DNA of 64,000 nucleotides from NCBI RefSeq assembly GCF_005222845.1, contig NZ_STFZ01000005.1:124001-188000 (forward strand), in the 5' to 3' direction. The stretch's first letter is position 1. Every line of letters begins with the position of its first letter. Of this stretch, positions 1 through 64,000 are shown in pieces. Made by a program: the position numbers and the translations under genes. This DNA comes from Rhizobium sp. FY34. Its GTDB lineage: Bacteria > Pseudomonadota > Alphaproteobacteria > Rhizobiales > Rhizobiaceae. Below the pieces are notes generated by a model. It saw only the letters and a list, made by a program, of their open reading frames with translations. It was not told the origin of the DNA and did no database searches.

Positions 1-38
1 ATCCGGCAGCCACCGCCCTTACGCGGTAGCTGCCGGAT
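1..38 (-). terminator. Hairpin downstream of the SDR gene
   Basis: A 16-bp inverted repeat (1-16 against 23-38, one mismatch) with a 6-base loop lies 4 bases beyond the stop of the minus-strand dehydrogenase gene. Any U-tract would lie off the window, so rho-independence cannot be judged. Confidence 0.6.
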
Positions 39-42
39 GTCA

Positions 43-810
43 TCAGACGTAAGCAGCCTCAACGCCGCCATCAACGGGCAGGTTGGCACCAACCACCCAG
101 CGTGCATCATCGGAGCAAAGGAAGACTACGGGACCGGCAACCTCATCGGCAAGTGCCGGGCGCTTCATCAGTGCGGAGTCACGCTCGACACGCTCTTGCC
201 CGAGCATCGAGACGAAATCGCCGAGGATCGGTGTGAAGACGGGACCGGGCGCGACCGAATTCATGCGGATGTCGTGCTGCATGAAGAGTTCAACGCTGCG
301 CTTCTTCGTCCAGACGATCAGCGCCTCCTTGAAATACTGGTAGCAAGTCTCCTGGGCTACCGGGTTTGCGTCCAGCCATGCCTTGCCTGCGGCAAAGCCT
401 GCCGTCGCGGCCAGCTGTTTGTGGGCGTCCAGGCGTTTCGGCCACTCAACGCCAAGGATGGAGGCGAAATTGACGATTGAGCCGCCCTTGGGCATGCGTG
501 GCACCAGCGCGTCCGTCAAATGGCGCAGGCCCAGATAGTTGACCCTGGCGACCACGTCGCGATCGACGGTCCCAGGAACGCCTGCGGCATTCACCAGACC
601 GTCGATCTGCGCGGGGAGATGGGAAATGGCCGCATCGATGGCGGCTGGATCACCGAGGTCCATCTTGACGAAACCGTCGAGGGTCACCATCGGATCGTTG
701 CGATCGACGCCAATCACATGGGCGCCGTGAAAGCGGGCCAGCCGCGCAACTTCGCCGCCGATGCCGGAGGACGCTCCGGTTATCACAATTGTCTTGCCAT
801 GCAGTTTCAT
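43..810 (-). CDS. SDR-family alcohol dehydrogenase (coniferyl-alcohol dehydrogenase-like)
   Basis: A 255-residue classical short-chain dehydrogenase. Visible are the NAD(P) motif TGASSGIG at 11-18, the NAAG-type motif near 74-77, catalytic Ser117 and the Tyr157-xxx-Lys161 pair. The layout, with a long insertion between the serine and the tyrosine, resembles 3-alpha-hydroxysteroid/coniferyl-alcohol dehydrogenases, which oxidise aryl alcohols to aldehydes. It lies downstream of an aromatic aldehyde dehydrogenase on the same strand, so the pair could convert an aryl alcohol to the acid. An AAGGATG ribosome site precedes the ATG at 810. The substrate is inferred from context; the SDR family call is firm. 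Confidence 0.75.
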   Translation of the reverse strand: MKLHGKTIVITGASSGIGGEVARLARFHGAHVIGVDRNDPMVTLDGFVKMDLGDPAAIDAAISHLPAQIDGLVNAAGVPGTVDRDVVARVNYLGLRHLTDALVPRMPKGGSIVNFASILGVEWPKRLDAHKQLAATAGFAAGKAWLDANPVAQETCYQYFKEALIVWTKKRSVELFMQHDIRMNSVAPGPVFTPILGDFVSMLGQERVERDSALMKRPALADEVAGPVVFLCSDDARWVVGANLPVDGGVEAAYV

Positions 811-840
811 GGTTCACATCCTTCAAAAATAACTGGGAGG

Positions 841-887
841 GCTAGACTGGCCCCACAGGTAGCGCGCAGTTGCGGGGCCAGTCTAGC
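841..887 (-). other. Perfect 14-bp inverted repeat between two genes of one operon
   Basis: Arms 841-854 and 874-887 are perfect reverse complements around a 19-base spacer, between the aldehyde dehydrogenase stop (916) and the SDR start (810). There is no U-run, so it may be an mRNA-stabilising or processing hairpin, or a weak attenuator, rather than a full terminator. Confidence 0.6.
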
Positions 888-915
888 AAGGTCTGACGGG
901 ACCAATTGCGGACGG

Positions 916-2388
916 TCAGAACGGATAGGCCGTCGCCTGGTCCTTCACGGAAACCCATTGCCACTGGGTGAACTCTTCGATATCGGCTGGACCGCCCATG
1001 CGGCTGCCATTGCCCGACTTGCCGCGACCGCCAAAGGGCGCATAGGGGCCACCATTCACCGTCTGGTCGTTGATGTGGAGCTGGCCGACATTCAGTTGAT
1101 CGCCAAGCGCCATGGCGCGTCCGACATTGGCGGAGATCACACCGGCGGCCAAACCGTATTCCGAGCGGTTGGCCAGTTCGACGGCGTCCTCGTCGCTCTT
1201 GAACGAGACGATGCAGGCGACCGGTCCAAAAATCTCCTCGTCGAAGGCGCGCATGCCGGGCTTGACGCCGGAAAGCACGGTTGCCTTGTAATAACGCCCA
1301 TCATGCGTACCGCCGGCCAGAAGCTCTGCCCCCTTGGCAACGGCGTCATCGACTATGGCCTGGATACCGGCCACCTGCTGGTCGGAAATGATCGGGCCCA
1401 AGGCAACCTGATGTGTCGAGGGATCGCCCACCGGCAGGTGCGAGGCCTTGGCAGCCAGCCTTTCGCTGAGGCCGGCAACAATCTTTTCATCGGCGAGAAC
1501 AAGACCGGTTGCCATGCAGATCTGTCCCTGATGCAGGAAGGCACCCCAGGCGGCATTGGAGGCGGCGACATCGAGATCGGCATCATCAAGGATGATCAGG
1601 GCGTTCTTACCGCCGAGTTCCAGCTGCACCTTCTTCAGGTGCTTTCCGCACAATTCGCCGACCTTGGAGCCGCCGCGCGCCGAACCTGTGAACGAAACCA
1701 TCGCGATATTATCATCGGTGCAGAGCGCTTCGCCGGCTTCTGCACCACCCGGAATGATGTGCAGCACGCCTTTGGGCAGACCGGCATCCTCGAAAATGCG
1801 GGCAATGATGATGCCGCCGGAAATCGGCGTGCGCGGATCGGGCTTGTGGACAACGGTATTGCCCAAAGCCAGGGCCGGCGCGATAGAGCGGATCGACAGG
1901 ACAAGCGGAAAGTTGAAGGGCGAAATGACGCCGACAACGCCGTGCGGCACGCGGCGTGCGTAATTGGTGCGGCTGTCCATGCCCGGCAGGAAGGCGCCTG
2001 TCGGCGCAGTCGCAAGTGTTGCCGCCTGGCGGATGAACAGCGCGCCATGTTCGACTTCGATCATCGCCTTGGCATGGATGGAGCCGGACTCCCTCATGAT
2101 CCACGGCGCCAGTTCCGCGCCGTTTTCTTCCAGAAGATCGGCAGCCTTGTTGAGGATCTTTGCCCGCTCCGATGCGAGCATCCTGGCCCATTCCTTCTGG
2201 GCGGCCTTCGCCTCGCCGGCGGCGCGGGCAATATCCTGCGCTCCACCAAGGCCCACGCAGGCGACATGCGATCCATTGGCCGGATCGAGCACATTGACCG
2301 TGCCGGCAGCGGTTGCCTGCCAGCCGGAGAAATAGGCAAGGCCGTCCCAGCGGCTGGATTGCAGGAAGTCGGGGTGATGAATGTTCAT
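916..2388 (-). CDS. Aromatic aldehyde dehydrogenase (benzaldehyde/vanillin dehydrogenase-like)
   Basis: A 490-residue NAD(P)-dependent aldehyde dehydrogenase oxidising an aldehyde to the acid. Counting from the ATG at 2388, the FTGS motif is near 233, the general-base Glu of LELGGKN is at 257 and the catalytic Cys of GQICM at 291. The start at 2388 is chosen because a GAGGAG site lies just upstream; the 18 extra upstream codons have no such signal. The best sigma-54 promoter in the window lies about 135 bases upstream, and an aromatic-type sigma-54 activator is divergent. Together with the SDR gene, an aryl alcohol to aldehyde to acid route is likely. Vanillin or benzaldehyde as substrate is inference. 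Confidence 0.85.
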   Translation of the reverse strand: MNIHHPDFLQSSRWDGLAYFSGWQATAAGTVNVLDPANGSHVACVGLGGAQDIARAAGEAKAAQKEWARMLASERAKILNKAADLLEENGAELAPWIMRESGSIHAKAMIEVEHGALFIRQAATLATAPTGAFLPGMDSRTNYARRVPHGVVGVISPFNFPLVLSIRSIAPALALGNTVVHKPDPRTPISGGIIIARIFEDAGLPKGVLHIIPGGAEAGEALCTDDNIAMVSFTGSARGGSKVGELCGKHLKKVQLELGGKNALIILDDADLDVAASNAAWGAFLHQGQICMATGLVLADEKIVAGLSERLAAKASHLPVGDPSTHQVALGPIISDQQVAGIQAIVDDAVAKGAELLAGGTHDGRYYKATVLSGVKPGMRAFDEEIFGPVACIVSFKSDEDAVELANRSEYGLAAGVISANVGRAMALGDQLNVGQLHINDQTVNGGPYAPFGGRGKSGNGSRMGGPADIEEFTQWQWVSVKDQATAYPF

Positions 2389-2524
2389 GATGAGTGTCTC
2401 CTCAAGCTTCGAATTGAGCAGGACAAGCTTCGCCTTCGGCACGAAACAGGGTTTCGCCCGGCAGTCGGTGACGACGACGGTGCAGTCCTCCGATCCGTCT
2501 CCTCAACGGCTCTGACACCATGCA

Positions 2525-2539
2525 GCAAACAGCGTGCCA
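2525..2539 (-). promoter_or_regulatory. Sigma-54 (-24/-12) promoter for the aldehyde dehydrogenase-SDR operon
   Basis: Read on the minus strand the sequence is TGGCAC, five bases, TTGC, which fits the RpoN consensus exactly with the GG-to-GC spacing. It faces the aldehyde dehydrogenase gene and predicts a leader of about 120 bases. The divergent neighbour encodes a sigma-54 activator. The rest of this 316-base gap (2540-2704) probably holds its upstream activating sites; the short dyad ATCAAATGAT near 2655 is one candidate. Confidence 0.82.
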
Positions 2540-2704
2540 ATTTCGGTAGAAGGCCTGGCGCAAGCGCTGGAAGCATGGGCAACGGCTGGAAAGACTTATC
2601 TTTTGGCAAATCAGGATCGGGACAGGACAGGCAGAAAGTGCTTGCAAGACTTCATCAAATGATAAAAAATTTCGTGTAATACCCGATCTTATGAAAGCTC
2701 TCCC

Positions 2705-4504
2705 ATGCCCGACGATCTGCTGCCGCGCTTGATCTCCCTGGCTGCCGCCTCCAAGAAGACCGGCAAGATGCTGTCGCGCGGCGCTTTCGACGAGCTGGAT
2801 TCCGGTGCATCGCCGACCTTGAGCGAACTGACCGAGACCCTGCACTTCTCGCTCGGCGACGGACGGATCTGGCTCAACGACCAGCGCATGGTGCTGATGC
2901 AGGCGCAGGTGCTTGGACGGCTGCGTCAGGAGGTCATCGATGCCTTCGGCGTCGAGGCCGCCAAGGGCCTGTTCATGCGGGTGGGCTATATGCAGGGCGT
3001 GCGCGACGCAGAACTGATCCAGAAACGCTTTCCCAACGAGGATCTCACCCATGCGCTGGCCGCCGGTCCGCGCGTTCATACGCTGGAAGGCTTCGTCAAG
3101 GTGACGACGCGACACTTCCGTTTCGACGGCAAAAGGGGCACCTATTTCGGCGAATTCCTCTGGGAGGATTCCTCGGAAGCAGCCGAACATATTGCCCATT
3201 ACGGACTTGCCAGCGAGCCGGTCTGCTGGATGCAGACAGGCTATCCCACCGGCTATACGAGCACATTGTTCAAGCGTCCTGTGATCTTTCGCGAGATAGA
3301 ATGCGTGGCCATGGGTGCGCCGCACTGCCTGGTGATAGGCCAGAATGCCGAGGAATGGGGCGATGACGCACCGGAGCGGGCCTATCTCGGGCTGGAATGG
3401 AAACGCACACGACCGACAAGCAACAGGCCAATTCCGCCGCCCACCGAAACGGAGGGCGAGGACACACCGGAAGACGAGGCGCCGCTAGAGGCAGTTGGCC
3501 AGATCGTTGGCGTCTCGGCGAGTTTCCTTCGGGCTCGCGCCATGGTCGAAAAAGTGGCTGATACCGAGGCCACCGTGCTGCTCATCGGTGAATCGGGCGT
3601 CGGCAAGGAGGTATTTTCACAGCAGCTGCACCGCCTGAGCGCCCGCGCGGGTGCGCCATTCGTGGCGATCAATTGCGCCGCCATTCCAGACAACCTGGTC
3701 GAATCGGAGCTGTTCGGGGTCGAAAAAGGCGCCTTTACCGGCGCCGTCGCTTCACGCGCCGGCTATTTCGAACGGGCAGCATCCGGCACGCTCTTCCTCG
3801 ATGAAATCGCATCGCTTGCCTATGCCGCACAGGGAAAGCTGCTGCGCGCCATCCAGGAGCGACAGATTGAGCGCGTCGGCGGCACACGTACAATTCCCGC
3901 CGATGTGCGGGTGATTGCCGCCTCAAACGTCGATCTCGCCGATGAAGTGCGGGCCGGACGCTTTCGCCAGGACCTCTACTTTCGCCTCTGCGTTTTCCCG
4001 ATCGTCATTCCGCCGCTTCGCGAACGTCGCGATGACATTCCCTTCCTGGTGTCGCACTTCCTGGCGCAATTCAAGCAGCGCCACCGCCGCACCTGCCGCG
4101 GGCTGACGCACCGGGCCATGGATGCACTGCTCGCCTATGCGTTTCCCGGCAATATTCGTGAATTGCAGAACCTGATCGAGCGCGGCGTGATCTTTGCCGA
4201 TGCCGGCGGCCAGATCGATGTCCAGCACCTGTTCAGCGGACATGAGATCTCGCCGGTCTTTCCCCAGCATTTGAGCACCGAAGGGCGGGTGCGCGCCTAT
4301 GGGCAAACCGATCAACCCTTGCCGGCACAGGCACCAGGCCGGATCACCTCAGCCGAGGATCTCGCAGAGGCGGAGGAAGCGCTATACCGGGACGCCATGT
4401 CCCAGGCCGGTGGCAATATCTCGTCGGCCGCCCGTCGCCTAGGCCTCAGCCGGGCGAAGTTCGAGTATCGCCTGAAGAAATTCGCTCTCTCCGGCAAGCG
4501 CTGA
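2705..4504 (+). CDS. Sigma-54 activator of the XylR/DmpR aromatic-sensing family
   Basis: A 599-residue enhancer-binding protein with three parts. Residues about 45-145 form an XylR_N-type sensor domain followed by a V4R domain (about 150-215, with the CVAMGAPHC cysteine motif). The central AAA+ domain has Walker A GESGVGKE at 295-302, the sigma-54 contact loop GAFTGA at 342-347 and Walker B GTLFLDEI at 361-368. A Fis-type helix-turn-helix ends the protein (about 570-595). XylR, DmpR and PoxR bind aromatic effectors through the N-terminal part and then activate sigma-54 promoters. The divergent operon carries such a promoter and is the likely target. The effector cannot be read from sequence. 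Confidence 0.9.
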
Positions 4505-4516
4505 GCCCGAGAGAGC
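4484..4516. terminator. Possible bidirectional hairpin between convergent genes
   Basis: GCTCTCTC (4484-4491) pairs with GAGAGAGC (4509-4516) across the stop of the activator gene, facing the end of the convergent MetF-like gene. No clear T-run is present, so the assignment is weak. Confidence 0.35.
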
Positions 4517-4519
4517 GCC

Positions 4520-5416
4520 TCAACCAACAGTTTTGCGCGCCCAGTTCGCAGACGCTTCAATCCCGCCGAGCGGAAACAGATGGATGCGGTCGAGCAGGCT
4601 ATCGGGGTTATTCACCTTGTAGGCCTCAAGCGCCTGCACGAGATCCGTCGGTTCATAGGGCGTCAGAAGGCGCGTCACATCGAGCGCACGCTTCTGCAGG
4701 ATGGACAAAGAAGGCCCGACGCCGCAGGAGAGCGCATATTTGATCAGTGTTTGCAGCTTGGCCGGACCCGCAACGCCCACATGCACGGGCAGAGTCACAC
4801 CAATCGACGCCAGACGCTCCACCCAGCGGATGATCCCCTGCGCATCAAAGGCAAACTGCGTGGTAATCGCCATGCGCGCATCCGTGCGGCTGGCATAATC
4901 CTGCTTGGTCAGAAGGGCTGCATCCATCACCTTTGTCGTGCCGTCGCGCTCGATATCGCGATTGCCTTCCGGGTGACCGGCCACATGCAGATCGGTAAAG
5001 CCCATGGCATCAAACAGACCGGTTTCAATCATATCGATCGAGCTTGTGAACATGCCGCACGCAGTGGCATTGCCACCGGCAAGCAGCAGGGCCTGGCGCA
5101 CATCCGCCTCGTTGCGATAGCGCGACAGCAGATCTTGCAATTCGGCGCGTCCCGCCAGAGACCGCGCCGGCAGATGCGGCATGACCGCAAAACCCTCGCG
5201 GTTCAACCGGCGCGCTGTCGCCACCATATCATCCAGCGGTGTGCCATCGATATGCGCCAGATAGATGCGGGTTTGACCGGGGCAGAGCAGGCGAAAATCC
5301 GCGATCTTGGCCGCCGTGCGCGGCATCACTTCGATCGACCAGTGATCGATCAGACGCGACCTGCGCGCGCTCGAAGTCACGCCTGCCCCTTCATGGCTGT
5401 TCATGCGCATGTCCAT
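4520..5416 (-). CDS. Methylenetetrahydrofolate reductase-like protein (MetF family)
   Basis: A 298-residue protein of the FAD-dependent MetF TIM-barrel family. Supporting stretches are the N-terminal SIEVMPR, the central HVAGHPEGN and the ITTQFAFD strand typical of MetF. MetF normally reduces 5,10-methylene-THF to 5-methyl-THF. Here it is divergent from and close to a ring-cleavage enzyme, PurU and a LigM-like demethylase. In Sphingobium a metF gene accompanies ligM and recycles the methyl-THF produced by O-demethylation. I infer the same role, running in the oxidative direction, rather than methionine synthesis. GGAGG lies six bases before the ATG at 5416. Confidence 0.82.
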   Translation of the reverse strand: MDMRMNSHEGAGVTSSARRSRLIDHWSIEVMPRTAAKIADFRLLCPGQTRIYLAHIDGTPLDDMVATARRLNREGFAVMPHLPARSLAGRAELQDLLSRYRNEADVRQALLLAGGNATACGMFTSSIDMIETGLFDAMGFTDLHVAGHPEGNRDIERDGTTKVMDAALLTKQDYASRTDARMAITTQFAFDAQGIIRWVERLASIGVTLPVHVGVAGPAKLQTLIKYALSCGVGPSLSILQKRALDVTRLLTPYEPTDLVQALEAYKVNNPDSLLDRIHLFPLGGIEASANWARKTVG

Positions 5417-5444
5417 CCTCTTCCTCCACAGTTCCCTAGCAATA

Positions 5445-5454
5445 ATGTATACAT
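5445..5454. promoter_or_regulatory. Candidate GntR operator, metF-like/dioxygenase intergenic region
   Basis: The perfect 10-bp palindrome ATGTATACAT lies 29 bases before the metF-like start, in the shared divergent control region (5417-5683). The same TGTATACA core recurs before the LigM-like gene (9502) and livJ (15895). Confidence 0.6.
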
Positions 5455-5683
5455 AAAATTCAAAACAGCAAAGACAGATTCATAAATTCGCGGCATTAAC
5501 GGCGATACAATGGGGATTTCGCCAAGCCCTGGATAAATCCGCCCTCGCCGATGTATTCATCTGTTGCAAGGTGGAAACCTTTCTGGCAGTCTGGCTAGTG
5601 AGGAGAAAGCGATGAGGGCCTCATCGCCATCAGCCGTCCATAGCGGTCGGTTGAAGCATCATAAAGTCTTGGGAGGGACGCTT

Positions 5684-5716
5684 ATGCATGCATGCAGCAA
5701 AGGGGTTGCGCCATGA
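5684..5716 (+). CDS. Ten-codon leader ORF overlapping the dioxygenase start
   Basis: A strong GGGAGGG site at 5671-5677 sits six bases before an ATG at 5684. The frame encodes MHACSKGVAP and ends in a TGA that overlaps the ATG of the dioxygenase gene (ATGA at 5713-5716). This geometry suggests translational coupling through a leader peptide. It is too short for coding statistics. Confidence 0.4.
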   Translation: MHACSKGVAP

Positions 5717-6672
5717 GCGAACCCTGTTTTGACGTCGCCCATCTGGGGCATGTAGAGCTTTATTCCGATCGTTTTGAGGAAAGCCTGGATTTTTTCACCC
5801 GCGTCTATGGCCTGACGGCAAGCCGGGTGGAAAAGGACTGCGCCTATTTGCGCGCCTTCGACGATTACGAATTTCATACGTTGAAACTGTCGCGCCACCA
5901 TACGACAGGCATTGGTCATGTCGGCTACCGCACAAGTTCCGAGGCCGCACTTCTGCGACGCGTGGCGGTGATCGAGTCCATGGGCTGCGGCATTGGTTGG
6001 GTGGAGGGCGACGAAGGCCATGGCCGCGCCTACCGTTTTACCGATCCAGACGGCCATATTTTCGAACTCTATTACGACACGTGCATCTATGAGGCGCCGC
6101 CGGACGAAAGGCCGGCGCTGAAGAATATCGCCCAACGCTATCATGGTCGCGGCGCATGCCCTCGCCGGCTCGACCATCTGAATCTGCTCGCAACCGATGT
6201 GCGCGCCATCCGCACCTTCATGACGCAGGCGCTCGGCAGCCGGGTGACGGAGCAGATCGCGCTCGACAATGGACGCCTTGGCGGCTGCTGGTTCACCGTC
6301 AATAACAAGACCTATGATATTGCCTATTCGGAAGACCACACCGGCGCCAAGGGCCGCTTCCACCATGTGACCTACGCCGTGGACCAGCGCGAAGACATCC
6401 TGCGGGCTGCCGATATCTTTCTTGAAAACGGCGTCCATATCGAAACCGGCCCGCACAAGCACGCGATTCAGGGCACATTCTTTCTCTATGTATGGGAACC
6501 CGCCGGCAACCGCGTGGAACTCGCCAATGCCGGTGCACGCCTGATCCTGCGCCCGGACTGGCCGACCGTGACCTGGACGGAGACCGAGCGCAAGAAGGGC
6601 CAGGCCTGGGGCCTGAAGACCATCGACACTTTCCACACCCACGGCACGCCGCCGGTTCAACACAAGGAATAG
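5713..6672 (+). CDS. Extradiol ring-cleavage dioxygenase, type I VOC family
   Basis: A 319-residue two-domain vicinal-oxygen-chelate protein of the catechol 2,3-dioxygenase type. The C-terminal domain carries the 2-His-1-Glu iron site: His155 in LDHLNL, His217/218 in FHHVTY and Glu269 in NRVEL, with spacing like BphC. It should open a catecholic ring next to the diol using Fe(II) and O2. ATG 5713 is preferred over the in-frame ATG at 5692 because AGGGG lies eight bases upstream and the homologous region begins there. It heads a plus-strand run with PurU, DUF1932 and GntR and probably acts on the catechol made by the nearby O-demethylase. The exact ring substrate is unknown. Confidence 0.85.
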   Translation: MSEPCFDVAHLGHVELYSDRFEESLDFFTRVYGLTASRVEKDCAYLRAFDDYEFHTLKLSRHHTTGIGHVGYRTSSEAALLRRVAVIESMGCGIGWVEGDEGHGRAYRFTDPDGHIFELYYDTCIYEAPPDERPALKNIAQRYHGRGACPRRLDHLNLLATDVRAIRTFMTQALGSRVTEQIALDNGRLGGCWFTVNNKTYDIAYSEDHTGAKGRFHHVTYAVDQREDILRAADIFLENGVHIETGPHKHAIQGTFFLYVWEPAGNRVELANAGARLILRPDWPTVTWTETERKKGQAWGLKTIDTFHTHGTPPVQHKE

Positions 6673-6676
6673 ATCC

Positions 6677-6754
6677 ATGTCCAAAACGGCATTGGTGATC
6701 AGCGCCCGGTCGTCAATCCAGCCGCGCCGCGCAGGGTGGCGGGCCATTCGATGA
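6677..6754 (+). pseudogene. Possible 5' remnant of a PIG-L family hydratase/deacetylase gene
   Basis: A 25-codon ORF starts MSKTALVISA and ends with an RAGWRAIR-like stretch. From memory, PIG-L proteins such as the GalB oxalomesaconate hydratases begin with MSKTALV-SAH and continue to WRAGGAIA. The remnant keeps the first ten residues and, after an apparent shift, traces of the second block; then the homology stops. Such hydratases act after extradiol cleavage, so a lost gene here would fit the operon. The call rests on a very short match. Confidence 0.35.
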
Positions 6755-6804
6755 TTTCAATTCTGAATGAGGAGGCAGGCCGAAAAGGCCCGCAGGCATG
6801 ACCC

Positions 6805-7653
6805 ATGACCGATTACATCATGACGCTTCGCTGCAACAATAGAAGTGGCATTGTTGCCGCCATTGCCGGACGGATCGCCCGCGAGGGCGGTGATATTACC
6901 GAGGCACACCAGTTCGACGATCCGGAAACCGGCATGTTTTTCATGCGGGTGGCCTTTCGTCTCGAGAGTGCGATCGACCCTCTGCGGGCAGGCCTTGGCG
7001 AGGATATCGCACGGTTTGGCCTAGACCTGACACTTCGTCCGGCGGGAAGCAAACGCAAGGTGCTGCTTCTGGTGTCGAAATTCGACCATTGCCTCGGCGA
7101 TCTTCTCTACCGCGCGCGCATCGGAGAGTTGAACATAGAGCCGGTCGCCATTGTCGGCAATCACGCCCGCGAAACACTGAACCTGACCCTACTGGGGCAG
7201 ATCCCCTATCACCACCTGCCCGTCACCAAAGACAATAAGGCCGAGCAGGAAAATGCGGTGCGCCACCTGATCGAGGAGACAGGCGCCGAACTGGTCGTAC
7301 TCGCCCGTTATATGCAGATCCTGTCCGACGCGTTTTCCGCATTCCTGTCGGGCCGCTGCATCAATATCCACCACAGCTTCCTGCCCGGCTTCAAGGGCGC
7401 CAAACCCTATCACCAGGCGCACAGAAGGGGCGTGAAGATGATCGGCGCAACGGCCCATTATGTGACCGGCGATCTGGATGAAGGGCCGATCATCTGCCAG
7501 GATGTCGAGCCGGTCAGCCATGCCGATACACCGGACGATCTGGTGCGCAAGGGGCGCGACATCGAGCGGCGCGTACTGGCCCGCGCTGTTGCCTGGCACC
7601 TGGAAGATCGCGTATTGTTGAACAAGGACAAGACCGTCGTATTTGCCAAATGA
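6805..7653 (+). CDS. purU: Formyltetrahydrofolate deformylase
   Basis: A 282-residue PurU. Residues 1-80 form an ACT-like domain and about 85-270 the formyltransferase fold, with the IVGNHA strand, the catalytic [11 protein letters not shown] histidine segment and the [17 protein letters not shown] loop carrying the catalytic Asp. It hydrolyses 10-formyl-THF to formate and THF. Its place between a dioxygenase and a LigM-like demethylase suggests it regenerates free THF from one-carbon units stripped off methoxy groups, rather than serving purine synthesis. It lies 132 bases after the dioxygenase and 24 bases before the next gene. Confidence 0.93.
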
Positions 7654-7677
7654 CGTCGTCTGCTTGAGGAGGGGCGC

Positions 7678-8535
7678 ATGCGGATCGGCTTTTTGGGGTA
7701 TGGAGAAGCAGGCCGCGCCTTTCACGAAGGCCTGACGAGACCGGATCTGTCGGTCCTTGCCTATGATCACGCGCTGCGCGGCCAGGCTAATGGCGACATG
7801 CGCGCAGCCATGACGGAACGCGGTGCGGCAGTGGTTGAAACCGCGGGTGAGCTTGCTACTGCCGACTGGATCTTCAGCGCCGTAACCGCCGACCAGAGCC
7901 TTGCCGCCGTCGCAGACCTTGCGTCCCATCTGAGACGGGGACATCTGCTGATCGACATCAACTCGGTCTCGCCGGAGCGCAAGCGGGCAACGGCATCGCT
8001 GGTGGCGCGTTCAGGGGCCGACTATCTCGACATGGCAGTGATGGCGCCGGTTCACCCGCGCCGGCACGCAACGCCGGTGTTGATTGCAGGGCCTCTGGCC
8101 GAGCCGCTTTTGCCAAAGCTGACAGCGCTTGGGTTTTGCGCAGAAATTGCCGGCCCGACGATCGGTGCGGCAACGGCCATCAAGATGGTCCGCTCCCTCT
8201 TCGTCAAAGGGCTTGAGGCGCTGACCGTGGAGACGCTGCTTTCCGCGCAGGCCTCCGGCTGTTACGACTATGTCCTGGCCTCGCTGTCCTCCTCCTATCC
8301 GGGCCTCAACTGGCCGGATTTTGCCGCCTATCAATTCGAACGGACGCTGCGCCATGGCGAAAGGCGCGCCGCCGAAATGCGTGAAAGCGCCGAGACATTG
8401 GCAGCTCTTGGCCTGCAGGGCACGCTGGCAGACGAGATCGCCGATGTACAGGCAGCCATGGGACAGTGCGGACTTGGCGCGGAAACCGATCTGCATGATG
8501 TGGTGAAAGCCAGCCTGAAGAAGCGCATGTCCTGA
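7678..8535 (+). CDS. NAD(P)-binding oxidoreductase with DUF1932 C-terminal domain
   Basis: A 285-residue beta-hydroxyacid-dehydrogenase-like protein. The N-terminus IGFLGYGEAG is a Rossmann dinucleotide motif as in 6-phosphogluconate dehydrogenase. The middle DINSVSPERK strand and the AATAIKMVRS helix, whose Lys is in the usual catalytic position, match the family; the C-terminal half fits DUF1932. Homologues often sit in aromatic degradation operons, but the reaction is not established. GGAGGGGC lies just before the ATG. It probably handles a ring-cleavage product or a hydroxyacid derived from one (inference). Confidence 0.7.
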   Translation: MRIGFLGYGEAGRAFHEGLTRPDLSVLAYDHALRGQANGDMRAAMTERGAAVVETAGELATADWIFSAVTADQSLAAVADLASHLRRGHLLIDINSVSPERKRATASLVARSGADYLDMAVMAPVHPRRHATPVLIAGPLAEPLLPKLTALGFCAEIAGPTIGAATAIKMVRSLFVKGLEALTVETLLSAQASGCYDYVLASLSSSYPGLNWPDFAAYQFERTLRHGERRAAEMRESAETLAALGLQGTLADEIADVQAAMGQCGLGAETDLHDVVKASLKKRMS

Positions 8536-8568
8536 CACAGCCGATGATAGGCTTGCCTTACCGGGCGT

Positions 8569-8577
8569 GTTATACAG
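8569..8577. promoter_or_regulatory. Imperfect TGTATACA-type box upstream of the GntR gene
   Basis: TGTTATACA, the core with one inserted T, lies about 70 bases before the chosen GntR start and is followed by GA, as in the better boxes. It is a candidate autoregulatory site. Confidence 0.35.
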
Positions 8578-8648
8578 ACGAGAGGTACGCGCACGGCGCG
8601 CAGGCGATGGCGAGCGAGGCATCGGCAGGAATGAGCAGGGAAGCAGAC

Positions 8649-9383
8649 ATGAAGCAGGGGGAAGCGGCCACGCATGGCCGGAGGGCCGTTATCGAGTTGC
8701 GGGAACGGATCTTGAGCGGCGAGTTGCAAGGGGGAACCCGGCTGTTCGAAGTGCCACTGGCGGAACTGCTCGATATTTCCCGCACCCCTGTCCGCGAGGC
8801 CCTGTCACGGCTGGCTGAAGAAGGCCTGCTCGACCGGTTGCCGAGTGGCGGCTTCATCGTGCGGCGCTTTGGCTTCACGGATGTGGCCGATTCAATCGAA
8901 GTGCGTGGCGTGATGGAGGGCATGGCGGCAAGAGTTGCAGCAGAACGCGGCGTCGCGCCGGAACTGATGGCCGAGATCAAGGAAACGGTAGCCCGGCTTG
9001 ACGCCTGTTTCGGCGAGGATGCCGACGATCTCGACTTCGACACCTATGCGGATCTCAACGAGATTTTCCACAAACAGATGGCGGGGCTTTGCGGCAGCGA
9101 CGTTATCCGCCGCGAAGTGGAACGGGCGAGTGCCCTGCCCTTTGCCTCGCCCTCCGCCTTTCTGCCCAACCGCTCGGACATCATGGCGTTTCGCCGTTCG
9201 CTGCGCACGGCGCAGGAGCAGCACCGGGCGCTGGTGCGCGCCATAGAGCAGCGCGAGGGCGCGCGGGCTGAGGCCATTGCGCGCGAACATGCGCGCACGG
9301 CCCGCAACAATCTTGAATACATTTTGCACGAAGACCCCTCACTCCTCGACAAGGTCAAGGTTCTGGCGCTCGTCCAGGCCTGA
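8649..9383 (+). CDS. GntR-family transcriptional regulator, FCD subfamily
   Basis: A 244-residue regulator with an N-terminal winged helix (recognition helix within LLDISRTPVREALSRLAEEG) and an all-helical FCD effector domain of about 150 residues. FCD regulators usually bind small organic acids in a metal-containing pocket and repress nearby catabolic genes. The start at 8649 is chosen because AGGGA precedes it by seven bases; upstream in-frame ATGs at 8544, 8607 and 8631 have weaker signals, and the earlier part overlaps the putative operator. The repeated TGTATACA boxes in this cluster are probably its targets, by proximity and by the family's preference for short palindromes. Confidence 0.88.
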   Translation: MKQGEAATHGRRAVIELRERILSGELQGGTRLFEVPLAELLDISRTPVREALSRLAEEGLLDRLPSGGFIVRRFGFTDVADSIEVRGVMEGMAARVAAERGVAPELMAEIKETVARLDACFGEDADDLDFDTYADLNEIFHKQMAGLCGSDVIRREVERASALPFASPSAFLPNRSDIMAFRRSLRTAQEQHRALVRAIEQREGARAEAIAREHARTARNNLEYILHEDPSLLDKVKVLALVQA

Positions 9384-9501
9384 TCCGGTTTGTCTGAGCG
9401 TTTTCAAGGCGCCACCCTGCGGCGTCTTAGCTTCTGCATGCCTGAAAATCTGTCGGACCGGATGATTTTGCACTTGCAAATCATCGCGCTTCGTCGTTCT
9501 G

Positions 9502-9509
9502 TGTATACA
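9502..9509. promoter_or_regulatory. Candidate GntR operator before the O-demethylase gene
   Basis: TGTATACA followed by GGA lies 33 bases before the LigM-like start. The same eleven bases (TGTATACAGGA) recur before livJ at 15895, which supports a shared regulator. Confidence 0.6.
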
Positions 9510-9541
9510 GGAGACAATATCAATCGGGAGGAGGCACTCAG

Positions 9542-10954
9542 ATGAAATCCAGCTTGAGCCAGGTATTGGCAGATTCACGCAATGCCGTCGATTTGCTGCG
9601 CAACACCAAGGGCGGCATGTATGTATACCCGGTCGTCGCACCGGAATTTGCCAACTGGCGGAGCGAACAAGCCGCATGGCGCCATTCCGCCGTGCTATTT
9701 GATCAGTCGCACCACATGGACGAACTGATCGTCGAAGGCCCGGAAGCCGAAAAATTCCTCAGCCATCACGGCATCAATGCATTTTCGAATTTCGGCCTGA
9801 ACCGCGCCAAGCATTTCGTGCCGGTCACGCCCAATGGTCACGTCATCGGAGACCACATCATCTTCCGCGAACGCGAGGACAAGTTCATCCTCGTCGGCCG
9901 CGCCCCGACATCCAACTGGCTGATGTTCTGTGCTGCCTATGGCAAGTGGAATGTGCGCATCAAGCACGATCCGCGTTCGCCGTCGCGCCCCGAGGGCGAG
10001 CGCGTTCTGCGCACGCATTACCGCTTCCAAATCCAGGGACCGGATGCGCCGAAGATCTTTGAAAAGATGAATGGCGGACCGGTCCAGGAAATCAAGTTCT
10101 TCCACGTCGATTGGATCAATATCGGATCGAAGAAGGTGCAGGCGCTGCGCCACGGCATGTCCGGCGCACCGGGCCTGGAAGTCTGGGGTCCTTACGAGGA
10201 CAAGAGCTATATTCTCTCCTGCATTCTGGAAGCCGCAAAGGATGCCGGCGTCGATCTCGTGCGCTGCGGCAGCCGCGCCTATTCCACCAACACGCTGGAA
10301 TCGGGATGGATCCCCTCGCCTCTGCCGGGGATCTATACCGGCGACGGCATGATGGCGGCCTATCGCGATTGGCTGGGCGCCGACAGCTATGAAGCCATGG
10401 GCTCGATTGGCGGCAGCTTCGTCTCCGACAATATCGAGGACTATTACGTCAATCCGTTCGAGCTGGGCTACGACTTCTATATCGGCTGGAAGAAGGATGA
10501 CTTCATCGGCAAGGCTGCGCTGGAAAAGATGAAGACCCAGACCAACCGCCGCAAGGTGACCTTCGAGTGGAATGCCGAAGACGTGGTGGAGGTCATCGCA
10601 TCGGCCTTCCGGCCGGGCGAAGACCACTACAAGTGGATCGATTTCCCGCAGCCGAACTATGCCTCATCCAGCGCCGATCTGATCCTGCGCGACGGCAAGA
10701 AGGTGGGCATGTCGATGTTCAACGGCTATTCCTACAATGAGCGCTGCGTACTGTCGCTCGGCGTGGTGGATGCCGATGTCAAGGAAGGCGAAATCCTCAC
10801 GCTGGTCTGGGGTGAGCCGGATGGTGGCTCGGGTAAAACCTCCACCGAACGCCATAAGCAGGCCCATATCCGCGTCCGGGTTTCGCCAACCCCTTACGCA
10901 TCCCAGGCACGCGAAAGCTATGCCGACAGCTGGCGCACGAAGCGCCCTGCCTGA
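9542..10954 (+). CDS. ligM: Tetrahydrofolate-dependent aromatic O-demethylase (LigM/DesA family)
   Basis: A 470-residue member of the aminomethyltransferase (GcvT-like) fold. Long stretches match LigM of Sphingobium as I recall it: MYVYPVVAPEFANWR near the N-terminus, LFDQSHHM, HVIGDHIIF, RFQIQGP, RHGMSGAPGLEVWGPYE, NTLESGWIPSPLPGIYTGD and GGSFVSDNIEDYYVNP. Length is also the same (LigM about 471). LigM and DesA transfer the methyl group of vanillate, 3-O-methylgallate or syringate to THF, leaving a catechol and 5-methyl-THF. MetF-like, PurU and an extradiol dioxygenase nearby fit this chemistry. GGAGG precedes the ATG. Which methoxybenzoate is used cannot be decided by eye. Confidence 0.88.
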   Translation: MKSSLSQVLADSRNAVDLLRNTKGGMYVYPVVAPEFANWRSEQAAWRHSAVLFDQSHHMDELIVEGPEAEKFLSHHGINAFSNFGLNRAKHFVPVTPNGHVIGDHIIFREREDKFILVGRAPTSNWLMFCAAYGKWNVRIKHDPRSPSRPEGERVLRTHYRFQIQGPDAPKIFEKMNGGPVQEIKFFHVDWINIGSKKVQALRHGMSGAPGLEVWGPYEDKSYILSCILEAAKDAGVDLVRCGSRAYSTNTLESGWIPSPLPGIYTGDGMMAAYRDWLGADSYEAMGSIGGSFVSDNIEDYYVNPFELGYDFYIGWKKDDFIGKAALEKMKTQTNRRKVTFEWNAEDVVEVIASAFRPGEDHYKWIDFPQPNYASSSADLILRDGKKVGMSMFNGYSYNERCVLSLGVVDADVKEGEILTLVWGEPDGGSGKTSTERHKQAHIRVRVSPTPYASQARESYADSWRTKRPA

Positions 10955-10979
10955 TCGGGCGATGCCATAAAACTCATGC

Positions 10980-11005
10980 AAACGGCGTCCGTAAGGGCGC
11001 CGTTT
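10980..11005 (+). terminator. Hairpin after the O-demethylase gene
   Basis: AACGGCG (10981-10987) pairs with CGCCGTT (10998-11004), followed by a single further T. It lies 25 bases past the stop and between convergent genes, so it may serve both strands. Confidence 0.55.
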
Positions 11006-11092
11006 CGCGTTGTAGCGACTGGTAAGTGTCGCGTTGCTGGGGTGGCGGCCGGCGGGCAGCCAAGCGCGTTTCTCAGCGGATGGTTGATCGCG

Positions 11093-11787
<695 letters not shown>

Positions 11788-11791
<4 letters not shown>

Positions 11792-12537
11792 GCCCCATCT
11801 CCCAGATAGATCGCCTTGACATCGGGATTGCGTGAAATCTCCTCGACCGTGCCTTCGGCAAACAGGCGGCCCGCCGCCAGAACCGAGATCCGGTCGGCAA
11901 AGGAAAAGACGAGATCCATGTCATGCTCGATCAGAACCACGGTCACATCGGCCGGCAGATCGCGCACGATGGACAGAACTTCGTGGCGATCCTCCTCCGG
12001 CACGCCAGCCGCCGGCTCATCCAGCAGCAGCACTTTCGGCTCAAGCGCGATGGCAAGGGCGATTTCCAGCAACCGCTGCTTGCCATAGGGCAGGCTCTTG
12101 GTCGGCAGGCACATGACATCGGCCAGACGGAAGCGTTCCATCAACGCGGCAGCCTCTTCGATCCCCGCCTTTTCAGCGGAAATTGCCCGCCAGATCCGCC
12201 GGCCTTCGCCTCGTCGTTCGCAAATTGCCAGCAAGGTGGATTCCAGCGGCGTCAGGTCACCAAACAGCTGATTGATCTGGAACGTGCGCGCCAGGCCCCG
12301 TTTCACACGGGCAAAGGATGTCGTTGCAGTGACATCCTCGCCCGCCAGAAGAATGCGCCCGCTGCTCGGCGTCAAAGCGCCGGTCAACAGATTGATGATC
12401 GTCGTCTTGCCGGCACCATTCGGGCCGATCAGCGCATGGCGCGCGCCGGGCCGAATGGTGAGCGAGACCTCGTTGGTGACGACAAGGCCACCGAAGCGCT
12501 TGACGAGAGCCTGAGTTTCGAGCGCCGGCACACTCAT
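11788..12537 (-). CDS. livG: Branched-chain-type ABC transporter ATPase LivG
   Basis: A 249-residue cytoplasmic ATPase. Walker A is GPNGAGKT and Walker B VLLLDEP; the signature reads LPYGKQR instead of the usual LSYGEQR of LivG, a modest change. It pairs with LivF on the LivHM permease. Start and stop overlap the neighbours in ATGA style, showing a tightly coupled operon. Confidence 0.9.
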
Positions 12538-13568
12538 GGTCTGTCCTCCACAGGCTTCAGACTGGCCGGATCCGGCCCCATGCCGAGCCGGCTGCGCAGA
12601 CGTGCGAAAAGCCAGACCGGATTGACCCGGTCGCGCCCGAGCAGCACCAGCACGACGAGGATGAGGCCGATCCAGAACATCCAGTATTGCGGCGTGACGA
12701 CCGAAAGCCAGGCCCGCAAGAGGGTGAAGATGACGGCACCGACAATGCCGCCATAGAGATAGCCGACACCGCCGAGCACCAGCACGAGAAGCACATCTGC
12801 CGAGCGGTGAAAGGCGAGCACGTCCGGTGAAACAAAGCTTGTCGTCTGGGTGAGCAGCGCGCCGGCCGCACCGGCATAGAAGGCGGAAATCGTGTAGATG
12901 ACGACGATGCGCCGGTTGGGAGCAATGCCCAGCATCGCGGCGCGGGTGTCGTTTCGCTTGATCGCCTTCAGCGACAGGCCGAAGGGCGAATTGACGATAC
13001 GCCTTGCGATGAAGGTGAGCACAAACAGCGATGCCAGGCAGTAGAGATAGCCGGTGCGGCCCCAGAGATCGAATTCAAAGAGACCGGCCACCGGCTCGAT
13101 CATGATGCCGCTCAAGCCGTCGGCCCCGCCTGTGAGCCAGGAGGCCTGGTTTGCCGCCTCCGCCAACAGCATGCTGACACCGAATGTCGTCATCAGCCGT
13201 GTGAGATCCGAGCCGCGCAGCACAAGAAAGCTGGTCGCAAGCCCCACAAGCCCAGAAACCAGACCGGCCAGCAGTAGGCCCATCAGGGGTTCGGCCACCA
13301 GATGCAGCGCCGCAAGACCAGCCACATAGGCGCCAACACCGAAGAAGGCGGCATGGCCGAGCGACAGGATGCCGGCATAGCCGACGATGAGATCAAGCGA
13401 GACGGCAAACAGGGCCAGAATGGCAATCTCTGCCAGTAGCAGCTGTTGCGAGGGAAAGACGAAGGCGACGGCCAGCGCCGCCAGCCAGAAGCAGATTTCG
13501 ACAAGGCTCCAGCGGCTCTTGCGCTTAAGGAACCCGGTTGCCTGATCTTTTGCGAGGTCGGGCTTCAT
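12534..13568 (-). CDS. livM: Branched-chain-type ABC transporter permease LivM
   Basis: A 344-residue inner-membrane permease with about nine or ten hydrophobic segments. It has the LivM hallmark stretch GYAGILSLGHAAFFGVGAYVAG near residues 64-85. It overlaps livG at its 3' end and livH at its 5' end by four bases each. Confidence 0.92.
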   Translation of the reverse strand: MKPDLAKDQATGFLKRKSRWSLVEICFWLAALAVAFVFPSQQLLLAEIAILALFAVSLDLIVGYAGILSLGHAAFFGVGAYVAGLAALHLVAEPLMGLLLAGLVSGLVGLATSFLVLRGSDLTRLMTTFGVSMLLAEAANQASWLTGGADGLSGIMIEPVAGLFEFDLWGRTGYLYCLASLFVLTFIARRIVNSPFGLSLKAIKRNDTRAAMLGIAPNRRIVVIYTISAFYAGAAGALLTQTTSFVSPDVLAFHRSADVLLVLVLGGVGYLYGGIVGAVIFTLLRAWLSVVTPQYWMFWIGLILVVLVLLGRDRVNPVWLFARLRSRLGMGPDPASLKPVEDRP

Positions 13569-14425
13569 CGGCCGCCCTCCCGGAAAAACAGCCCATTCGG
13601 GCGAAGGATCAGGAAAAGGATCATCACCGCATAGATGATGAAGGCCCCAAGAGACGGGATGTAATACTTGCCAGCGACATCGGCTATGCCGAGCAGCATG
13701 GCGGCCAGAAACGGCCCGGTGATCGAGGATGTGCCGCCGATCGTCACGACGATCATGAAATAGATGAGATATTTCAGCGGAAAGTTCGGATCGAGCCCGA
13801 GCAGTTCCACGCCCAGCGCGCCGCCGAGGCCCGCAAGGCCGGAGCCGAGCGCGAAGGTCATCACAAAGATCAGCGACACATTGATGCCAAGCCCGCGCGC
13901 CACGCGGCCATCATCAACGGCAGCGCGCAGCTGGCTGCCGATGCGGGTGCGGGTCAGGGCCGCCTGTAGCGCAATGGTGAGAAGCGCGCAGATGACGATG
14001 ATGAAAAGGCGATAGCGGCCAATGCCGACGCCCAACAGCGTGAAGCGGCCGGACAGTTCCGGCGGAAGCGCGATCAGCTGCTGCTGGCCGCCCATCACAT
14101 AGTCAATGCCAGCAACGGCCATGAAGACGAGACCGATGGAAAACAGCACCTGATCGAGATGCGGTGCCGCATAGAGCCTGCGGTACAATGTGACCTCCAG
14201 AAGCCCGCCCAGCGCTGCAGAAACGAGGAAGGCTGCCGGCAGGCACCAATAGAATGAGATGCCGTAGCGGTTCATCATCACGACAGTGATATAGCCGCCG
14301 GCCATGGCAAAAGCGCCATGCGCCAGATTGACGAAATTCATCAGGCCGAGCGTGACGGCGAGCCCACAAGCCAGCACGAAAAGCAGCATGCCATAGGCGA
14401 TACCATCGAACAGAATGGTCAGCAT
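13565..14425 (-). CDS. livH: Branched-chain-type ABC transporter permease LivH
   Basis: A 286-residue permease. The N-terminus shows the LivH pattern (GLMNFVNLAHGAFAMAGGY), and multiple hydrophobic helices follow to the C-terminus. It forms the membrane channel with LivM. It is separated from livJ by 180 bases that include a hairpin, so the binding protein may be made in excess over the membrane parts. Confidence 0.92.
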   Translation of the reverse strand: MLTILFDGIAYGMLLFVLACGLAVTLGLMNFVNLAHGAFAMAGGYITVVMMNRYGISFYWCLPAAFLVSAALGGLLEVTLYRRLYAAPHLDQVLFSIGLVFMAVAGIDYVMGGQQQLIALPPELSGRFTLLGVGIGRYRLFIIVICALLTIALQAALTRTRIGSQLRAAVDDGRVARGLGINVSLIFVMTFALGSGLAGLGGALGVELLGLDPNFPLKYLIYFMIVVTIGGTSSITGPFLAAMLLGIADVAGKYYIPSLGAFIIYAVMILFLILRPNGLFFREGGR

Positions 14426-14504
14426 CGGTACTTCCTGGCAATCATGAATATCAAAGCAAAGAAACCACGAACACTCGAGGTTTATATTTTAAATCATAGA
14501 CTTA

Positions 14505-14525
14505 CGGGAGCGCATACCGCTCCCG
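14505..14525 (-). terminator. Attenuating hairpin between livJ and livH
   Basis: CGGGAGCG (14505-14512) pairs perfectly with CGCTCCCG (14518-14525) around a five-base loop. It lies 80 bases past the livJ stop and 80 before livH. There is no U-run. It may stabilise livJ mRNA or terminate part of the transcripts. Confidence 0.5.
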
Positions 14526-14605
14526 CATCTACTTTGCGTGGCGAACCGGTCGGGAAGACGGAGCAAGACCCCCATACTTCACGGTCCTTGCCGCTTGCGC
14601 CCTGT

Positions 14606-15775
14606 TCAGGGCGTGTTCGGGTCGCGCACCTTGGGGAAGGTTGCGAATTCGACGTTGTAGAGCTCGCCACCCACTGATTTCACCTCGCGCATATAGATAT
14701 CCTGCACGATGTCACGGGTCTTGGCATCGATGGTGATGGGGCCGCGCGGGCTGATCCAGGACATGCCCTTCATCGCCTCGATCAACTTGGTGCCATCCGT
14801 ATCGCCCTTGGTCTTCTCAAGTGCTGCATAGGCCAGCGCCATGGCATCATAACCACCAACAGACATGAAGTTCGGCCGCATATTGTTGTTGGCCTTGCGC
14901 ACCTCGGCAACGAAGGCCTTGTTTTCCGGGCTGTCATGGTTTGCCGAATAGAAGTGCCCGGTAATCACGCCAAGTGCTGCATCGCCCATGCCGTTCAGGA
15001 GGTCGTCATCGGTCACGTCACCGGTGGCAATCAGCTTGATGCCGGCATCGCGCAGGCCACGCTCGACGAATTGCTTCATGAAGATGGATCCGACGCCCGA
15101 TGGCACGAAGACGAAGACCGCATCCGGCTTGATGTCGCGCACGCGCTGCAGGAAGGGCGCGAAATCCGGGTTCTGCAGAGGCACGCGCACGGCCTCGAGG
15201 ATTTCACCGCCATCCTTCTTGAACTGGTCGGTAAAGCCCTTTTCGATATCGATGCCGGGGCCGTAATCGGTCACCAGTGTCACGACGCGCTTCAGCCCGT
15301 TCTTGGCAGCCCAGGTGGCGACAGGCACTGCCGATTGCGGACCGGCCATGCTGGTGCGGGTGAAGAATTCCGATTTCTGGGTGATCACCGAGGTCGTGGC
15401 AGAGGTGATGATGGCGGGAACCTTGGCCTGGTTCAATACGGGCGCGACAGACAGGGCAAGCGGTGTCAGCCCGAAGCCCATCAGCAGCGATGCGCCATCC
15501 TTGACGACCAGTTCCTGGGCGATGCGGCGGGTCTGATCGGCCGTGCCCGCATCATCGCGCAGCACCACTTCTACCTTCTTGCCGGCAACCGTGTTGCCAT
15601 GCAGCGCCTGATAGGCCTTGATGCCGGCTTCCACCTGGCGGCCGGTTGAGGCAAATGGCCCGGTCATCGGCAGGACAAGACCGATCTTGACGCTTTCCTG
15701 CGCCTGAGCATTGGACAGGAACAGGCCGCAGACGGCAGCCCCGGCCATGAACACACGTCTTGATAAGGATGCCAT
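14606..15775 (-). CDS. livJ: Periplasmic binding protein of the branched-chain/aromatic acid ABC transporter
   Basis: A 389-residue type I periplasmic binding protein (LivJ/LivK fold; KIGLVLPMTGPFASTGRQ begins the mature domain near residue 31). The signal sequence contains SRRVFMAG, close to a twin-arginine motif, with cleavage likely after AQA near residue 25. It captures substrate for LivHMGF. Gene position beside the demethylation cluster and a TGTATACA box upstream suggest an aromatic acid ligand. A GGAGGAG site precedes the ATG. Confidence 0.88.
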   Translation of the reverse strand: MASLSRRVFMAGAAVCGLFLSNAQAQESVKIGLVLPMTGPFASTGRQVEAGIKAYQALHGNTVAGKKVEVVLRDDAGTADQTRRIAQELVVKDGASLLMGFGLTPLALSVAPVLNQAKVPAIITSATTSVITQKSEFFTRTSMAGPQSAVPVATWAAKNGLKRVVTLVTDYGPGIDIEKGFTDQFKKDGGEILEAVRVPLQNPDFAPFLQRVRDIKPDAVFVFVPSGVGSIFMKQFVERGLRDAGIKLIATGDVTDDDLLNGMGDAALGVITGHFYSANHDSPENKAFVAEVRKANNNMRPNFMSVGGYDAMALAYAALEKTKGDTDGTKLIEAMKGMSWISPRGPITIDAKTRDIVQDIYMREVKSVGGELYNVEFATFPKVRDPNTP

Positions 15776-15782
15776 GTATACT
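15775..15782. promoter_or_regulatory. Near-match TGTATACT box over the livJ ribosome site
   Basis: TGTATACT, one base off the GntR core, overlaps the livJ ATG and Shine-Dalgarno region. It may be a second, weaker operator or chance. Confidence 0.3.
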
Positions 15783-15894
15783 CCTCCCTTGGTTCAAACC
15801 ATGCGGAGGGCACACTCCCATATGCCCATTCTTCGCCAAGTCGGCTTCTCCGCAGCAGAGCCCCAATCTCCTCATCAAGGCCACGCAGGGGCAA

Positions 15895-15902
15895 TGTATA
15901 CA
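15895..15902. promoter_or_regulatory. Candidate GntR operator before livJ
   Basis: TGTATACA followed by GGA lies 119 bases upstream of the livJ start. It matches the box before ligM over eleven bases. Confidence 0.55.
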
Positions 15903-15967
15903 GGAATATCGCGAAGAACAAGAGATCGCAGCGATGCCTGAAGGGCGAATGGGCCGGATGCGCGCAC

Positions 15968-16000
15968 AAAAAAGCCGGTGCGTGATGAACACGCACCGGC
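15968..16000 (-). terminator. Rho-independent terminator of the glp operon
   Basis: On the minus strand an 11-bp perfect GC-rich stem (15974-15984 with 15990-16000) and five-base loop are followed by six U residues (15968-15973). It lies 23 bases after the glpV stop. Confidence 0.9.
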
Positions 16001-16023
16001 CAGAGTTCAGAGGTCCGCCAGTC

Positions 16024-17748
16024 TTACTTCTTCTGCCAGCTCTTCACCAACTCGTCGTAATTCACGGTGATCGGCTTTTCCTTCTCGTTTGCAATCTTCA
16101 GCTGCGGCGCCAGGTTCCCCTTGGCAACGGCATCCTTGTTCCAATAGGCCAGATCATGCTCTGCTGCGAGCTTCGGGCCGATATCGCCTTGAACACCCGC
16201 GCGCTCAAGACGCTGAAGCACCTTTTCCTGCTCGCCGCACAGCGAATCCATGGCTGCCTGCGCGGTCTTTGCACCCGAGGATGCATCGCCGATCGCCTGC
16301 CACCACAACTGCGCCAGCTTCGGATAATCCGGAACATTGGTGCCGGTCGGCGACCATTGCACGCGGGCCGGCGAGCGATAGAACTCGATCAGGCCGCCAA
16401 GCTTGGGCGCACGATCCGTGAAGCTTTTGTGCTGGACCGTCGATTCCCGGATGAGCGTCAGGCCGACATGGCTCTTCTTCACGTCCACCGTTTTCGATGT
16501 GACGAACTGCGCATAAAGCCAGGCCGCCTTGGCGCGGTCAACCGGCGTAGATTTCAGCAGCGTCCAGGACCCAACGTCCTGATAACCGAGCTTCATGCCG
16601 TCCTTCCAGTAGACACCATGCGGGCTGGGCGCGAAACGCCATTTCGGCGTGCCGTCCGCATTGACGACCGGCAGACCATCCTTGACCAGATCGGCGGTGA
16701 AGGCTGTGTACATGAACATCTGCTGGGCGATTTCACCCTGCGATGGCACAGGCCCGGATTCCGAGAAGGTCATGCCCTGGGCAGAAGGCGGTGCATAGGC
16801 CTTCAACCAGTCGAGGTATTTCTGGATGGCATAGACCGAGGCCGGGCCGTTGGTATCCCCACCGCGGGCGACGCAGGAGCCGACAGGACGCGACTTTTCA
16901 TCGACCTTGATGCCCCATTCATCGACCGGCAGACCGTTCGGCAGGCCCTTGTCGCCGTTGCCGGCCATGGAGAGCCAGGCATCGGTGAAACGCCAGCCGA
17001 GCGAGGGGTCCTTCTTGCCGTAATCCATATGGCCGAAGACCTTCTTGCCGCCTATTTCACGGCCGGTGAAGAACTCCGCGATATCCTCATATGCCGACCA
17101 GTTCACCGGCACGCCGAGGTCGTAACCATACTTCGCCTTGAAGTCGGCCTTGTTCTTTGCGTCGTTGAACCAGTCGTAACGGAACCAGTATAGGTTGGCG
17201 AACTGCTGGTCCGGCAACTGGTAGAGTTTGCCGTCCGGCGCCGTGGTGAATTTCAGACCGATGAAATCCTGCAAGTCGAGGCCGGGATTGGTGACGGCCT
17301 TGCCTTCGTTCGCCATCCAGTCAGTCAGCGAGCGGGCCTGCTTGTAGCGCCAGTGCGTGCCGATAAGGTCTGAGTCGTTGACATAGGCGTCATAGATGTT
17401 TTCGCCGGACTGCATCTGCGTTTGCAGTTTCTCGACCACGTCACCCTCGCCGATCAGATCATGGGTGACCTTGATGCCGGTGATGGCGGTAAAGGCTGGA
17501 GCCAGCACCTTGGCCTCATATTCATGCGTGGTGATGGTTTCGGAAACCACCTTGATCTCCATGCCGGCAAAAGGCTTTGCCGCATCGACGAACCACTGCA
17601 TCTCCTTTTCTTGGTCGGCTCTTGTCAGAACCGACATATCCTTGACTTCCTTGTCCAGGAACTGCTTTGCCGCGTTCATATCGGCAAAGGCCGTCCCCGT
17701 CATGGCCAGCAGCATGGCTGCGGTCGTCGTCATCAGGTGCCGTCGCAT
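16024..17748 (-). CDS. glpV: Glycerol ABC transporter substrate-binding protein GlpV
   Basis: A 574-residue exported binding protein with a signal sequence (MRRHLMTTTAAMLLAMTGTAFA). Family size and gene order match GlpV of the Rhizobium glycerol transport operon glpSTPQUV. It would deliver glycerol, or a related polyol, to the GlpPQ permease. The ATG at 17748 is chosen over the longer frame because GGAGGAG lies just before it and the signal peptide starts there. It is the last gene of the operon, followed by a clear terminator. Confidence 0.88.
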   Translation of the reverse strand: MRRHLMTTTAAMLLAMTGTAFADMNAAKQFLDKEVKDMSVLTRADQEKEMQWFVDAAKPFAGMEIKVVSETITTHEYEAKVLAPAFTAITGIKVTHDLIGEGDVVEKLQTQMQSGENIYDAYVNDSDLIGTHWRYKQARSLTDWMANEGKAVTNPGLDLQDFIGLKFTTAPDGKLYQLPDQQFANLYWFRYDWFNDAKNKADFKAKYGYDLGVPVNWSAYEDIAEFFTGREIGGKKVFGHMDYGKKDPSLGWRFTDAWLSMAGNGDKGLPNGLPVDEWGIKVDEKSRPVGSCVARGGDTNGPASVYAIQKYLDWLKAYAPPSAQGMTFSESGPVPSQGEIAQQMFMYTAFTADLVKDGLPVVNADGTPKWRFAPSPHGVYWKDGMKLGYQDVGSWTLLKSTPVDRAKAAWLYAQFVTSKTVDVKKSHVGLTLIRESTVQHKSFTDRAPKLGGLIEFYRSPARVQWSPTGTNVPDYPKLAQLWWQAIGDASSGAKTAQAAMDSLCGEQEKVLQRLERAGVQGDIGPKLAAEHDLAYWNKDAVAKGNLAPQLKIANEKEKPITVNYDELVKSWQKK

Positions 17749-17836
17749 AAGGTCTCCTCCCAAATTTGCGATTGCAGATTTTTTCCTATTACCGCCTGCC
17801 GGTTCCCATCCGGCAGGCCTTCCGGCCTTTTGCGGC

Positions 17837-18118
17837 CTAGACGAAGCGGAACACGCCGATCGCATAGACTACAGACAAGGCCAAAGCCCACCACAGGCTC
17901 GGCCCGCCAAGGCCAAGCCAAGCAAGATGAATGAAGGCCGAACCGAGCAGCGACACGAACAGACGGTCGCCGCGCGTCGTCTCGAACCTTAAAATTCCAG
18001 TGCGCGGGCCACCACCCGGCGAGACATATTCCCACACGCCCATGGCCGCGATCAGCGTGAAGATCACGATGAAGAAGATCGCTGTCGGCAGCGTCCAGGC
18101 CATCCATGAAAAGTCCAT
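17837..18118 (-). CDS. glpU: Small membrane protein GlpU of the glycerol transporter (DUF2160)
   Basis: A 93-residue protein with two or three hydrophobic segments (about 8-28, 54-68 and 72-92). DUF2160 proteins occur only beside glycerol-type ABC transporters and their exact role is unknown. ATG 18118 has GGAGG upstream; it lies 13 bases after glpQ and before glpV, the usual rhizobial order. Confidence 0.85.
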   Translation of the reverse strand: MDFSWMAWTLPTAIFFIVIFTLIAAMGVWEYVSPGGGPRTGILRFETTRGDRLFVSLLGSAFIHLAWLGLGGPSLWWALALSVVYAIGVFRFV

Positions 18119-18131
18119 CGCGAGCCTCCTG

Positions 18132-18950
18132 TCACACGCGGCCAAGGGCAAAGCCCTTGGCGATGTAGTTGCGGACGAAATAGATGACGAGCGCGCCGGG
18201 TATGATGGTGAGTACGCCGGCAGCGGCCAGCACGCCCCAATCCATGCCCGATGCCGAGACGGTGCGCGTCATCGTGGCCGCAATCGGCTTGGCATCCGTC
18301 GTCGTCAGGGTCCGGGCAATCAGCAGTTCGACCCAGGAAAACATGAAGCAGAAGAAGGCAGCGACACCAATGCCGGATGCGATGAGCGGCATGAAGATCT
18401 TCACGAAGAATTTCGGGAAGGAATAGCCGTCGATATAGGCGGTTTCGTCGATTTCCTTCGGCACGCCGGACATGAAGCCTTCCAGAATCCACACTGCCAG
18501 CGGCACGTTGAACAGGCAGTGGGCGATGGCAACGGCGATATGCGTATCGATGAGACCGAAGGCCGAATAGAGCTGGAAAAAAGGCAGGGCAAACACTGCC
18601 GGCGGCGCCATGCGGTTGGTCAACAGCCAGAAGAACAGGTGCTTATCGCCCAGGAACCGGTAGCGCGAGAAAGCATAGGCTGCCGGAAGTGCTGCCGACA
18701 CCGAAATCACCGTGTTCAGTACGACATAGATGATCGAGTTGATATAGCCATTATACCAGGACGGATCGGTAAAGATCACCGCGTAATTGCGCAGCGTCGG
18801 TTCCTGCGGCCAGAGCGAAAAGGCCCCGAGGATTTCGGAATTCGTCTTGAAGCTCATATTGGCGAGCCAATAGATCGGCAGGATGAGGAAGACGATGTAG
18901 ATCGTCGGAACCAGAAAACCGAATCGGCTGCGTGTGCCAATGCTGCTCAT
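18132..18950 (-). CDS. glpQ: Glycerol ABC transporter permease GlpQ
   Basis: A 272-residue inner-membrane permease of the MalG type with six hydrophobic helices. The EAA-type cytoplasmic loop reads EIDETAYIDGYSFPKFFVKIFMPL, which contacts the ATPases. It partners GlpP. The start at 18950 is chosen for its GGAGG site; ten bases separate it from glpP. Confidence 0.9.
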   Translation of the reverse strand: MSSIGTRSRFGFLVPTIYIVFLILPIYWLANMSFKTNSEILGAFSLWPQEPTLRNYAVIFTDPSWYNGYINSIIYVVLNTVISVSAALPAAYAFSRYRFLGDKHLFFWLLTNRMAPPAVFALPFFQLYSAFGLIDTHIAVAIAHCLFNVPLAVWILEGFMSGVPKEIDETAYIDGYSFPKFFVKIFMPLIASGIGVAAFFCFMFSWVELLIARTLTTTDAKPIAATMTRTVSASGMDWGVLAAAGVLTIIPGALVIYFVRNYIAKGFALGRV

Positions 18951-18960
18951 GGCGCCCTCC

Positions 18961-19830
18961 TCACGTCTGCTCTGCATCGCTCTGCGTCATCACGGTGTAG
19001 AACACCCATGACAGCAGAAGGATGATCAGGAAGTAGATGATCGACATGGCCGCCGCAGGTCCCAGATCGAACTGGCCGACCGCCATCTTGACAAGATCGA
19101 TGGACAGGAAAGTAGTGGAATTGCCCGGCCCGCCACCGGTCACCACGAAAGGTTCGGTGTAGATCATGAAACTGTCCATGAAGCGCAACAGGACGGCAAT
19201 CAGCAGAACCCGCTTCATCTTCGGCAACTGGATGTAGCGAAACACCGACCAGCGCGACGCACCATCGATCTTGGCCGCCTGGTAATAGGCATCCGGGATG
19301 GACACGAGACCGGCATAGCAGAGCAGCACGACAAGGCTCGTCCAGTGCCAGACATCCATGACGATGACGGTTGCCCAGGCATCCACCGGGTCCTGCGTAT
19401 AATTATAATCGATGCCGAGATTGTTGAGCACATAGCCGAGCAGGCCGATATCGACGCGACCGAAAACCTGCCAGATGGTGCCGACGACATTCCAGGGGAT
19501 CAGCAGCGGCAGCGCCATCAGCACAAGGCAGACTGGCACACCCGGCCCGGTCTTTGGCATATTGAGCGCGATGAAAATGCCGAGCGGCACTTCGATGGCC
19601 AGAATAATGCCGGAAAAGACAAGATTGCGCGCAAGCGCATCCCAGAAGCGGTCGGAGGTGAGGATTTCGACGAACCAGTCGGTTCCGGCCCAGAAGAACT
19701 GGTTATTGCCGAACGTATCCTGAACCGAATAGTTCACCACCGTCATCAGCGGAATGACGGCGGAAAACGCCACCAGAACCAGAACCGGCAGCACCATGAA
19801 CCAGGCCTTGTTATTCCATGTCGTGTTCAT
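18961..19830 (-). CDS. glpP: Glycerol ABC transporter permease GlpP
   Basis: A 289-residue permease of the MalF type with six predicted helices. The EAA loop is seen as PDAYYQAAKIDGASRWSVF. It forms the channel with GlpQ. It starts three bases after the glpT stop and has a GGAGG site, consistent with one transcript from glpD to glpV. Confidence 0.9.
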   Translation of the reverse strand: MNTTWNNKAWFMVLPVLVLVAFSAVIPLMTVVNYSVQDTFGNNQFFWAGTDWFVEILTSDRFWDALARNLVFSGIILAIEVPLGIFIALNMPKTGPGVPVCLVLMALPLLIPWNVVGTIWQVFGRVDIGLLGYVLNNLGIDYNYTQDPVDAWATVIVMDVWHWTSLVVLLCYAGLVSIPDAYYQAAKIDGASRWSVFRYIQLPKMKRVLLIAVLLRFMDSFMIYTEPFVVTGGGPGNSTTFLSIDLVKMAVGQFDLGPAAAMSIIYFLIILLLSWVFYTVMTQSDAEQT

Positions 19831-19833
19831 GTC

Positions 19834-20904
19834 TCAGCCCTCCATGCCGACGCGCCAGCTATCGGCGAAAATGCCGATGGCGGCCGGATCGAACGTCACG
19901 CGTGCATCCGCGGGGATCTCGTCATCCTCGGCCAGAACGATGGACAGAGGTTGACCGCAGAAACTTGCCCGCACGATCTTCTGGCGGCCGATATCCTCCA
20001 CCTTGCCGATATCGATCGCCATGCCATCGCGCCCCAACCGCACGAATTCCGGCCGGATGCCCAGTTCAAGCTTTGCACCGCGCGCGAGTTTTGGCACGCC
20101 GGACAGGGCAATGGCCTGCTCGCCGATCCGCGCTAAAGCACCCTCCACCGTCACCGGCATGACATTCATGCCCGGCGAACCGATGAAATAGCCGACAAAG
20201 GTATGGCTTGGCCGCTCAAAGAGCTCCGCCGGCGTGCCGATCTGGACGATCTGCCCGTCATGCATGACGACAACCTTGTCGGCAAAGGTCAGGGCTTCCG
20301 TCTGGTCATGCGTGACATAGACCATGGTGAAGCGCGAGCTGCGATGCAGCCGCTTCAACTGCGAGCGCAATTGCCATTTCATATGCGGATCGATGACGGT
20401 GAGCGGTTCGTCAAACAGGATGGCATTGACATCCGAGCGCACCAGCCCCCGGCCGAGCGATATCTTCTGCTTCTGGTCGGCCGTCAGCCCCTGCGCACGG
20501 CGATTGGCCATGGATGCAAGGTCTGTCATCTCCAGAATGTGCGTAACGCGGCTTCGCACCTCAGCTTCCGGCACATGCCGGTTGCGCAGCGGAAAGGCCA
20601 GATTATCAAACACCGTCATCGTGTCGTAGACGACGGGGAACTGGAAGACCTGGGCAATGTTGCGCGCCTCGGTGGAGAGCGTCGTCACGTCCTTGCCGTC
20701 AAACAGTATGCGTCCATCGGATGGGTGCAGGAGGCCGGAAATGATATTGAGAAGCGTGGTCTTGCCGCAGCCGGAAGGGCCAAGCAGCGCATAGGCGCCA
20801 CCATCCTCCCATTCATAGTGAACTTCCTTCAGCGCATAATCGCCGGCAGCCTTTGCCTTGGCGCTGTAGGCGTGGCGGATATGGTCGAGGGTGATACGGG
20901 CCAT
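19834..20904 (-). CDS. glpT: Glycerol ABC transporter ATPase GlpT, with degenerate signature motif
   Basis: A 356-residue MalK-type ATPase with a C-terminal regulatory (TOBE-like) domain. Walker A GPSGCGKT (42-49), the Q-loop Gln88, Walker B ILFDEP (162-167) and the H-loop His199 are intact. The ABC signature is not LSGGQ but LTADQ (140-144), followed by KQK. Its partner GlpS has the complementary defect. Together they predict one working and one degenerate ATP site. The gene name denotes the rhizobial ABC subunit and not the enterobacterial glycerol-3-phosphate antiporter of the same symbol. ATG 20904 is preceded by GAGGAGG. Confidence 0.9.
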   Translation of the reverse strand: MARITLDHIRHAYSAKAKAAGDYALKEVHYEWEDGGAYALLGPSGCGKTTLLNIISGLLHPSDGRILFDGKDVTTLSTEARNIAQVFQFPVVYDTMTVFDNLAFPLRNRHVPEAEVRSRVTHILEMTDLASMANRRAQGLTADQKQKISLGRGLVRSDVNAILFDEPLTVIDPHMKWQLRSQLKRLHRSSRFTMVYVTHDQTEALTFADKVVVMHDGQIVQIGTPAELFERPSHTFVGYFIGSPGMNVMPVTVEGALARIGEQAIALSGVPKLARGAKLELGIRPEFVRLGRDGMAIDIGKVEDIGRQKIVRASFCGQPLSIVLAEDDEIPADARVTFDPAAIGIFADSWRVGMEG

Positions 20905-20914
20905 GTCGTCCTCC

Positions 20915-21997
20915 TCACGCCGCGACGGTGTCAGCAGAAACGAGCGCACGGCCCGTCTGCGGATCGAATGCCATCAGATGGCGGGCATCCAGATGCACAT
21001 CGAGCATCTGGTCCGGATCGATATCGTGAATGCCATGGGTGAGCAGGACCCATTTTTCGCCGGCAAATTCCAGATGGATGAAGCTTTCCGAGCCGGCGAT
21101 TTCCGACACTTGCGTGCGCGCCGAAAGGGGATGCGTAAAGGGCCGTGGCTTCAGCATCAAATGATGCGGCTGGAAGGCGATGGTGACCGGGCCGATCGGC
21201 ATCCCGGTCAAATGCGCCGGCACCGGCATCACCGGTCGGCCCTCCAGCAGAAGGCTTGCGCCTTCATGCACCAGTTCGATCGTATTCAAAGGCGGATCGG
21301 CAAAGGTGCGCGCCGTCAGGAGATCGGATGGCTTGCGATAGACCTCGATCGTCTCGCCGAACTGCGTGACCCGACCTTCAGCAAGCGTGGCCGTGCTGCC
21401 GCCAAGCAGAAGCGCTTCCGAAGGTTCGGTCGTTGCATAGACGAAGATCGCTCCGGAGGCCGCAAAGATCTTCGGCAGTTCCTCGCGCAACTCCTCGCGC
21501 AACTTGTAGTCGAGATTGGCGAGCGGCTCATCAAGCAGAACCAGATTGGCATTCTTGACGATGGCGCGGGCGAGCGCCGTGCGCTGCTGCTGGCCACCGG
21601 AAAGATTGAGCGGCATGCGATCAAGATAGGGCGATAGACGCAGAAGATCGGCGGCCTTGCGCACCTCGCGATCAATCACTGCCGCATCCTTGCCGGCAAT
21701 GCGCATGGGCGATGCGATATTCTCGTACACACTCAGCGCCGGATAGTTGATGAACTGCTGGTAGACCATGGCTATATTGCGCTTCTGCACCGGCATGCCG
21801 GTCACATCCACGCCATCCACGAAGATCTGGCCTTCCGTCGGGCGATCAAGCCCGGCCATCAGGCGCATCAGCGAGGTCTTGCCCGAGAGTGTCGGGCCAA
21901 GCAGGACGTTCAGCGTTCCCCGCTTGAGTGCGAGATTGGTCGGGCGGATGTGATAGTCACGCCCCACCATCTTCGACACATTGCGCAATTCCAACAT
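20915..21997 (-). CDS. glpS: Glycerol ABC transporter ATPase GlpS, lacking the H-loop histidine
   Basis: A 360-residue MalK-type ATPase. Walker A GPTLSGKT (34-41), signature LSGGQ (132-136) and Walker B LVLLDEP (151-157) are canonical. In the switch region VYATTEPSEA the histidine normally found in VYVTHD is Thr190. With GlpT it should form an asymmetric heterodimer. It lies 84 bases after glpD and 10 before glpT. Confidence 0.9.
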   Translation of the reverse strand: MLELRNVSKMVGRDYHIRPTNLALKRGTLNVLLGPTLSGKTSLMRLMAGLDRPTEGQIFVDGVDVTGMPVQKRNIAMVYQQFINYPALSVYENIASPMRIAGKDAAVIDREVRKAADLLRLSPYLDRMPLNLSGGQQQRTALARAIVKNANLVLLDEPLANLDYKLREELREELPKIFAASGAIFVYATTEPSEALLLGGSTATLAEGRVTQFGETIEVYRKPSDLLTARTFADPPLNTIELVHEGASLLLEGRPVMPVPAHLTGMPIGPVTIAFQPHHLMLKPRPFTHPLSARTQVSEIAGSESFIHLEFAGEKWVLLTHGIHDIDPDQMLDVHLDARHLMAFDPQTGRALVSADTVAA

Positions 21998-22080
21998 GCC
22001 TTGGGCCTCCCAACCCTAAGCGAGTGATGACATACACGCTTCAAGCCCCTCCAAGGCTTAAAAGCGTCCCCCTCACACCG

Positions 22081-23592
22081 TCAGGCGGCGTGGCGGGCTC
22101 CGGTCATATAGTCTTCCAGACCGGCAGCCTGCGCAGCGGTCAGGAACAGCCCCTGCTTGGTGCGGCGCCAGAGAACATCCTCTGCCGTCACCGCCCATTC
22201 CTTGTCGATCAGCCAGCGAACCTCGGCCTCATAGAGCGAGCCGCCGAAATGGTAACCAAGATCAGCGGCAGTCTCGGCCTTGCCCAGCATGACGCCCGCA
22301 TCGGTTCCATAGCAGCGCACCAGGCGTTCGGCATGGACCCTCGTGATGAACGGCGAGTGCGACAGAAGCCGCTTCACCTCCGCCTCAAAGCCAAGAACCG
22401 CGAAATCGCCGCCCGGCAACCGGCTGCCTGCCGTCCATGATGCGCCTCGGGTGCCAATCGCACCACCAATCTTTTCCAGCGCATGTTCGGCCAGCCGACG
22501 ATAGGTGGTCAGCTTGCCGCCAAACACATTGAGAAGCGGCGCGCCCTCCGTCTCATCGAGCTTCAGCACATAGTCGCGCGTGGCTTCCTGCGCCTTCGAC
22601 GCGCCATCATCATAAAGCGGCCGCACGGCCGAATAGCTCCAGACGATATCGGCCGGACGCACCGGCTCGGCGAAATACTCACTTGCGGCATTGCAGAGAT
22701 AATTCACCTCTTCGTCGCTGATCCTGATGGCCTTCGGATCACCGGTATAGTCGCGGTCCGTGGTGCCGATCAGCGTGAATTCGCCCTCATAGGGAATGGC
22801 AAAGAAGATGCGGTTATCGGGATTCTGGAAAAAGTAAGCGCGTGCATGATCGAACTTCTTGCGCACCACGATATGGCTGCCCTGCACGAGGCGCACATTG
22901 TGGGCATTGTTGCGCCCCATGGCGCCGGCCAGCACCTGATCGACCCATGGGCCGGCGGCGTTGACAAGCATCCGGGCGCGGATCGTCTGCGTCTCGCCGC
23001 TCAGCGTATGCGCCACCGTCACGGCCCAGGCATCGCCATCTCGGCGCGCAGACGTCACCTTGTGACGCGACAGGATGGTGGCACCACGGATCTGCGCATC
23101 CCGTGCATTCAACACGACGATGCGCGCGTCATCCACCCAGCCGTCAGAATATTCAAAAGCGCGCCCAAACAGCGGCTTCAGCGGTTTTCCCGCCTCGTCA
23201 CGGCGCAGATCGATTGTTTTCGTTGCCGGCAGAAGCTTGCGGCCGCCCAGATGATCATAGAGAAACAGTCCAAGCCGGATGAGCCAGGCAGGGCGCACGC
23301 CGCCCTTCTGGTAGGGCAGCACGAAACGCAGCGGCCAGATGACATGCGGCGCCATGGCCCAGAGCACTTCGCGCTCCATCAGCGCCTCGCGCACCAGACG
23401 GAATTCATAGTGTTCGAGATAGCGCAATCCGCCATGGATCAGCTTTGTCGAACCCGAAGAGGTGCCGGAGGCAAAATCATTCATCTCGGCCAGCGCAACC
23501 GAATAGCCGCGACCTGCCGCATCGCGGGCAATGCCGCAGCCATTGATGCCGCCGCCAATCACAAACAGATCGTAAACGCGCCCTTCAGCCAT
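22081..23592 (-). CDS. glpD: Aerobic glycerol-3-phosphate dehydrogenase
   Basis: A 503-residue flavoenzyme oxidising glycerol-3-phosphate to dihydroxyacetone phosphate at the membrane and passing electrons to quinone. The N-terminal FAD motif reads FVIGGGINGCGIARDAAGRG; the typical DDAR, YYEGEF-like and GGKLTTYR blocks follow. The start at 23592 aligns with the FAD domain; the longer frame lacks support. It is the first enzyme gene after glpR. A close paralogue lies at 61569-63086. Confidence 0.95.
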   Translation of the reverse strand: MAEGRVYDLFVIGGGINGCGIARDAAGRGYSVALAEMNDFASGTSSGSTKLIHGGLRYLEHYEFRLVREALMEREVLWAMAPHVIWPLRFVLPYQKGGVRPAWLIRLGLFLYDHLGGRKLLPATKTIDLRRDEAGKPLKPLFGRAFEYSDGWVDDARIVVLNARDAQIRGATILSRHKVTSARRDGDAWAVTVAHTLSGETQTIRARMLVNAAGPWVDQVLAGAMGRNNAHNVRLVQGSHIVVRKKFDHARAYFFQNPDNRIFFAIPYEGEFTLIGTTDRDYTGDPKAIRISDEEVNYLCNAASEYFAEPVRPADIVWSYSAVRPLYDDGASKAQEATRDYVLKLDETEGAPLLNVFGGKLTTYRRLAEHALEKIGGAIGTRGASWTAGSRLPGGDFAVLGFEAEVKRLLSHSPFITRVHAERLVRCYGTDAGVMLGKAETAADLGYHFGGSLYEAEVRWLIDKEWAVTAEDVLWRRTKQGLFLTAAQAAGLEDYMTGARHAA

Positions 23593-23661
23593 TCCCCACC
23601 CATCGCACTGCAGCAAACCTGAGCACTTGCGAAACAACTAAACTGTAATTCGAAATATATT

Positions 23662-23679
23662 CGAATGTCAAACGAATGC
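23662..23679. promoter_or_regulatory. Candidate GlpR operator before glpD
   Basis: The 18-mer CGAATGTCAAACGAATGC starts 70 bases upstream of glpD and just touches the glpR stop codon. It lies in a run of TTCG/CGAA elements from 23648 to 23695. The identical 18-mer precedes the second glpD. Confidence 0.65.
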
Positions 23680-24467
23680 TATTCGCCATTCGTATGACCT
23701 GTCTTCACCGATGTTTCGATCAGAGCCACATCTTGCGCTGCACAGACCGCTCGGACACTTGCGGACGGACAGTGATCGCAGATGAAACTATGCACCTGCG
23801 AGATATGGCCGATACGCACCGGCGCCGTGCGTTCGAACTTGGAAGCGTCGGTCACCAGGATTACATGCCGCGCATTGGCGATGATCGCCTGCGCCACCTT
23901 GACCTCGCGGAAATCGAAATCGAGCAGCGCGCCATCTTCATCGATGGCCGACACGCCGATCACGGCAAAATCCACCTTGAACTGACGGATAAAATCGACA
24001 GCCGCCTCGCCGACGATACCGCCGTCGGAGCCGCGCACCACACCACCGGCAATAACCACCTCGATAGCGGGGAAGACCCGCAAGCGATTGGCCACGTTGA
24101 TATTGTTGGTGATGACCATGAGTTCCTTATGATCCACCAGAGCATCGCCGACCGCCTCGGTTGTCGTGCCGATATTGATGAAGAGTGAGGAATTGTCGGG
24201 GATCATCGCCGCCGCTGCACGGCCGATCGCCTGCTTTTCGGCAGCCGCCATGGAGCGGCGCGCCTCGTATTTGACATTCTCATTGCCGCTTGGAAACACA
24301 GCGCCGCCATGGATGCGGTTCAAGGCCCGTGTCTCGCACAGATCGTTGAGATCCTTGCGAATGGTCTGCGGCGTGACCGTGAACCGGACCGCCAATTCCT
24401 CGACCAAAACCCGCCCATGCTCCTTGGCAAGAGCCATGATCTCGACCTGGCGCGCGGAAAGCAGCAT
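23679..24467 (-). CDS. glpR: DeoR-family glycerol regulon repressor
   Basis: A 262-residue DeoR-type repressor: N-terminal helix-turn-helix (VEELAVRFTVTPQTIRKDLNDLCE, about 22-45) and a sugar-phosphate-binding domain with the NIGTTTEAV loop near 98-106. GlpR proteins release DNA on binding glycerol-3-phosphate. It is on the same strand as and directly upstream of glpD, as in other rhizobia, and probably controls the glp operon and itself. Confidence 0.9.
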   Translation of the reverse strand: MLLSARQVEIMALAKEHGRVLVEELAVRFTVTPQTIRKDLNDLCETRALNRIHGGAVFPSGNENVKYEARRSMAAAEKQAIGRAAAAMIPDNSSLFINIGTTTEAVGDALVDHKELMVITNNINVANRLRVFPAIEVVIAGGVVRGSDGGIVGEAAVDFIRQFKVDFAVIGVSAIDEDGALLDFDFREVKVAQAIIANARHVILVTDASKFERTAPVRIGHISQVHSFICDHCPSASVRAVCAAQDVALIETSVKTGHTNGE

Positions 24468-24476
24468 GATCCACCC

Positions 24477-24510
24477 TTTTCGTTTTCATTCATCTTAGAG
24501 AAAAACGAAA
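24477..24510. promoter_or_regulatory. Inverted TTTTCGTTTTC/GAAAAACGAAA repeat before glpR
   Basis: Arms 24477-24487 and 24500-24510 are near-perfect inverted repeats, ten bases upstream of the glpR start. TTTCG-rich repeats are typical DeoR-family operators, so autoregulation by GlpR is likely. Confidence 0.55.
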
Positions 24511-24859
24511 TGGCCGCAATAGGTGGACATGCACCTCAACAGGATGAGACTGGAGCCAATGAAACTGAATGATTTTGGTGTCTATGAGCGCGACACAAGT
24601 GAAGGCCCATATGACGCACGACCAGCACATGGGCCTCCTTCAGACGCGGTTGCAGCTGGAGGCATCACGGACCCCTAGCATCCTCCAGCTGCCGATTTCC
24701 AAAGGTATTTCACCCGGAAACCAAGAGCTCTTAGACAGCATCAGAGGGCCTGATCAAGGTCATATGCAGATTGCTCGGCGATGCACCCAAAATTGAGTCC
24801 GCCGCGGCTGACTGTCTTCCTGCTGCAGCAGAGAGAGGCTAAACAGCCAGACGACAAGC

Positions 24860-24907
24860 ATCGAGGTATCGAGGTATCGAGGTATCGAGGTATCGAGGTA
24901 TCGAGGT
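24860..24907. repeat. Six tandem copies of an 8-bp unit (ATCGAGGT)
   Basis: Six perfect, uninterrupted copies of ATCGAGGT run from 24860 to 24907, ahead of the next gene. The rest of the 24468-24948 gap shows only the glpR control region and no convincing gene. Confidence 0.95.
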
Positions 24908-24948
24908 GGAGAAACTCTCTTTTTTGCCACGCGCATGCAAGTCACGAA

Positions 24949-25914
24949 ATGCAACCTGGGCCAGCATACGTGAAATCAGAACCGAGTGAGACACCGTACC
25001 CGCACGACAGCAGCTTCAACATCATGCACGATAGCAACGAGCCGATCTTCCTGCGGATCCTGCGCCAAGCCGCATTGAAGCTTCTGGCCATGCATGATGA
25101 GGCCCCGCGGACCGTCCGCTATGTTGCCAGCATGCAAAAATGGCTGATTACTCAGGCAATCACCGCCATTCATTTCGAGCGGCGACAGGATGACAGCCTA
25201 CCTCCTTTGACAGCTCGAACGCTCATCGATTTCTTTGCCGCTCAGCCACTCTTCAGCAAGAATACGCTGACCGCACATCTCGCGGAAATGCGCGCCTACG
25301 GCCTGCTGATCGACCAGGAGACCCATGACCGACGCGCCAAGCCGCTTGGCCTTAGTGGCTATTCGGAACGCATGATCAGTCAATGGCTCGAAAGTCACCT
25401 GGAAGGTCTAGATCAGCTGGATGGCGGCAACCGATCTACCACGTTCAAAGGCGAACCGCGTTTGCTGCTCCACATGCAGCCCATTGTGGTGCGCACCCTT
25501 GTATTTGATCCGCAATGGTCTCGACCACCGGCAAGCGTTGATCTTTTTGTCAAAACAGAATCGGGCAGCAACATTCTGCATGACCTGATCTGCCGCTTGC
25601 CCGAAGACATGCCCGAAGATGGAGCGCCCCTCTGCCTCGGCGCGGTGCGTGCCAGCGAAATCTCGACACGCCACACCCTGTCGCGCGGTCATGTTCAGCG
25701 TGTATTTGCACGAGCCAAATCGCAAGATCTGCTGGTCTGGAGCCTTCCGGCCAACCGTGGCGACCTATCGGTCTCGCAGCAATTGGTGCGCGATTATGCA
25801 AGCTGGCAAGCTGTCAAGTTCGCGGCGATCGCAAATGCCTATGACAAGGGCTTGAGGAACTTGCGGCAGGAGCAGCAGATGAACGCTGACAGCTTGGCGC
25901 AGCTCGGCTATTAG
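24949..25914 (+). CDS. Hypothetical protein, rhizobial type, possible winged-helix DNA-binding
   Basis: A soluble protein of about 321 residues from ATG 24949; an ATG at 25024 or an upstream frame start at 24781 are also possible, and no start has a good ribosome site. The part beginning IFLRILRQAALKLLAMHDEAPRTVRYVAS looks conserved among rhizobial proteins I recall only as hypothetical. Two segments (around RHTLSRGHVQRVFARAKSQDLL and TLIDFFAAQPLFSKNTLTAHLAEMRAYGLL) have the shape of helix-turn-helix motifs. If translation starts at 24781 it reads through the 8-bp repeat. Function unknown. Confidence 0.6.
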   Translation: MQPGPAYVKSEPSETPYPHDSSFNIMHDSNEPIFLRILRQAALKLLAMHDEAPRTVRYVASMQKWLITQAITAIHFERRQDDSLPPLTARTLIDFFAAQPLFSKNTLTAHLAEMRAYGLLIDQETHDRRAKPLGLSGYSERMISQWLESHLEGLDQLDGGNRSTTFKGEPRLLLHMQPIVVRTLVFDPQWSRPPASVDLFVKTESGSNILHDLICRLPEDMPEDGAPLCLGAVRASEISTRHTLSRGHVQRVFARAKSQDLLVWSLPANRGDLSVSQQLVRDYASWQAVKFAAIANAYDKGLRNLRQEQQMNADSLAQLGY

Positions 25915-25979
25915 GAGGCCGCACCCGTTCTGCCACAAGCAGCCAGCAGCGCAAACAGCCAATCATCAAGGAGCTATTC

Positions 25980-26189
25980 TTGGATACGGTCAACATCGAG
26001 AACCGCAGCGATTTTGCCCAATGGGCCGTCGAACGTGCCAGTTCCATCGTCGCCGGCGAAGGCGGCGATCTGGCGCTTGCGGCCCGCGAGGGTACGGACG
26101 AGACGATTGCCAGCGCTGCAAATGGCCTTGGCCAGGCGATCGTCGACGCCTTGCTGGAAGTATTCGACGGGCTGCTGCCGGAGGACTGA
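25980..26189 (+). CDS. Small acidic hypothetical protein with TTG start
   Basis: A 69-residue ORF starts with TTG at 25980, seven bases after AAGGAG. The product is acidic, mostly helical in appearance and has no signal peptide. It is 65 bases after the preceding gene on the same strand. I recognise no family; the ribosome site is the main support. A minus-strand ORF overlaps it but has no such site. Confidence 0.4.
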   Translation: MDTVNIENRSDFAQWAVERASSIVAGEGGDLALAAREGTDETIASAANGLGQAIVDALLEVFDGLLPED

Positions 26190-26223
26190 CACCACCGGAC
26201 ACGCTTGGCCTGTGGTTCACGCG

Positions 26224-27165
26224 TCAGGCGCGCGCGGACGCTGCCACTACAGGGTCGCGCGCTGCGCGCAGGGCTTCAGCAGAAGCGCGCACCACTTCTC
26301 CAACCTGCGCCAGCTGGCGGGCAATCGGGCTTGTCTTGCGCCACACCATGCCGATCGTTCGGGTCGGCTGCGGATCTTCAAAGCGGGCAATAGAGACATT
26401 GGCGGCGCGCGATTCGACCGACACCGCGATTTCCGGGATCAGCGTGATGCCAATGCCCGCCCCCACCATCTGCACCAGCGTAGAGAGCGAACTGCCATCC
26501 AGAAGCTCGCGCGGTTTGGAGGCGCCCATGCCGAGATTGCAGAAGGACAGCGCCTGTTCGCGGAAACAATGGCCCTCTTCCAGCAGAAGCAGCCGCATCT
26601 CGCGCAGCATTTCCCGGTTGGGCACCGGCTTGCCCTCGTCTTCCGCCGGGCGCACGAGCAGAAAACTCTCCTCAAAAAGCGCCACTTCCTCCAGTGAGGT
26701 TTCTGAAACCGGCAGCGCCACAATCGCCGTATCCAGCCGGCCTTCCGAAAGCTCCTGGATCAGCTTAGGCGTTACCGTTTCGCGCAGGTGAATGTCGAGA
26801 GCCGCATTCCTGCGCGTTAGATTGGCAATCACACTCGGCAGAAGATAGGGCGCAATCGTCGGAATAATGCCGATGCGCAGCCGACCGACCAGTTCCTGGC
26901 GCGAGGCGCGGGCGAGATCCCCCAGTTCATCGACCGAGCGCAGGATCTCGCGCACCCGCAACACGAATTCCTCGCCGAAACTGGTGAGGCGGATCTGCCG
27001 CGCACTGCGTTCCAAGAGCTCCACGCCGAGCATTTCCTCCAGTTCCTTCACCTGTACGGAGAGCGCCGGCTGCGAGATGGCGCAGGCCTCCGCCGCCCGG
27101 CCAAAATGGCCGCAACGGGCCAGAGCCTCGAAATACCGCAATTGCCGAAGTGTTGGGGTCGCCAT
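26224..27165 (-). CDS. oxyR: Peroxide-sensing LysR-type regulator OxyR
   Basis: A 313-residue LysR-family regulator: N-terminal helix-turn-helix (AAEACAISQPALSVQVKELE) and an effector domain carrying the redox pair Cys200 and Cys209 in EEGHCFREQALSFC, as Cys199/Cys208 of E. coli OxyR. Peroxide forms the disulfide and switches on katG. It is divergent from katG, the classic rhizobial arrangement. Confidence 0.93.
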   Translation of the reverse strand: MATPTLRQLRYFEALARCGHFGRAAEACAISQPALSVQVKELEEMLGVELLERSARQIRLTSFGEEFVLRVREILRSVDELGDLARASRQELVGRLRIGIIPTIAPYLLPSVIANLTRRNAALDIHLRETVTPKLIQELSEGRLDTAIVALPVSETSLEEVALFEESFLLVRPAEDEGKPVPNREMLREMRLLLLEEGHCFREQALSFCNLGMGASKPRELLDGSSLSTLVQMVGAGIGITLIPEIAVSVESRAANVSIARFEDPQPTRTIGMVWRKTSPIARQLAQVGEVVRASAEALRAARDPVVAASARA

Positions 27166-29564
<2,399 letters not shown>

Positions 29565-29589
29565 TCACTCAATTCTGAAGCAGATAATG

Positions 29590-29618
29590 GGCTCCCGATG
29601 CAAATCGGGGGCCTTTTT
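29590..29618 (+). terminator. Rho-independent terminator of katG
   Basis: A 10-bp stem (29590-29599 with 29604-29613, one G-T wobble) around a GCAA tetraloop is followed by five or more T residues, 25 bases past the katG stop. Confidence 0.92.
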
Positions 29619-29815
29619 TAGTGTGAAGGGGGGGCGGTGATAGCTGCGTCCGGCTCAAATCCCAAACGCGCGGGCGGAACCACGACAGCAAACTTAAACA
29701 AAATCAGATTACAGTTATCTATAACTCCTTAAATGCAAACAATTCAGTCGTAACAAATCCGGCAAAATCATAATAATTTTACAAATTTTTTGCCATCAAT
29801 ACGCAAATTGCACCG

Positions 29816-30088
29816 CTGAAAAGCAGCACAGATGGGTACAAAGCATTACGTATAATTACATTTCTATTGTCGTTGCTGACATTGGGATGGACGATATCAA
29901 AACCTGCGAATGCGCAAAGTCCAACGGCGGGCAGTATAGACAGCGACACGAAATACGAATTTATCGCGCATTGGGACGTGAGCAAGCTCAACCAGATCCT
30001 GACCACCGAAACACCGCAGTTTGCCGATCTCAAGGTGGCGTATACGCCTGCCCGCAATGGCGTGAACCTTTACAAGTGTCGATGGTAG
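29816..30088 (+). pseudogene. Truncated exported protein, possibly the 5' end of a secreted alpha/beta hydrolase
   Basis: An open frame, read from a CTG at 29816, gives about 90 residues with a clear signal peptide (ALRIITFLLSLLTLGWTISKPANA, then QS). The mature part, KYEFIAHWDVSKLNQIL to AYTPARNGVNLY, resembles the beginning of rhizobial secreted hydrolases, then stops at KCRW. There is no ATG in frame before the signal peptide. The surrounding 29620-29860 is AT-rich without genes. A degraded gene is the simplest reading; a short intact lipid-free exported peptide with a CTG start is possible. Confidence 0.4.
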
Positions 30089-30102
30089 AAGACCTGACCC
30101 AG

Positions 30103-30137
30103 GCCGTCGGAACCAGACGTGGTTTGTTTCCGACGGC
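30103..30137. terminator. 10-bp perfect hairpin after the exported fragment
   Basis: GCCGTCGGAA (30103-30112) pairs with TTCCGACGGC (30128-30137). It lies between the exported fragment and the convergent hydrolase-like gene. U-runs are short on both sides. Confidence 0.5.
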
Positions 30138-30210
30138 TTGACGAAGTGTGTCCGAGGCCATGCTGCCGCAGCCAGCCAGCAGGCGGCCTGAGAACCTCGG
30201 CACGCCCTTA

Positions 30211-31383
30211 TCAGGCTTTGGGCAGAGGACCCTCGCCCGTATAGCCGGCAAATGTGCATGCCGGCAAAGGTCCCGCAACCATGAGGCCGAAATCGAACGG
30301 CGAGCGGCAGTCGGAATCCAGCACATATTGCCGATGGACCCGCAGGAAGTCGCGCCGGATTTTCGCATAGCGCTCAGATGTCAGCATGTGCTTGATGCGG
30401 ATGAGTGCGATATGCGCCGCCGGTGCGTCCTCATGTCCGCAAAGGGCAACGACCCGCGCCTTGTAGAAATTGATGATGTCGGTGAGACACTGGACATCGA
30501 GCCAGAACACCTCGCGCACGCGCGCAATAGCCCCGACCCTTTGTCGCAAAAGCCCGGCCGATTTCAAAAATGCGCATTGAAGCGTGGCGCCGCCCAGCGT
30601 GGCAAACACAACCTTCTTGCCGGCCAACAGATCCGGCTCCTCTTCCAGAAGTCTGCCCAGGACATGCGCCGCCATGCTGGAGCCCATGCTATGCGAACTG
30701 ATGACATACTCATCCGCCGTTTCGGCAAGGGCAAGCTTGGCCGCCGCCATGCTGCGCGCCAGCCAGTCCGTCACATAGGATTCGTCCAGCCGCGCCACCG
30801 CGACCGCCAGTTCCCAGTCGGAAAACAGGTGTAACATATGCGATCTTTCCGCCCAGGGAACGAAAAAACGCAGAAAGAAGACATAGGCGAGCACCAGACC
30901 GATCAGGGTGTGCCACGGGGCAAGACCGAGCCAGAACGGATAGGTAATCAGCGCAAGACTTACCAGCAGGGCGGCAGCGACGACCAGGAAAGGGAAGATG
31001 AAAAACAGGCCGAAGCGCCAAGCATGGCGGAAATAGGCCGTCGCCCCGCCTTCCGCCACCACCTGCGCCGCAGCAGCGAACCCGCGCAGCAGACGCAGCA
31101 CCAAAGGGCGATTGTTCAGCCTGTCGACGATTTCGCTATGGTCGAAAATATGGACGCGGCTATCGGTCTGCCAACCGTCACCCTGGCTATCCACATCGAA
31201 AAACGGCTGAACAGCATCACCGTTCAAAGCGGATGTCGTTGCCGAAAAATCCCAAAGCTTGGCGGTCTTGACCATTGAGCGTGCAAATCGCTCCCGGTGC
31301 TTTGCGGCATCGAGCCCTTCAAAACCCGGAAAATGCAGAACCACCCGTTTTCTGATGGCGGTGGGCGGCTGGATCATGGACAC
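30211..31383 (-). CDS. Membrane-anchored alpha/beta-hydrolase-like protein, unknown function
   Basis: A 390-residue protein. Two strong hydrophobic segments (about 123-151 and 157-176) sit in the middle. C-terminal to them, YVISSHSMGSSMAAHVLG has the nucleophile-elbow form H-S-M-G with Ser232, and an N-terminal VVLHFPGFEG strand fits a hydrolase core that the membrane part interrupts. No catalytic acid or histidine is assigned with certainty. GTG 31383 has AAGGA seven bases upstream; ATG 31377 is an alternative. The 31384-31822 gap upstream (439 bases) shows no gene or clear signal. Confidence 0.6.
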   Translation of the reverse strand: MSMIQPPTAIRKRVVLHFPGFEGLDAAKHRERFARSMVKTAKLWDFSATTSALNGDAVQPFFDVDSQGDGWQTDSRVHIFDHSEIVDRLNNRPLVLRLLRGFAAAAQVVAEGGATAYFRHAWRFGLFFIFPFLVVAAALLVSLALITYPFWLGLAPWHTLIGLVLAYVFFLRFFVPWAERSHMLHLFSDWELAVAVARLDESYVTDWLARSMAAAKLALAETADEYVISSHSMGSSMAAHVLGRLLEEEPDLLAGKKVVFATLGGATLQCAFLKSAGLLRQRVGAIARVREVFWLDVQCLTDIINFYKARVVALCGHEDAPAAHIALIRIKHMLTSERYAKIRRDFLRVHRQYVLDSDCRSPFDFGLMVAGPLPACTFAGYTGEGPLPKA

Positions 31384-31822
31384 GTCGCATTCCTTCTGGT
31401 GACGTCATACCATCACGCAGCGTGGTGGAACTGGACGGTCTTCAAGGCATTCTTCGGGCAGGCGGTTCTCGTCAAATCGCCCTGGCCGCGCCGCGATAGC
31501 AGATCACGCAGCGCTTCAAAAGCCAGAACGCGGCGCTCATCACAGACAGTTGCGCCGGAAGCAGATAGCTACCCGTCCGGGATGCTCACAAGCCTCTTGA
31601 TCACTGGCAGCGAGCAGCGTAGGGATCTTTCAAATCGAAAGTGACTAAAAAGGTAAAATCGTCATTTCGATACATGCTTGTGTTTTGGCAGATACTGACC
31701 CGCAAGCGCATCGCCATCCTGCCGGCTGGAAACAGTGTCTGGGCGGCCGATCCAACCCGCAGGTCGCCGGCTTCCGGTGCCATTGCAACAAGGCCCGTTT
31801 GAACAGATTTGCGCGATACCGA

Positions 31823-33307
31823 ATGAACCATCCCGAACAGCCCACGTCTGCCTCACCCTTCCCCAGCGAAGTCATCGCCCTTGCGGCGGTGTATTTCTTT
31901 GTCACCTTCCTCGTGCGCCTCGCTCTGCCACCGGGCCTGCGCATGGACGAATCGCAGCAGGTCTTTCTGTCACAATGGCTGACAGCGGGATATGACGCAC
32001 AGCCGCCGCTGTATAACTGGGTTCAGCGCCTCGTGTTCGAGTTGACGCAGAACTATGTTTTGGGCCTTGCCGCCTTGAAGGGTGTCGTGCTGGCTGCAGT
32101 CATCGCCACCTATGCCAAACTTGCGCACATGGTACTGAAGGATCGGGCCTTCACGCTGATGGCCACGCTTGGCCTGTTCCTCACGCCACAATTCTTCTGG
32201 CAGGCGCAGCGCGACCTGTCGCACACCACCGCAACCTTGCTGTTCGTCAACCTGACATTGATGGCAACAGTGCGCACGGTCGAGCGCCCAGCGACCATCA
32301 ACTATCTCCTGCTTGGGGCTGCCATCGGCCTCGGCATGCTGACGAAATATAATTTCGCATTGTTCGTTGCGGGCCTGGCTGTCGCAACGGTTCTCACCCG
32401 GCAGGGACGACAGAGCCTGTTGAACTGGCGTTTTGCCCTGACGATCCTGATTGCAGGACTTGTATTCCTGCCGCATGCCATCTGGCTATTCAACCATCTG
32501 GCGGTTGCCTCGAGCGTCACGGTGGCCCGCATGGCCGAAGATGCGGGAAACAACAGCAGGTCACTGCAAATCCTGATTGGGCTTGCCAATCTTGTTCTGA
32601 TGACGGCCATTGCCGTCGCACCAGCTGTCATTCTCTTCGGCCTTGCCTTTGGCCGACCGACCCTGCACCTTGTACGCCGCCCTCACCAATGGGACCGCTT
32701 CTTCACGCTTCTGCCAACCGCCATTCTGATGATCCTGGTGGTGCTGATCCTTGCCACCACTTTCACCACGTTTCGCGATCGCTGGCTGCTGCCGCTTCTG
32801 CAATATGCGCCGATTTCGCTATGCCTGCTGCTGCAGGCTGCGGGCGTTGATGCCGAACGGGGATGGCAGCGCATCTGGCGCGGCGTCATCATCATGGCCC
32901 TCGCGATTCCCGTCGCCCTTTTGGTCGTCGGCCTTGCCGACAAGACATCGCACTATCGCAAGCCCTATGGGGAGTTTACCGCGCAGTTGCGTCGCGAACT
33001 GCCGGTGGAACCGGGCCTGATCATCACCAATGATTGGCATACGGCGGGTAATATGAAGGCGCAGTGGCCGGCCGTGCCGGTCATGGCGGTGGATTTCCCC
33101 AATCTGCAACTGACGCCGATTGCCGGGCGCCCCATCCTGCTGGTCTGGCGCGATGATGCCGATCTGCCAGCTTCCATTCAGACCTGGCTTTCCACGAATC
33201 TTGGACGACAGGCGGACACGCGAGAGGCCCGCGCCTTGTCCCTGCCCTATACGGGTGGCGACGACAGCAAGGTCTCCAGCTTTCACTACATTCTGCTTGC
33301 GCCCTGA
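31823..33307 (+). CDS. GT39/ArnT-type membrane glycosyltransferase
   Basis: A 494-residue polytopic protein of the GT-C fold. After the first membrane helix it has RMDESQQVFLSQWLTAGYDAQPPLYNW, the catalytic D/E loop of dolichyl-phosphate-mannose/ArnT-type transferases (Asp42-Glu43). About ten more hydrophobic segments follow, then a soluble periplasmic tail. Such enzymes transfer sugars from polyprenyl phosphates to lipid A or other envelope acceptors; neither donor nor acceptor is known here. ATG 31823 is chosen because the upstream frame is low-quality coding. Confidence 0.8.
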   Translation: MNHPEQPTSASPFPSEVIALAAVYFFVTFLVRLALPPGLRMDESQQVFLSQWLTAGYDAQPPLYNWVQRLVFELTQNYVLGLAALKGVVLAAVIATYAKLAHMVLKDRAFTLMATLGLFLTPQFFWQAQRDLSHTTATLLFVNLTLMATVRTVERPATINYLLLGAAIGLGMLTKYNFALFVAGLAVATVLTRQGRQSLLNWRFALTILIAGLVFLPHAIWLFNHLAVASSVTVARMAEDAGNNSRSLQILIGLANLVLMTAIAVAPAVILFGLAFGRPTLHLVRRPHQWDRFFTLLPTAILMILVVLILATTFTTFRDRWLLPLLQYAPISLCLLLQAAGVDAERGWQRIWRGVIIMALAIPVALLVVGLADKTSHYRKPYGEFTAQLRRELPVEPGLIITNDWHTAGNMKAQWPAVPVMAVDFPNLQLTPIAGRPILLVWRDDADLPASIQTWLSTNLGRQADTREARALSLPYTGGDDSKVSSFHYILLAP

Positions 33308-33349
33308 GATCATGTTCGGCGCGCAGCAATGTGGCGGCACAGTTCTATC

Positions 33350-34096
33350 TCACGCGCCCTCGCCGCCGGGCTGGAAACGGGCCACCAGTGCATGGCGGTC
33401 TCCGGGATAGGTAAAGCGCACGAAGGTGACGGGACCCGACGCGCCCCAGGTGCGCCGCTCGATCACCAGACATGCGGCATTGCGGGCAATTCCAAGGCTG
33501 GTGGCCGTCTCGGCCGTGGCGGCCAGCGCCTGGATGCGGTGTTCGGCAGTATTCCACGGCACGCGGCTGATCAGCCAGGCACCCGGCGCCATGTCCAGAA
33601 AGGTCTCGGCCTCTGCCTCCGGCACCGTGGCAAGGTTGATCAGGCGCTGTTCAAGGCAGAATGGCCGCTCGCCGGCCAGATGCAGGCAGGTCAGGTCCAG
33701 GATCGGCGCGCCTTCGGCCAGTTCCAGATGCAGCCGATCCTTGGCGCTGGCCACTCGGCGGGCACGTTTTTCCAGCCGAAATGCATAGGCGAGCTTCAGT
33801 GCCCGAACCTCTGCCTCGATATCGTGGATTTCCAGCACGGCCGCCTGTCCCACGGGTTGGGATACAAAACTGCCTGACTTCTTGCGTCGCTCGATAAGCC
33901 CGGCGCGGGCAAGCTGGGTCAGCACCTTGTTGGCCGTCATGCGCGAGCAGCCATATTGCGTGGCAAGATCCACCTCGAAGGGAAGTCGATGACCGGGCGG
34001 CCAGTCGCCGGAGAGAATATGGCGCTCCAGATCGCCCAGAATGCGGCTGTGCAGCGTGCCTTCCTTTTCCGCCGATGCGTGCCGTTCTCCGCTCAT
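33350..34096 (-). CDS. hutC: Histidine utilisation repressor HutC (GntR/UTRA)
   Basis: A 248-residue GntR-family repressor: winged helix near the N-terminus (CSRMTANKVLTQLARAGLIERRKKSGSFV) and a UTRA ligand domain. HutC responds to urocanate. The start at 34096 overlaps the hutF stop in an ATGA junction; the longer frame is rejected. The palindrome TGTATATACA in the hutF-hutI gap is its expected operator. Confidence 0.92.
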   Translation of the reverse strand: MSGERHASAEKEGTLHSRILGDLERHILSGDWPPGHRLPFEVDLATQYGCSRMTANKVLTQLARAGLIERRKKSGSFVSQPVGQAAVLEIHDIEAEVRALKLAYAFRLEKRARRVASAKDRLHLELAEGAPILDLTCLHLAGERPFCLEQRLINLATVPEAEAETFLDMAPGAWLISRVPWNTAEHRIQALAATAETATSLGIARNAACLVIERRTWGASGPVTFVRFTYPGDRHALVARFQPGGEGA

Positions 34097-35439
34097 TGCA
34101 CCATCAATTCCCGCATCACTGTCTGGAACCGACCATTTATCGCGTCCCGGTGACAATGGCGACCTTTTTCCACCTGTTTGCGGCCCTGCACCCAGACGAA
34201 ATCCACCGAAACACCGCCGGCAAAGATCCATTGATCGAGAATCTGGTCGCCTGCCAGATAGGGAACGGCGTCCACATTCAAGGCGACAAAATCCGCGCTG
34301 GCACCCGGCGCGATGCCGGATGGTGCGGTAAGCGCCTGTGCCCCGCCGGCAAGGGCTTCATCAAACAGCCGGCGTCCCGTCGAGCCTTCTGTCTTGGCCA
34401 CGACATTGCGCGCCTTGAGGCCAAGACGCTGCGAATATTCAAGCTGTCGCAATTCCTGCGCCACCGAAATCAGGATGTTGGAATCCGAGCCGATCCCGAG
34501 GGAACCGCCTTGCGCCAGAAACGCCTCGCCCTCGAAAATACCATCGCCGAGATTGGCCTCGGTGATCGGGCACAGACCCGCCACGGCACCGGCGCGGGCC
34601 ACGCCTGATGTTTCCTCAGCTGTCATGTGCGTCGCATGGATCAGGCACCAGCGATGATCGACCGGCGCATTGGCCAGCAGCCATTCCACCGGGCGCTGGC
34701 CCGTATGGGAAAGGCAATCCTCCACCTCCTTCACCTGTTCGGCGACGTGAATATGCACCGGACCACCGTTTGCGAGCGGCAGGATCAAAGCCAGTTCCTC
34801 GGGCGCAACAGCCCGCAGACTATGCGGTGCAATGCCCAGACGCGCACCGGGCAGGCGTGCGGTGAGCATGCCGCAGGCTTCCATCTGCCGGGCAAACTGA
34901 TCGGGCGAATGGATGAAGCGCAGCTGGCCATCGGCGGGTGGCTGACCGCCAAAACCGGAATGGGCGTAGAAGACCGGCAGCAAGGTGAGGTTGATGCCCG
35001 TCTCGACGCTTGCCGCCGCAATGCGCTCGGCCATCTCGGCGATATTGCCGTAGAGCCCGCCGTGCTTGTCGTGATGCAGGTAATGAAATTCGCCGACCCG
35101 GCCAAAACCCGCCTCCAGCATTTCCATGTAGAGCTGCGCTGCCACCGCCTCCACCTGATCCGGCGTCATGGAGAGCGCAAAGCGATACATCAGCGAGCGC
35201 CAGCTCCAGAAACTGTCGGCACCCGGCCCGCGAACCTCGGCAAGGCCGGCCATGGCCCGCTGGAAGGCATGAGAATGCAGGTTGGGCATGGCCGGAATGA
35301 TCACCGCATGGCACTCATCTGCCGGCTGCGGCGCCGCATCATGCTGAATGGCGGCGATCTGTCCGGCCGTGATTGTCAGCCTGACATTGCGGCACCAGCC
35401 CTGCGGCAACAAAACATTCTCTGCGTGGATCACAACCAT
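34093..35439 (-). CDS. hutF: Formimidoylglutamate deiminase
   Basis: A 448-residue amidohydrolase. It has the metal-binding [12 protein letters not shown] motif near residues 54-65 and later HVAEQ and SDSN metal-site segments. HutF converts N-formimino-glutamate to N-formyl-glutamate and ammonia. With hutG this marks the five-step histidine route. ATG 35439 follows GAGGGCAGG; the upstream in-frame extension crosses the hut promoter. Confidence 0.93.
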
Positions 35440-35494
35440 CAACCTGCCCTCTCTTCCGGAGGCCGACGAAATTCCGCTTGCCTCACGGTTATAA

Positions 35495-35504
35495 TGTATA
35501 TACA
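35495..35504. promoter_or_regulatory. HutC operator between hutF and hutI
   Basis: The perfect palindrome TGTATATACA (within ATGTATATACAT, 35494-35505) lies in the 95-base gap between the divergent hutFC and hutIHGUD units. It is the HutC consensus known from Pseudomonas and other proteobacteria. Confidence 0.8.
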
Positions 35505-35534
35505 TGTTTTCACGAAAGAGAAGGCGAAAGACCG

Positions 35535-36809
35535 ATGGTAGAGGACGTTTTTTCACCAGAACATACGCAAGGGACGGCAAGGCCGACCCTCTGGCGCCAT
35601 GCGCGGCTCGCGACCTTGGCTGAGGGCGCAGAGGGGCTGGCGCTGGTAGACGACGGTTGCATTCTGGTGCGCGATGGCCGCATCGCCTATGCGGGCCCGG
35701 AAGCGAGACTTGCCGCTGGCGCCGCAGACGGTGCCGAGATTGTCGATTGCGGCGACCGTTGGATCACGCCCGCCTTCATCGATTGCCACACGCATCTCGT
35801 CTATGGCGGCAACCGCGCGCTCGAATTTGAAATGCGGCTGGCCGGCGCGACCTATGAAGAGATTGCCCGCGCCGGTGGCGGCATTGTCTCCTCCGTCAGC
35901 GCCACCAATGCGCTCAGCGTCGAACAACTGGTAGAACAGTCGCTGCCAAGGCTCGATACGCTGCTGGCAGAGGGTGCTTCGACTGTTGAAATCAAATCGG
36001 GCTATGGGCTTTCGATAGAAGGCGAAATGAACATGCTGCGCGCCGCGCGCCGCCTCGGTCAAATCCGCCCGGTGCGCATCCTCACCAGCTGGCTTGCGGC
36101 CCACGCCACGCCTCCCGCCTATAAAGGCCGCAACAGCGACTACATTGCCGACGTGGTTTTGCCAGGGCTGACTGCCGCGCATGCGGAAAGGCTGGTGGAT
36201 GCGGTGGATGGCTTTTGCGAAGGCATCGCCTTTTCGCCCGATGAAATTGCCCGCGTGTTCGATGCGGCAAAGGCGCTTGGCCTGCCGGTCAAGCTGCATG
36301 CCGAACAGCTGTCCAATCTCGGCGGCACGCGTCTCGCCGCCTCCTACCAAGCGCTGTCTGCCGATCATCTGGAATATCTGTCGCCGGCGGATGCTAAAAT
36401 CATGGCGGATGCCGGAACGGTTGCCGTCCTCCTACCCGGCGCCTTCTACACGCTGCGGGAAAAGCAATTGCCGCCGATTGCCGCCCTGCGTGCCGCTGGC
36501 GCGCGCATTGCGCTTGCCACCGACAGCAATCCAGGCACCTCGCCACTCACGTCGCTGCTGCTGACGATGAACATGGGGGCCACCCTGTTTGGGCTGACCG
36601 TCGAGGAATGCCTTGCCGGCGTGACGCGAGAAGCGGCGCGGGCGCTTGGCCTTCAGGCCGAGACCGGCACGCTGGAGACCGGAAAATCTGCCGATTTCGC
36701 GGTCTGGTCGATCGAGCGACCCGCCGAACTTGTCTACCGCATGGGCTTCAACCCGCTTCATTCGCGGGTGTGGAAAGGCCAGACCATTCTTCAAGGAGCA
36801 TCCGCATGA
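35535..36809 (+). CDS. hutI: Imidazolonepropionase
   Basis: A 424-residue metal-dependent amidohydrolase. [15 protein letters not shown] near residue 80 supplies the HxH metal ligands; KLHAEQL and [10 protein letters not shown] supply further ligands. It opens imidazolone-propionate to N-formimino-glutamate. ATG 35535 has AAGG upstream; the longer frame runs into the operator. The stop overlaps hutH by four bases. Confidence 0.95.
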
Positions 36810-38341
36810 CAACCACTCTCAAGCCCGGCAGCGTGACGCTCGCCGATCTTGCCCGCATCTACTGGACCGGCGAAAGCGTTGTGCTCGACCGTAGTTTTGA
36901 TGCCGGGATCGCGCGTGCCGCCGCCCGCATTGCCGAGATTGCCGCTGGAAACGCGCCGGTCTATGGCATCAATACCGGCTTTGGAAAGCTCGCCTCGATC
37001 AAGATCGATTCAGCCGATACGGCGACCCTGCAGCGCAATCTCATTCTCTCGCATTGCTGCGGCGTGGGTCAGCCCATGGCAGAAAACATCACGCGCCTCA
37101 TCATGGCGCTGAAGCTCGTGTCTCTCGGGCGCGGCGCATCCGGCGTGCGGCTGGACCTGGTCCGGCTGATCGAAGCCATGCTCGACAAAGGCGTCACGCC
37201 GCTCATCCCGGAAAAGGGTTCTGTGGGCGCATCTGGTGATCTTGCCCCGCTTGCCCATATGGCAGCCGTGATGATGGGCGAAGCGGAAGCCTTTTACCAG
37301 GGCGAGAAACTGCCCGGCGCCGAGGCTTTGAGGCGCGCAGGTCTTGCGCCCGTCATTCTTGCAGCCAAGGAAGGCCTTGCGCTGATCAATGGCACGCAGG
37401 CTTCAACAGCGCTGGCGCTTGCCGGTCTTTTCCGGGCACATCGGGCAGCGCAGGCGGCACTGATTACCGGCGCACTGTCCACCGATGCCGCCATGGGTTC
37501 ATCCGCCCCCTTCACTGCCGACATTCACACATTGCGCGGCCACAAGGGCCAGATCGATACCGCCGTTTCGCTACGCGCCCTGCTGGAAGGCTCCGTCATT
37601 CGTGAAAGCCATCTGGAAGGCGATGAGCGCGTGCAGGACCCCTATTGCATTCGCTGCCAACCGCAGGTGGATGGCGCCTGCCTTGATCTCTTGCGCATGG
37701 CTGGCCGTACGCTCGAAATCGAGGCCAATGCCGTCACCGATAATCCGCTGGTCCTGTCGGACAATAGCGTCGTTTCCGGCGGCAATTTTCACGCCGAACC
37801 GGTGGCCTTTGCCGCCGACCAGATTGCCATTGCCGTCTGCGAAATCGGCGCGATTGCCCAGCGGCGCGTCGCACTTCTGGTCGATCCGGCGCTGTCTTAT
37901 GGCCTGCCGGCCTTTCTGGCGAAGAAGCCGGGGCTGAATTCCGGCCTGATGATTGCCGAGGTCACCTCTGCCGCCCTGATGAGCGAAAACAAGCAGATGT
38001 CGCATCCGGCCTCGGTGGATTCGACACCCACCTCCGCCAATCAGGAAGACCATGTCTCCATGGCATGCCATGGCGCACGCCGCCTGTTGCAGATGACCGA
38101 AAATCTCTTTGCCATCATCGGCATCGAGGCGCTGACGGCAGCGCAAGGGGTGGAATTCCGCGCACCCCTGACGACGAGCCCCGAGCTTCTGAAGGCAATT
38201 GCCGCGCTACGCGCCGTCGTCCCCACGCTGGAAGAGGACCGTTTCATGGCGCCGGATCTTGCCGCCGCCGCCGCGCTGGTGGCGGATGGATCGCTGGTGG
38301 CCTGCGTTTCGGATGGCCTTCTGCCCGGACTGGAGGGGTGA
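36806..38341 (+). CDS. hutH: Histidine ammonia-lyase
   Basis: A 511-residue lyase converting L-histidine to urocanate and ammonia. The Ala142-Ser143-Gly144 triad in [15 protein letters not shown] forms the MIO cofactor and has the same numbering as the Pseudomonas enzyme. The start at 36806 overlaps hutI (ATGA) and follows AAGGAG. A palindromic mosaic element lies directly downstream, before hutG. Confidence 0.96.
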
Positions 38342-38358
38342 TGTCGATGACTGTGTTG

Positions 38359-38536
38359 CCCCCTCTGCCCTGCCGGGCATCTCCCCCTCAAGGGGGGAGA
38401 TCAGCAAGACGCTCGCTCCCTGCCTCGATTATACAACTCGGCAAGGAGCCAACTCTACGGGGAGATGGAAATTACGGCCTTGGCGCGGATCGATCTCCCC
38501 CCTTGAGGGGGAGATGGTCGGCAGACCAGAGGGGGG
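38359..38536. repeat. Palindromic intergenic mosaic element, copy 1
   Basis: Arms of about 44 bases (38359-38402 and 38492-38536), each itself palindromic around CTCCCCCTCAAGGGGGGAG, flank about 90 unrelated bases. The outer sequences CCCCCTCTGCCCTG and the reverse-complement end match copy 2 at 51517-51692. The right arm has diverged (GGTCGGCAGACC). This looks like a rhizobial RIME/MITE-type repeat inserted between hutH and hutG. Confidence 0.8.
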
Positions 38537-38567
38537 GTGCAACAGTCTCCGTCAAAGGAGAACTGCG

Positions 38568-39380
38568 ATGATGCCGGTCTTCGAAGTCACCCAAGGCAGC
38601 TCCCCCGTCATCCTCGCCTTCCCGCACACGGGAACGCAGGTGCCGAGCGAGATCTATGACCGGCTGAACGACAACGGAAAGCTGCTCGCCGATACCGACT
38701 GGCACATCCATGATCTCTATGCCGGGCTGTTGCCGCAGGCGACAATGGTTCGCGCCACATTCCACCGCTATGTGATCGATGCCAATCGCGACCCCACGGG
38801 TGTCAGCCTCTATCCCGGCCAGAACACGACAGGCCTCATTCCGGAGACGGATTTCGATGGTCTACCGATCTGGCGCGAGGGACAGGCGCCAACGGAAAGC
38901 GATATCGCTGAAAGGCTCGTAACCTTCCACGCGCCTTATCATGCGGCGCTTTGGGCCGAAATCGAACGGGTGAGAGCCCTTCATGGCGTGGCCGTGCTGT
39001 ACGATTGCCACTCGATCCGCTCGACAATTCCCTTTCTGTTTGAAGGGCGGCTGCCGGATTTCAACATCGGCACCGATATGGGGCGCACCTGCGACCCGGC
39101 CATCGAGGCTGCCGCAGCCGGCATTACGGCTGAGGCGTCAGGCTATACGAGCATTGTCAATGGCCGCTTCAAGGGCGGCTGGACCACCCGCCATTATGGC
39201 CGGCCGGAAACCGGGGTGCATGCCATCCAGATGGAGCTTGCACAGATCAGCCATCTGGCAAGCGAAGCGCCACCCTTTGCCTATGCGCCTGAAAAGGCCG
39301 AGCGGCTTCGGGTGCATCTGAAAGCCATTCTGGAACGGATCGAAGCCGTTGCCCACGACATTAAGAACAAGGGGAAATGA
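38568..39380 (+). CDS. hutG: N-formylglutamate amidohydrolase
   Basis: A 270-residue amidohydrolase. [16 protein letters not shown] near residue 18 and [11 protein letters not shown] near 142 fit the N-formylglutamate deformylase family. It releases glutamate and formate in the last step. ATG 38568 (or 38571) follows GGAG. The long upstream frame is an artefact that reads through the mosaic element. Confidence 0.93.
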
Positions 39381-39381
39381 C

Positions 39382-41055
39382 ATGACCAATCCACGCCACA
39401 ATATTCGCGACGTGCGCGCTGCAACCGGCACCGAACTCACCGCCAAAAGCTGGATGACGGAAGCGCCGCTGCGCATGCTGATGAACAATCTCGATCCGGA
39501 CGTCGCCGAGCGCCCGCATGAACTGGTGGTCTATGGCGGCATTGGCCGGGCAGCCCGCACCTGGGATGATTTCGACAAAATCGTCGAGACGCTGAAAACG
39601 CTGACGGAGGAGGAAACCCTCATCGTCCAATCGGGCAAGCCCGTCGGCGTGTTTCGCACCCATAAGGATGCGCCGCGCGTGCTGATTGCCAATTCCAATC
39701 TCGTGCCGCATTGGGCCACCTGGGATCATTTCAACGAGTTGGACAAGAAGGGACTGGCCATGTACGGCCAGATGACCGCTGGATCCTGGATCTATATCGG
39801 CACGCAGGGCATCGTGCAGGGCACTTACGAGACCTTCGTCGAGGCCGGTCGCCAGCACTATAACGGCAGCCTGAAGGGCAAGTGGATCCTGACCGGCGGG
39901 CTTGGCGGCATGGGTGGCGCACAGCCGCTGGCCGCTGTCATGGCCGGCGCCTGCTGCCTTGCCGTAGAATGCGACGAGACCCGCGTCGATTTTCGTCTGC
40001 GCACCCGTTACGTGGATGCCAAGGCCCATACGCTGGACGAGGCTTTGGCGCTGATCGATCAATGGACCAAGGCGGGCGAGGCAAAGTCCGTCGGCCTCAT
40101 CGGCAATGCCGCCGATATCTTCCCGGAACTGGTTCGTCGTGGCGTAAAGCCGGATATCGTTACCGACCAGACCTCGGCGCATGACCCGATCCACGGCTAC
40201 CTGCCCTCCGGCTGGACGGTGGCCGAATGGCGCGCCAAGCAGGAGAGCGATCCGAAATCGGTAGAAGTTGCAGCGCGAGCATCCATGAAGGTGCATGTCG
40301 CGGCCATGGTGGATTTCTGGAACATGGGCGTGCCGACGCTCGATTACGGCAATAATATCCGCCAGGTGGCCAAGGAAGAGGGTCTTGAAAACGCCTTCGC
40401 CTTTCCCGGCTTCGTGCCGGCCTATATCCGCCCGCTGTTTTGCCGCGGCATCGGCCCCTTCCGTTGGGCAGCTCTCTCGGGCGATCCGGAGGATATCTAC
40501 AAGACCGATGCCAAGGTGAAGGAACTGCTGCCCGACAACACCCACCTGCACAACTGGCTGGACATGGCGCGCGAGCGCATTGCCTTCCAGGGCCTGCCGG
40601 CGCGCATCTGCTGGGTGGGTCTTGGCGATCGCCACAAGCTGGGTCTCGCCTTCAACGAAATGGTGCGCAGCGGCGAGCTGAAGGCCCCGGTCGTCATCGG
40701 CCGCGACCATCTTGATAGCGGCTCCGTCGCCTCGCCCAACCGCGAGACGGAAGCCATGAAGGACGGTTCGGATGCCGTATCCGACTGGCCGCTGCTGAAT
40801 GCGCTCCTGAACTGCGCGTCCGGTGCCACCTGGGTATCATTGCATCATGGCGGCGGCGTCGGCATGGGCTTTTCCCAGCATTCCGGCATGGTCATCTGCG
40901 CCGACGGCACGGATGATGCGGCACGCCGGCTGGAACGGGTGCTGTGGAACGATCCGGCAACCGGCGTCATGCGCCATGCCGATGCCGGCTATGACGTGGC
41001 GCTGGATTGCGCGCGCGAGAAGGGCCTGCGCCTGCCCGGCATTCTGGGCAATTGA
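39382..41055 (+). CDS. hutU: Urocanate hydratase
   Basis: A 557-residue urocanase using tightly bound NAD to hydrate urocanate to imidazolone-propionate. Typical blocks are [39 protein letters not shown] and [10 protein letters not shown] with its conserved Cys. ATG 39382 overlaps the end of hutG closely. Full length for the family. Confidence 0.96.
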
Positions 41056-41057
41056 CG

Positions 41058-41630
41058 ATGCAGGTTCTGAAGGCCGATGACTACAAGCGCATGCCTTGGA
41101 AGAATGGCGGCGGGCAGACGGCGGAGATCGCCGTCTATCCACCTGATGCCGGGCTTTCCGGTTTCGACTGGCGTCTCAGCATGGCAACAGTGGCCAGCGA
41201 TGGTCCCTTTTCCAGCTTTCCAGGCGTCGATCGAACGCTGACCATCCTGTCAGGTGCTGGCATGATCCTTCATGGGCAAGACGGACAGGACATCACCCTG
41301 ACGCGCCGTTCACCGCCCTTTTCCTTTGCCGCCGATGAACCGATTTCGGCGGTACTGGTCGATGCGGCAGTCGTTGATCTCAATGTCATGACGCGGCGGG
41401 ACCGCCTGTCGCACCGGGTAGAACGCAAAAAACCACCCTTCACACTGGAGCAGATGCAAGATGTCTCTGTCGTCTTCTGCCTCGGCGGAACGACGACACT
41501 CGGCTGCGGCCCATCGGCCGCTCGCCTGCAAAGCTTTGACTGTGCCATCCTGTCTGCCGCCGACCTTCCAATGAAGCTCGACGGCAGCCATGAGGTTCTG
41601 GTGATCGAATTTGCCGAAACCTCGGCCTAA
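41058..41630 (+). CDS. hutD: HutD family protein
   Basis: A 190-residue cupin-like HutD. The N-terminal MPWKNGGGQTAEIA and SGFDWRLSMATV motifs are diagnostic. HutD is thought to buffer formiminoglutamate or urocanate levels in hut operons; the mechanism is uncertain. It is the last hut gene, two bases after hutU, and nearly abuts the convergent LacI gene. Confidence 0.93.
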   Translation: MQVLKADDYKRMPWKNGGGQTAEIAVYPPDAGLSGFDWRLSMATVASDGPFSSFPGVDRTLTILSGAGMILHGQDGQDITLTRRSPPFSFAADEPISAVLVDAAVVDLNVMTRRDRLSHRVERKKPPFTLEQMQDVSVVFCLGGTTTLGCGPSAARLQSFDCAILSAADLPMKLDGSHEVLVIEFAETSA

Positions 41631-41639
41631 TTCCGCTTC

Positions 41640-42689
41640 TTAGCTGCTTCGCCGGTGCAAAAGCGTGAAGCGCGTGTCGATCGTCATCTGCGGCGCGGGC
41701 GCCTTGCCCCCCATATGCTCGATGATCAGCCGGGCGGCCTCCTTGCCGATCAGGTCGCCGGAGGGGCGGATGGTGGTAAGCGGCGGATTGCAGGCGGCGC
41801 TGAAGCTCAAATCACCAAAGCCCACCAGTGCCAGCTTTTCCGGCACGGCAATCTTCAGCCGCTCGCATTCAAACAGAACACCGAGCGCCACGTGATCGTT
41901 GGATGTGGCGATGCCATCAATGTCCGGCAGTGTCTGCATCGTTTCAGACAGGAGCATGGCACCAACTTCGGCCGAGGATGGCGCCGGATGCTGCATCACG
42001 TCCACGCTCACGCCTGCTTCGGCTGCGGCCGCCATGAAACCATCGCAACGCAGTCGCGCACGCCTGTCTTCATGCATGCGGGCACCGAGAAAGGCCAGGC
42101 GGCGACGTCCCTGCTGGATGAGGTGGCGGGCGGTGGCCGCCCCCACCTGCTCATGGTGAAAGCCGATCGCCGTATCGATCTGCGGGCCGCCAAGTTCCCA
42201 GATCTCGATGACCGGCACGCTGGTCTTGCCCAGCATGCGGCGCGTCGCCTGCGAATGGGAAAGCCCGGTCAGCACGACAGCAGCCGGCGCCCAGGAGAGC
42301 GCGGTGCGCACCAGGTCTTCTTCCTCGCGCTCGTCATATTCCGTATGCCCCAGAATAACCTGCAGGCGTTCCTTGCGCAGCGCCACCTGCATGGCGGCCA
42401 CCGTTTCGGCAAAGAAGGCATTGCGCACGGACGGAACGATAATGCTGACGGCACGCGAAGACGCGGCAGCCAGACCGCCGGCCACAAGATTCGGCACATA
42501 GTTCAGCTTGTCTATGGCATGCGCAATGGCACTACCGGCACTGGCAGAGACCGCATCCGGGCGGCGCAGATAGAGCGACACGGTGGAAGGCGACACTTTG
42601 GCCAGTTCGGCCACATCCATCATCGTCACGCTCTGCATCTTGCGTCGCTGGCGCGCCGGTCGTGGCACACCAAGATTCTTCTGCCCCAT
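41640..42689 (-). CDS. LacI-family repressor of the sulfoquinovose cluster
   Basis: A 349-residue LacI/GalR-type regulator. The N-terminal helix-turn-helix MMDVAELAKVSPSTVSLYLRRP is followed by a periplasmic-binding-like sensor domain. It is divergent from the SQ transporter and so probably its repressor; SQ or a derivative is the likely inducer (inference). GAGGAG precedes the ATG. Two copies of CGCAGCGCTAT in the gap are candidate operators. Confidence 0.88.
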   Translation of the reverse strand: MGQKNLGVPRPARQRRKMQSVTMMDVAELAKVSPSTVSLYLRRPDAVSASAGSAIAHAIDKLNYVPNLVAGGLAAASSRAVSIIVPSVRNAFFAETVAAMQVALRKERLQVILGHTEYDEREEEDLVRTALSWAPAAVVLTGLSHSQATRRMLGKTSVPVIEIWELGGPQIDTAIGFHHEQVGAATARHLIQQGRRRLAFLGARMHEDRRARLRCDGFMAAAAEAGVSVDVMQHPAPSSAEVGAMLLSETMQTLPDIDGIATSNDHVALGVLFECERLKIAVPEKLALVGFGDLSFSAACNPPLTTIRPSGDLIGKEAARLIIEHMGGKAPAPQMTIDTRFTLLHRRSS

Positions 42690-42702
42690 TTTATCTCCTC
42701 AC

Positions 42703-42713
42703 CGCAGCGCTAT
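42703..42713. promoter_or_regulatory. LacI-type operator candidate, LacI-proximal
   Basis: CGCAGCGCTAT contains the self-complementary core AGCGCT. It lies 14 bases before the LacI gene start and recurs exactly at 42863. Confidence 0.5.
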
Positions 42714-42862
42714 TATCTAAAATTCTAATCTGTTGAACCTCCCCGGACAACATAATTCTAAATTATATGTCCAAAATAATCTCCTTTACACTCTATATCT
42801 GCAGAATTGTCATATTCTAATCATCACATCAAAACAGGCTATCAGCCATTGCATTTAAAAAT

Positions 42863-42873
42863 CGCAGCGCTAT
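42863..42873. promoter_or_regulatory. LacI-type operator candidate, transporter-proximal
   Basis: Second exact CGCAGCGCTAT, 56 bases before the ABC ATPase start and 160 bases from the first copy. Paired operators suggest repression by looping. The rest of the 239-base gap is AT-rich promoter sequence. Confidence 0.5.
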
Positions 42874-42928
42874 GATCCGATCCCGATAGAATGCTGCAGG
42901 GCCCCGCGCCCTGTCTCGGGAGGAACTT

Positions 42929-44005
42929 ATGGCATCCGTCAGCCTACGCAAGCTTGAAAAGAGCTATGGCGCACTTCGCATCGTCAAGGGCATCGATCTG
43001 GACATAAAGGATGGCGAATTCGTCGTCTTTGTCGGCCCGTCCGGCTGCGGCAAGTCAACGACGCTGCGCATGGTTGCCGGCCTCGAATCAATCAGTGACG
43101 GCGAAATCCTGATTGGCGACCGCGTCGTCAACAAGCTCGCGCCCCGCGAGCGCGATATCGCCATGGTGTTCCAGGACTATGCACTTTACCCGCACAAGAC
43201 CGTGCGCGAAAACATGGGCTTCAGCCTGAAAGTTCGGGGCGTGGCGGTAAAGGATGCCGAGACCCGCATCAACGAGGCCGCCGAAATGCTGGGCATTGCC
43301 CATCTGCTCGACCGGCGTCCCGGCCAGTTGTCCGGTGGCCAGCGCCAGCGCGTTGCCATGGGGCGCGCCATCGTACGGCGCCCGCAGGTCTTTCTCTTCG
43401 ATGAGCCCCTGTCCAACCTCGACGCCAAGCTGCGCGGCCAGGTTCGCACGGAAATCAAACGCCTGCACCAGCAGATCGGCACGACGATCATCTATGTCAC
43501 GCATGACCAGGTGGAAGCCATGACCTTGGCCGACCGCATCGTCATCCTGCGCGGCGGCGATATCGAGCAGGTCGGCACGCCGGACGAGGTCTACAACAAG
43601 CCGCAAAGCGTTTTCGTCGGCGGCTTCGTCGGCTCGCCGGCCATGAATTTTGCCAAGGCGAAAATCGAGGCCGGCCATGTGTGCTTTGCCAATGGCGACC
43701 GGCTGCCGCTATCGGCCATCCAGACCGGCAAGGAAACCGCATTCGACGGACGTGACGTGATTGTCGGCATTCGGCCGGAGCATTTCGTCACGGCGGCCGA
43801 TCCGGCCATCACACTCACGGCCACGGTTCAGGTCGTTGAACCGCTCGGCTCCGACACGCTGGTGCATTTCGACATGGGCGGTGAAACACTGACGGCACGC
43901 ATGCCGCCAGACATGCGCCCGACGGTAGGCGCCACGCTGCGCCTCGGGCTTGATCCGTCCAAGGTTCATCTCTTCGATGCCGCAAGCGAACGCGCCATCG
44001 GCTGA
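42929..44005 (+). CDS. Sugar ABC transporter ATPase (UgpC/MsmK type), SQ cluster
   Basis: A 358-residue MalK-like ATPase with all motifs intact: GPSGCGKST, LSGGQRQR, FLFDEPLSNLDAKLR and the H-loop YVTHDQ, then a TOBE regulatory domain. It energises the permeases encoded downstream. First gene of the operon, with GGGAGG before the ATG. The contrast with GlpS/GlpT in the same window is notable. Confidence 0.92.
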   Translation: MASVSLRKLEKSYGALRIVKGIDLDIKDGEFVVFVGPSGCGKSTTLRMVAGLESISDGEILIGDRVVNKLAPRERDIAMVFQDYALYPHKTVRENMGFSLKVRGVAVKDAETRINEAAEMLGIAHLLDRRPGQLSGGQRQRVAMGRAIVRRPQVFLFDEPLSNLDAKLRGQVRTEIKRLHQQIGTTIIYVTHDQVEAMTLADRIVILRGGDIEQVGTPDEVYNKPQSVFVGGFVGSPAMNFAKAKIEAGHVCFANGDRLPLSAIQTGKETAFDGRDVIVGIRPEHFVTAADPAITLTATVQVVEPLGSDTLVHFDMGGETLTARMPPDMRPTVGATLRLGLDPSKVHLFDAASERAIG

Positions 44006-45298
<1,293 letters not shown>

Positions 45299-45474
45299 TT
45301 GCCGACCAGACTGTGAAACGGGCGCAAGGCTTTGCGTCCCTTTCACAGCGCAAATGACCGGACGGGGTGGCACGATGCCGCCCCGAACGGAGCCTTATAC
45401 CAAGGGAACCTATTGCGGTTTCTATCGTCGACACTTGGTATTACGACCGACAAGCAATCGCGGGAGCTGCGACG

Positions 45475-46407
45475 GTGACAACCTCCACCCTCACCAAGAC
45501 CGACCGGACAGACAGACAGCCCCCGGCCTGGACGAAGATGCTGGATCTGAGCGATCGTGCGCTGGCCGTACTGTTGCTGGCACCAGCCGCCATCCTCCTG
45601 TCGCTGATCATCGTCTATCCGGTGATGCGGCTGATCTATACGAGCTTCTTCAGCCTGTCGCTGACTTCCGGCCTGCCGGCGGAATTCGTCGGCATCGAGA
45701 ATTACCAGCTGATGATCGAGGATCCGGTCTTCTGGGAAACCACCTGGAACACCGTGCTGATCACCCTCATCACCGTTCCCGGCGCGCTGTTTGTCGGGCT
45801 CGGGCTTGCGCTTCTCGCCAATATCCCGTTTCGCCGGCAATGGCCGGTGCGCCTGTCGCTGCTCATTCCCTGGGCGCTGCCGCTATCCTTTGCCGGCCTG
45901 ATCTTCGCCTGGTTCTTCCATTCCGAATATGGCGTGGTGAATGATGTTCTGTCCCGCTTCGGCATCGAGGGCGTCATCTGGTTCAATTCGCCCAACCTTG
46001 CCTTTGCCGCCATCTGTCTCACCATCGTGTGGAAGACATCCTCCTTCATGGCGCTGATCATCTTGGCCGGCCTGCAGACCATTCCACGCTCGCTTTATGA
46101 AGCCGCCGATGTCGATGGCGCAGGCCGCATCCGCCAGTTCTTCGAAATCACCCTGCCGCTTTTGAAGCCGGCGATTGTCGTGGCGCTGATTTTCCGCACC
46201 ATCACGGCGCTGCAGACCTTCGACATACCCTACATGATGACCGGCGGCGGCCCCGGCACATCCACCGCCACGCTTGCCATGTATATCCACCAGAACACCG
46301 TATCCTTCCTCGATCTCGGTTACGGCTCGGCGCTCGCCGTCGTCATGTTCGCGCTGTCCATGTGCGTGACAGCCGTCTACCTGCGCATCATCCGGACCAA
46401 GGAGTAA
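45475..46407 (+). CDS. Sugar ABC transporter permease, SQ cluster
   Basis: A 310-residue MalF-type permease with six hydrophobic helices and the EAA loop LYEAADVDGAGRIRQFFEITLPLL. GTG 45475 is favoured because GGGAG precedes it by eight bases; the frame upstream of it has no good start. It is followed by its partner after three bases. Confidence 0.88.
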   Translation: MTTSTLTKTDRTDRQPPAWTKMLDLSDRALAVLLLAPAAILLSLIIVYPVMRLIYTSFFSLSLTSGLPAEFVGIENYQLMIEDPVFWETTWNTVLITLITVPGALFVGLGLALLANIPFRRQWPVRLSLLIPWALPLSFAGLIFAWFFHSEYGVVNDVLSRFGIEGVIWFNSPNLAFAAICLTIVWKTSSFMALIILAGLQTIPRSLYEAADVDGAGRIRQFFEITLPLLKPAIVVALIFRTITALQTFDIPYMMTGGGPGTSTATLAMYIHQNTVSFLDLGYGSALAVVMFALSMCVTAVYLRIIRTKE

Positions 46408-46410
46408 CCC

Positions 46411-47265
46411 ATGAGCCAAGTCATCGCCTCGGGGGCAAACTCGTTCTTGTCCGGCAAGCCGCTGCGCTTCATCGCCGCCACCATTCTTCTGGTCAACGGC
46501 ATGTTTCCGGCCCTGTGGATCCTGTTCACCTCGCTGAAGACGGAAGCGGAACTGACGCAAAAGCCGATCACATGGCTGCCGCATACGCCAACACTTGCCA
46601 ATTACATGCAGGCCTTTTCCGACCAGCCGCTGCACATGTTCCTGTTCAACAGCTTCATGGTGGCGATCCTCTCCACCTGCCTGACGCTGCTGGTCTCGGT
46701 GCTGGCGGCATACGCGCTGGCGCGCCTCAATCTCAAATATCGCGGACTTATCCTGTCGCTCATCATCGCGGTTTCCACCTTCCCGCTGGTGACGCTGCTG
46801 GTGCCGCTGTTTGAAATCATGCGGGCGCTGAACTTGCTCAACACCTGGGTTGCGCTGATCCTACCCTATACGGTTCTGTCGCTGCCGGTCTGCACGCTGA
46901 TGCTCGTTTCCTTCTTCGAGGGCATTCCGCGCGATCTGGAAAACGCCGCGATGATCGACGGCTGCACACGGATGGGGGCGCTGTTCAAGGTCGTCGTGCC
47001 GCTTTGCGCGCCGGGTGTGTTTACCGCCGGCATTCTGGCCTTCGTCAATGCCTGGGATGAGTTTCTGCTCGCGCTATCGTTCAATTCCAATCCGGGATTG
47101 CGCACGCTGCCGGTCGGCATCCAGCTCTATCAGGGTGAGTTTGCCTTTCCCTGGCCGGTGATTTCGGCAGCGCTCGTCGTCGGCATCGTGCCGGTCGCGA
47201 TCCTGATCGTCATCTTTCAGGAACGGGTGGTTTCCGGCCTTACCGCAGGCGGCATCAAGGGATGA
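46411..47265 (+). CDS. Sugar ABC transporter permease, SQ cluster
   Basis: A 284-residue MalG-type permease with six helices and the EAA loop DLENAAMIDGCTRMGALFKVVVPL. It pairs with the preceding permease. AAGGAG lies before the ATG, and the stop overlaps the dehydratase start (ATGA). Confidence 0.9.
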   Translation: MSQVIASGANSFLSGKPLRFIAATILLVNGMFPALWILFTSLKTEAELTQKPITWLPHTPTLANYMQAFSDQPLHMFLFNSFMVAILSTCLTLLVSVLAAYALARLNLKYRGLILSLIIAVSTFPLVTLLVPLFEIMRALNLLNTWVALILPYTVLSLPVCTLMLVSFFEGIPRDLENAAMIDGCTRMGALFKVVVPLCAPGVFTAGILAFVNAWDEFLLALSFNSNPGLRTLPVGIQLYQGEFAFPWPVISAALVVGIVPVAILIVIFQERVVSGLTAGGIKG

Positions 47266-49007
47266 GCGACGTGACCAAACGAAAAGAGCTATCCGAACTG
47301 CGCAGCCAGCGCTGGTTTGCCTCCGACGACATGCGTGGCTTTGCCCATCGCCAGCGCACGCAGCAGATGGGCATGCGCCGCGACGAGTTCATGGGGCGCC
47401 CGGTCATCGGCATTATCAATACCTGGAGCGAGATGAGCCCCTGCCACGCGCATCTGCGTGACCGGGCCGAAGCGGTAAAACGCGGCGTCTGGCAGGCGGG
47501 CGGCTATCCGGTCGAAATGCCGGCGCTGTCAGTGGGCGAGGTCATGGTAAAGCCAACCACCATGCTCTACCGCAACTTTCTCGCCATGGAATGCGAGGAA
47601 CTGTTGCGCTCACACCCGATCGATGGCGCCGTGCTGCTCGGCGGCTGCGACAAGTCCACGCCGGCGCTGATCATGGGCGCCATTTCCATGGATATTCCGG
47701 TGATCTATTGCCCGGCAGGCCCCATGTCGAACGGCCAGTGGCGCGGCATCAAGACGGGCGCCGGCACGCATACGAAGAAATACTGGGACGAGCTTCGCGC
47801 TGGCAACATCACCCAGGATGACTGGGTGGATCTTGAAAGCCGCATGACGCGTTCCGCCGGCACCTGCAACACGATCGGCACCGCCTCCACCATGACGTCG
47901 ATCGTCGATGCCATGGGGCTGACACTGCCCGGCGCATCCTCCATTCCGGCCACCGACAGCGGCCATCCACGCATGGCGTCCGCCTGCGGCGTGCGCATTG
48001 TCGAAATGGTCTGGGAGGATCTGAAACCTTCCGACATCATCAACAAGGCGAGCTTTGAAAACGGCCTTGTTGCCTATATGGCGCTTGGCGGCTCCACCAA
48101 TGCTGCCGTACATCTGGTCGCGATGGCCCGCCGCGCCCAGGTGAACCTGACGCTCGATGACATGTCGGCCATGGCCGCCAAGGTGCCGGTTGCCGTCAAT
48201 GTCTTCCCCTCCGGCGAATATCTGATGGAAGACTTTTATTTTGCCGGCGGTTTGAACGCGCTTCTGCGCAAATACCAGCATCATCTGGATCTCTCCCGCC
48301 CAACTGTGAACGGCAAGACGGTGGGCGAGAATATAGCCGGCGCCGATTGCTGGAACGATGACGTGATCCGCGACGAGAATAATCCGGTCGTGCCGCTGTC
48401 GCGCGGCAAGACGCTGGAAGTGCTGCGCGGCAATCTGGCGCCGAATGGCGCAGTGATGAAATCCTCTGCCGCCAATCCGAAATTCTTGAAGCATATCGGC
48501 CCGGCCATCGTCTTTGATGATCCGGCCACGATGAATAAGACGCTCGACCAGCCGGATCTGGATGTCAGGGAAGACACGGTGATCATCCTGCGCAATGCCG
48601 GTCCCGTCGGCGCCCCCGGAATGCCGGAATGGGGCAACCTGCCCATCCCGAAAAAGCTGTTGAGAGAGGGCGTGCGCGACATGGTGCGCATCTGCGACGG
48701 GCGCATGAGCGGCACACATTACGGCACCTGCATCCTGCATGTCTCGCCGGAAGCAGCCGTCGGCGGACCTCTGGCGCTGGTGAAGACCGGCGACCTCATT
48801 GAGCTGGATGTCGCCGCCGGCACGATCAATATGCGGGTGGACGAGGCGGAAATCGCCCGCCGCCGCGCCGCATGGACGCCGACTGCGCGCATCTATGAGC
48901 GTTCCTTTGCAGCGCTTTATCAGAACCATGTCAGCCAGGCGCATGAAGGCTGCGACTTCGATTTTCTCAGTGGCTCGGCCAAAGTGCCGGACCCGGTCAT
49001 TTTCTAA
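47262..49007 (+). CDS. IlvD/Edd-family sugar-acid dehydratase, probable sulfogluconate dehydratase
   Basis: A 581-residue iron-sulfur dehydratase. Cys61 (SPCHAH), Cys129 (GGCDKSTPA) and Cys202 (GTCNTIG) can hold the cluster; the spacing equals that of the Rhizobium arabinonate dehydratase (59/127/200). In the sulfo-ED pathway this family dehydrates 6-deoxy-6-sulfogluconate to its 2-keto-3-deoxy form. Context with sulfoquinovosidase decides the call; arabonate or gluconate activity cannot be excluded by sequence. Confidence 0.85.
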   Translation: MSDVTKRKELSELRSQRWFASDDMRGFAHRQRTQQMGMRRDEFMGRPVIGIINTWSEMSPCHAHLRDRAEAVKRGVWQAGGYPVEMPALSVGEVMVKPTTMLYRNFLAMECEELLRSHPIDGAVLLGGCDKSTPALIMGAISMDIPVIYCPAGPMSNGQWRGIKTGAGTHTKKYWDELRAGNITQDDWVDLESRMTRSAGTCNTIGTASTMTSIVDAMGLTLPGASSIPATDSGHPRMASACGVRIVEMVWEDLKPSDIINKASFENGLVAYMALGGSTNAAVHLVAMARRAQVNLTLDDMSAMAAKVPVAVNVFPSGEYLMEDFYFAGGLNALLRKYQHHLDLSRPTVNGKTVGENIAGADCWNDDVIRDENNPVVPLSRGKTLEVLRGNLAPNGAVMKSSAANPKFLKHIGPAIVFDDPATMNKTLDQPDLDVREDTVIILRNAGPVGAPGMPEWGNLPIPKKLLREGVRDMVRICDGRMSGTHYGTCILHVSPEAAVGGPLALVKTGDLIELDVAAGTINMRVDEAEIARRRAAWTPTARIYERSFAALYQNHVSQAHEGCDFDFLSGSAKVPDPVIF

Positions 49008-49018
49008 AGGATATTGTC

Positions 49019-49825
49019 ATGAGCACGCTGAACCCTTTCAAGTCCTGGCTGTCGGACAAGAACCGCGCTACCCCGCTTGGCACCTGGCTGATGGCCGCTG
49101 CGCCGACAACGGCTGAAGCGCTGGGCTATGCCGGCTTCGACTTTCTCGTCGTCGATATGGAACATGTACCGATCGAGGTCTCTGATCTCGCCCATATCCT
49201 GCGCGCCATCGGCTGCACGCCGGCAGATGCCGTCGTGCGTCTCGCCTGGAACGATCAGGTTCTCGTGAAGCGCTGCATGGATGCCGGCGCCCGCACCGTC
49301 ATGCTGCCCTTCGTGCAGACGGCGGAAGAGGCAAAGGCTGCCGCTTCCTACACGCGCTATCCGCCGGAAGGCATTCGCGGCGTTGCCGCCGTCCATCGCG
49401 GTTCGAAATTCGGCACCATTCCGGATTACCTGAAGAGTGCCAACAAGGATGTTTGCACCATCGTGCAGCTGGAAACGCCGGAAGCTATCGAGCGGCTGCC
49501 GGAAATTGCCGCTGTCGAGGGTATCGATGCGCTGTTCGTCGGTCCGGGTGATCTGTCGGCGGCCATGGGCCATATCGGCAATATCGCCCATCCCGAAGTC
49601 CAGGCGCTGATCGAAAAGGCAGCAAAGGATGCCCACGCCGCCGGCAAGCCGGTCGGCATTGTCGGCCCCAATCCGGATATGGTGAAGCGCTTCATCGGCT
49701 ATGGCTATGACTATGCGGCAATCGCCTCGGATGTGGCGATGATGACCGGTCGTGCCAATGACTGGCTCGGCCAAATGAAGGGCGAGACGAAGCCCGCCGT
49801 CAGCGCACCCACAGCAGCATACTGA
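49019..49825 (+). CDS. HpcH/HpaI class II aldolase, probable KDSG aldolase
   Basis: A 268-residue metal-dependent aldolase. The VVDMEHVPIE, VRLAWND, VQLETPEAI and VGPGDLSAAMG motifs carry the His, Arg, Glu and Asp residues of the family. It would split 2-keto-3,6-dideoxy-6-sulfogluconate to pyruvate and sulfolactaldehyde. AAGGATA precedes the ATG. It is 11 bases after the dehydratase. Confidence 0.85.
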   Translation: MSTLNPFKSWLSDKNRATPLGTWLMAAAPTTAEALGYAGFDFLVVDMEHVPIEVSDLAHILRAIGCTPADAVVRLAWNDQVLVKRCMDAGARTVMLPFVQTAEEAKAAASYTRYPPEGIRGVAAVHRGSKFGTIPDYLKSANKDVCTIVQLETPEAIERLPEIAAVEGIDALFVGPGDLSAAMGHIGNIAHPEVQALIEKAAKDAHAAGKPVGIVGPNPDMVKRFIGYGYDYAAIASDVAMMTGRANDWLGQMKGETKPAVSAPTAAY

Positions 49826-49826
49826 G

Positions 49827-51493
<1,667 letters not shown>

Positions 51494-51516
51494 TCGCGAT
51501 GAGTAAACCGGCTCTA

Positions 51517-51692
51517 CCCCCCTCTGCCCTGCCGGGCATCTCCCCCTCAAGGAGGGAGATCACAAGCGGCAGGCTCCTCATGCACCAAACCCGCCCGCTG
51601 TTTACCATTCTCAATGCTGCGGGACGTAGCGACAAAGCGTCTGGCATGATCTCCCCCCTTGAGGGGGAGATGCCCGGCAGGGCAGAGGGGGG
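51517..51692. repeat. Palindromic intergenic mosaic element, copy 2
   Basis: Arms 51517-51561 and 51648-51692 are nearly perfect 45-base inverted repeats, better conserved than copy 1 at 38359. They flank 86 bases. It lies between the SDR and sulfoquinovosidase genes and supplies a false N-terminal extension to the latter frame. Confidence 0.85.
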
Positions 51693-51757
51693 TGCATGTT
51701 GCGCTCACAACGCTCGCCATCATCAAGACAAGCGCCGCGGCGCAAGGACAGATATCC

Positions 51758-53749
51758 ATGCAGCTTAACCTCATCCCCGGCGGTTTTACCCTCACTCTTG
51801 AAGGCCGCGAGATCCTGCGCCACACGCACGCCGCCCCTGCCCTCTTCGTCGGACGTGGCGAAGAGCGGATGGACATGTATCGCGGCAATTTCGATATCGA
51901 GGATTATGTCGTGGAGCGCGTGGCGCTTACCCATGCCGAGATCGACGGCAACCGGATCTCCTTTTCGCCAGCCGCCGGGCAACCGGTGCGCTTCGTGCTG
52001 ACCATGGATGCCAATCATCTCATCACGCAAACGCCAGATCCATCGATCAACCGCGTATGGTTCCGCATCGTGGCTGAAGCGGGCGAGCATGTCTGGGGCG
52101 GCGGCGAGCAGATGTCCTATTTCGACATGCGCGGCCGCAAATTCCCGCTCTGGACATCCGAGCCAGGCGTCGGGCGCGACAAGACAAGCGAGATCACCTT
52201 CAAGGCAGACGTGACCGGCAAATCCGGCGGCGACTATTACAACACCAACTATCCGCAGCCGACCTATATCTCGTCGCGCCGCTATGCAGCCCATGTGGAA
52301 ACCACGGCCTATTCCGTCTTCGATTTCCGCCGCGACGGTTTCCACGAGATCGAGATCTGGGCCGTGCCGGAACGACTGGAGTTCTTCTGCGCGCCGACCT
52401 TCGTGGAACTGGTGGGCCTGCTCTCCACCCGCTTCGGCCGCCAGCCGGAACTTCCCGACTGGGTCTATGTCGGCGCGATCCTTGGTCTCAAGGATGGCGA
52501 GAACTCGTTTGCCCGCATGGAAAAGATGCGTGATGCCGGCGTTAAGGTATCCGGTCTCTGGTGCGAGGATTGGGTTGGCCTTCGCCACACATCGTTTGGC
52601 GCGCGCCTGTTCTGGGACTGGCAGGCCAACGAGACCCGCTATCCGAACCTTCGCCAGAAGATCACTGAGCTGGGCAATGAGGGCATCCGCTTCCTCGGCT
52701 ATGTGAACCCCTATCTCTGCGTCGATGGCCCGCTGTTTCCGGTCGCGGAAGCAAACGGCTATTTCGCCACGGACAATGCGGGCAAGACGGCGCTTGTCGA
52801 TTTCGGCGAGTTTGATTGCGGCGTGGTGGATTTCACCAATCCAGCAGCGGCAGACTGGTTTGCCGAAGAGGTGATCGGCAAGAACATGCTGGATTACGGT
52901 CTCTCCGGCTGGATGGCGGATTTCGGCGAATATCTGCCCATCGACATCAATCTGGCCAATGGCGTGGACGCCAAGCTGATGCACAATGCCTGGCCGACGC
53001 TCTGGGCAGAAGTCAACGCAAAGGCAGTGGCAAGCCGTGGCAAGACAGGCGACAGCCTGTTCTTCATGCGGGCAGGCTTTACCGGCGTGCAGGCCCATTG
53101 CCCGCTTTTATGGGGCGGTGACCAGTCGGTCGACTTCTCCCGTCACGATGGCCTTGTCACCGTCATCTGCGGTGCGCTCTCCTCCGGCCTGCTTGGCAAT
53201 GCCTATCATCACTCGGATATCGGCGGCTATACCAGCCTGTTCGGCAATGTGCGCACGGCAGAACTCATCATGCGCTGGGCGGAAATGGCAGCCTTTACCG
53301 CCGTGATGCGCAGCCACGAGGGCAACCGCCCGCGCGACAACCTGCAGCTTGATCAGGACGCCGGGGTTCTGGCGCATTTTGCGCGGATGACGGCAATCTA
53401 TGTGCATCTGGCGCCTTATCTGAAGAGCCTGTCGAGCGAGGCTGCAGCAACTGGCCTTCCCGTCCAGCGCCCGCTTTTCCTGCACCACGAGGATGACCGC
53501 GAAACCTATGCCATTCAGGACGCCTATCTCTTTGGCCGCGACCTGCTGGTGGCGCCGGTCTGGCAGGCGGGCGAGATCACCCGCACGCTCTATCTGCCGA
53601 AGGGCGAAACCTGGGTGCATATCTGGAGCGGCAGCGAGCATCAGGGTGGCCAGACGCTGACGGTCGATGCGCCGCTCGGTTCGCCGCCGGTATTTTACCG
53701 CAAGGGCGCCAATCGCACCGATCTCTTCGACGGTCTGCAGGCACTCTGA
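51758..53749 (+). CDS. yihQ: Sulfoquinovosidase (GH31)
   Basis: A 663-residue GH31 hydrolase. Nucleophile Asp388 (GWMADFGEYLP) and acid/base Asp455 (WGGDQSVDFS) are present. The sulfonate-binding residues that separate sulfoquinovosidases from alpha-glucosidases are also there: Arg283 and Trp286 in GARLFWDW, and Tyr491 in HHSDIGGY. These numbers equal those I recall for the Agrobacterium enzyme (R301/W304/Y508 in E. coli YihQ). It frees SQ from sulfoquinovosyl glycerol. ATG 51758 follows AAGGACA; the upstream extension is mosaic element. No signal peptide is visible, so the glycoside is cleaved in the cytoplasm. Confidence 0.96.
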   Translation: MQLNLIPGGFTLTLEGREILRHTHAAPALFVGRGEERMDMYRGNFDIEDYVVERVALTHAEIDGNRISFSPAAGQPVRFVLTMDANHLITQTPDPSINRVWFRIVAEAGEHVWGGGEQMSYFDMRGRKFPLWTSEPGVGRDKTSEITFKADVTGKSGGDYYNTNYPQPTYISSRRYAAHVETTAYSVFDFRRDGFHEIEIWAVPERLEFFCAPTFVELVGLLSTRFGRQPELPDWVYVGAILGLKDGENSFARMEKMRDAGVKVSGLWCEDWVGLRHTSFGARLFWDWQANETRYPNLRQKITELGNEGIRFLGYVNPYLCVDGPLFPVAEANGYFATDNAGKTALVDFGEFDCGVVDFTNPAAADWFAEEVIGKNMLDYGLSGWMADFGEYLPIDINLANGVDAKLMHNAWPTLWAEVNAKAVASRGKTGDSLFFMRAGFTGVQAHCPLLWGGDQSVDFSRHDGLVTVICGALSSGLLGNAYHHSDIGGYTSLFGNVRTAELIMRWAEMAAFTAVMRSHEGNRPRDNLQLDQDAGVLAHFARMTAIYVHLAPYLKSLSSEAAATGLPVQRPLFLHHEDDRETYAIQDAYLFGRDLLVAPVWQAGEITRTLYLPKGETWVHIWSGSEHQGGQTLTVDAPLGSPPVFYRKGANRTDLFDGLQAL

Positions 53750-53751
53750 GC

Positions 53752-54522
53752 ATGGATATTCAAAGTCTTGCCGGATTGCTGCTGATTGCAGCCATCGCCG
53801 CCTATAGCCAGACCCTGACCGGCTTTGCGCTGGGTCTTATCATGATGGGCGGCATCGGGTTGACCGGCATCATCCCGCTCACCGATGCGGCAGTGCTCGT
53901 CAGCATTCTGGTCATCGTCAATGCAGCACAGGTGCTGGCCAAGGGCTGGCGGGATATTGCCTTTGCCCAAGCGCTTCCGGCGCTTGCCGCAAGCCTTGTG
54001 TTTCTCGGTCTCGGCTACTTCCTGCTCGGGCTGATGGCTTCTGCCTCTCTCGATTGGCTGAAAGCGGTTCTCGGTGTCGTCATCGTCGCCTCCAGCATCC
54101 AGCTGTCGCTGAAACCACAGGCCCTGCCGCAGCTATCGTCGCGCGCCTCGTTTATCGGTTTCGGCGCGGTCGCCGGCGTGATGGGCGGGTTGTTTTCGAC
54201 AGCCGGGCCGCCGCTCATCTATCATTTCTATCGCCAGCCGCTGAAACCGACTGCGGTGCGCGAAACGCTGGTCGCCATATTCGCCACAAATGCCGTGGTG
54301 CGGCTGGCACTGGTGGCCGGCGCCGGACATCTGCCGTCGCCAAGCTTCTGGTGGGGCCTTCTCGCCATCCCTGTGGTCATCGCCTCGACCACTCTGGCGC
54401 GGCGCTATCCGCCTCCGCTTTCGCCGCTTGCCATGCGGCGCGTGGCTTTTCTGCTGCTGTTTCTCTCAGGCCTGTCTCTGGCCATACCGGCGATATTGAA
54501 GCTATCGGCGGCTGCGGTATGA
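53752..54522 (+). CDS. TauE/SafE-family sulfonate exporter
   Basis: A 256-residue membrane protein with about eight hydrophobic helices and the TauE repeat pattern (GFALGLIMMGGIGLTGIIPL; VAGVMGGLFSTAGPPLIYHF). In sulfo-ED clusters TauE-like proteins export sulfolactate or sulfite. It follows the sulfoquinovosidase after two bases. The 215 bases downstream (54523-54737) hold no clear gene; a GC-rich imperfect hairpin near 54535-54560 may terminate some transcripts. Confidence 0.88.
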   Translation: MDIQSLAGLLLIAAIAAYSQTLTGFALGLIMMGGIGLTGIIPLTDAAVLVSILVIVNAAQVLAKGWRDIAFAQALPALAASLVFLGLGYFLLGLMASASLDWLKAVLGVVIVASSIQLSLKPQALPQLSSRASFIGFGAVAGVMGGLFSTAGPPLIYHFYRQPLKPTAVRETLVAIFATNAVVRLALVAGAGHLPSPSFWWGLLAIPVVIASTTLARRYPPPLSPLAMRRVAFLLLFLSGLSLAIPAILKLSAAAV

Positions 54523-54737
54523 GACAGAAAAAACGGCTTCGGTCGGCCGGCTTTTATGCTACCAAGACCGGAAACATCGTCGGGAGCGGTGGAATTTGGG
54601 GAGGATGACGACCGGCAGCACAGGCTGTCGGTGCGTTTGTGTGTCGGTTCCATCCTCACTGAAACTTGCTTCCTCGACGCCCCATTGGGCGCCGAACGCT
54701 TTGTACTGATTGCCATGACGGAAACGGGATCTGCCGC

Positions 54738-56231
54738 ATGAAGGACTTCATTCTCGCCATCGACCAGGGCACGACCTCGACCCGCTCGATCATCTTTGAC
54801 CGCAGCTACAAGAGCCGTGGCGCCGGCCAGATGGAATTTTCCCAGCACTTTCCCCAGTCGGGCTGGGTGGAACACGAGGCGGAAGACCTCTGGACGACAA
54901 CGCTTGAGACAGCGCGCAAGGCCATGACGGACGCTGGCGCCAGTGCCAATCAGATAGCCGCCATCGGCATTACCAACCAGCGCGAGACGGCGCTTGTCTG
55001 GGACAGGCGCACCGGCAAGGCGATCCACCGGGCCATCGTCTGGCAGGACCGGCGCACCGCAGACCATTGCGCACGCCTGCGCCAGGATGGCCATGCGGCA
55101 CTGGTTGCCGAGCGCACGGGCCTTCTGATCGATCCGTATTTTTCCGCAAGCAAGATTGCCTGGATATTGGAGCATGTGCCGGGCGCACGCGCCGATGCGG
55201 AAGCCGGACATCTCGCCTTCGGCACGGTCGACAGCTGGCTCATCTACAAGATGACCGGCGGCAAACGTCACGTGATCGATGTCACCAATGCCTCGCGCAC
55301 CATGCTGTGCAATATCGGCACCGCCGAATGGGATGACGAGCTTCTGGCGCTGTTTGGCATTCCGCACGCCATGCTGCCGGAGATCCTCTCCAATATCGAT
55401 GATTTCGGCACGACGGAGCCGGATCTCTTCGGCGGCGCAATCGCCATTAGGGGCGTGGCCGGCGACCAGCAGGCCGCCGTCATCGGCCAGGCCTGCTTTA
55501 CGCCGGGCATGATGAAATCCACCTATGGTACCGGCTGCTTTGCGCTTTTGAACACCGGCAAGGACCGGGTCACGTCCAATAACAGACTGCTGACGACGAT
55601 CGCCTATCGGCTCAACGGTGAAATCCATTACGCGCTAGAAGGCTCGATCTTCATTGCAGGCGCCGCCGTGCAATGGCTGCGCGATGGGCTGAAGATGATC
55701 GGCAAGGCCTCCGAGACGGCAGATCTTGCCGCAAGCGCCGATCCAGGCCAGCGCGTCTATCTCGTGCCGGCCTTCACCGGTCTTGGCGCCCCCTGGTGGG
55801 ATGCGCAAGCGCGTGGCGCCATGTTCGGCATGACCCGCAATACGGGACCGGCCGAGTTTGCCCGTGCAGCGCTTGAATCCGTCTGCTTCCAGACCCGTGA
55901 TCTCTTGGGCGCCATGCGCAAGGATTGGCCGGCAACCGCCGATACGTTGCTGCGCGTCGATGGCGGCATGGCGGCCAATGACTGGACAATGCAGCGGCTG
56001 GCCGACATTCTCGGCGTGGCGGTGGATCGATCCGCCTCCTCGGAAGTGACGGCGCTTGGTGCCGCCTGGCTTGCCGGCCATGGTGCGGGCATCTGGCCGG
56101 ATCAGGCAGGCTTTGCCGCAGACTGGCATCTGGAGCGCCAGTTCAACCCGTCAATGGCGGTCGATGAGCGCCGAGAGTTGCTGGATGGCTGGGACTCGGC
56201 TGTCAAATGCACGCTGGCGTTTGGCAAGTGA
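54738..56231 (+). CDS. glpK: Glycerol kinase
   Basis: A 497-residue FGGY kinase. The phosphate-binding [15 protein letters not shown] motif starts at residue 6; [21 protein letters not shown] and [18 protein letters not shown] are typical of GlpK. It makes glycerol-3-phosphate. ATG 54738 is the start of homology. It is placed next to the sulfoquinovosidase, which releases glycerol, and not in the glp operon at 16-24 kb. Confidence 0.95.
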
Positions 56232-56278
56232 GATCAAATCCGGATAACAAGAAACCAAGTGCCTGACGAGGATCCATC

Positions 56279-57100
56279 GTGTTCAAGCCCAACCAACTGA
56301 AGAGCCGGCTGATGGCCGGCGAAACCGCCTATGGCTGCTGGGTGGGTGGCGGATCGCCGGGCAATGCCGAGATCCTCGGACATACCGGCTATGATTTCAT
56401 TCTCGCAGACCACGAACATGGGGTGGGCGATACACGCGATATCCTGGAAGTGCTGCGGGTGCTGGAAACCACGCCGAGCCCCGCCGTTCTGCGTGTTGCC
56501 TGGAACGATCATGTTCTCCTGAAACGCGTCATCGATGCCGGCGCGCAATCGGTAATGATCCCCTCGGTCGATACGCCGGAACTGGCGCAGGCGGCGGTCA
56601 AAGCCTGTCTTTATCCGCCCCATGGCATTCGCGGCTATGCCGCCTCCGTGGTGCGGGCCTCCACATTCGGGCTAGAGCCGGATTATGTCGCCAAGGCCAA
56701 TGACAATATGCTGATTGTCATCCAGCTGGAATCCGTGCTTGCCATCGACAATGCCGCAGCGATTGCCGCCATTCCCGGCGCCGATGTCATCTTCATCGGC
56801 ATCAATGATCTGGCAGCCTCGATGGGCCTGATCGGCCAGACGGAACATGTTGAGGTTCAGGCCCTGGCGCGCAAGGCGGAAGAGGCGGTCCTGAAGGCCG
56901 GCAAGATCCTCGGCACCGTGCCGAATGCCGGTGCCGGCGTGCATGACCTTCTGGAGCGCGGCTATCGCTTCATTCCCGGCCCCTATGATGTGGCGCTGCT
57001 GCGCGATGCAGGCCTTGCCGGCATGGCGGAGTTTCGCCAGATCCAGGCGGCACGGGCACGCGGCGAACAGTTTGCCGGCGCCAAGGGCGCGTCATACTGA
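56279..57100 (+). CDS. Second HpcH/HpaI-family aldolase
   Basis: A 273-residue paralogue-type aldolase with LADHEHGVGD, VLRVAWNDH, IQLESVLAI and GINDLAASMG in the same order as the cluster aldolase at 49019, though clearly divergent. Substrate unknown; it could process another 2-keto-3-deoxy acid or a sulfonated one. GTG start at 56279 with GAGGA six bases before it, 47 bases after glpK. Confidence 0.8.
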   Translation: MFKPNQLKSRLMAGETAYGCWVGGGSPGNAEILGHTGYDFILADHEHGVGDTRDILEVLRVLETTPSPAVLRVAWNDHVLLKRVIDAGAQSVMIPSVDTPELAQAAVKACLYPPHGIRGYAASVVRASTFGLEPDYVAKANDNMLIVIQLESVLAIDNAAAIAAIPGADVIFIGINDLAASMGLIGQTEHVEVQALARKAEEAVLKAGKILGTVPNAGAGVHDLLERGYRFIPGPYDVALLRDAGLAGMAEFRQIQAARARGEQFAGAKGASY

Positions 57101-57122
57101 ACGCGCCTTTGGCGACTGGCAC

Positions 57123-58043
57123 TCAATAACGACGCGTGGGGCGGTCCATCACGGTACGCCCCATCAGGCTTGCCGTCAGATCGACCAGCATGGTGGCGGT
57201 GCGTCCGCGCTCATCGAGAAACGGATTGAGTTCGACCAGATCGAGGCTCGACACACACCCGCTGTCATGCAGCATTTCCATGACCAGATGCGCCTCGCGG
57301 AAGGTGGCGCCGCCGGGCACAGTCGTGCCGACCGCCGGGCCGACAGAGGGATCGAGGAAATCCACATCCAGGCTGACATGCAACAGGCCGTTCGCCACTT
57401 CGACCTTCTCCAGGAAGGCGCGCAAAAGCACTGCAACGCCATGCTCGTCAATGGCGCGCATGTCATGAACCGTCACTGCCGTCTGGTTCAGCGCGGCGCG
57501 TTCGGCGGGATCGACGCTGCGAATGCCGATCATGCAGACATTGGCCGGATCAACCGGTGCCTGCAAAACTGGGAAGTAAGGCGAAAATCCCGGCTGACCG
57601 GTAAAGTAAGCGACCGGCACGCCATGCAGATTACCGCTGGTGGTAGAAGTCAGGCTGTGAAAATCGGTATGGGCATCAAGCCAGAGCACGAAAAGCGGGC
57701 GGCCCCTCTCTGCCGCACGCCGGGCAAGGCCCGCAACGCTTCCAGCCGATAGCGCATGGTCGCCGCCGAGAAAGATCGGCATGCCATTGGCGCTTTCCCG
57801 GTAGGCAGTTTCGGCTATCACATCGATCCAGCCACTGACATCGGCAAGATTGCGCAATGCGGCATTGGCATGCGGTGGTGGATCTGCACTGCGTGGCGAA
57901 AGATTGCCCAGATCCGCCACCTCATGGCCAAGCTCCCGCAACGCGGCCACAAGCCCGGCCGTGCGAAGCGCACTTGGCCCCATTTCGCAACCCAGTTGCG
58001 ATGCGCCGTCCTGCAACGGCACCCCGATCAATTTGCACAGCAT
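57123..58043 (-). CDS. rocF: Arginase
   Basis: A 306-residue ureohydrolase hydrolysing arginine to ornithine and urea. Manganese ligands appear in GGDHALSAGS, LDAHTDFHS and SLDVDFLDP. ATG 58043 is chosen for its GGAGATGGG site and alignment with the family; the 30-residue extension is poor. It is convergent with the aldolase gene. Confidence 0.92.
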   Translation of the reverse strand: MLCKLIGVPLQDGASQLGCEMGPSALRTAGLVAALRELGHEVADLGNLSPRSADPPPHANAALRNLADVSGWIDVIAETAYRESANGMPIFLGGDHALSAGSVAGLARRAAERGRPLFVLWLDAHTDFHSLTSTTSGNLHGVPVAYFTGQPGFSPYFPVLQAPVDPANVCMIGIRSVDPAERAALNQTAVTVHDMRAIDEHGVAVLLRAFLEKVEVANGLLHVSLDVDFLDPSVGPAVGTTVPGGATFREAHLVMEMLHDSGCVSSLDLVELNPFLDERGRTATMLVDLTASLMGRTVMDRPTRRY

Positions 58044-58104
58044 AGACCCATCTCCATTTGCGCCGCATAAAGCCACGGCCTCCTGACGATCAAAACGCCA
58101 AGAG

Positions 58105-58132
58105 CTGTCAATTTTGACAGGTCCAGCTGTCA
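58105..58132. promoter_or_regulatory. Three inverted half-sites upstream of arginase
   Basis: CTGTCA-ATTT-TGACAG (58105-58120) followed by another CTGTCA (58127-58132) lies 62-90 bases before the rocF start. It may bind an arginine- or nitrogen-responsive regulator; none is encoded alongside. Confidence 0.45.
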
Positions 58133-58188
58133 CTTTGATGAAGGGACAGAGCAGATTGTGCAGTGCGCGCTAAAAACAGGGAGACCCT

Positions 58189-58584
58189 TTATGTCCATAG
58201 CGGCGATAGCCGGCTGAAGAGCACGTAACCCACCAGCGCCGCCCCTGCGAGCAGCAGGCAAAAGACAGCGAAGGAACCGAGATCCTTGGCATGGCGCCCG
58301 GTGACGGAAAGCTCCGGTGAAATACGGTCGATGATTTCCTCGATGGCTGTATTCAGCGCCTCGACGGCGCAGAGGACCAGGAAGATCACGGTCAGCGCAA
58401 TATATTCGCCCGGATGCGCGCCGACTGCGAAAAACAGCAGAAGAAAAACAAGATAGGCGAGGATCTCATGGCGAAAGGCCGTTTCCTGCAAAAGGCGTCG
58501 AAAACCGGCAATAGAATAGGTCTGGGCCGCCAACAGGTGGCGCCATCCGTGAACCTTTATCGGAACATTCTTGTCTTCCGTCAT
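58189..58584 (-). CDS. dgkA: Diacylglycerol kinase
   Basis: A 131-residue integral membrane kinase that phosphorylates diacylglycerol. Three hydrophobic helices and the active-site stretch EALNTAIEEIIDRISPE followed by KDLGSFAV match DgkA. ATG 58584 is preferred; the extension is unlike the family. Neighbours give no functional clue. Confidence 0.9.
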   Translation of the reverse strand: MTEDKNVPIKVHGWRHLLAAQTYSIAGFRRLLQETAFRHEILAYLVFLLLFFAVGAHPGEYIALTVIFLVLCAVEALNTAIEEIIDRISPELSVTGRHAKDLGSFAVFCLLLAGAALVGYVLFSRLSPLWT

Positions 58585-58687
58585 GCCTGCGAACCAGCCC
58601 TTGCCACCGGTGGGATCCTTATGCACCCCTGATGCAGCAGGCGAGTAGCGCAAATGGCGACATCACGCAAATGACGAAAGACCGCAG

Positions 58688-58725
58688 GCAGCCTGCCCCA
58701 CGGCATTCGCCGTGAGGCAGGCTGC
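58688..58725 (-). other. Second long hairpin downstream of the hydratase-lyase gene
   Basis: A 10-bp outer (58688-58697/58716-58725) and 6-bp inner (58699-58704/58709-58714) stem with a short ATTC loop. It has no U-run and follows the true terminator, between the hydratase-lyase and dgkA. Confidence 0.5.
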
Positions 58726-58734
58726 AAATCGACC

Positions 58735-58764
58735 GAAAAACCGGCGGAAGCATGCTTCTGCCGG
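58735..58764 (-). terminator. Rho-independent terminator of the hydratase-lyase gene
   Basis: On the minus strand CCGGCAGAAGC/GCTTCCGCCGG forms an almost perfect stem followed by five U residues (58736-58740), 13 bases after the stop. Confidence 0.8.
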
Positions 58765-58776
58765 CTCCCGGATAGA

Positions 58777-59604
58777 TCAGCCCTTGCGGGACTTGTCATA
58801 GGCGCCGAGGCCCGGCTTGTAGCTCTTTTCGTCGATGAACTGACGAATGCCCTCCTTGCGACCGTCCGGATCGTAGGAATTGGCAGCTTCCTGGGCGCGC
58901 ACCAGGTAATCCTCTGCTTCCTCATAGGTCATGATGCCAACGCGACGCACGGCGTCCTTGGTGGCCTTCAGAGCAACCGGGTTCTTTGCCAGCAGCTTCT
59001 GGGCCACGTCGCTCACGCGGGCATGCAATTGTGCGAGCGGCATGCTTTCGTTGACGAGGCCCCATTCAGCTGCCGTCTTGCCGTCGATCGGCTCACCCAG
59101 CATGGCGTGGTACATGGCCTTGCGCATCGGCAGAAGCTCGACAGCAACCTTGGTTGCGCCGCCACCCGGCAGGATACCCCAGTTGATCTCGGAGAGACCG
59201 AACTTGGATTCGTCGGCTGCAAAGGCGAGATCGCAGGCAAACAGCGGACCGTAACCGCCGCCGAAGCACCAGCCATTGACCATGGCAATCGTCGGCTTCT
59301 GGTACCAGCGCAGACGACGCCACCAGCCATAGCTCTCGCGCTGCGAGCGACGAACGCCCTTCAGGCCATCCTTTTCGGATTCGCGGAAATATTCCTTTAG
59401 GTCCATGCCGGCAGACCAGGCAGAGCCCTCGCCGGTCAAGACCAGAACGCCCACATCTTCGCGGAACTCAAGCTCGTCCAGCACATCCATCATCGCGCGG
59501 TTCAGCGTTGGGCTCATCGCATTGCGCTTGTCCGGACGGTTGAAGCTCACCCATGCGACGCCATCCTTGACGTCATATTTTACGGTATCAACATCATTTG
59601 CCAT
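58777..59604 (-). CDS. ech: p-Hydroxycinnamoyl-CoA hydratase-lyase (feruloyl-CoA to vanillin)
   Basis: A 275-residue crotonase-fold enzyme. NRPDKRNAMSPTLNR, SAGMDLKEYFRE, KPTIAMVNGWCFGGGY and FGLSEINWGI closely match the Pseudomonas Ech/HCHL family. It hydrates and cleaves feruloyl-, caffeoyl- or coumaroyl-CoA to acetyl-CoA and the aromatic aldehyde. No CoA ligase for hydroxycinnamates is in the window. GAGGAG precedes the ATG. A divergent MarR regulator is likely its controller. Confidence 0.93.
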   Translation of the reverse strand: MANDVDTVKYDVKDGVAWVSFNRPDKRNAMSPTLNRAMMDVLDELEFREDVGVLVLTGEGSAWSAGMDLKEYFRESEKDGLKGVRRSQRESYGWWRRLRWYQKPTIAMVNGWCFGGGYGPLFACDLAFAADESKFGLSEINWGILPGGGATKVAVELLPMRKAMYHAMLGEPIDGKTAAEWGLVNESMPLAQLHARVSDVAQKLLAKNPVALKATKDAVRRVGIMTYEEAEDYLVRAQEAANSYDPDGRKEGIRQFIDEKSYKPGLGAYDKSRKG

Positions 59605-59890
59605 TGTCGTCTCCTCAGGTTTTAAAGGGGGCGCAGGGTTCTCGCCTGGCGCAAAAAAACGGATGCGGGAGGTCCCGCGTCATGCACTATCAAAACGATC
59701 CGGCGAAACATCTTGCCGATCCGCTCTCTCGTCATCATTGTCGGAAACCGTGCGCCATGACGGAAACCGCTGAAGGTCAGGAATTTCGCAATGTTATGTT
59801 CGGCCCCTCCAGGCCTCAAAATCGAATGCCGCCCCTCCCCAGGCCTTGGCAAGTCGCTGGACCCACGATCGCGTCCGTCTTCGATTGACT

Positions 59891-59907
59891 GCTATGTTGC
59901 ATAGCAT
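59891..59907. promoter_or_regulatory. MarR operator palindrome
   Basis: TGCTATG-TTG-CATAGCA is a perfect palindrome 40 bases before the MarR start in the 342-base divergent gap. The rest of the gap shows no gene. It probably binds the adjacent MarR protein to control both directions. Confidence 0.65.
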
Positions 59908-59946
59908 TATTGTCGATCTGGTGGAGCGACGTCAAGAGGAGAAGTG

Positions 59947-60447
59947 ATGAACAACAAGACCTCATCCGACAAAGGCACTGATGGCGCCTCCGATCTGTCT
60001 GACGCCAATGGCGTGCGCGAAGCATTGAACCTGCTGGTGGGTTATCATCTGCGAAGAGCGTCCGTGTATGACCTGAATGGCGCGGTGGCAGCCCTGGAGC
60101 TTGCCGGCGCACGCCCGATCACCCTCAGCGTGCTGCTGTGCATCGTCGAAAGCCCCGGCCGCACCTCCGCCGATATCTGCCGCAATCTCGGCATCAAGCG
60201 CGCCAATATCGTTGCGCTGCTGCAAAGCCTCGAGGCGAAGGGCCTGTTCCTGCGCAGCAATGACCCAACGGACCAGCGCATCCAGCGCCTTTACCCGACA
60301 AAACAGGGTGTGCAGACGGCGCAGGAATGGCTTGAGCTTATTCGCACCCACGAGGAACGCACGCTGAAGCGCCTGTCACAGGCTGAACGTGCCGAGCTTC
60401 GTCGTCTTCTGCAGATGATCTGGGAAGACGACACCAGCCAGGACTGA
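59947..60447 (+). CDS. MarR-family regulator of hydroxycinnamate degradation
   Basis: A 166-residue MarR-type protein. The winged helix SADICRNLGIKRANIVALLQSLEAKGLFLRSNDPTDQR is near residues 75-112. MarR proteins beside hydratase-lyase genes (FerC/HcaR types) bind hydroxycinnamoyl-CoA and derepress. ATG 59947 follows GAGGAG by five bases; the GTG at 59944 is less likely. Confidence 0.88.
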   Translation: MNNKTSSDKGTDGASDLSDANGVREALNLLVGYHLRRASVYDLNGAVAALELAGARPITLSVLLCIVESPGRTSADICRNLGIKRANIVALLQSLEAKGLFLRSNDPTDQRIQRLYPTKQGVQTAQEWLELIRTHEERTLKRLSQAERAELRRLLQMIWEDDTSQD

Positions 60448-60475
60448 TGCACGACACGGATGGATCGACCAGCAA

Positions 60476-61399
60476 TCAGGCTCTCTGCCGCAACAGGTTG
60501 CGCTCGAAAGCCAGAACCACGACCAGCGACACCGCAAAGGGAATGATGAGATAGAGAAGCCGGAATACGATGAGCGCCGCCAGCACGTCGGATGACTGCA
60601 TTTCCGGCAGGCCGCTCACGAAAAACAGCTCCAAAACACCAAGCCCGCCCGGCGCCGTGGACAGAAGCGCTGCCGAAAAGGACATTAGGAAAATTCCGAG
60701 CACCGGGAAATAGCCAGGATTACCGTCCGCCGGCAGGGCGAAATAGATGATGGCGGCAGCACCCAGAAGCTCCAGCGGCCCGATGATCAGTTGCAGGCAG
60801 ACCGTTTTCAGGCTGGGATAGCAGATCGTTACCGGTCCGATGACCAGCGGGCGGAACTGCTTCCAGCTGCCATAGACATAGGCCGCCACCGCCAGAAGGG
60901 CGAGGACACCTAAACCACGCGCCGCCTGCAGCGAGATATCGTCAATGAAACGCGTGGCAATCGACGGATCAACCACTAATGTGATGCCGGTCAGCACAAT
61001 CGTGCCCAAAGCAAAGGTGAAGGAGCAGAAGGCCACCAGTTGGCCGATCTCGATCCCCGTCAGCCCCTTGGACGAATAGGCCCGGTAGCGGATCAGCGAG
61101 CCGGACAGCACGGAAGCGCCCAGATTGTGCGAAATCGCATAGGTGGTGAAGGACGTGACCGAGATGAACAGCCATTCGACCCGGCGGCGCAGATGCATGA
61201 GTGCGAGAGCATCATAGCCGGCCAATGCGGCATAGGCGATCAGAGCGCTGGCGCTCGACAACAGCCAGGCATGCAGCGGAATGGCTGAAAAACTGTCACC
61301 CAGATCCTCAAGCGACAGCCCGCGCAATTCCTTGTACAAAAGCCAGACCGAAACGGCGACAACCGCCAGTCCGACCACGGGCCACGCATATTTCTTCAG
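60476..61399 (-). CDS. YbhN/AglD-type membrane protein (lysylphosphatidylglycerol synthase TM region)
   Basis: A protein of about 307 residues with seven or eight hydrophobic segments and the ISHNLGASVLSGSLIRYRAY and APGGLGVLELFF motifs of the UPF0104/AglD family. Some members move lipids or lipid-linked groups; the role here is unknown. A GGGAGG site lies seven bases before a CTG at 61399 that gives L-KKYAWPVVGLAVV, so a CTG start is proposed. GTG 61378 is the next alternative. Confidence 0.75.
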   Translation of the reverse strand: MKKYAWPVVGLAVVAVSVWLLYKELRGLSLEDLGDSFSAIPLHAWLLSSASALIAYAALAGYDALALMHLRRRVEWLFISVTSFTTYAISHNLGASVLSGSLIRYRAYSSKGLTGIEIGQLVAFCSFTFALGTIVLTGITLVVDPSIATRFIDDISLQAARGLGVLALLAVAAYVYGSWKQFRPLVIGPVTICYPSLKTVCLQLIIGPLELLGAAAIIYFALPADGNPGYFPVLGIFLMSFSAALLSTAPGGLGVLELFFVSGLPEMQSSDVLAALIVFRLLYLIIPFAVSLVVVLAFERNLLRQRA

Positions 61400-61568
61400 G
61401 ACAGCACCTCCCTATGCCTCTCCGGATCCGCAGCCGAGCCCTCCACCAGACTAGGCGCGCATTTCAAACCGATACCAGCGAAAGGTGCAGCATACAGATT
61501 GACGATTCGTGAGGAAATGCACGGCTTTTCAAAAATCCACGATGGCGGATCTCCAGATACCCTGCACA

Positions 61569-63086
61569 TCAGGCAGCGACGCTCTCCCTATCCAGATAGA
61601 CCTTGAGAGCAGCGATCTCTGCGACTGACAGGAACAATCCCTGCTTGGTGCGGCGCCAGAGAATATCCTCGGCGGTGACCGCCCATTCCTTGTCGATCAA
61701 CCAGCGTACCTCGACCTCATACAGCGTGCCGCCGAAATGCCGGCCAAGATCGTCCACCGTGCCGACCGATTTCAAGACCTCAAGGGCATCGGTGCCATAG
61801 CAGCGAATGAGCCGCTCGGCATGCCGGCGGTCAAGGAATGGATAGCGGGTGAGGAGATCGCCCACTTCCGTCGCAAAGCCGGTCACGGCAAAACCGCCGC
61901 CGGGCAGATGGCTGCCGGCGGTCCAGGGCTTGCCCTTTTCGCCGATCACTTCGGCGATCTTTTCCAGCGCATGTTCGGCCAGCCGCCGATAGGTGGTCAG
62001 CTTGCCGCCAAACACATTGAGAAGCGGCGCGCCGCCATCCGGCGTCTCGACCTTCAGCACATAATCGCGCGTGGCTTCCTGGGCCCTCGATGCGCCGTCA
62101 TCAAACAGCGGGCGCACAGCGGAATAGCTCCAGACGATATCGCCCAGCGCAATCGGCTCCTTGAAATAGTCGCTGGCCGCATTGCAGAGATAGTCCACCT
62201 CTTCCTGGCTGATGCGCACATCCTTCGGATCCTCCTTGAAATCCCGGTCCGTCGTGCCGATCAGCGTGAAATCCCCCTCATAGGGAATGGCAAAGATGAT
62301 GCGGTTGTCCGGGTTCTGGAAGAAGTAGGCGCGCGCATGTTCGAATTTCTTGCGCACGATAATGTGGCTGCCCTGTACCAGCCGCACATTCTGGGCATTG
62401 TTGCGGCCCATGGCGCCGGCAAGCACCTGATCGACCCAGGGGCCGGCGGCATTGACCACCATGCGTGCCCTGTGCGTCTGCAGACTGCCATCGCGCTCAA
62501 GCTTCGTGGTAATGACCCAGTGATCGGCTTCGCGCACCGCGCTCACCACCTTTGAGCGGCTGAGGATGGTGGCGCCGCGGATCTGCGCATCCCGCGCATT
62601 CAGCACCACCATGCGCGCATCATCCACCCAGCCGTCGGAATATTCAAACGCCCTGCGAAACTCCGGCTTCAGCGCGCGGCCGGCCTCGTCACGCGTCAGG
62701 TTCAGCGTTTTCGTTGCGGGCAAAAGCTTGCGGCCACCCAGATGATCATAGAGGAAAAGGCCGAGCCGCACGAGCCAGGCGGGACGCACGCCGCCCTTCT
62801 GGATCGGTAATACGAAGCGCAGTGGCCAGATGACATGCGGCGCCATGGCCCAGAGCACTTCACGCTCCATCAGCGCCTCGCGCACCAGACGGAATTCATA
62901 GTGTTCGAGATAGCGCAATCCACCATGAATGAGCTTGGTGGCGCCCGAAGACGTACCAGAGGCAAAGTCATTCATTTCCGCCAGCGCCACCGAATAGCCC
63001 CGCCCCGCCGCATCGCGGGCAATGCCGCAGCCATTGATGCCGCCGCCAATCACAAACAGATCATGGATGGGCTCTTCGGAATTCAT
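61569..63086 (-). CDS. glpD: Second aerobic glycerol-3-phosphate dehydrogenase
   Basis: A 505-residue GlpD paralogue, largely identical to the protein at 22081-23592 through most of the chain (shared FAD motif FVIGGGINGCG and GGKLTTYRRLAEHALEKI). Divergence concentrates at the C-terminus and in parts of the middle. ATG 63086 aligns with the first copy; an ATG at 63119 is alternative. It has its own upstream 18-bp motif. Retention of two copies suggests different expression. Confidence 0.93.
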   Translation of the reverse strand: MNSEEPIHDLFVIGGGINGCGIARDAAGRGYSVALAEMNDFASGTSSGATKLIHGGLRYLEHYEFRLVREALMEREVLWAMAPHVIWPLRFVLPIQKGGVRPAWLVRLGLFLYDHLGGRKLLPATKTLNLTRDEAGRALKPEFRRAFEYSDGWVDDARMVVLNARDAQIRGATILSRSKVVSAVREADHWVITTKLERDGSLQTHRARMVVNAAGPWVDQVLAGAMGRNNAQNVRLVQGSHIIVRKKFEHARAYFFQNPDNRIIFAIPYEGDFTLIGTTDRDFKEDPKDVRISQEEVDYLCNAASDYFKEPIALGDIVWSYSAVRPLFDDGASRAQEATRDYVLKVETPDGGAPLLNVFGGKLTTYRRLAEHALEKIAEVIGEKGKPWTAGSHLPGGGFAVTGFATEVGDLLTRYPFLDRRHAERLIRCYGTDALEVLKSVGTVDDLGRHFGGTLYEVEVRWLIDKEWAVTAEDILWRRTKQGLFLSVAEIAALKVYLDRESVAA

Positions 63087-63153
63087 GACGGGGGGGACTG
63101 GCACAGCACTTAACTCCATTTCGAAACACAATTCCTATATTGTGAACCTAAAA

Positions 63154-63171
63154 CGAATGTCAAACGAATGC
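63154..63171. promoter_or_regulatory. Candidate GlpR operator before the second glpD
   Basis: CGAATGTCAAACGAATGC is identical to the motif before the first glpD and starts 68 bases upstream of this start (70 there). Identity over 18 bases with conserved spacing supports a common GlpR site. Confidence 0.65.
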
Positions 63172-63283
63172 GACCAGACACGCGTTGCCCATGGCGCGTT
63201 TCTCCGCCGCCGCATGGCAAAGCATGGCGAAGGGTCAATGGATCAACATGTCGGGAGTGTGAAACGTGCCGGCTCTTGGCCCA

Positions 63284-63313
63284 AAAAATAGCCGGGCCGC
63301 ACTGGCGGCCCGT
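63284..63313 (-). terminator. Rho-independent terminator of the dipeptide ABC gene
   Basis: On the minus strand CGGGCCGC/GCGGCCCG (63294-63301 with 63306-63313) forms an 8-bp stem followed by GCTA and six U residues (63284-63289). Confidence 0.88.
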
Positions 63314-63343
63314 ATCATTCCACAGCAAGGTAGTGCGCCCGGT

Positions 63344-64000
63344 TCAGGCGCTGGCGCGCTTTTTCGCTACGCGGGCGCGAATGGACTCCACATCGGCGCG
63401 GGGTGTGGCGGCAAACAGTGTGCGTGTATAATCGTGGGAGGGCGCGCTGAACACGGCCTCACGCGTTCCGTATTCCACCGCTTCGCCGTAATACATCACC
63501 ATCACCTCGTCGGCTATGTGCTTCACAACCGAAAGATCATGACTGATGAACACGTAAGTCAGGCCAAACTCCTCCTGCAGGTCAGCGAGAAGGTTCAGCA
63601 CCTGTGCCTGCACCGAAAGATCAAGTGCCGAGACCGGTTCGTCCAGCACCAGAAGTTTCGGGTTCATCATCAGCGCACGGGCAATGGCAATGCGCTGGCG
63701 CTGGCCACCGGAAAACATGTGCGGATAACGGTTATAGTGCTCGGGCGCCAACCCCACCTTGACCAGCATATCGGTGGCGCGCTCGCGCCGTTCGGCGACC
63801 GACATCTTCGTATTGATGGCCAACGGTTCGCCCAATACATCGCCAATCTTCTGGCGTGGGTTGAGCGAGCCATAGGGGTTCTGGAAGACGATCTGCACCT
63901 TGCGGCGCATTTCAGCCGTCAGGTGACCGGGCCTTGTATCGACGATCTTGCCATCGATCAGCAATTCGCCGGCCGTCGGTTCATCGATGAAGGTGAGGAT
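63344..64000 (-). CDS. dppF: Dipeptide/oligopeptide ABC transporter ATPase, C-terminal part
   Basis: A partial gene whose N-terminus, with Walker A, lies beyond the right edge. The visible 219 residues hold the Q-loop VFQNPYGSLNPRQKIGDVL, signature FSGGQRQRIAIARAL, Walker B LLVLDEPVSALD and H-loop FISHDLSVV of DppF/OppF. It would power peptide uptake with partners outside the window. It ends with a strong terminator. Confidence 0.93.
   Translation of the reverse strand: MLTFIDEPTAGELLIDGKIVDTRPGHLTAEMRRKVQIVFQNPYGSLNPRQKIGDVLGEPLAINTKMSVAERRERATDMLVKVGLAPEHYNRYPHMFSGGQRQRIAIARALMMNPKLLVLDEPVSALDLSVQAQVLNLLADLQEEFGLTYVFISHDLSVVKHIADEVMVMYYGEAVEYGTREAVFSAPSHDYTRTLFAATPRADVESIRARVAKKRASA

Follow-up and report, generated by a model that had tools for sequence, protein, structure and literature searches.

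Introduction

MalK, SugC and MsmX, the ATPases of CUT1-type importers, are each encoded by one gene that is used twice, and the resulting dimers have two identical complete ATP sites. Glycerol import by GlpSTPQUV, a system with two ATPase genes, is reportedly the subject of work by Ding et al. 2012. The available part of PMC7912956 describes the glycerol operon of R. leguminosarum VF39, in which GlpSTPQUV forms an ATP-driven glycerol importer, as well as a homologue in C. metallidurans, and in this part an asymmetry of the ATP sites of either system is not mentioned. Growth of C. metallidurans on glycerol was not lost on deletion of its homologue (PMC7912956, same part) and, therefore, GlpSTPQUV is not the sole glycerol route in every host.

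A composite ABC site consists of Walker A and B, Q-loop and H-loop of one subunit and the signature of the other (PMC7756269, in excerpt). Loss of the catalytic Glu is a hallmark of the degenerate site of exporters (PMC7544095; PMC7756269), in which single motif changes often matter little (PMC7756269), as far as the excerpts of these papers go. For importers, a degenerate site was inferred in the proteins RbsA and NupO in the accessible section of PMC11466899. A search of open-access PMC gave no title on site asymmetry in GlpST or LivF/LivG; such titles may exist.

Results

The window analysed here, a stretch of 64,000 nucleotides from Rhizobium sp. FY34, contains the genes glpR-glpD-glpS-glpT-glpP-glpQ-glpU-glpV on its minus strand, in the order known for the GlpSTPQUV glycerol importer. 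The two MalK-type ATPases are encoded by glpS (20915..21997, 360 aa) and glpT (19834..20904, 356 aa from ATG), which are separated by 10 bases as re-read from the DNA. Upstream are glpR, coding for a DeoR/GlpR-type regulator (23679..24467; best model PRK10906 with 275 bits, below the cut-off of 331 bits), and glpD, coding for glycerol-3-phosphate dehydrogenase (22081..23637, family match). Downstream are the permease genes glpP (18961..19830) and glpQ (18132..18977), both matching BPD_transp_1, followed by glpU for a small membrane protein (17837..18151, DUF2160) and glpV for a probable substrate-binding protein (16024..17865, the longest ORF, the true start probably being further in). The genes were assigned by profile or family matches except for glpV, which was assigned by its position and by an annotated neighbour in locus L176; the domain and family model search with the GlpV of the window gave no family match. 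Compared by genes alone, the locus is like that of R. leguminosarum VF39 in its genes, their order and the presence of two ATPases. Among the matches listed, GlpS was 71.8–73.2% identical to five R. leguminosarum sequences over 94–99% of its length and ~ 72–74% identical to Rhizobium plasmid copies. A glpK gene is found at 54747-56216 on the plus strand of the window, ~ 30 kb from the glp operon and not behind glpV; on an annotated Azospirillum plasmid, glpK follows glpV.

GlpS and GlpT share about 30% identity, and their ATP-site motifs, all on the minus strand, differ. The Walker A motif of GlpS, GPTLSGKT (residues 34-41; 21875..21898), contains Lys40 and has Leu instead of Gly at position 4 of GxxGxGK, a point missing from the earlier note on this DNA. 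Gln80 of the Q-loop (21758..21760), the signature LSGGQ (residues 132-136; 21590..21604), which would serve the Walker site of GlpT, and the Walker B motif LVLLDE with Asp156 and the catalytic Glu157 (21527..21544) are present, and at the H-loop position the codon ACC (21428..21430) encodes Thr190 in place of His. In GlpT, Walker A (GPSGCGKT, residues 42-49; 20758..20781), the Q-loop Gln, re-read from the DNA as Q88, and His199 of the H-loop (20308..20310) are intact. The signature is altered to LTADQ (residues 140-144; 20473..20487) and followed by KQK. Walker B and D-loop of GlpT, AILFDEPLTVID (20389..20424), include Asp165 and Glu166; the D-loop reads VID and not NLD, with the Asp retained.

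The alignment of GlpS with the MalK-type chain 1v43 of known structure had no gaps at the H-loop, and that of GlpT with 2it1 had none at the signature. AlphaFold single-chain models were obtained with a mean pLDDT of 89.2 for each protein; the model of GlpS matched E. coli MalK 2r6g_B over its full length (Z 38.0, rmsd 2.4, 356 aligned residues) and that of GlpT matched MalK 2awn_B (Z 37.4, rmsd 2.3, 348 aligned residues). The complete MalK fold, C-terminal domain included, is present in both models, as in MalK, SugC and MsmX, but instead of a single ATPase gene for a homodimer there are two adjacent, unlike genes.

Conservation was analysed in several sets of relatives, and glpS and glpT were neighbours at the loci covered. 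Of 385 genomes sampled across the class, 45 had a GlpS match with at least 46% identity, the next match by E-value having 40%. GlpT was present at 135/135 Alphaproteobacterial loci with a GlpS of at least 45% identity; these loci include places fetched twice and gave 107 distinct pairs, selected by BLAST identity and score and not by motif, and LSGGQ was found in 108/108 GlpS rows of this set. At 80 named loci, GlpS had LSGGQ and T190 throughout (80/80), and altered signature and His were present in all 78 GlpT in view; at the remaining two loci the contig ends before GlpT. The complementary layout was also found in 20/20 pairs from non-alpha Pseudomonadota. The Alphaproteobacteria, relatives, named loci, the 20 non-alpha loci and two plasmid records were then pooled to 229 distinct pairs. 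Not a single GlpS of this pool had the H-loop His, its position being taken by T in 213, S in 15 and A in one sequence (Thr/Ser in 228/229), and all GlpS had the Walker A Lys, the Q-loop Gln, the DE of Walker B and LSGGQ, while position 4 of Walker A was non-Gly in 218/229. None of the GlpT had LSGGQ and all had the H-loop His and the DE of Walker B; the second signature glycine was replaced by Asp in 226/229 and both signature glycines were replaced in 228/229, as frequent as the Lys-Gln after the signature motif and the D-loop VID (228/229 each). Because the GlpS filters for the 80 loci and for the 229 pairs required SGG, the LSGGQ counts in these sets are partly by construction; free of this filter are the BLAST-identity set and a search from the GlpT side without signature filter, in which 230/230 pairs conformed and LSGGQ was present in 230/230 GlpS. 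Locus L235, missed in the latter count owing to a long open frame, conforms too. In-match stops occurred in a few rows of the genome search (G331, G022, G469, G494), and counted frames are stop-free by construction.

The re-read DNA and the 229 pairs agree with the earlier note in that GlpS has LSGGQ but Thr190 for the H-loop His and GlpT has the His but LTADQ as signature. The alignment of homologues that it had proposed as a check gave no pair with intact motifs at both sites, LSGGQ plus H-loop His in each subunit being found in 0/229. Chance or sequencing error as cause of the motif changes was ruled out by their conservation in 229/229 pairs. In an alignment of 21 GlpS, T190 was invariant, and in 20 aligned GlpT T141, A142, D143, K145 and Q146 were invariant, whereas five different letters occurred at position 144. 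Since LTAD-x-KQ and T190 do not vary while position 144 does, the altered motifs look selected and not drifting, and the conservation of the replacements (Thr/Ser in 228/229, Asp in 226/229) argues for a fixed design and not for decay.

The 229-pair count leaves out a plasmid record of R. leguminosarum 248 (pRle248c, L171) in which the GlpT frame is broken. At 7470-10152 of this record there are breaks in the glpS and glpT frames, and the annotation of glpD is short. The breaks are due to either sequencing error or decay; the motifs in the pieces are the same as in intact pairs. Other phyla were covered by the plasmid collection alone, with one record from Actinomycetota (Nonomuraea gerenzanensis, L170), which has a GlpST-like pair with His replaced by Ala and the signature LDAGR.

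According to the known geometry of ABC dimers, the changes in Gly4 of the GlpS Walker A, in the GlpS H-loop and in the GlpT signature come to lie in one composite site, altered signature and H-loop being combined there as in exporters, and the site of GlpT Walker motifs, GlpT H-loop and GlpS LSGGQ has no motif change. The altered D-loop of GlpT (VID) presumably belongs to the same composite site as the H-loop change of GlpS, and we take the conserved Asp of GlpT to replace the signature glycine that meets the gamma-phosphate. The proposal of one complete and one doubly damaged site is, thus, still the best reading of the motifs, whereas dimer and chemistry are predicted. The likeness to TAP and CFTR, which had also been pointed out, holds in part: like the degenerate-site exporters TAP, TM287/288, ABCC and Pdr5, GlpST combines one consensus with one degenerate composite site, but the Walker B Glu, typically lost in the degenerate site of exporters, is retained in 229/229 GlpS. 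Retention of Glu157 separates GlpST from typical exporter sites and is common to LivF (DE in 36/36).

The asymmetry had been regarded as unusual for an importer, a view that finds no support here: the same layout is found in LivF/LivG-type pairs (31/36) and in CUT2-type fused ATPases. The window itself encodes a LivF/LivG-type pair of this complementary layout (11093..12537, minus strand), with LSGGE and VEQ in LivF and LPYGK and EHD in LivG, which was named via operon and motifs, the UrtE model giving 213 bits and, thus, less than the cut-off of 286 bits. The livFGMH-J-like operon at 11093-15775 adjoins the glp operon. Of the 279 ABC candidates of the genome 150 were scored, GlpT not being among them. 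In this and other genomes, LivF-type ATPases had SGG and lacked the H-loop His in 36/36; their LivG-type partners had the His in 36/36 and an altered signature in 31/36, and in the other five a LivG with SGG stands beside a LivF without His. The names LivF and LivG rest on adjacency and motifs, with the operon read through for the window only. This count omits one row of 37, L209, which is of the peptide type. L339 was automatically scored as LivF with His, the His being one residue past the H-loop position, and L343, L354 and L357, which are outside the count because of alignment gaps, had the same layout on separate reading. GlpST and LivF/LivG are, therefore, alike in that one subunit has SGG without His and retains the Glu, and the other has His and mostly no SGG. 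They differ in ATPase length, LivF and LivG being short (in the window 232 and 249 aa), in the H-loop position, which is mostly Gln in LivF, in the partner signatures, e.g. LPYG and LSHG, and in the Q-loop Gln, which is changed to Glu in 20/36 LivF, unlike in GlpS.

Six CUT2-type fused ATPases from stretches of the same genome had an altered signature and the His in the first half (6/6), and in the second half LSGGN (5/5 readable), no H-loop His (3/3 readable) and no Walker A Lys (6/6). Complementary motif loss is, thus, common to the CUT2 type (RbsA/NupO) and GlpST, but in the former a single chain contains both halves, the second of which lacks the Walker A Lys. In 6/6 fully readable peptide-type pairs or fusions from the same stretches, neither half lacked SGG or His; since both sites are intact there, unlike ATPases are not always asymmetric.

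Within CUT1, three further groups with two unlike ATPases (B, C and D) were reached via a weak GlpS relative. In group B (5 complete pairs and one cut by a contig end; loci L049, L172, L173, L177-L180, L187, L188), one subunit has the signature SGGE, Asp or Glu for the Q-loop Gln and Pro for the His; its partner has LGASE, LGGSE, MGGSQ or LSASE, the His and the D-loop NLE, and the changes are gathered in one composite site. Neighbouring genes are annotated as glutamine synthetase and GMP synthase at L172, and at L049 there is an asparaginase-like ORF, judged by reading of its translation. In group C (5 pairs; loci L181, L183-L186, L230-L232), one subunit has LSVNE and His and the other LSGGE and His, with Gly4 of Walker A changed in 4/5 of the latter. 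Group C is a half-way state, signature loss without loss of His, the reverse of which is seen in the five LivG with SGG. In group D (loci L192, L196, L200, L227, L228), one ATPase has LSGGE and Pro for His; its partner, with LAEGE and His, is encoded at the opposite operon end in both cases whose flanks were fetched (2/2); a third case, L200, is near a contig end. Groups B to D are rare, and the search for B and C gave 6/385 genomes at the cut-off, including G022, whose ATPase is ordinary.

CUT1-like ATPases without a partner in view had SGG, His and P-loop glycine intact in 27/27. These were hand-picked from the results of the GlpT-side search, with other ABC types excluded, and 14 of them are GlpS relatives; "without a partner" means that no second such ATPase was present in the stretch in view, and the partners in group D lie further off. 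It is only against these ATPases that the asymmetry of GlpST is unusual.

In a tree calculated after masking of the motif residues, the eight ATPase groups each formed one clade (a stray row still present in this tree was removed before the topology tests), and the altered-signature ATPases of groups B and C were sisters (support 100/99). All ATPases without H-loop His already stood together in the tree, with a support of 37/3. Holding together all altered-signature ATPases was not rejected (AU p 0.379), nor was holding together GlpS and GlpT (p 0.18) or placing all unpaired ATPases on one side (p 0.291). Since these topologies were not rejected, we do not claim convergence within CUT1.

Discussion

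We consider it likely, with a probability of roughly 0.8, that GlpS and GlpT of the GlpSTPQUV glycerol importer form an obligate heterodimer in which one ATP site is complete and the other degenerate; which of the two is complete and which degenerate is well supported by sequence. Walker A and B, Q-loop and His199 of GlpT, facing the LSGGQ of GlpS, would make up the complete, hydrolysing site. Walker A and B of GlpS with Thr190 and the altered P-loop, facing LTAD-x-KQ of GlpT, would make up the degenerate one, which probably binds nucleotide, since Lys40, Gln80 and Glu157 are retained, and in which hydrolysis would be slow or absent; with the catalytic Glu157 retained, some hydrolysis would be possible. 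As a complete site would be lacking in both homodimers, glpS and glpT are predicted to need each other. In the proposed cycle, GlpV would hand glycerol to GlpPQ and GlpS and GlpT would close on two nucleotides, of which only the one at the Walker site of GlpT would be hydrolysed; the Walker site of GlpS would retain its nucleotide in a structural or timing role, and the complete site would use one ATP in each cycle to power transport. Although the motifs of E. coli DppD are functional, two DppA-free structures of the complex showed ATP analogues on DppF alone (PMC12136057, in the part available), which argues that motifs do not fix nucleotide occupancy.

Alternatively, both sites could hydrolyse, with Thr/Ser of GlpS and LTAD of GlpT functionally replacing His and LSGGQ. 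Glu157, Lys40 and Gln80 are indeed found in every GlpS of the pool and the replacing residues are themselves conserved, as expected of a working site, but the loss of both signature glycines in nearly all GlpT and of the P-loop glycine in most GlpS, together with 27/27 unpaired CUT1-like ATPases that have SGG, His and this glycine, makes this unlikely. Considerably less probable still is that GlpS or GlpT is mainly a regulatory subunit, acting via its C-terminal domain or docking, and that the pump is independent of a closed heterodimer site. MalK-type ATPases carry a regulatory C-terminal domain and such a domain is present in both models; the LSGGQ of GlpS, however, is useful only to the site of GlpT and is strictly retained (108/108 and 230/230 in the sets free of the SGG filter). 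Drift, by which one ATPase copy of a duplicated pair would be decaying, is hardly credible, although several motifs of one site are changed and one plasmid record (L171) has interrupted frames, because the 229 counted pairs have open frames, their residues agree between Alpha- and other Proteobacteria and the replacement motifs are invariant.

Besides the predicted GlpS-GlpT heterodimer, the LivF/LivG-type, CUT2-type and further CUT1 pairs suggest that unlike importer ATPases often keep one site and rebuild the other. Tentatively, and with somewhat less than even confidence, we propose that complementary degeneration with the Glu kept is a recurrent rule for importers with unlike ATPases, the peptide type excepted, and that GlpST is a clean CUT1 case of it, with the second site rebuilt to a non-catalytic nucleotide site (Thr190 plus LTAD-x-KQ). 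Against a strict rule stand the peptide type with both sites intact, the SGG in 5/36 LivG and the presence of both His in group C. If the proposal is true, one ATP per cycle is enough to drive a MalK-type importer. A MalK-type homodimer, in which both sites change together, makes it difficult to find out if a cycle needs one or two hydrolyses; with GlpST, nature provides two partners of this fold whose sites can be altered one at a time.
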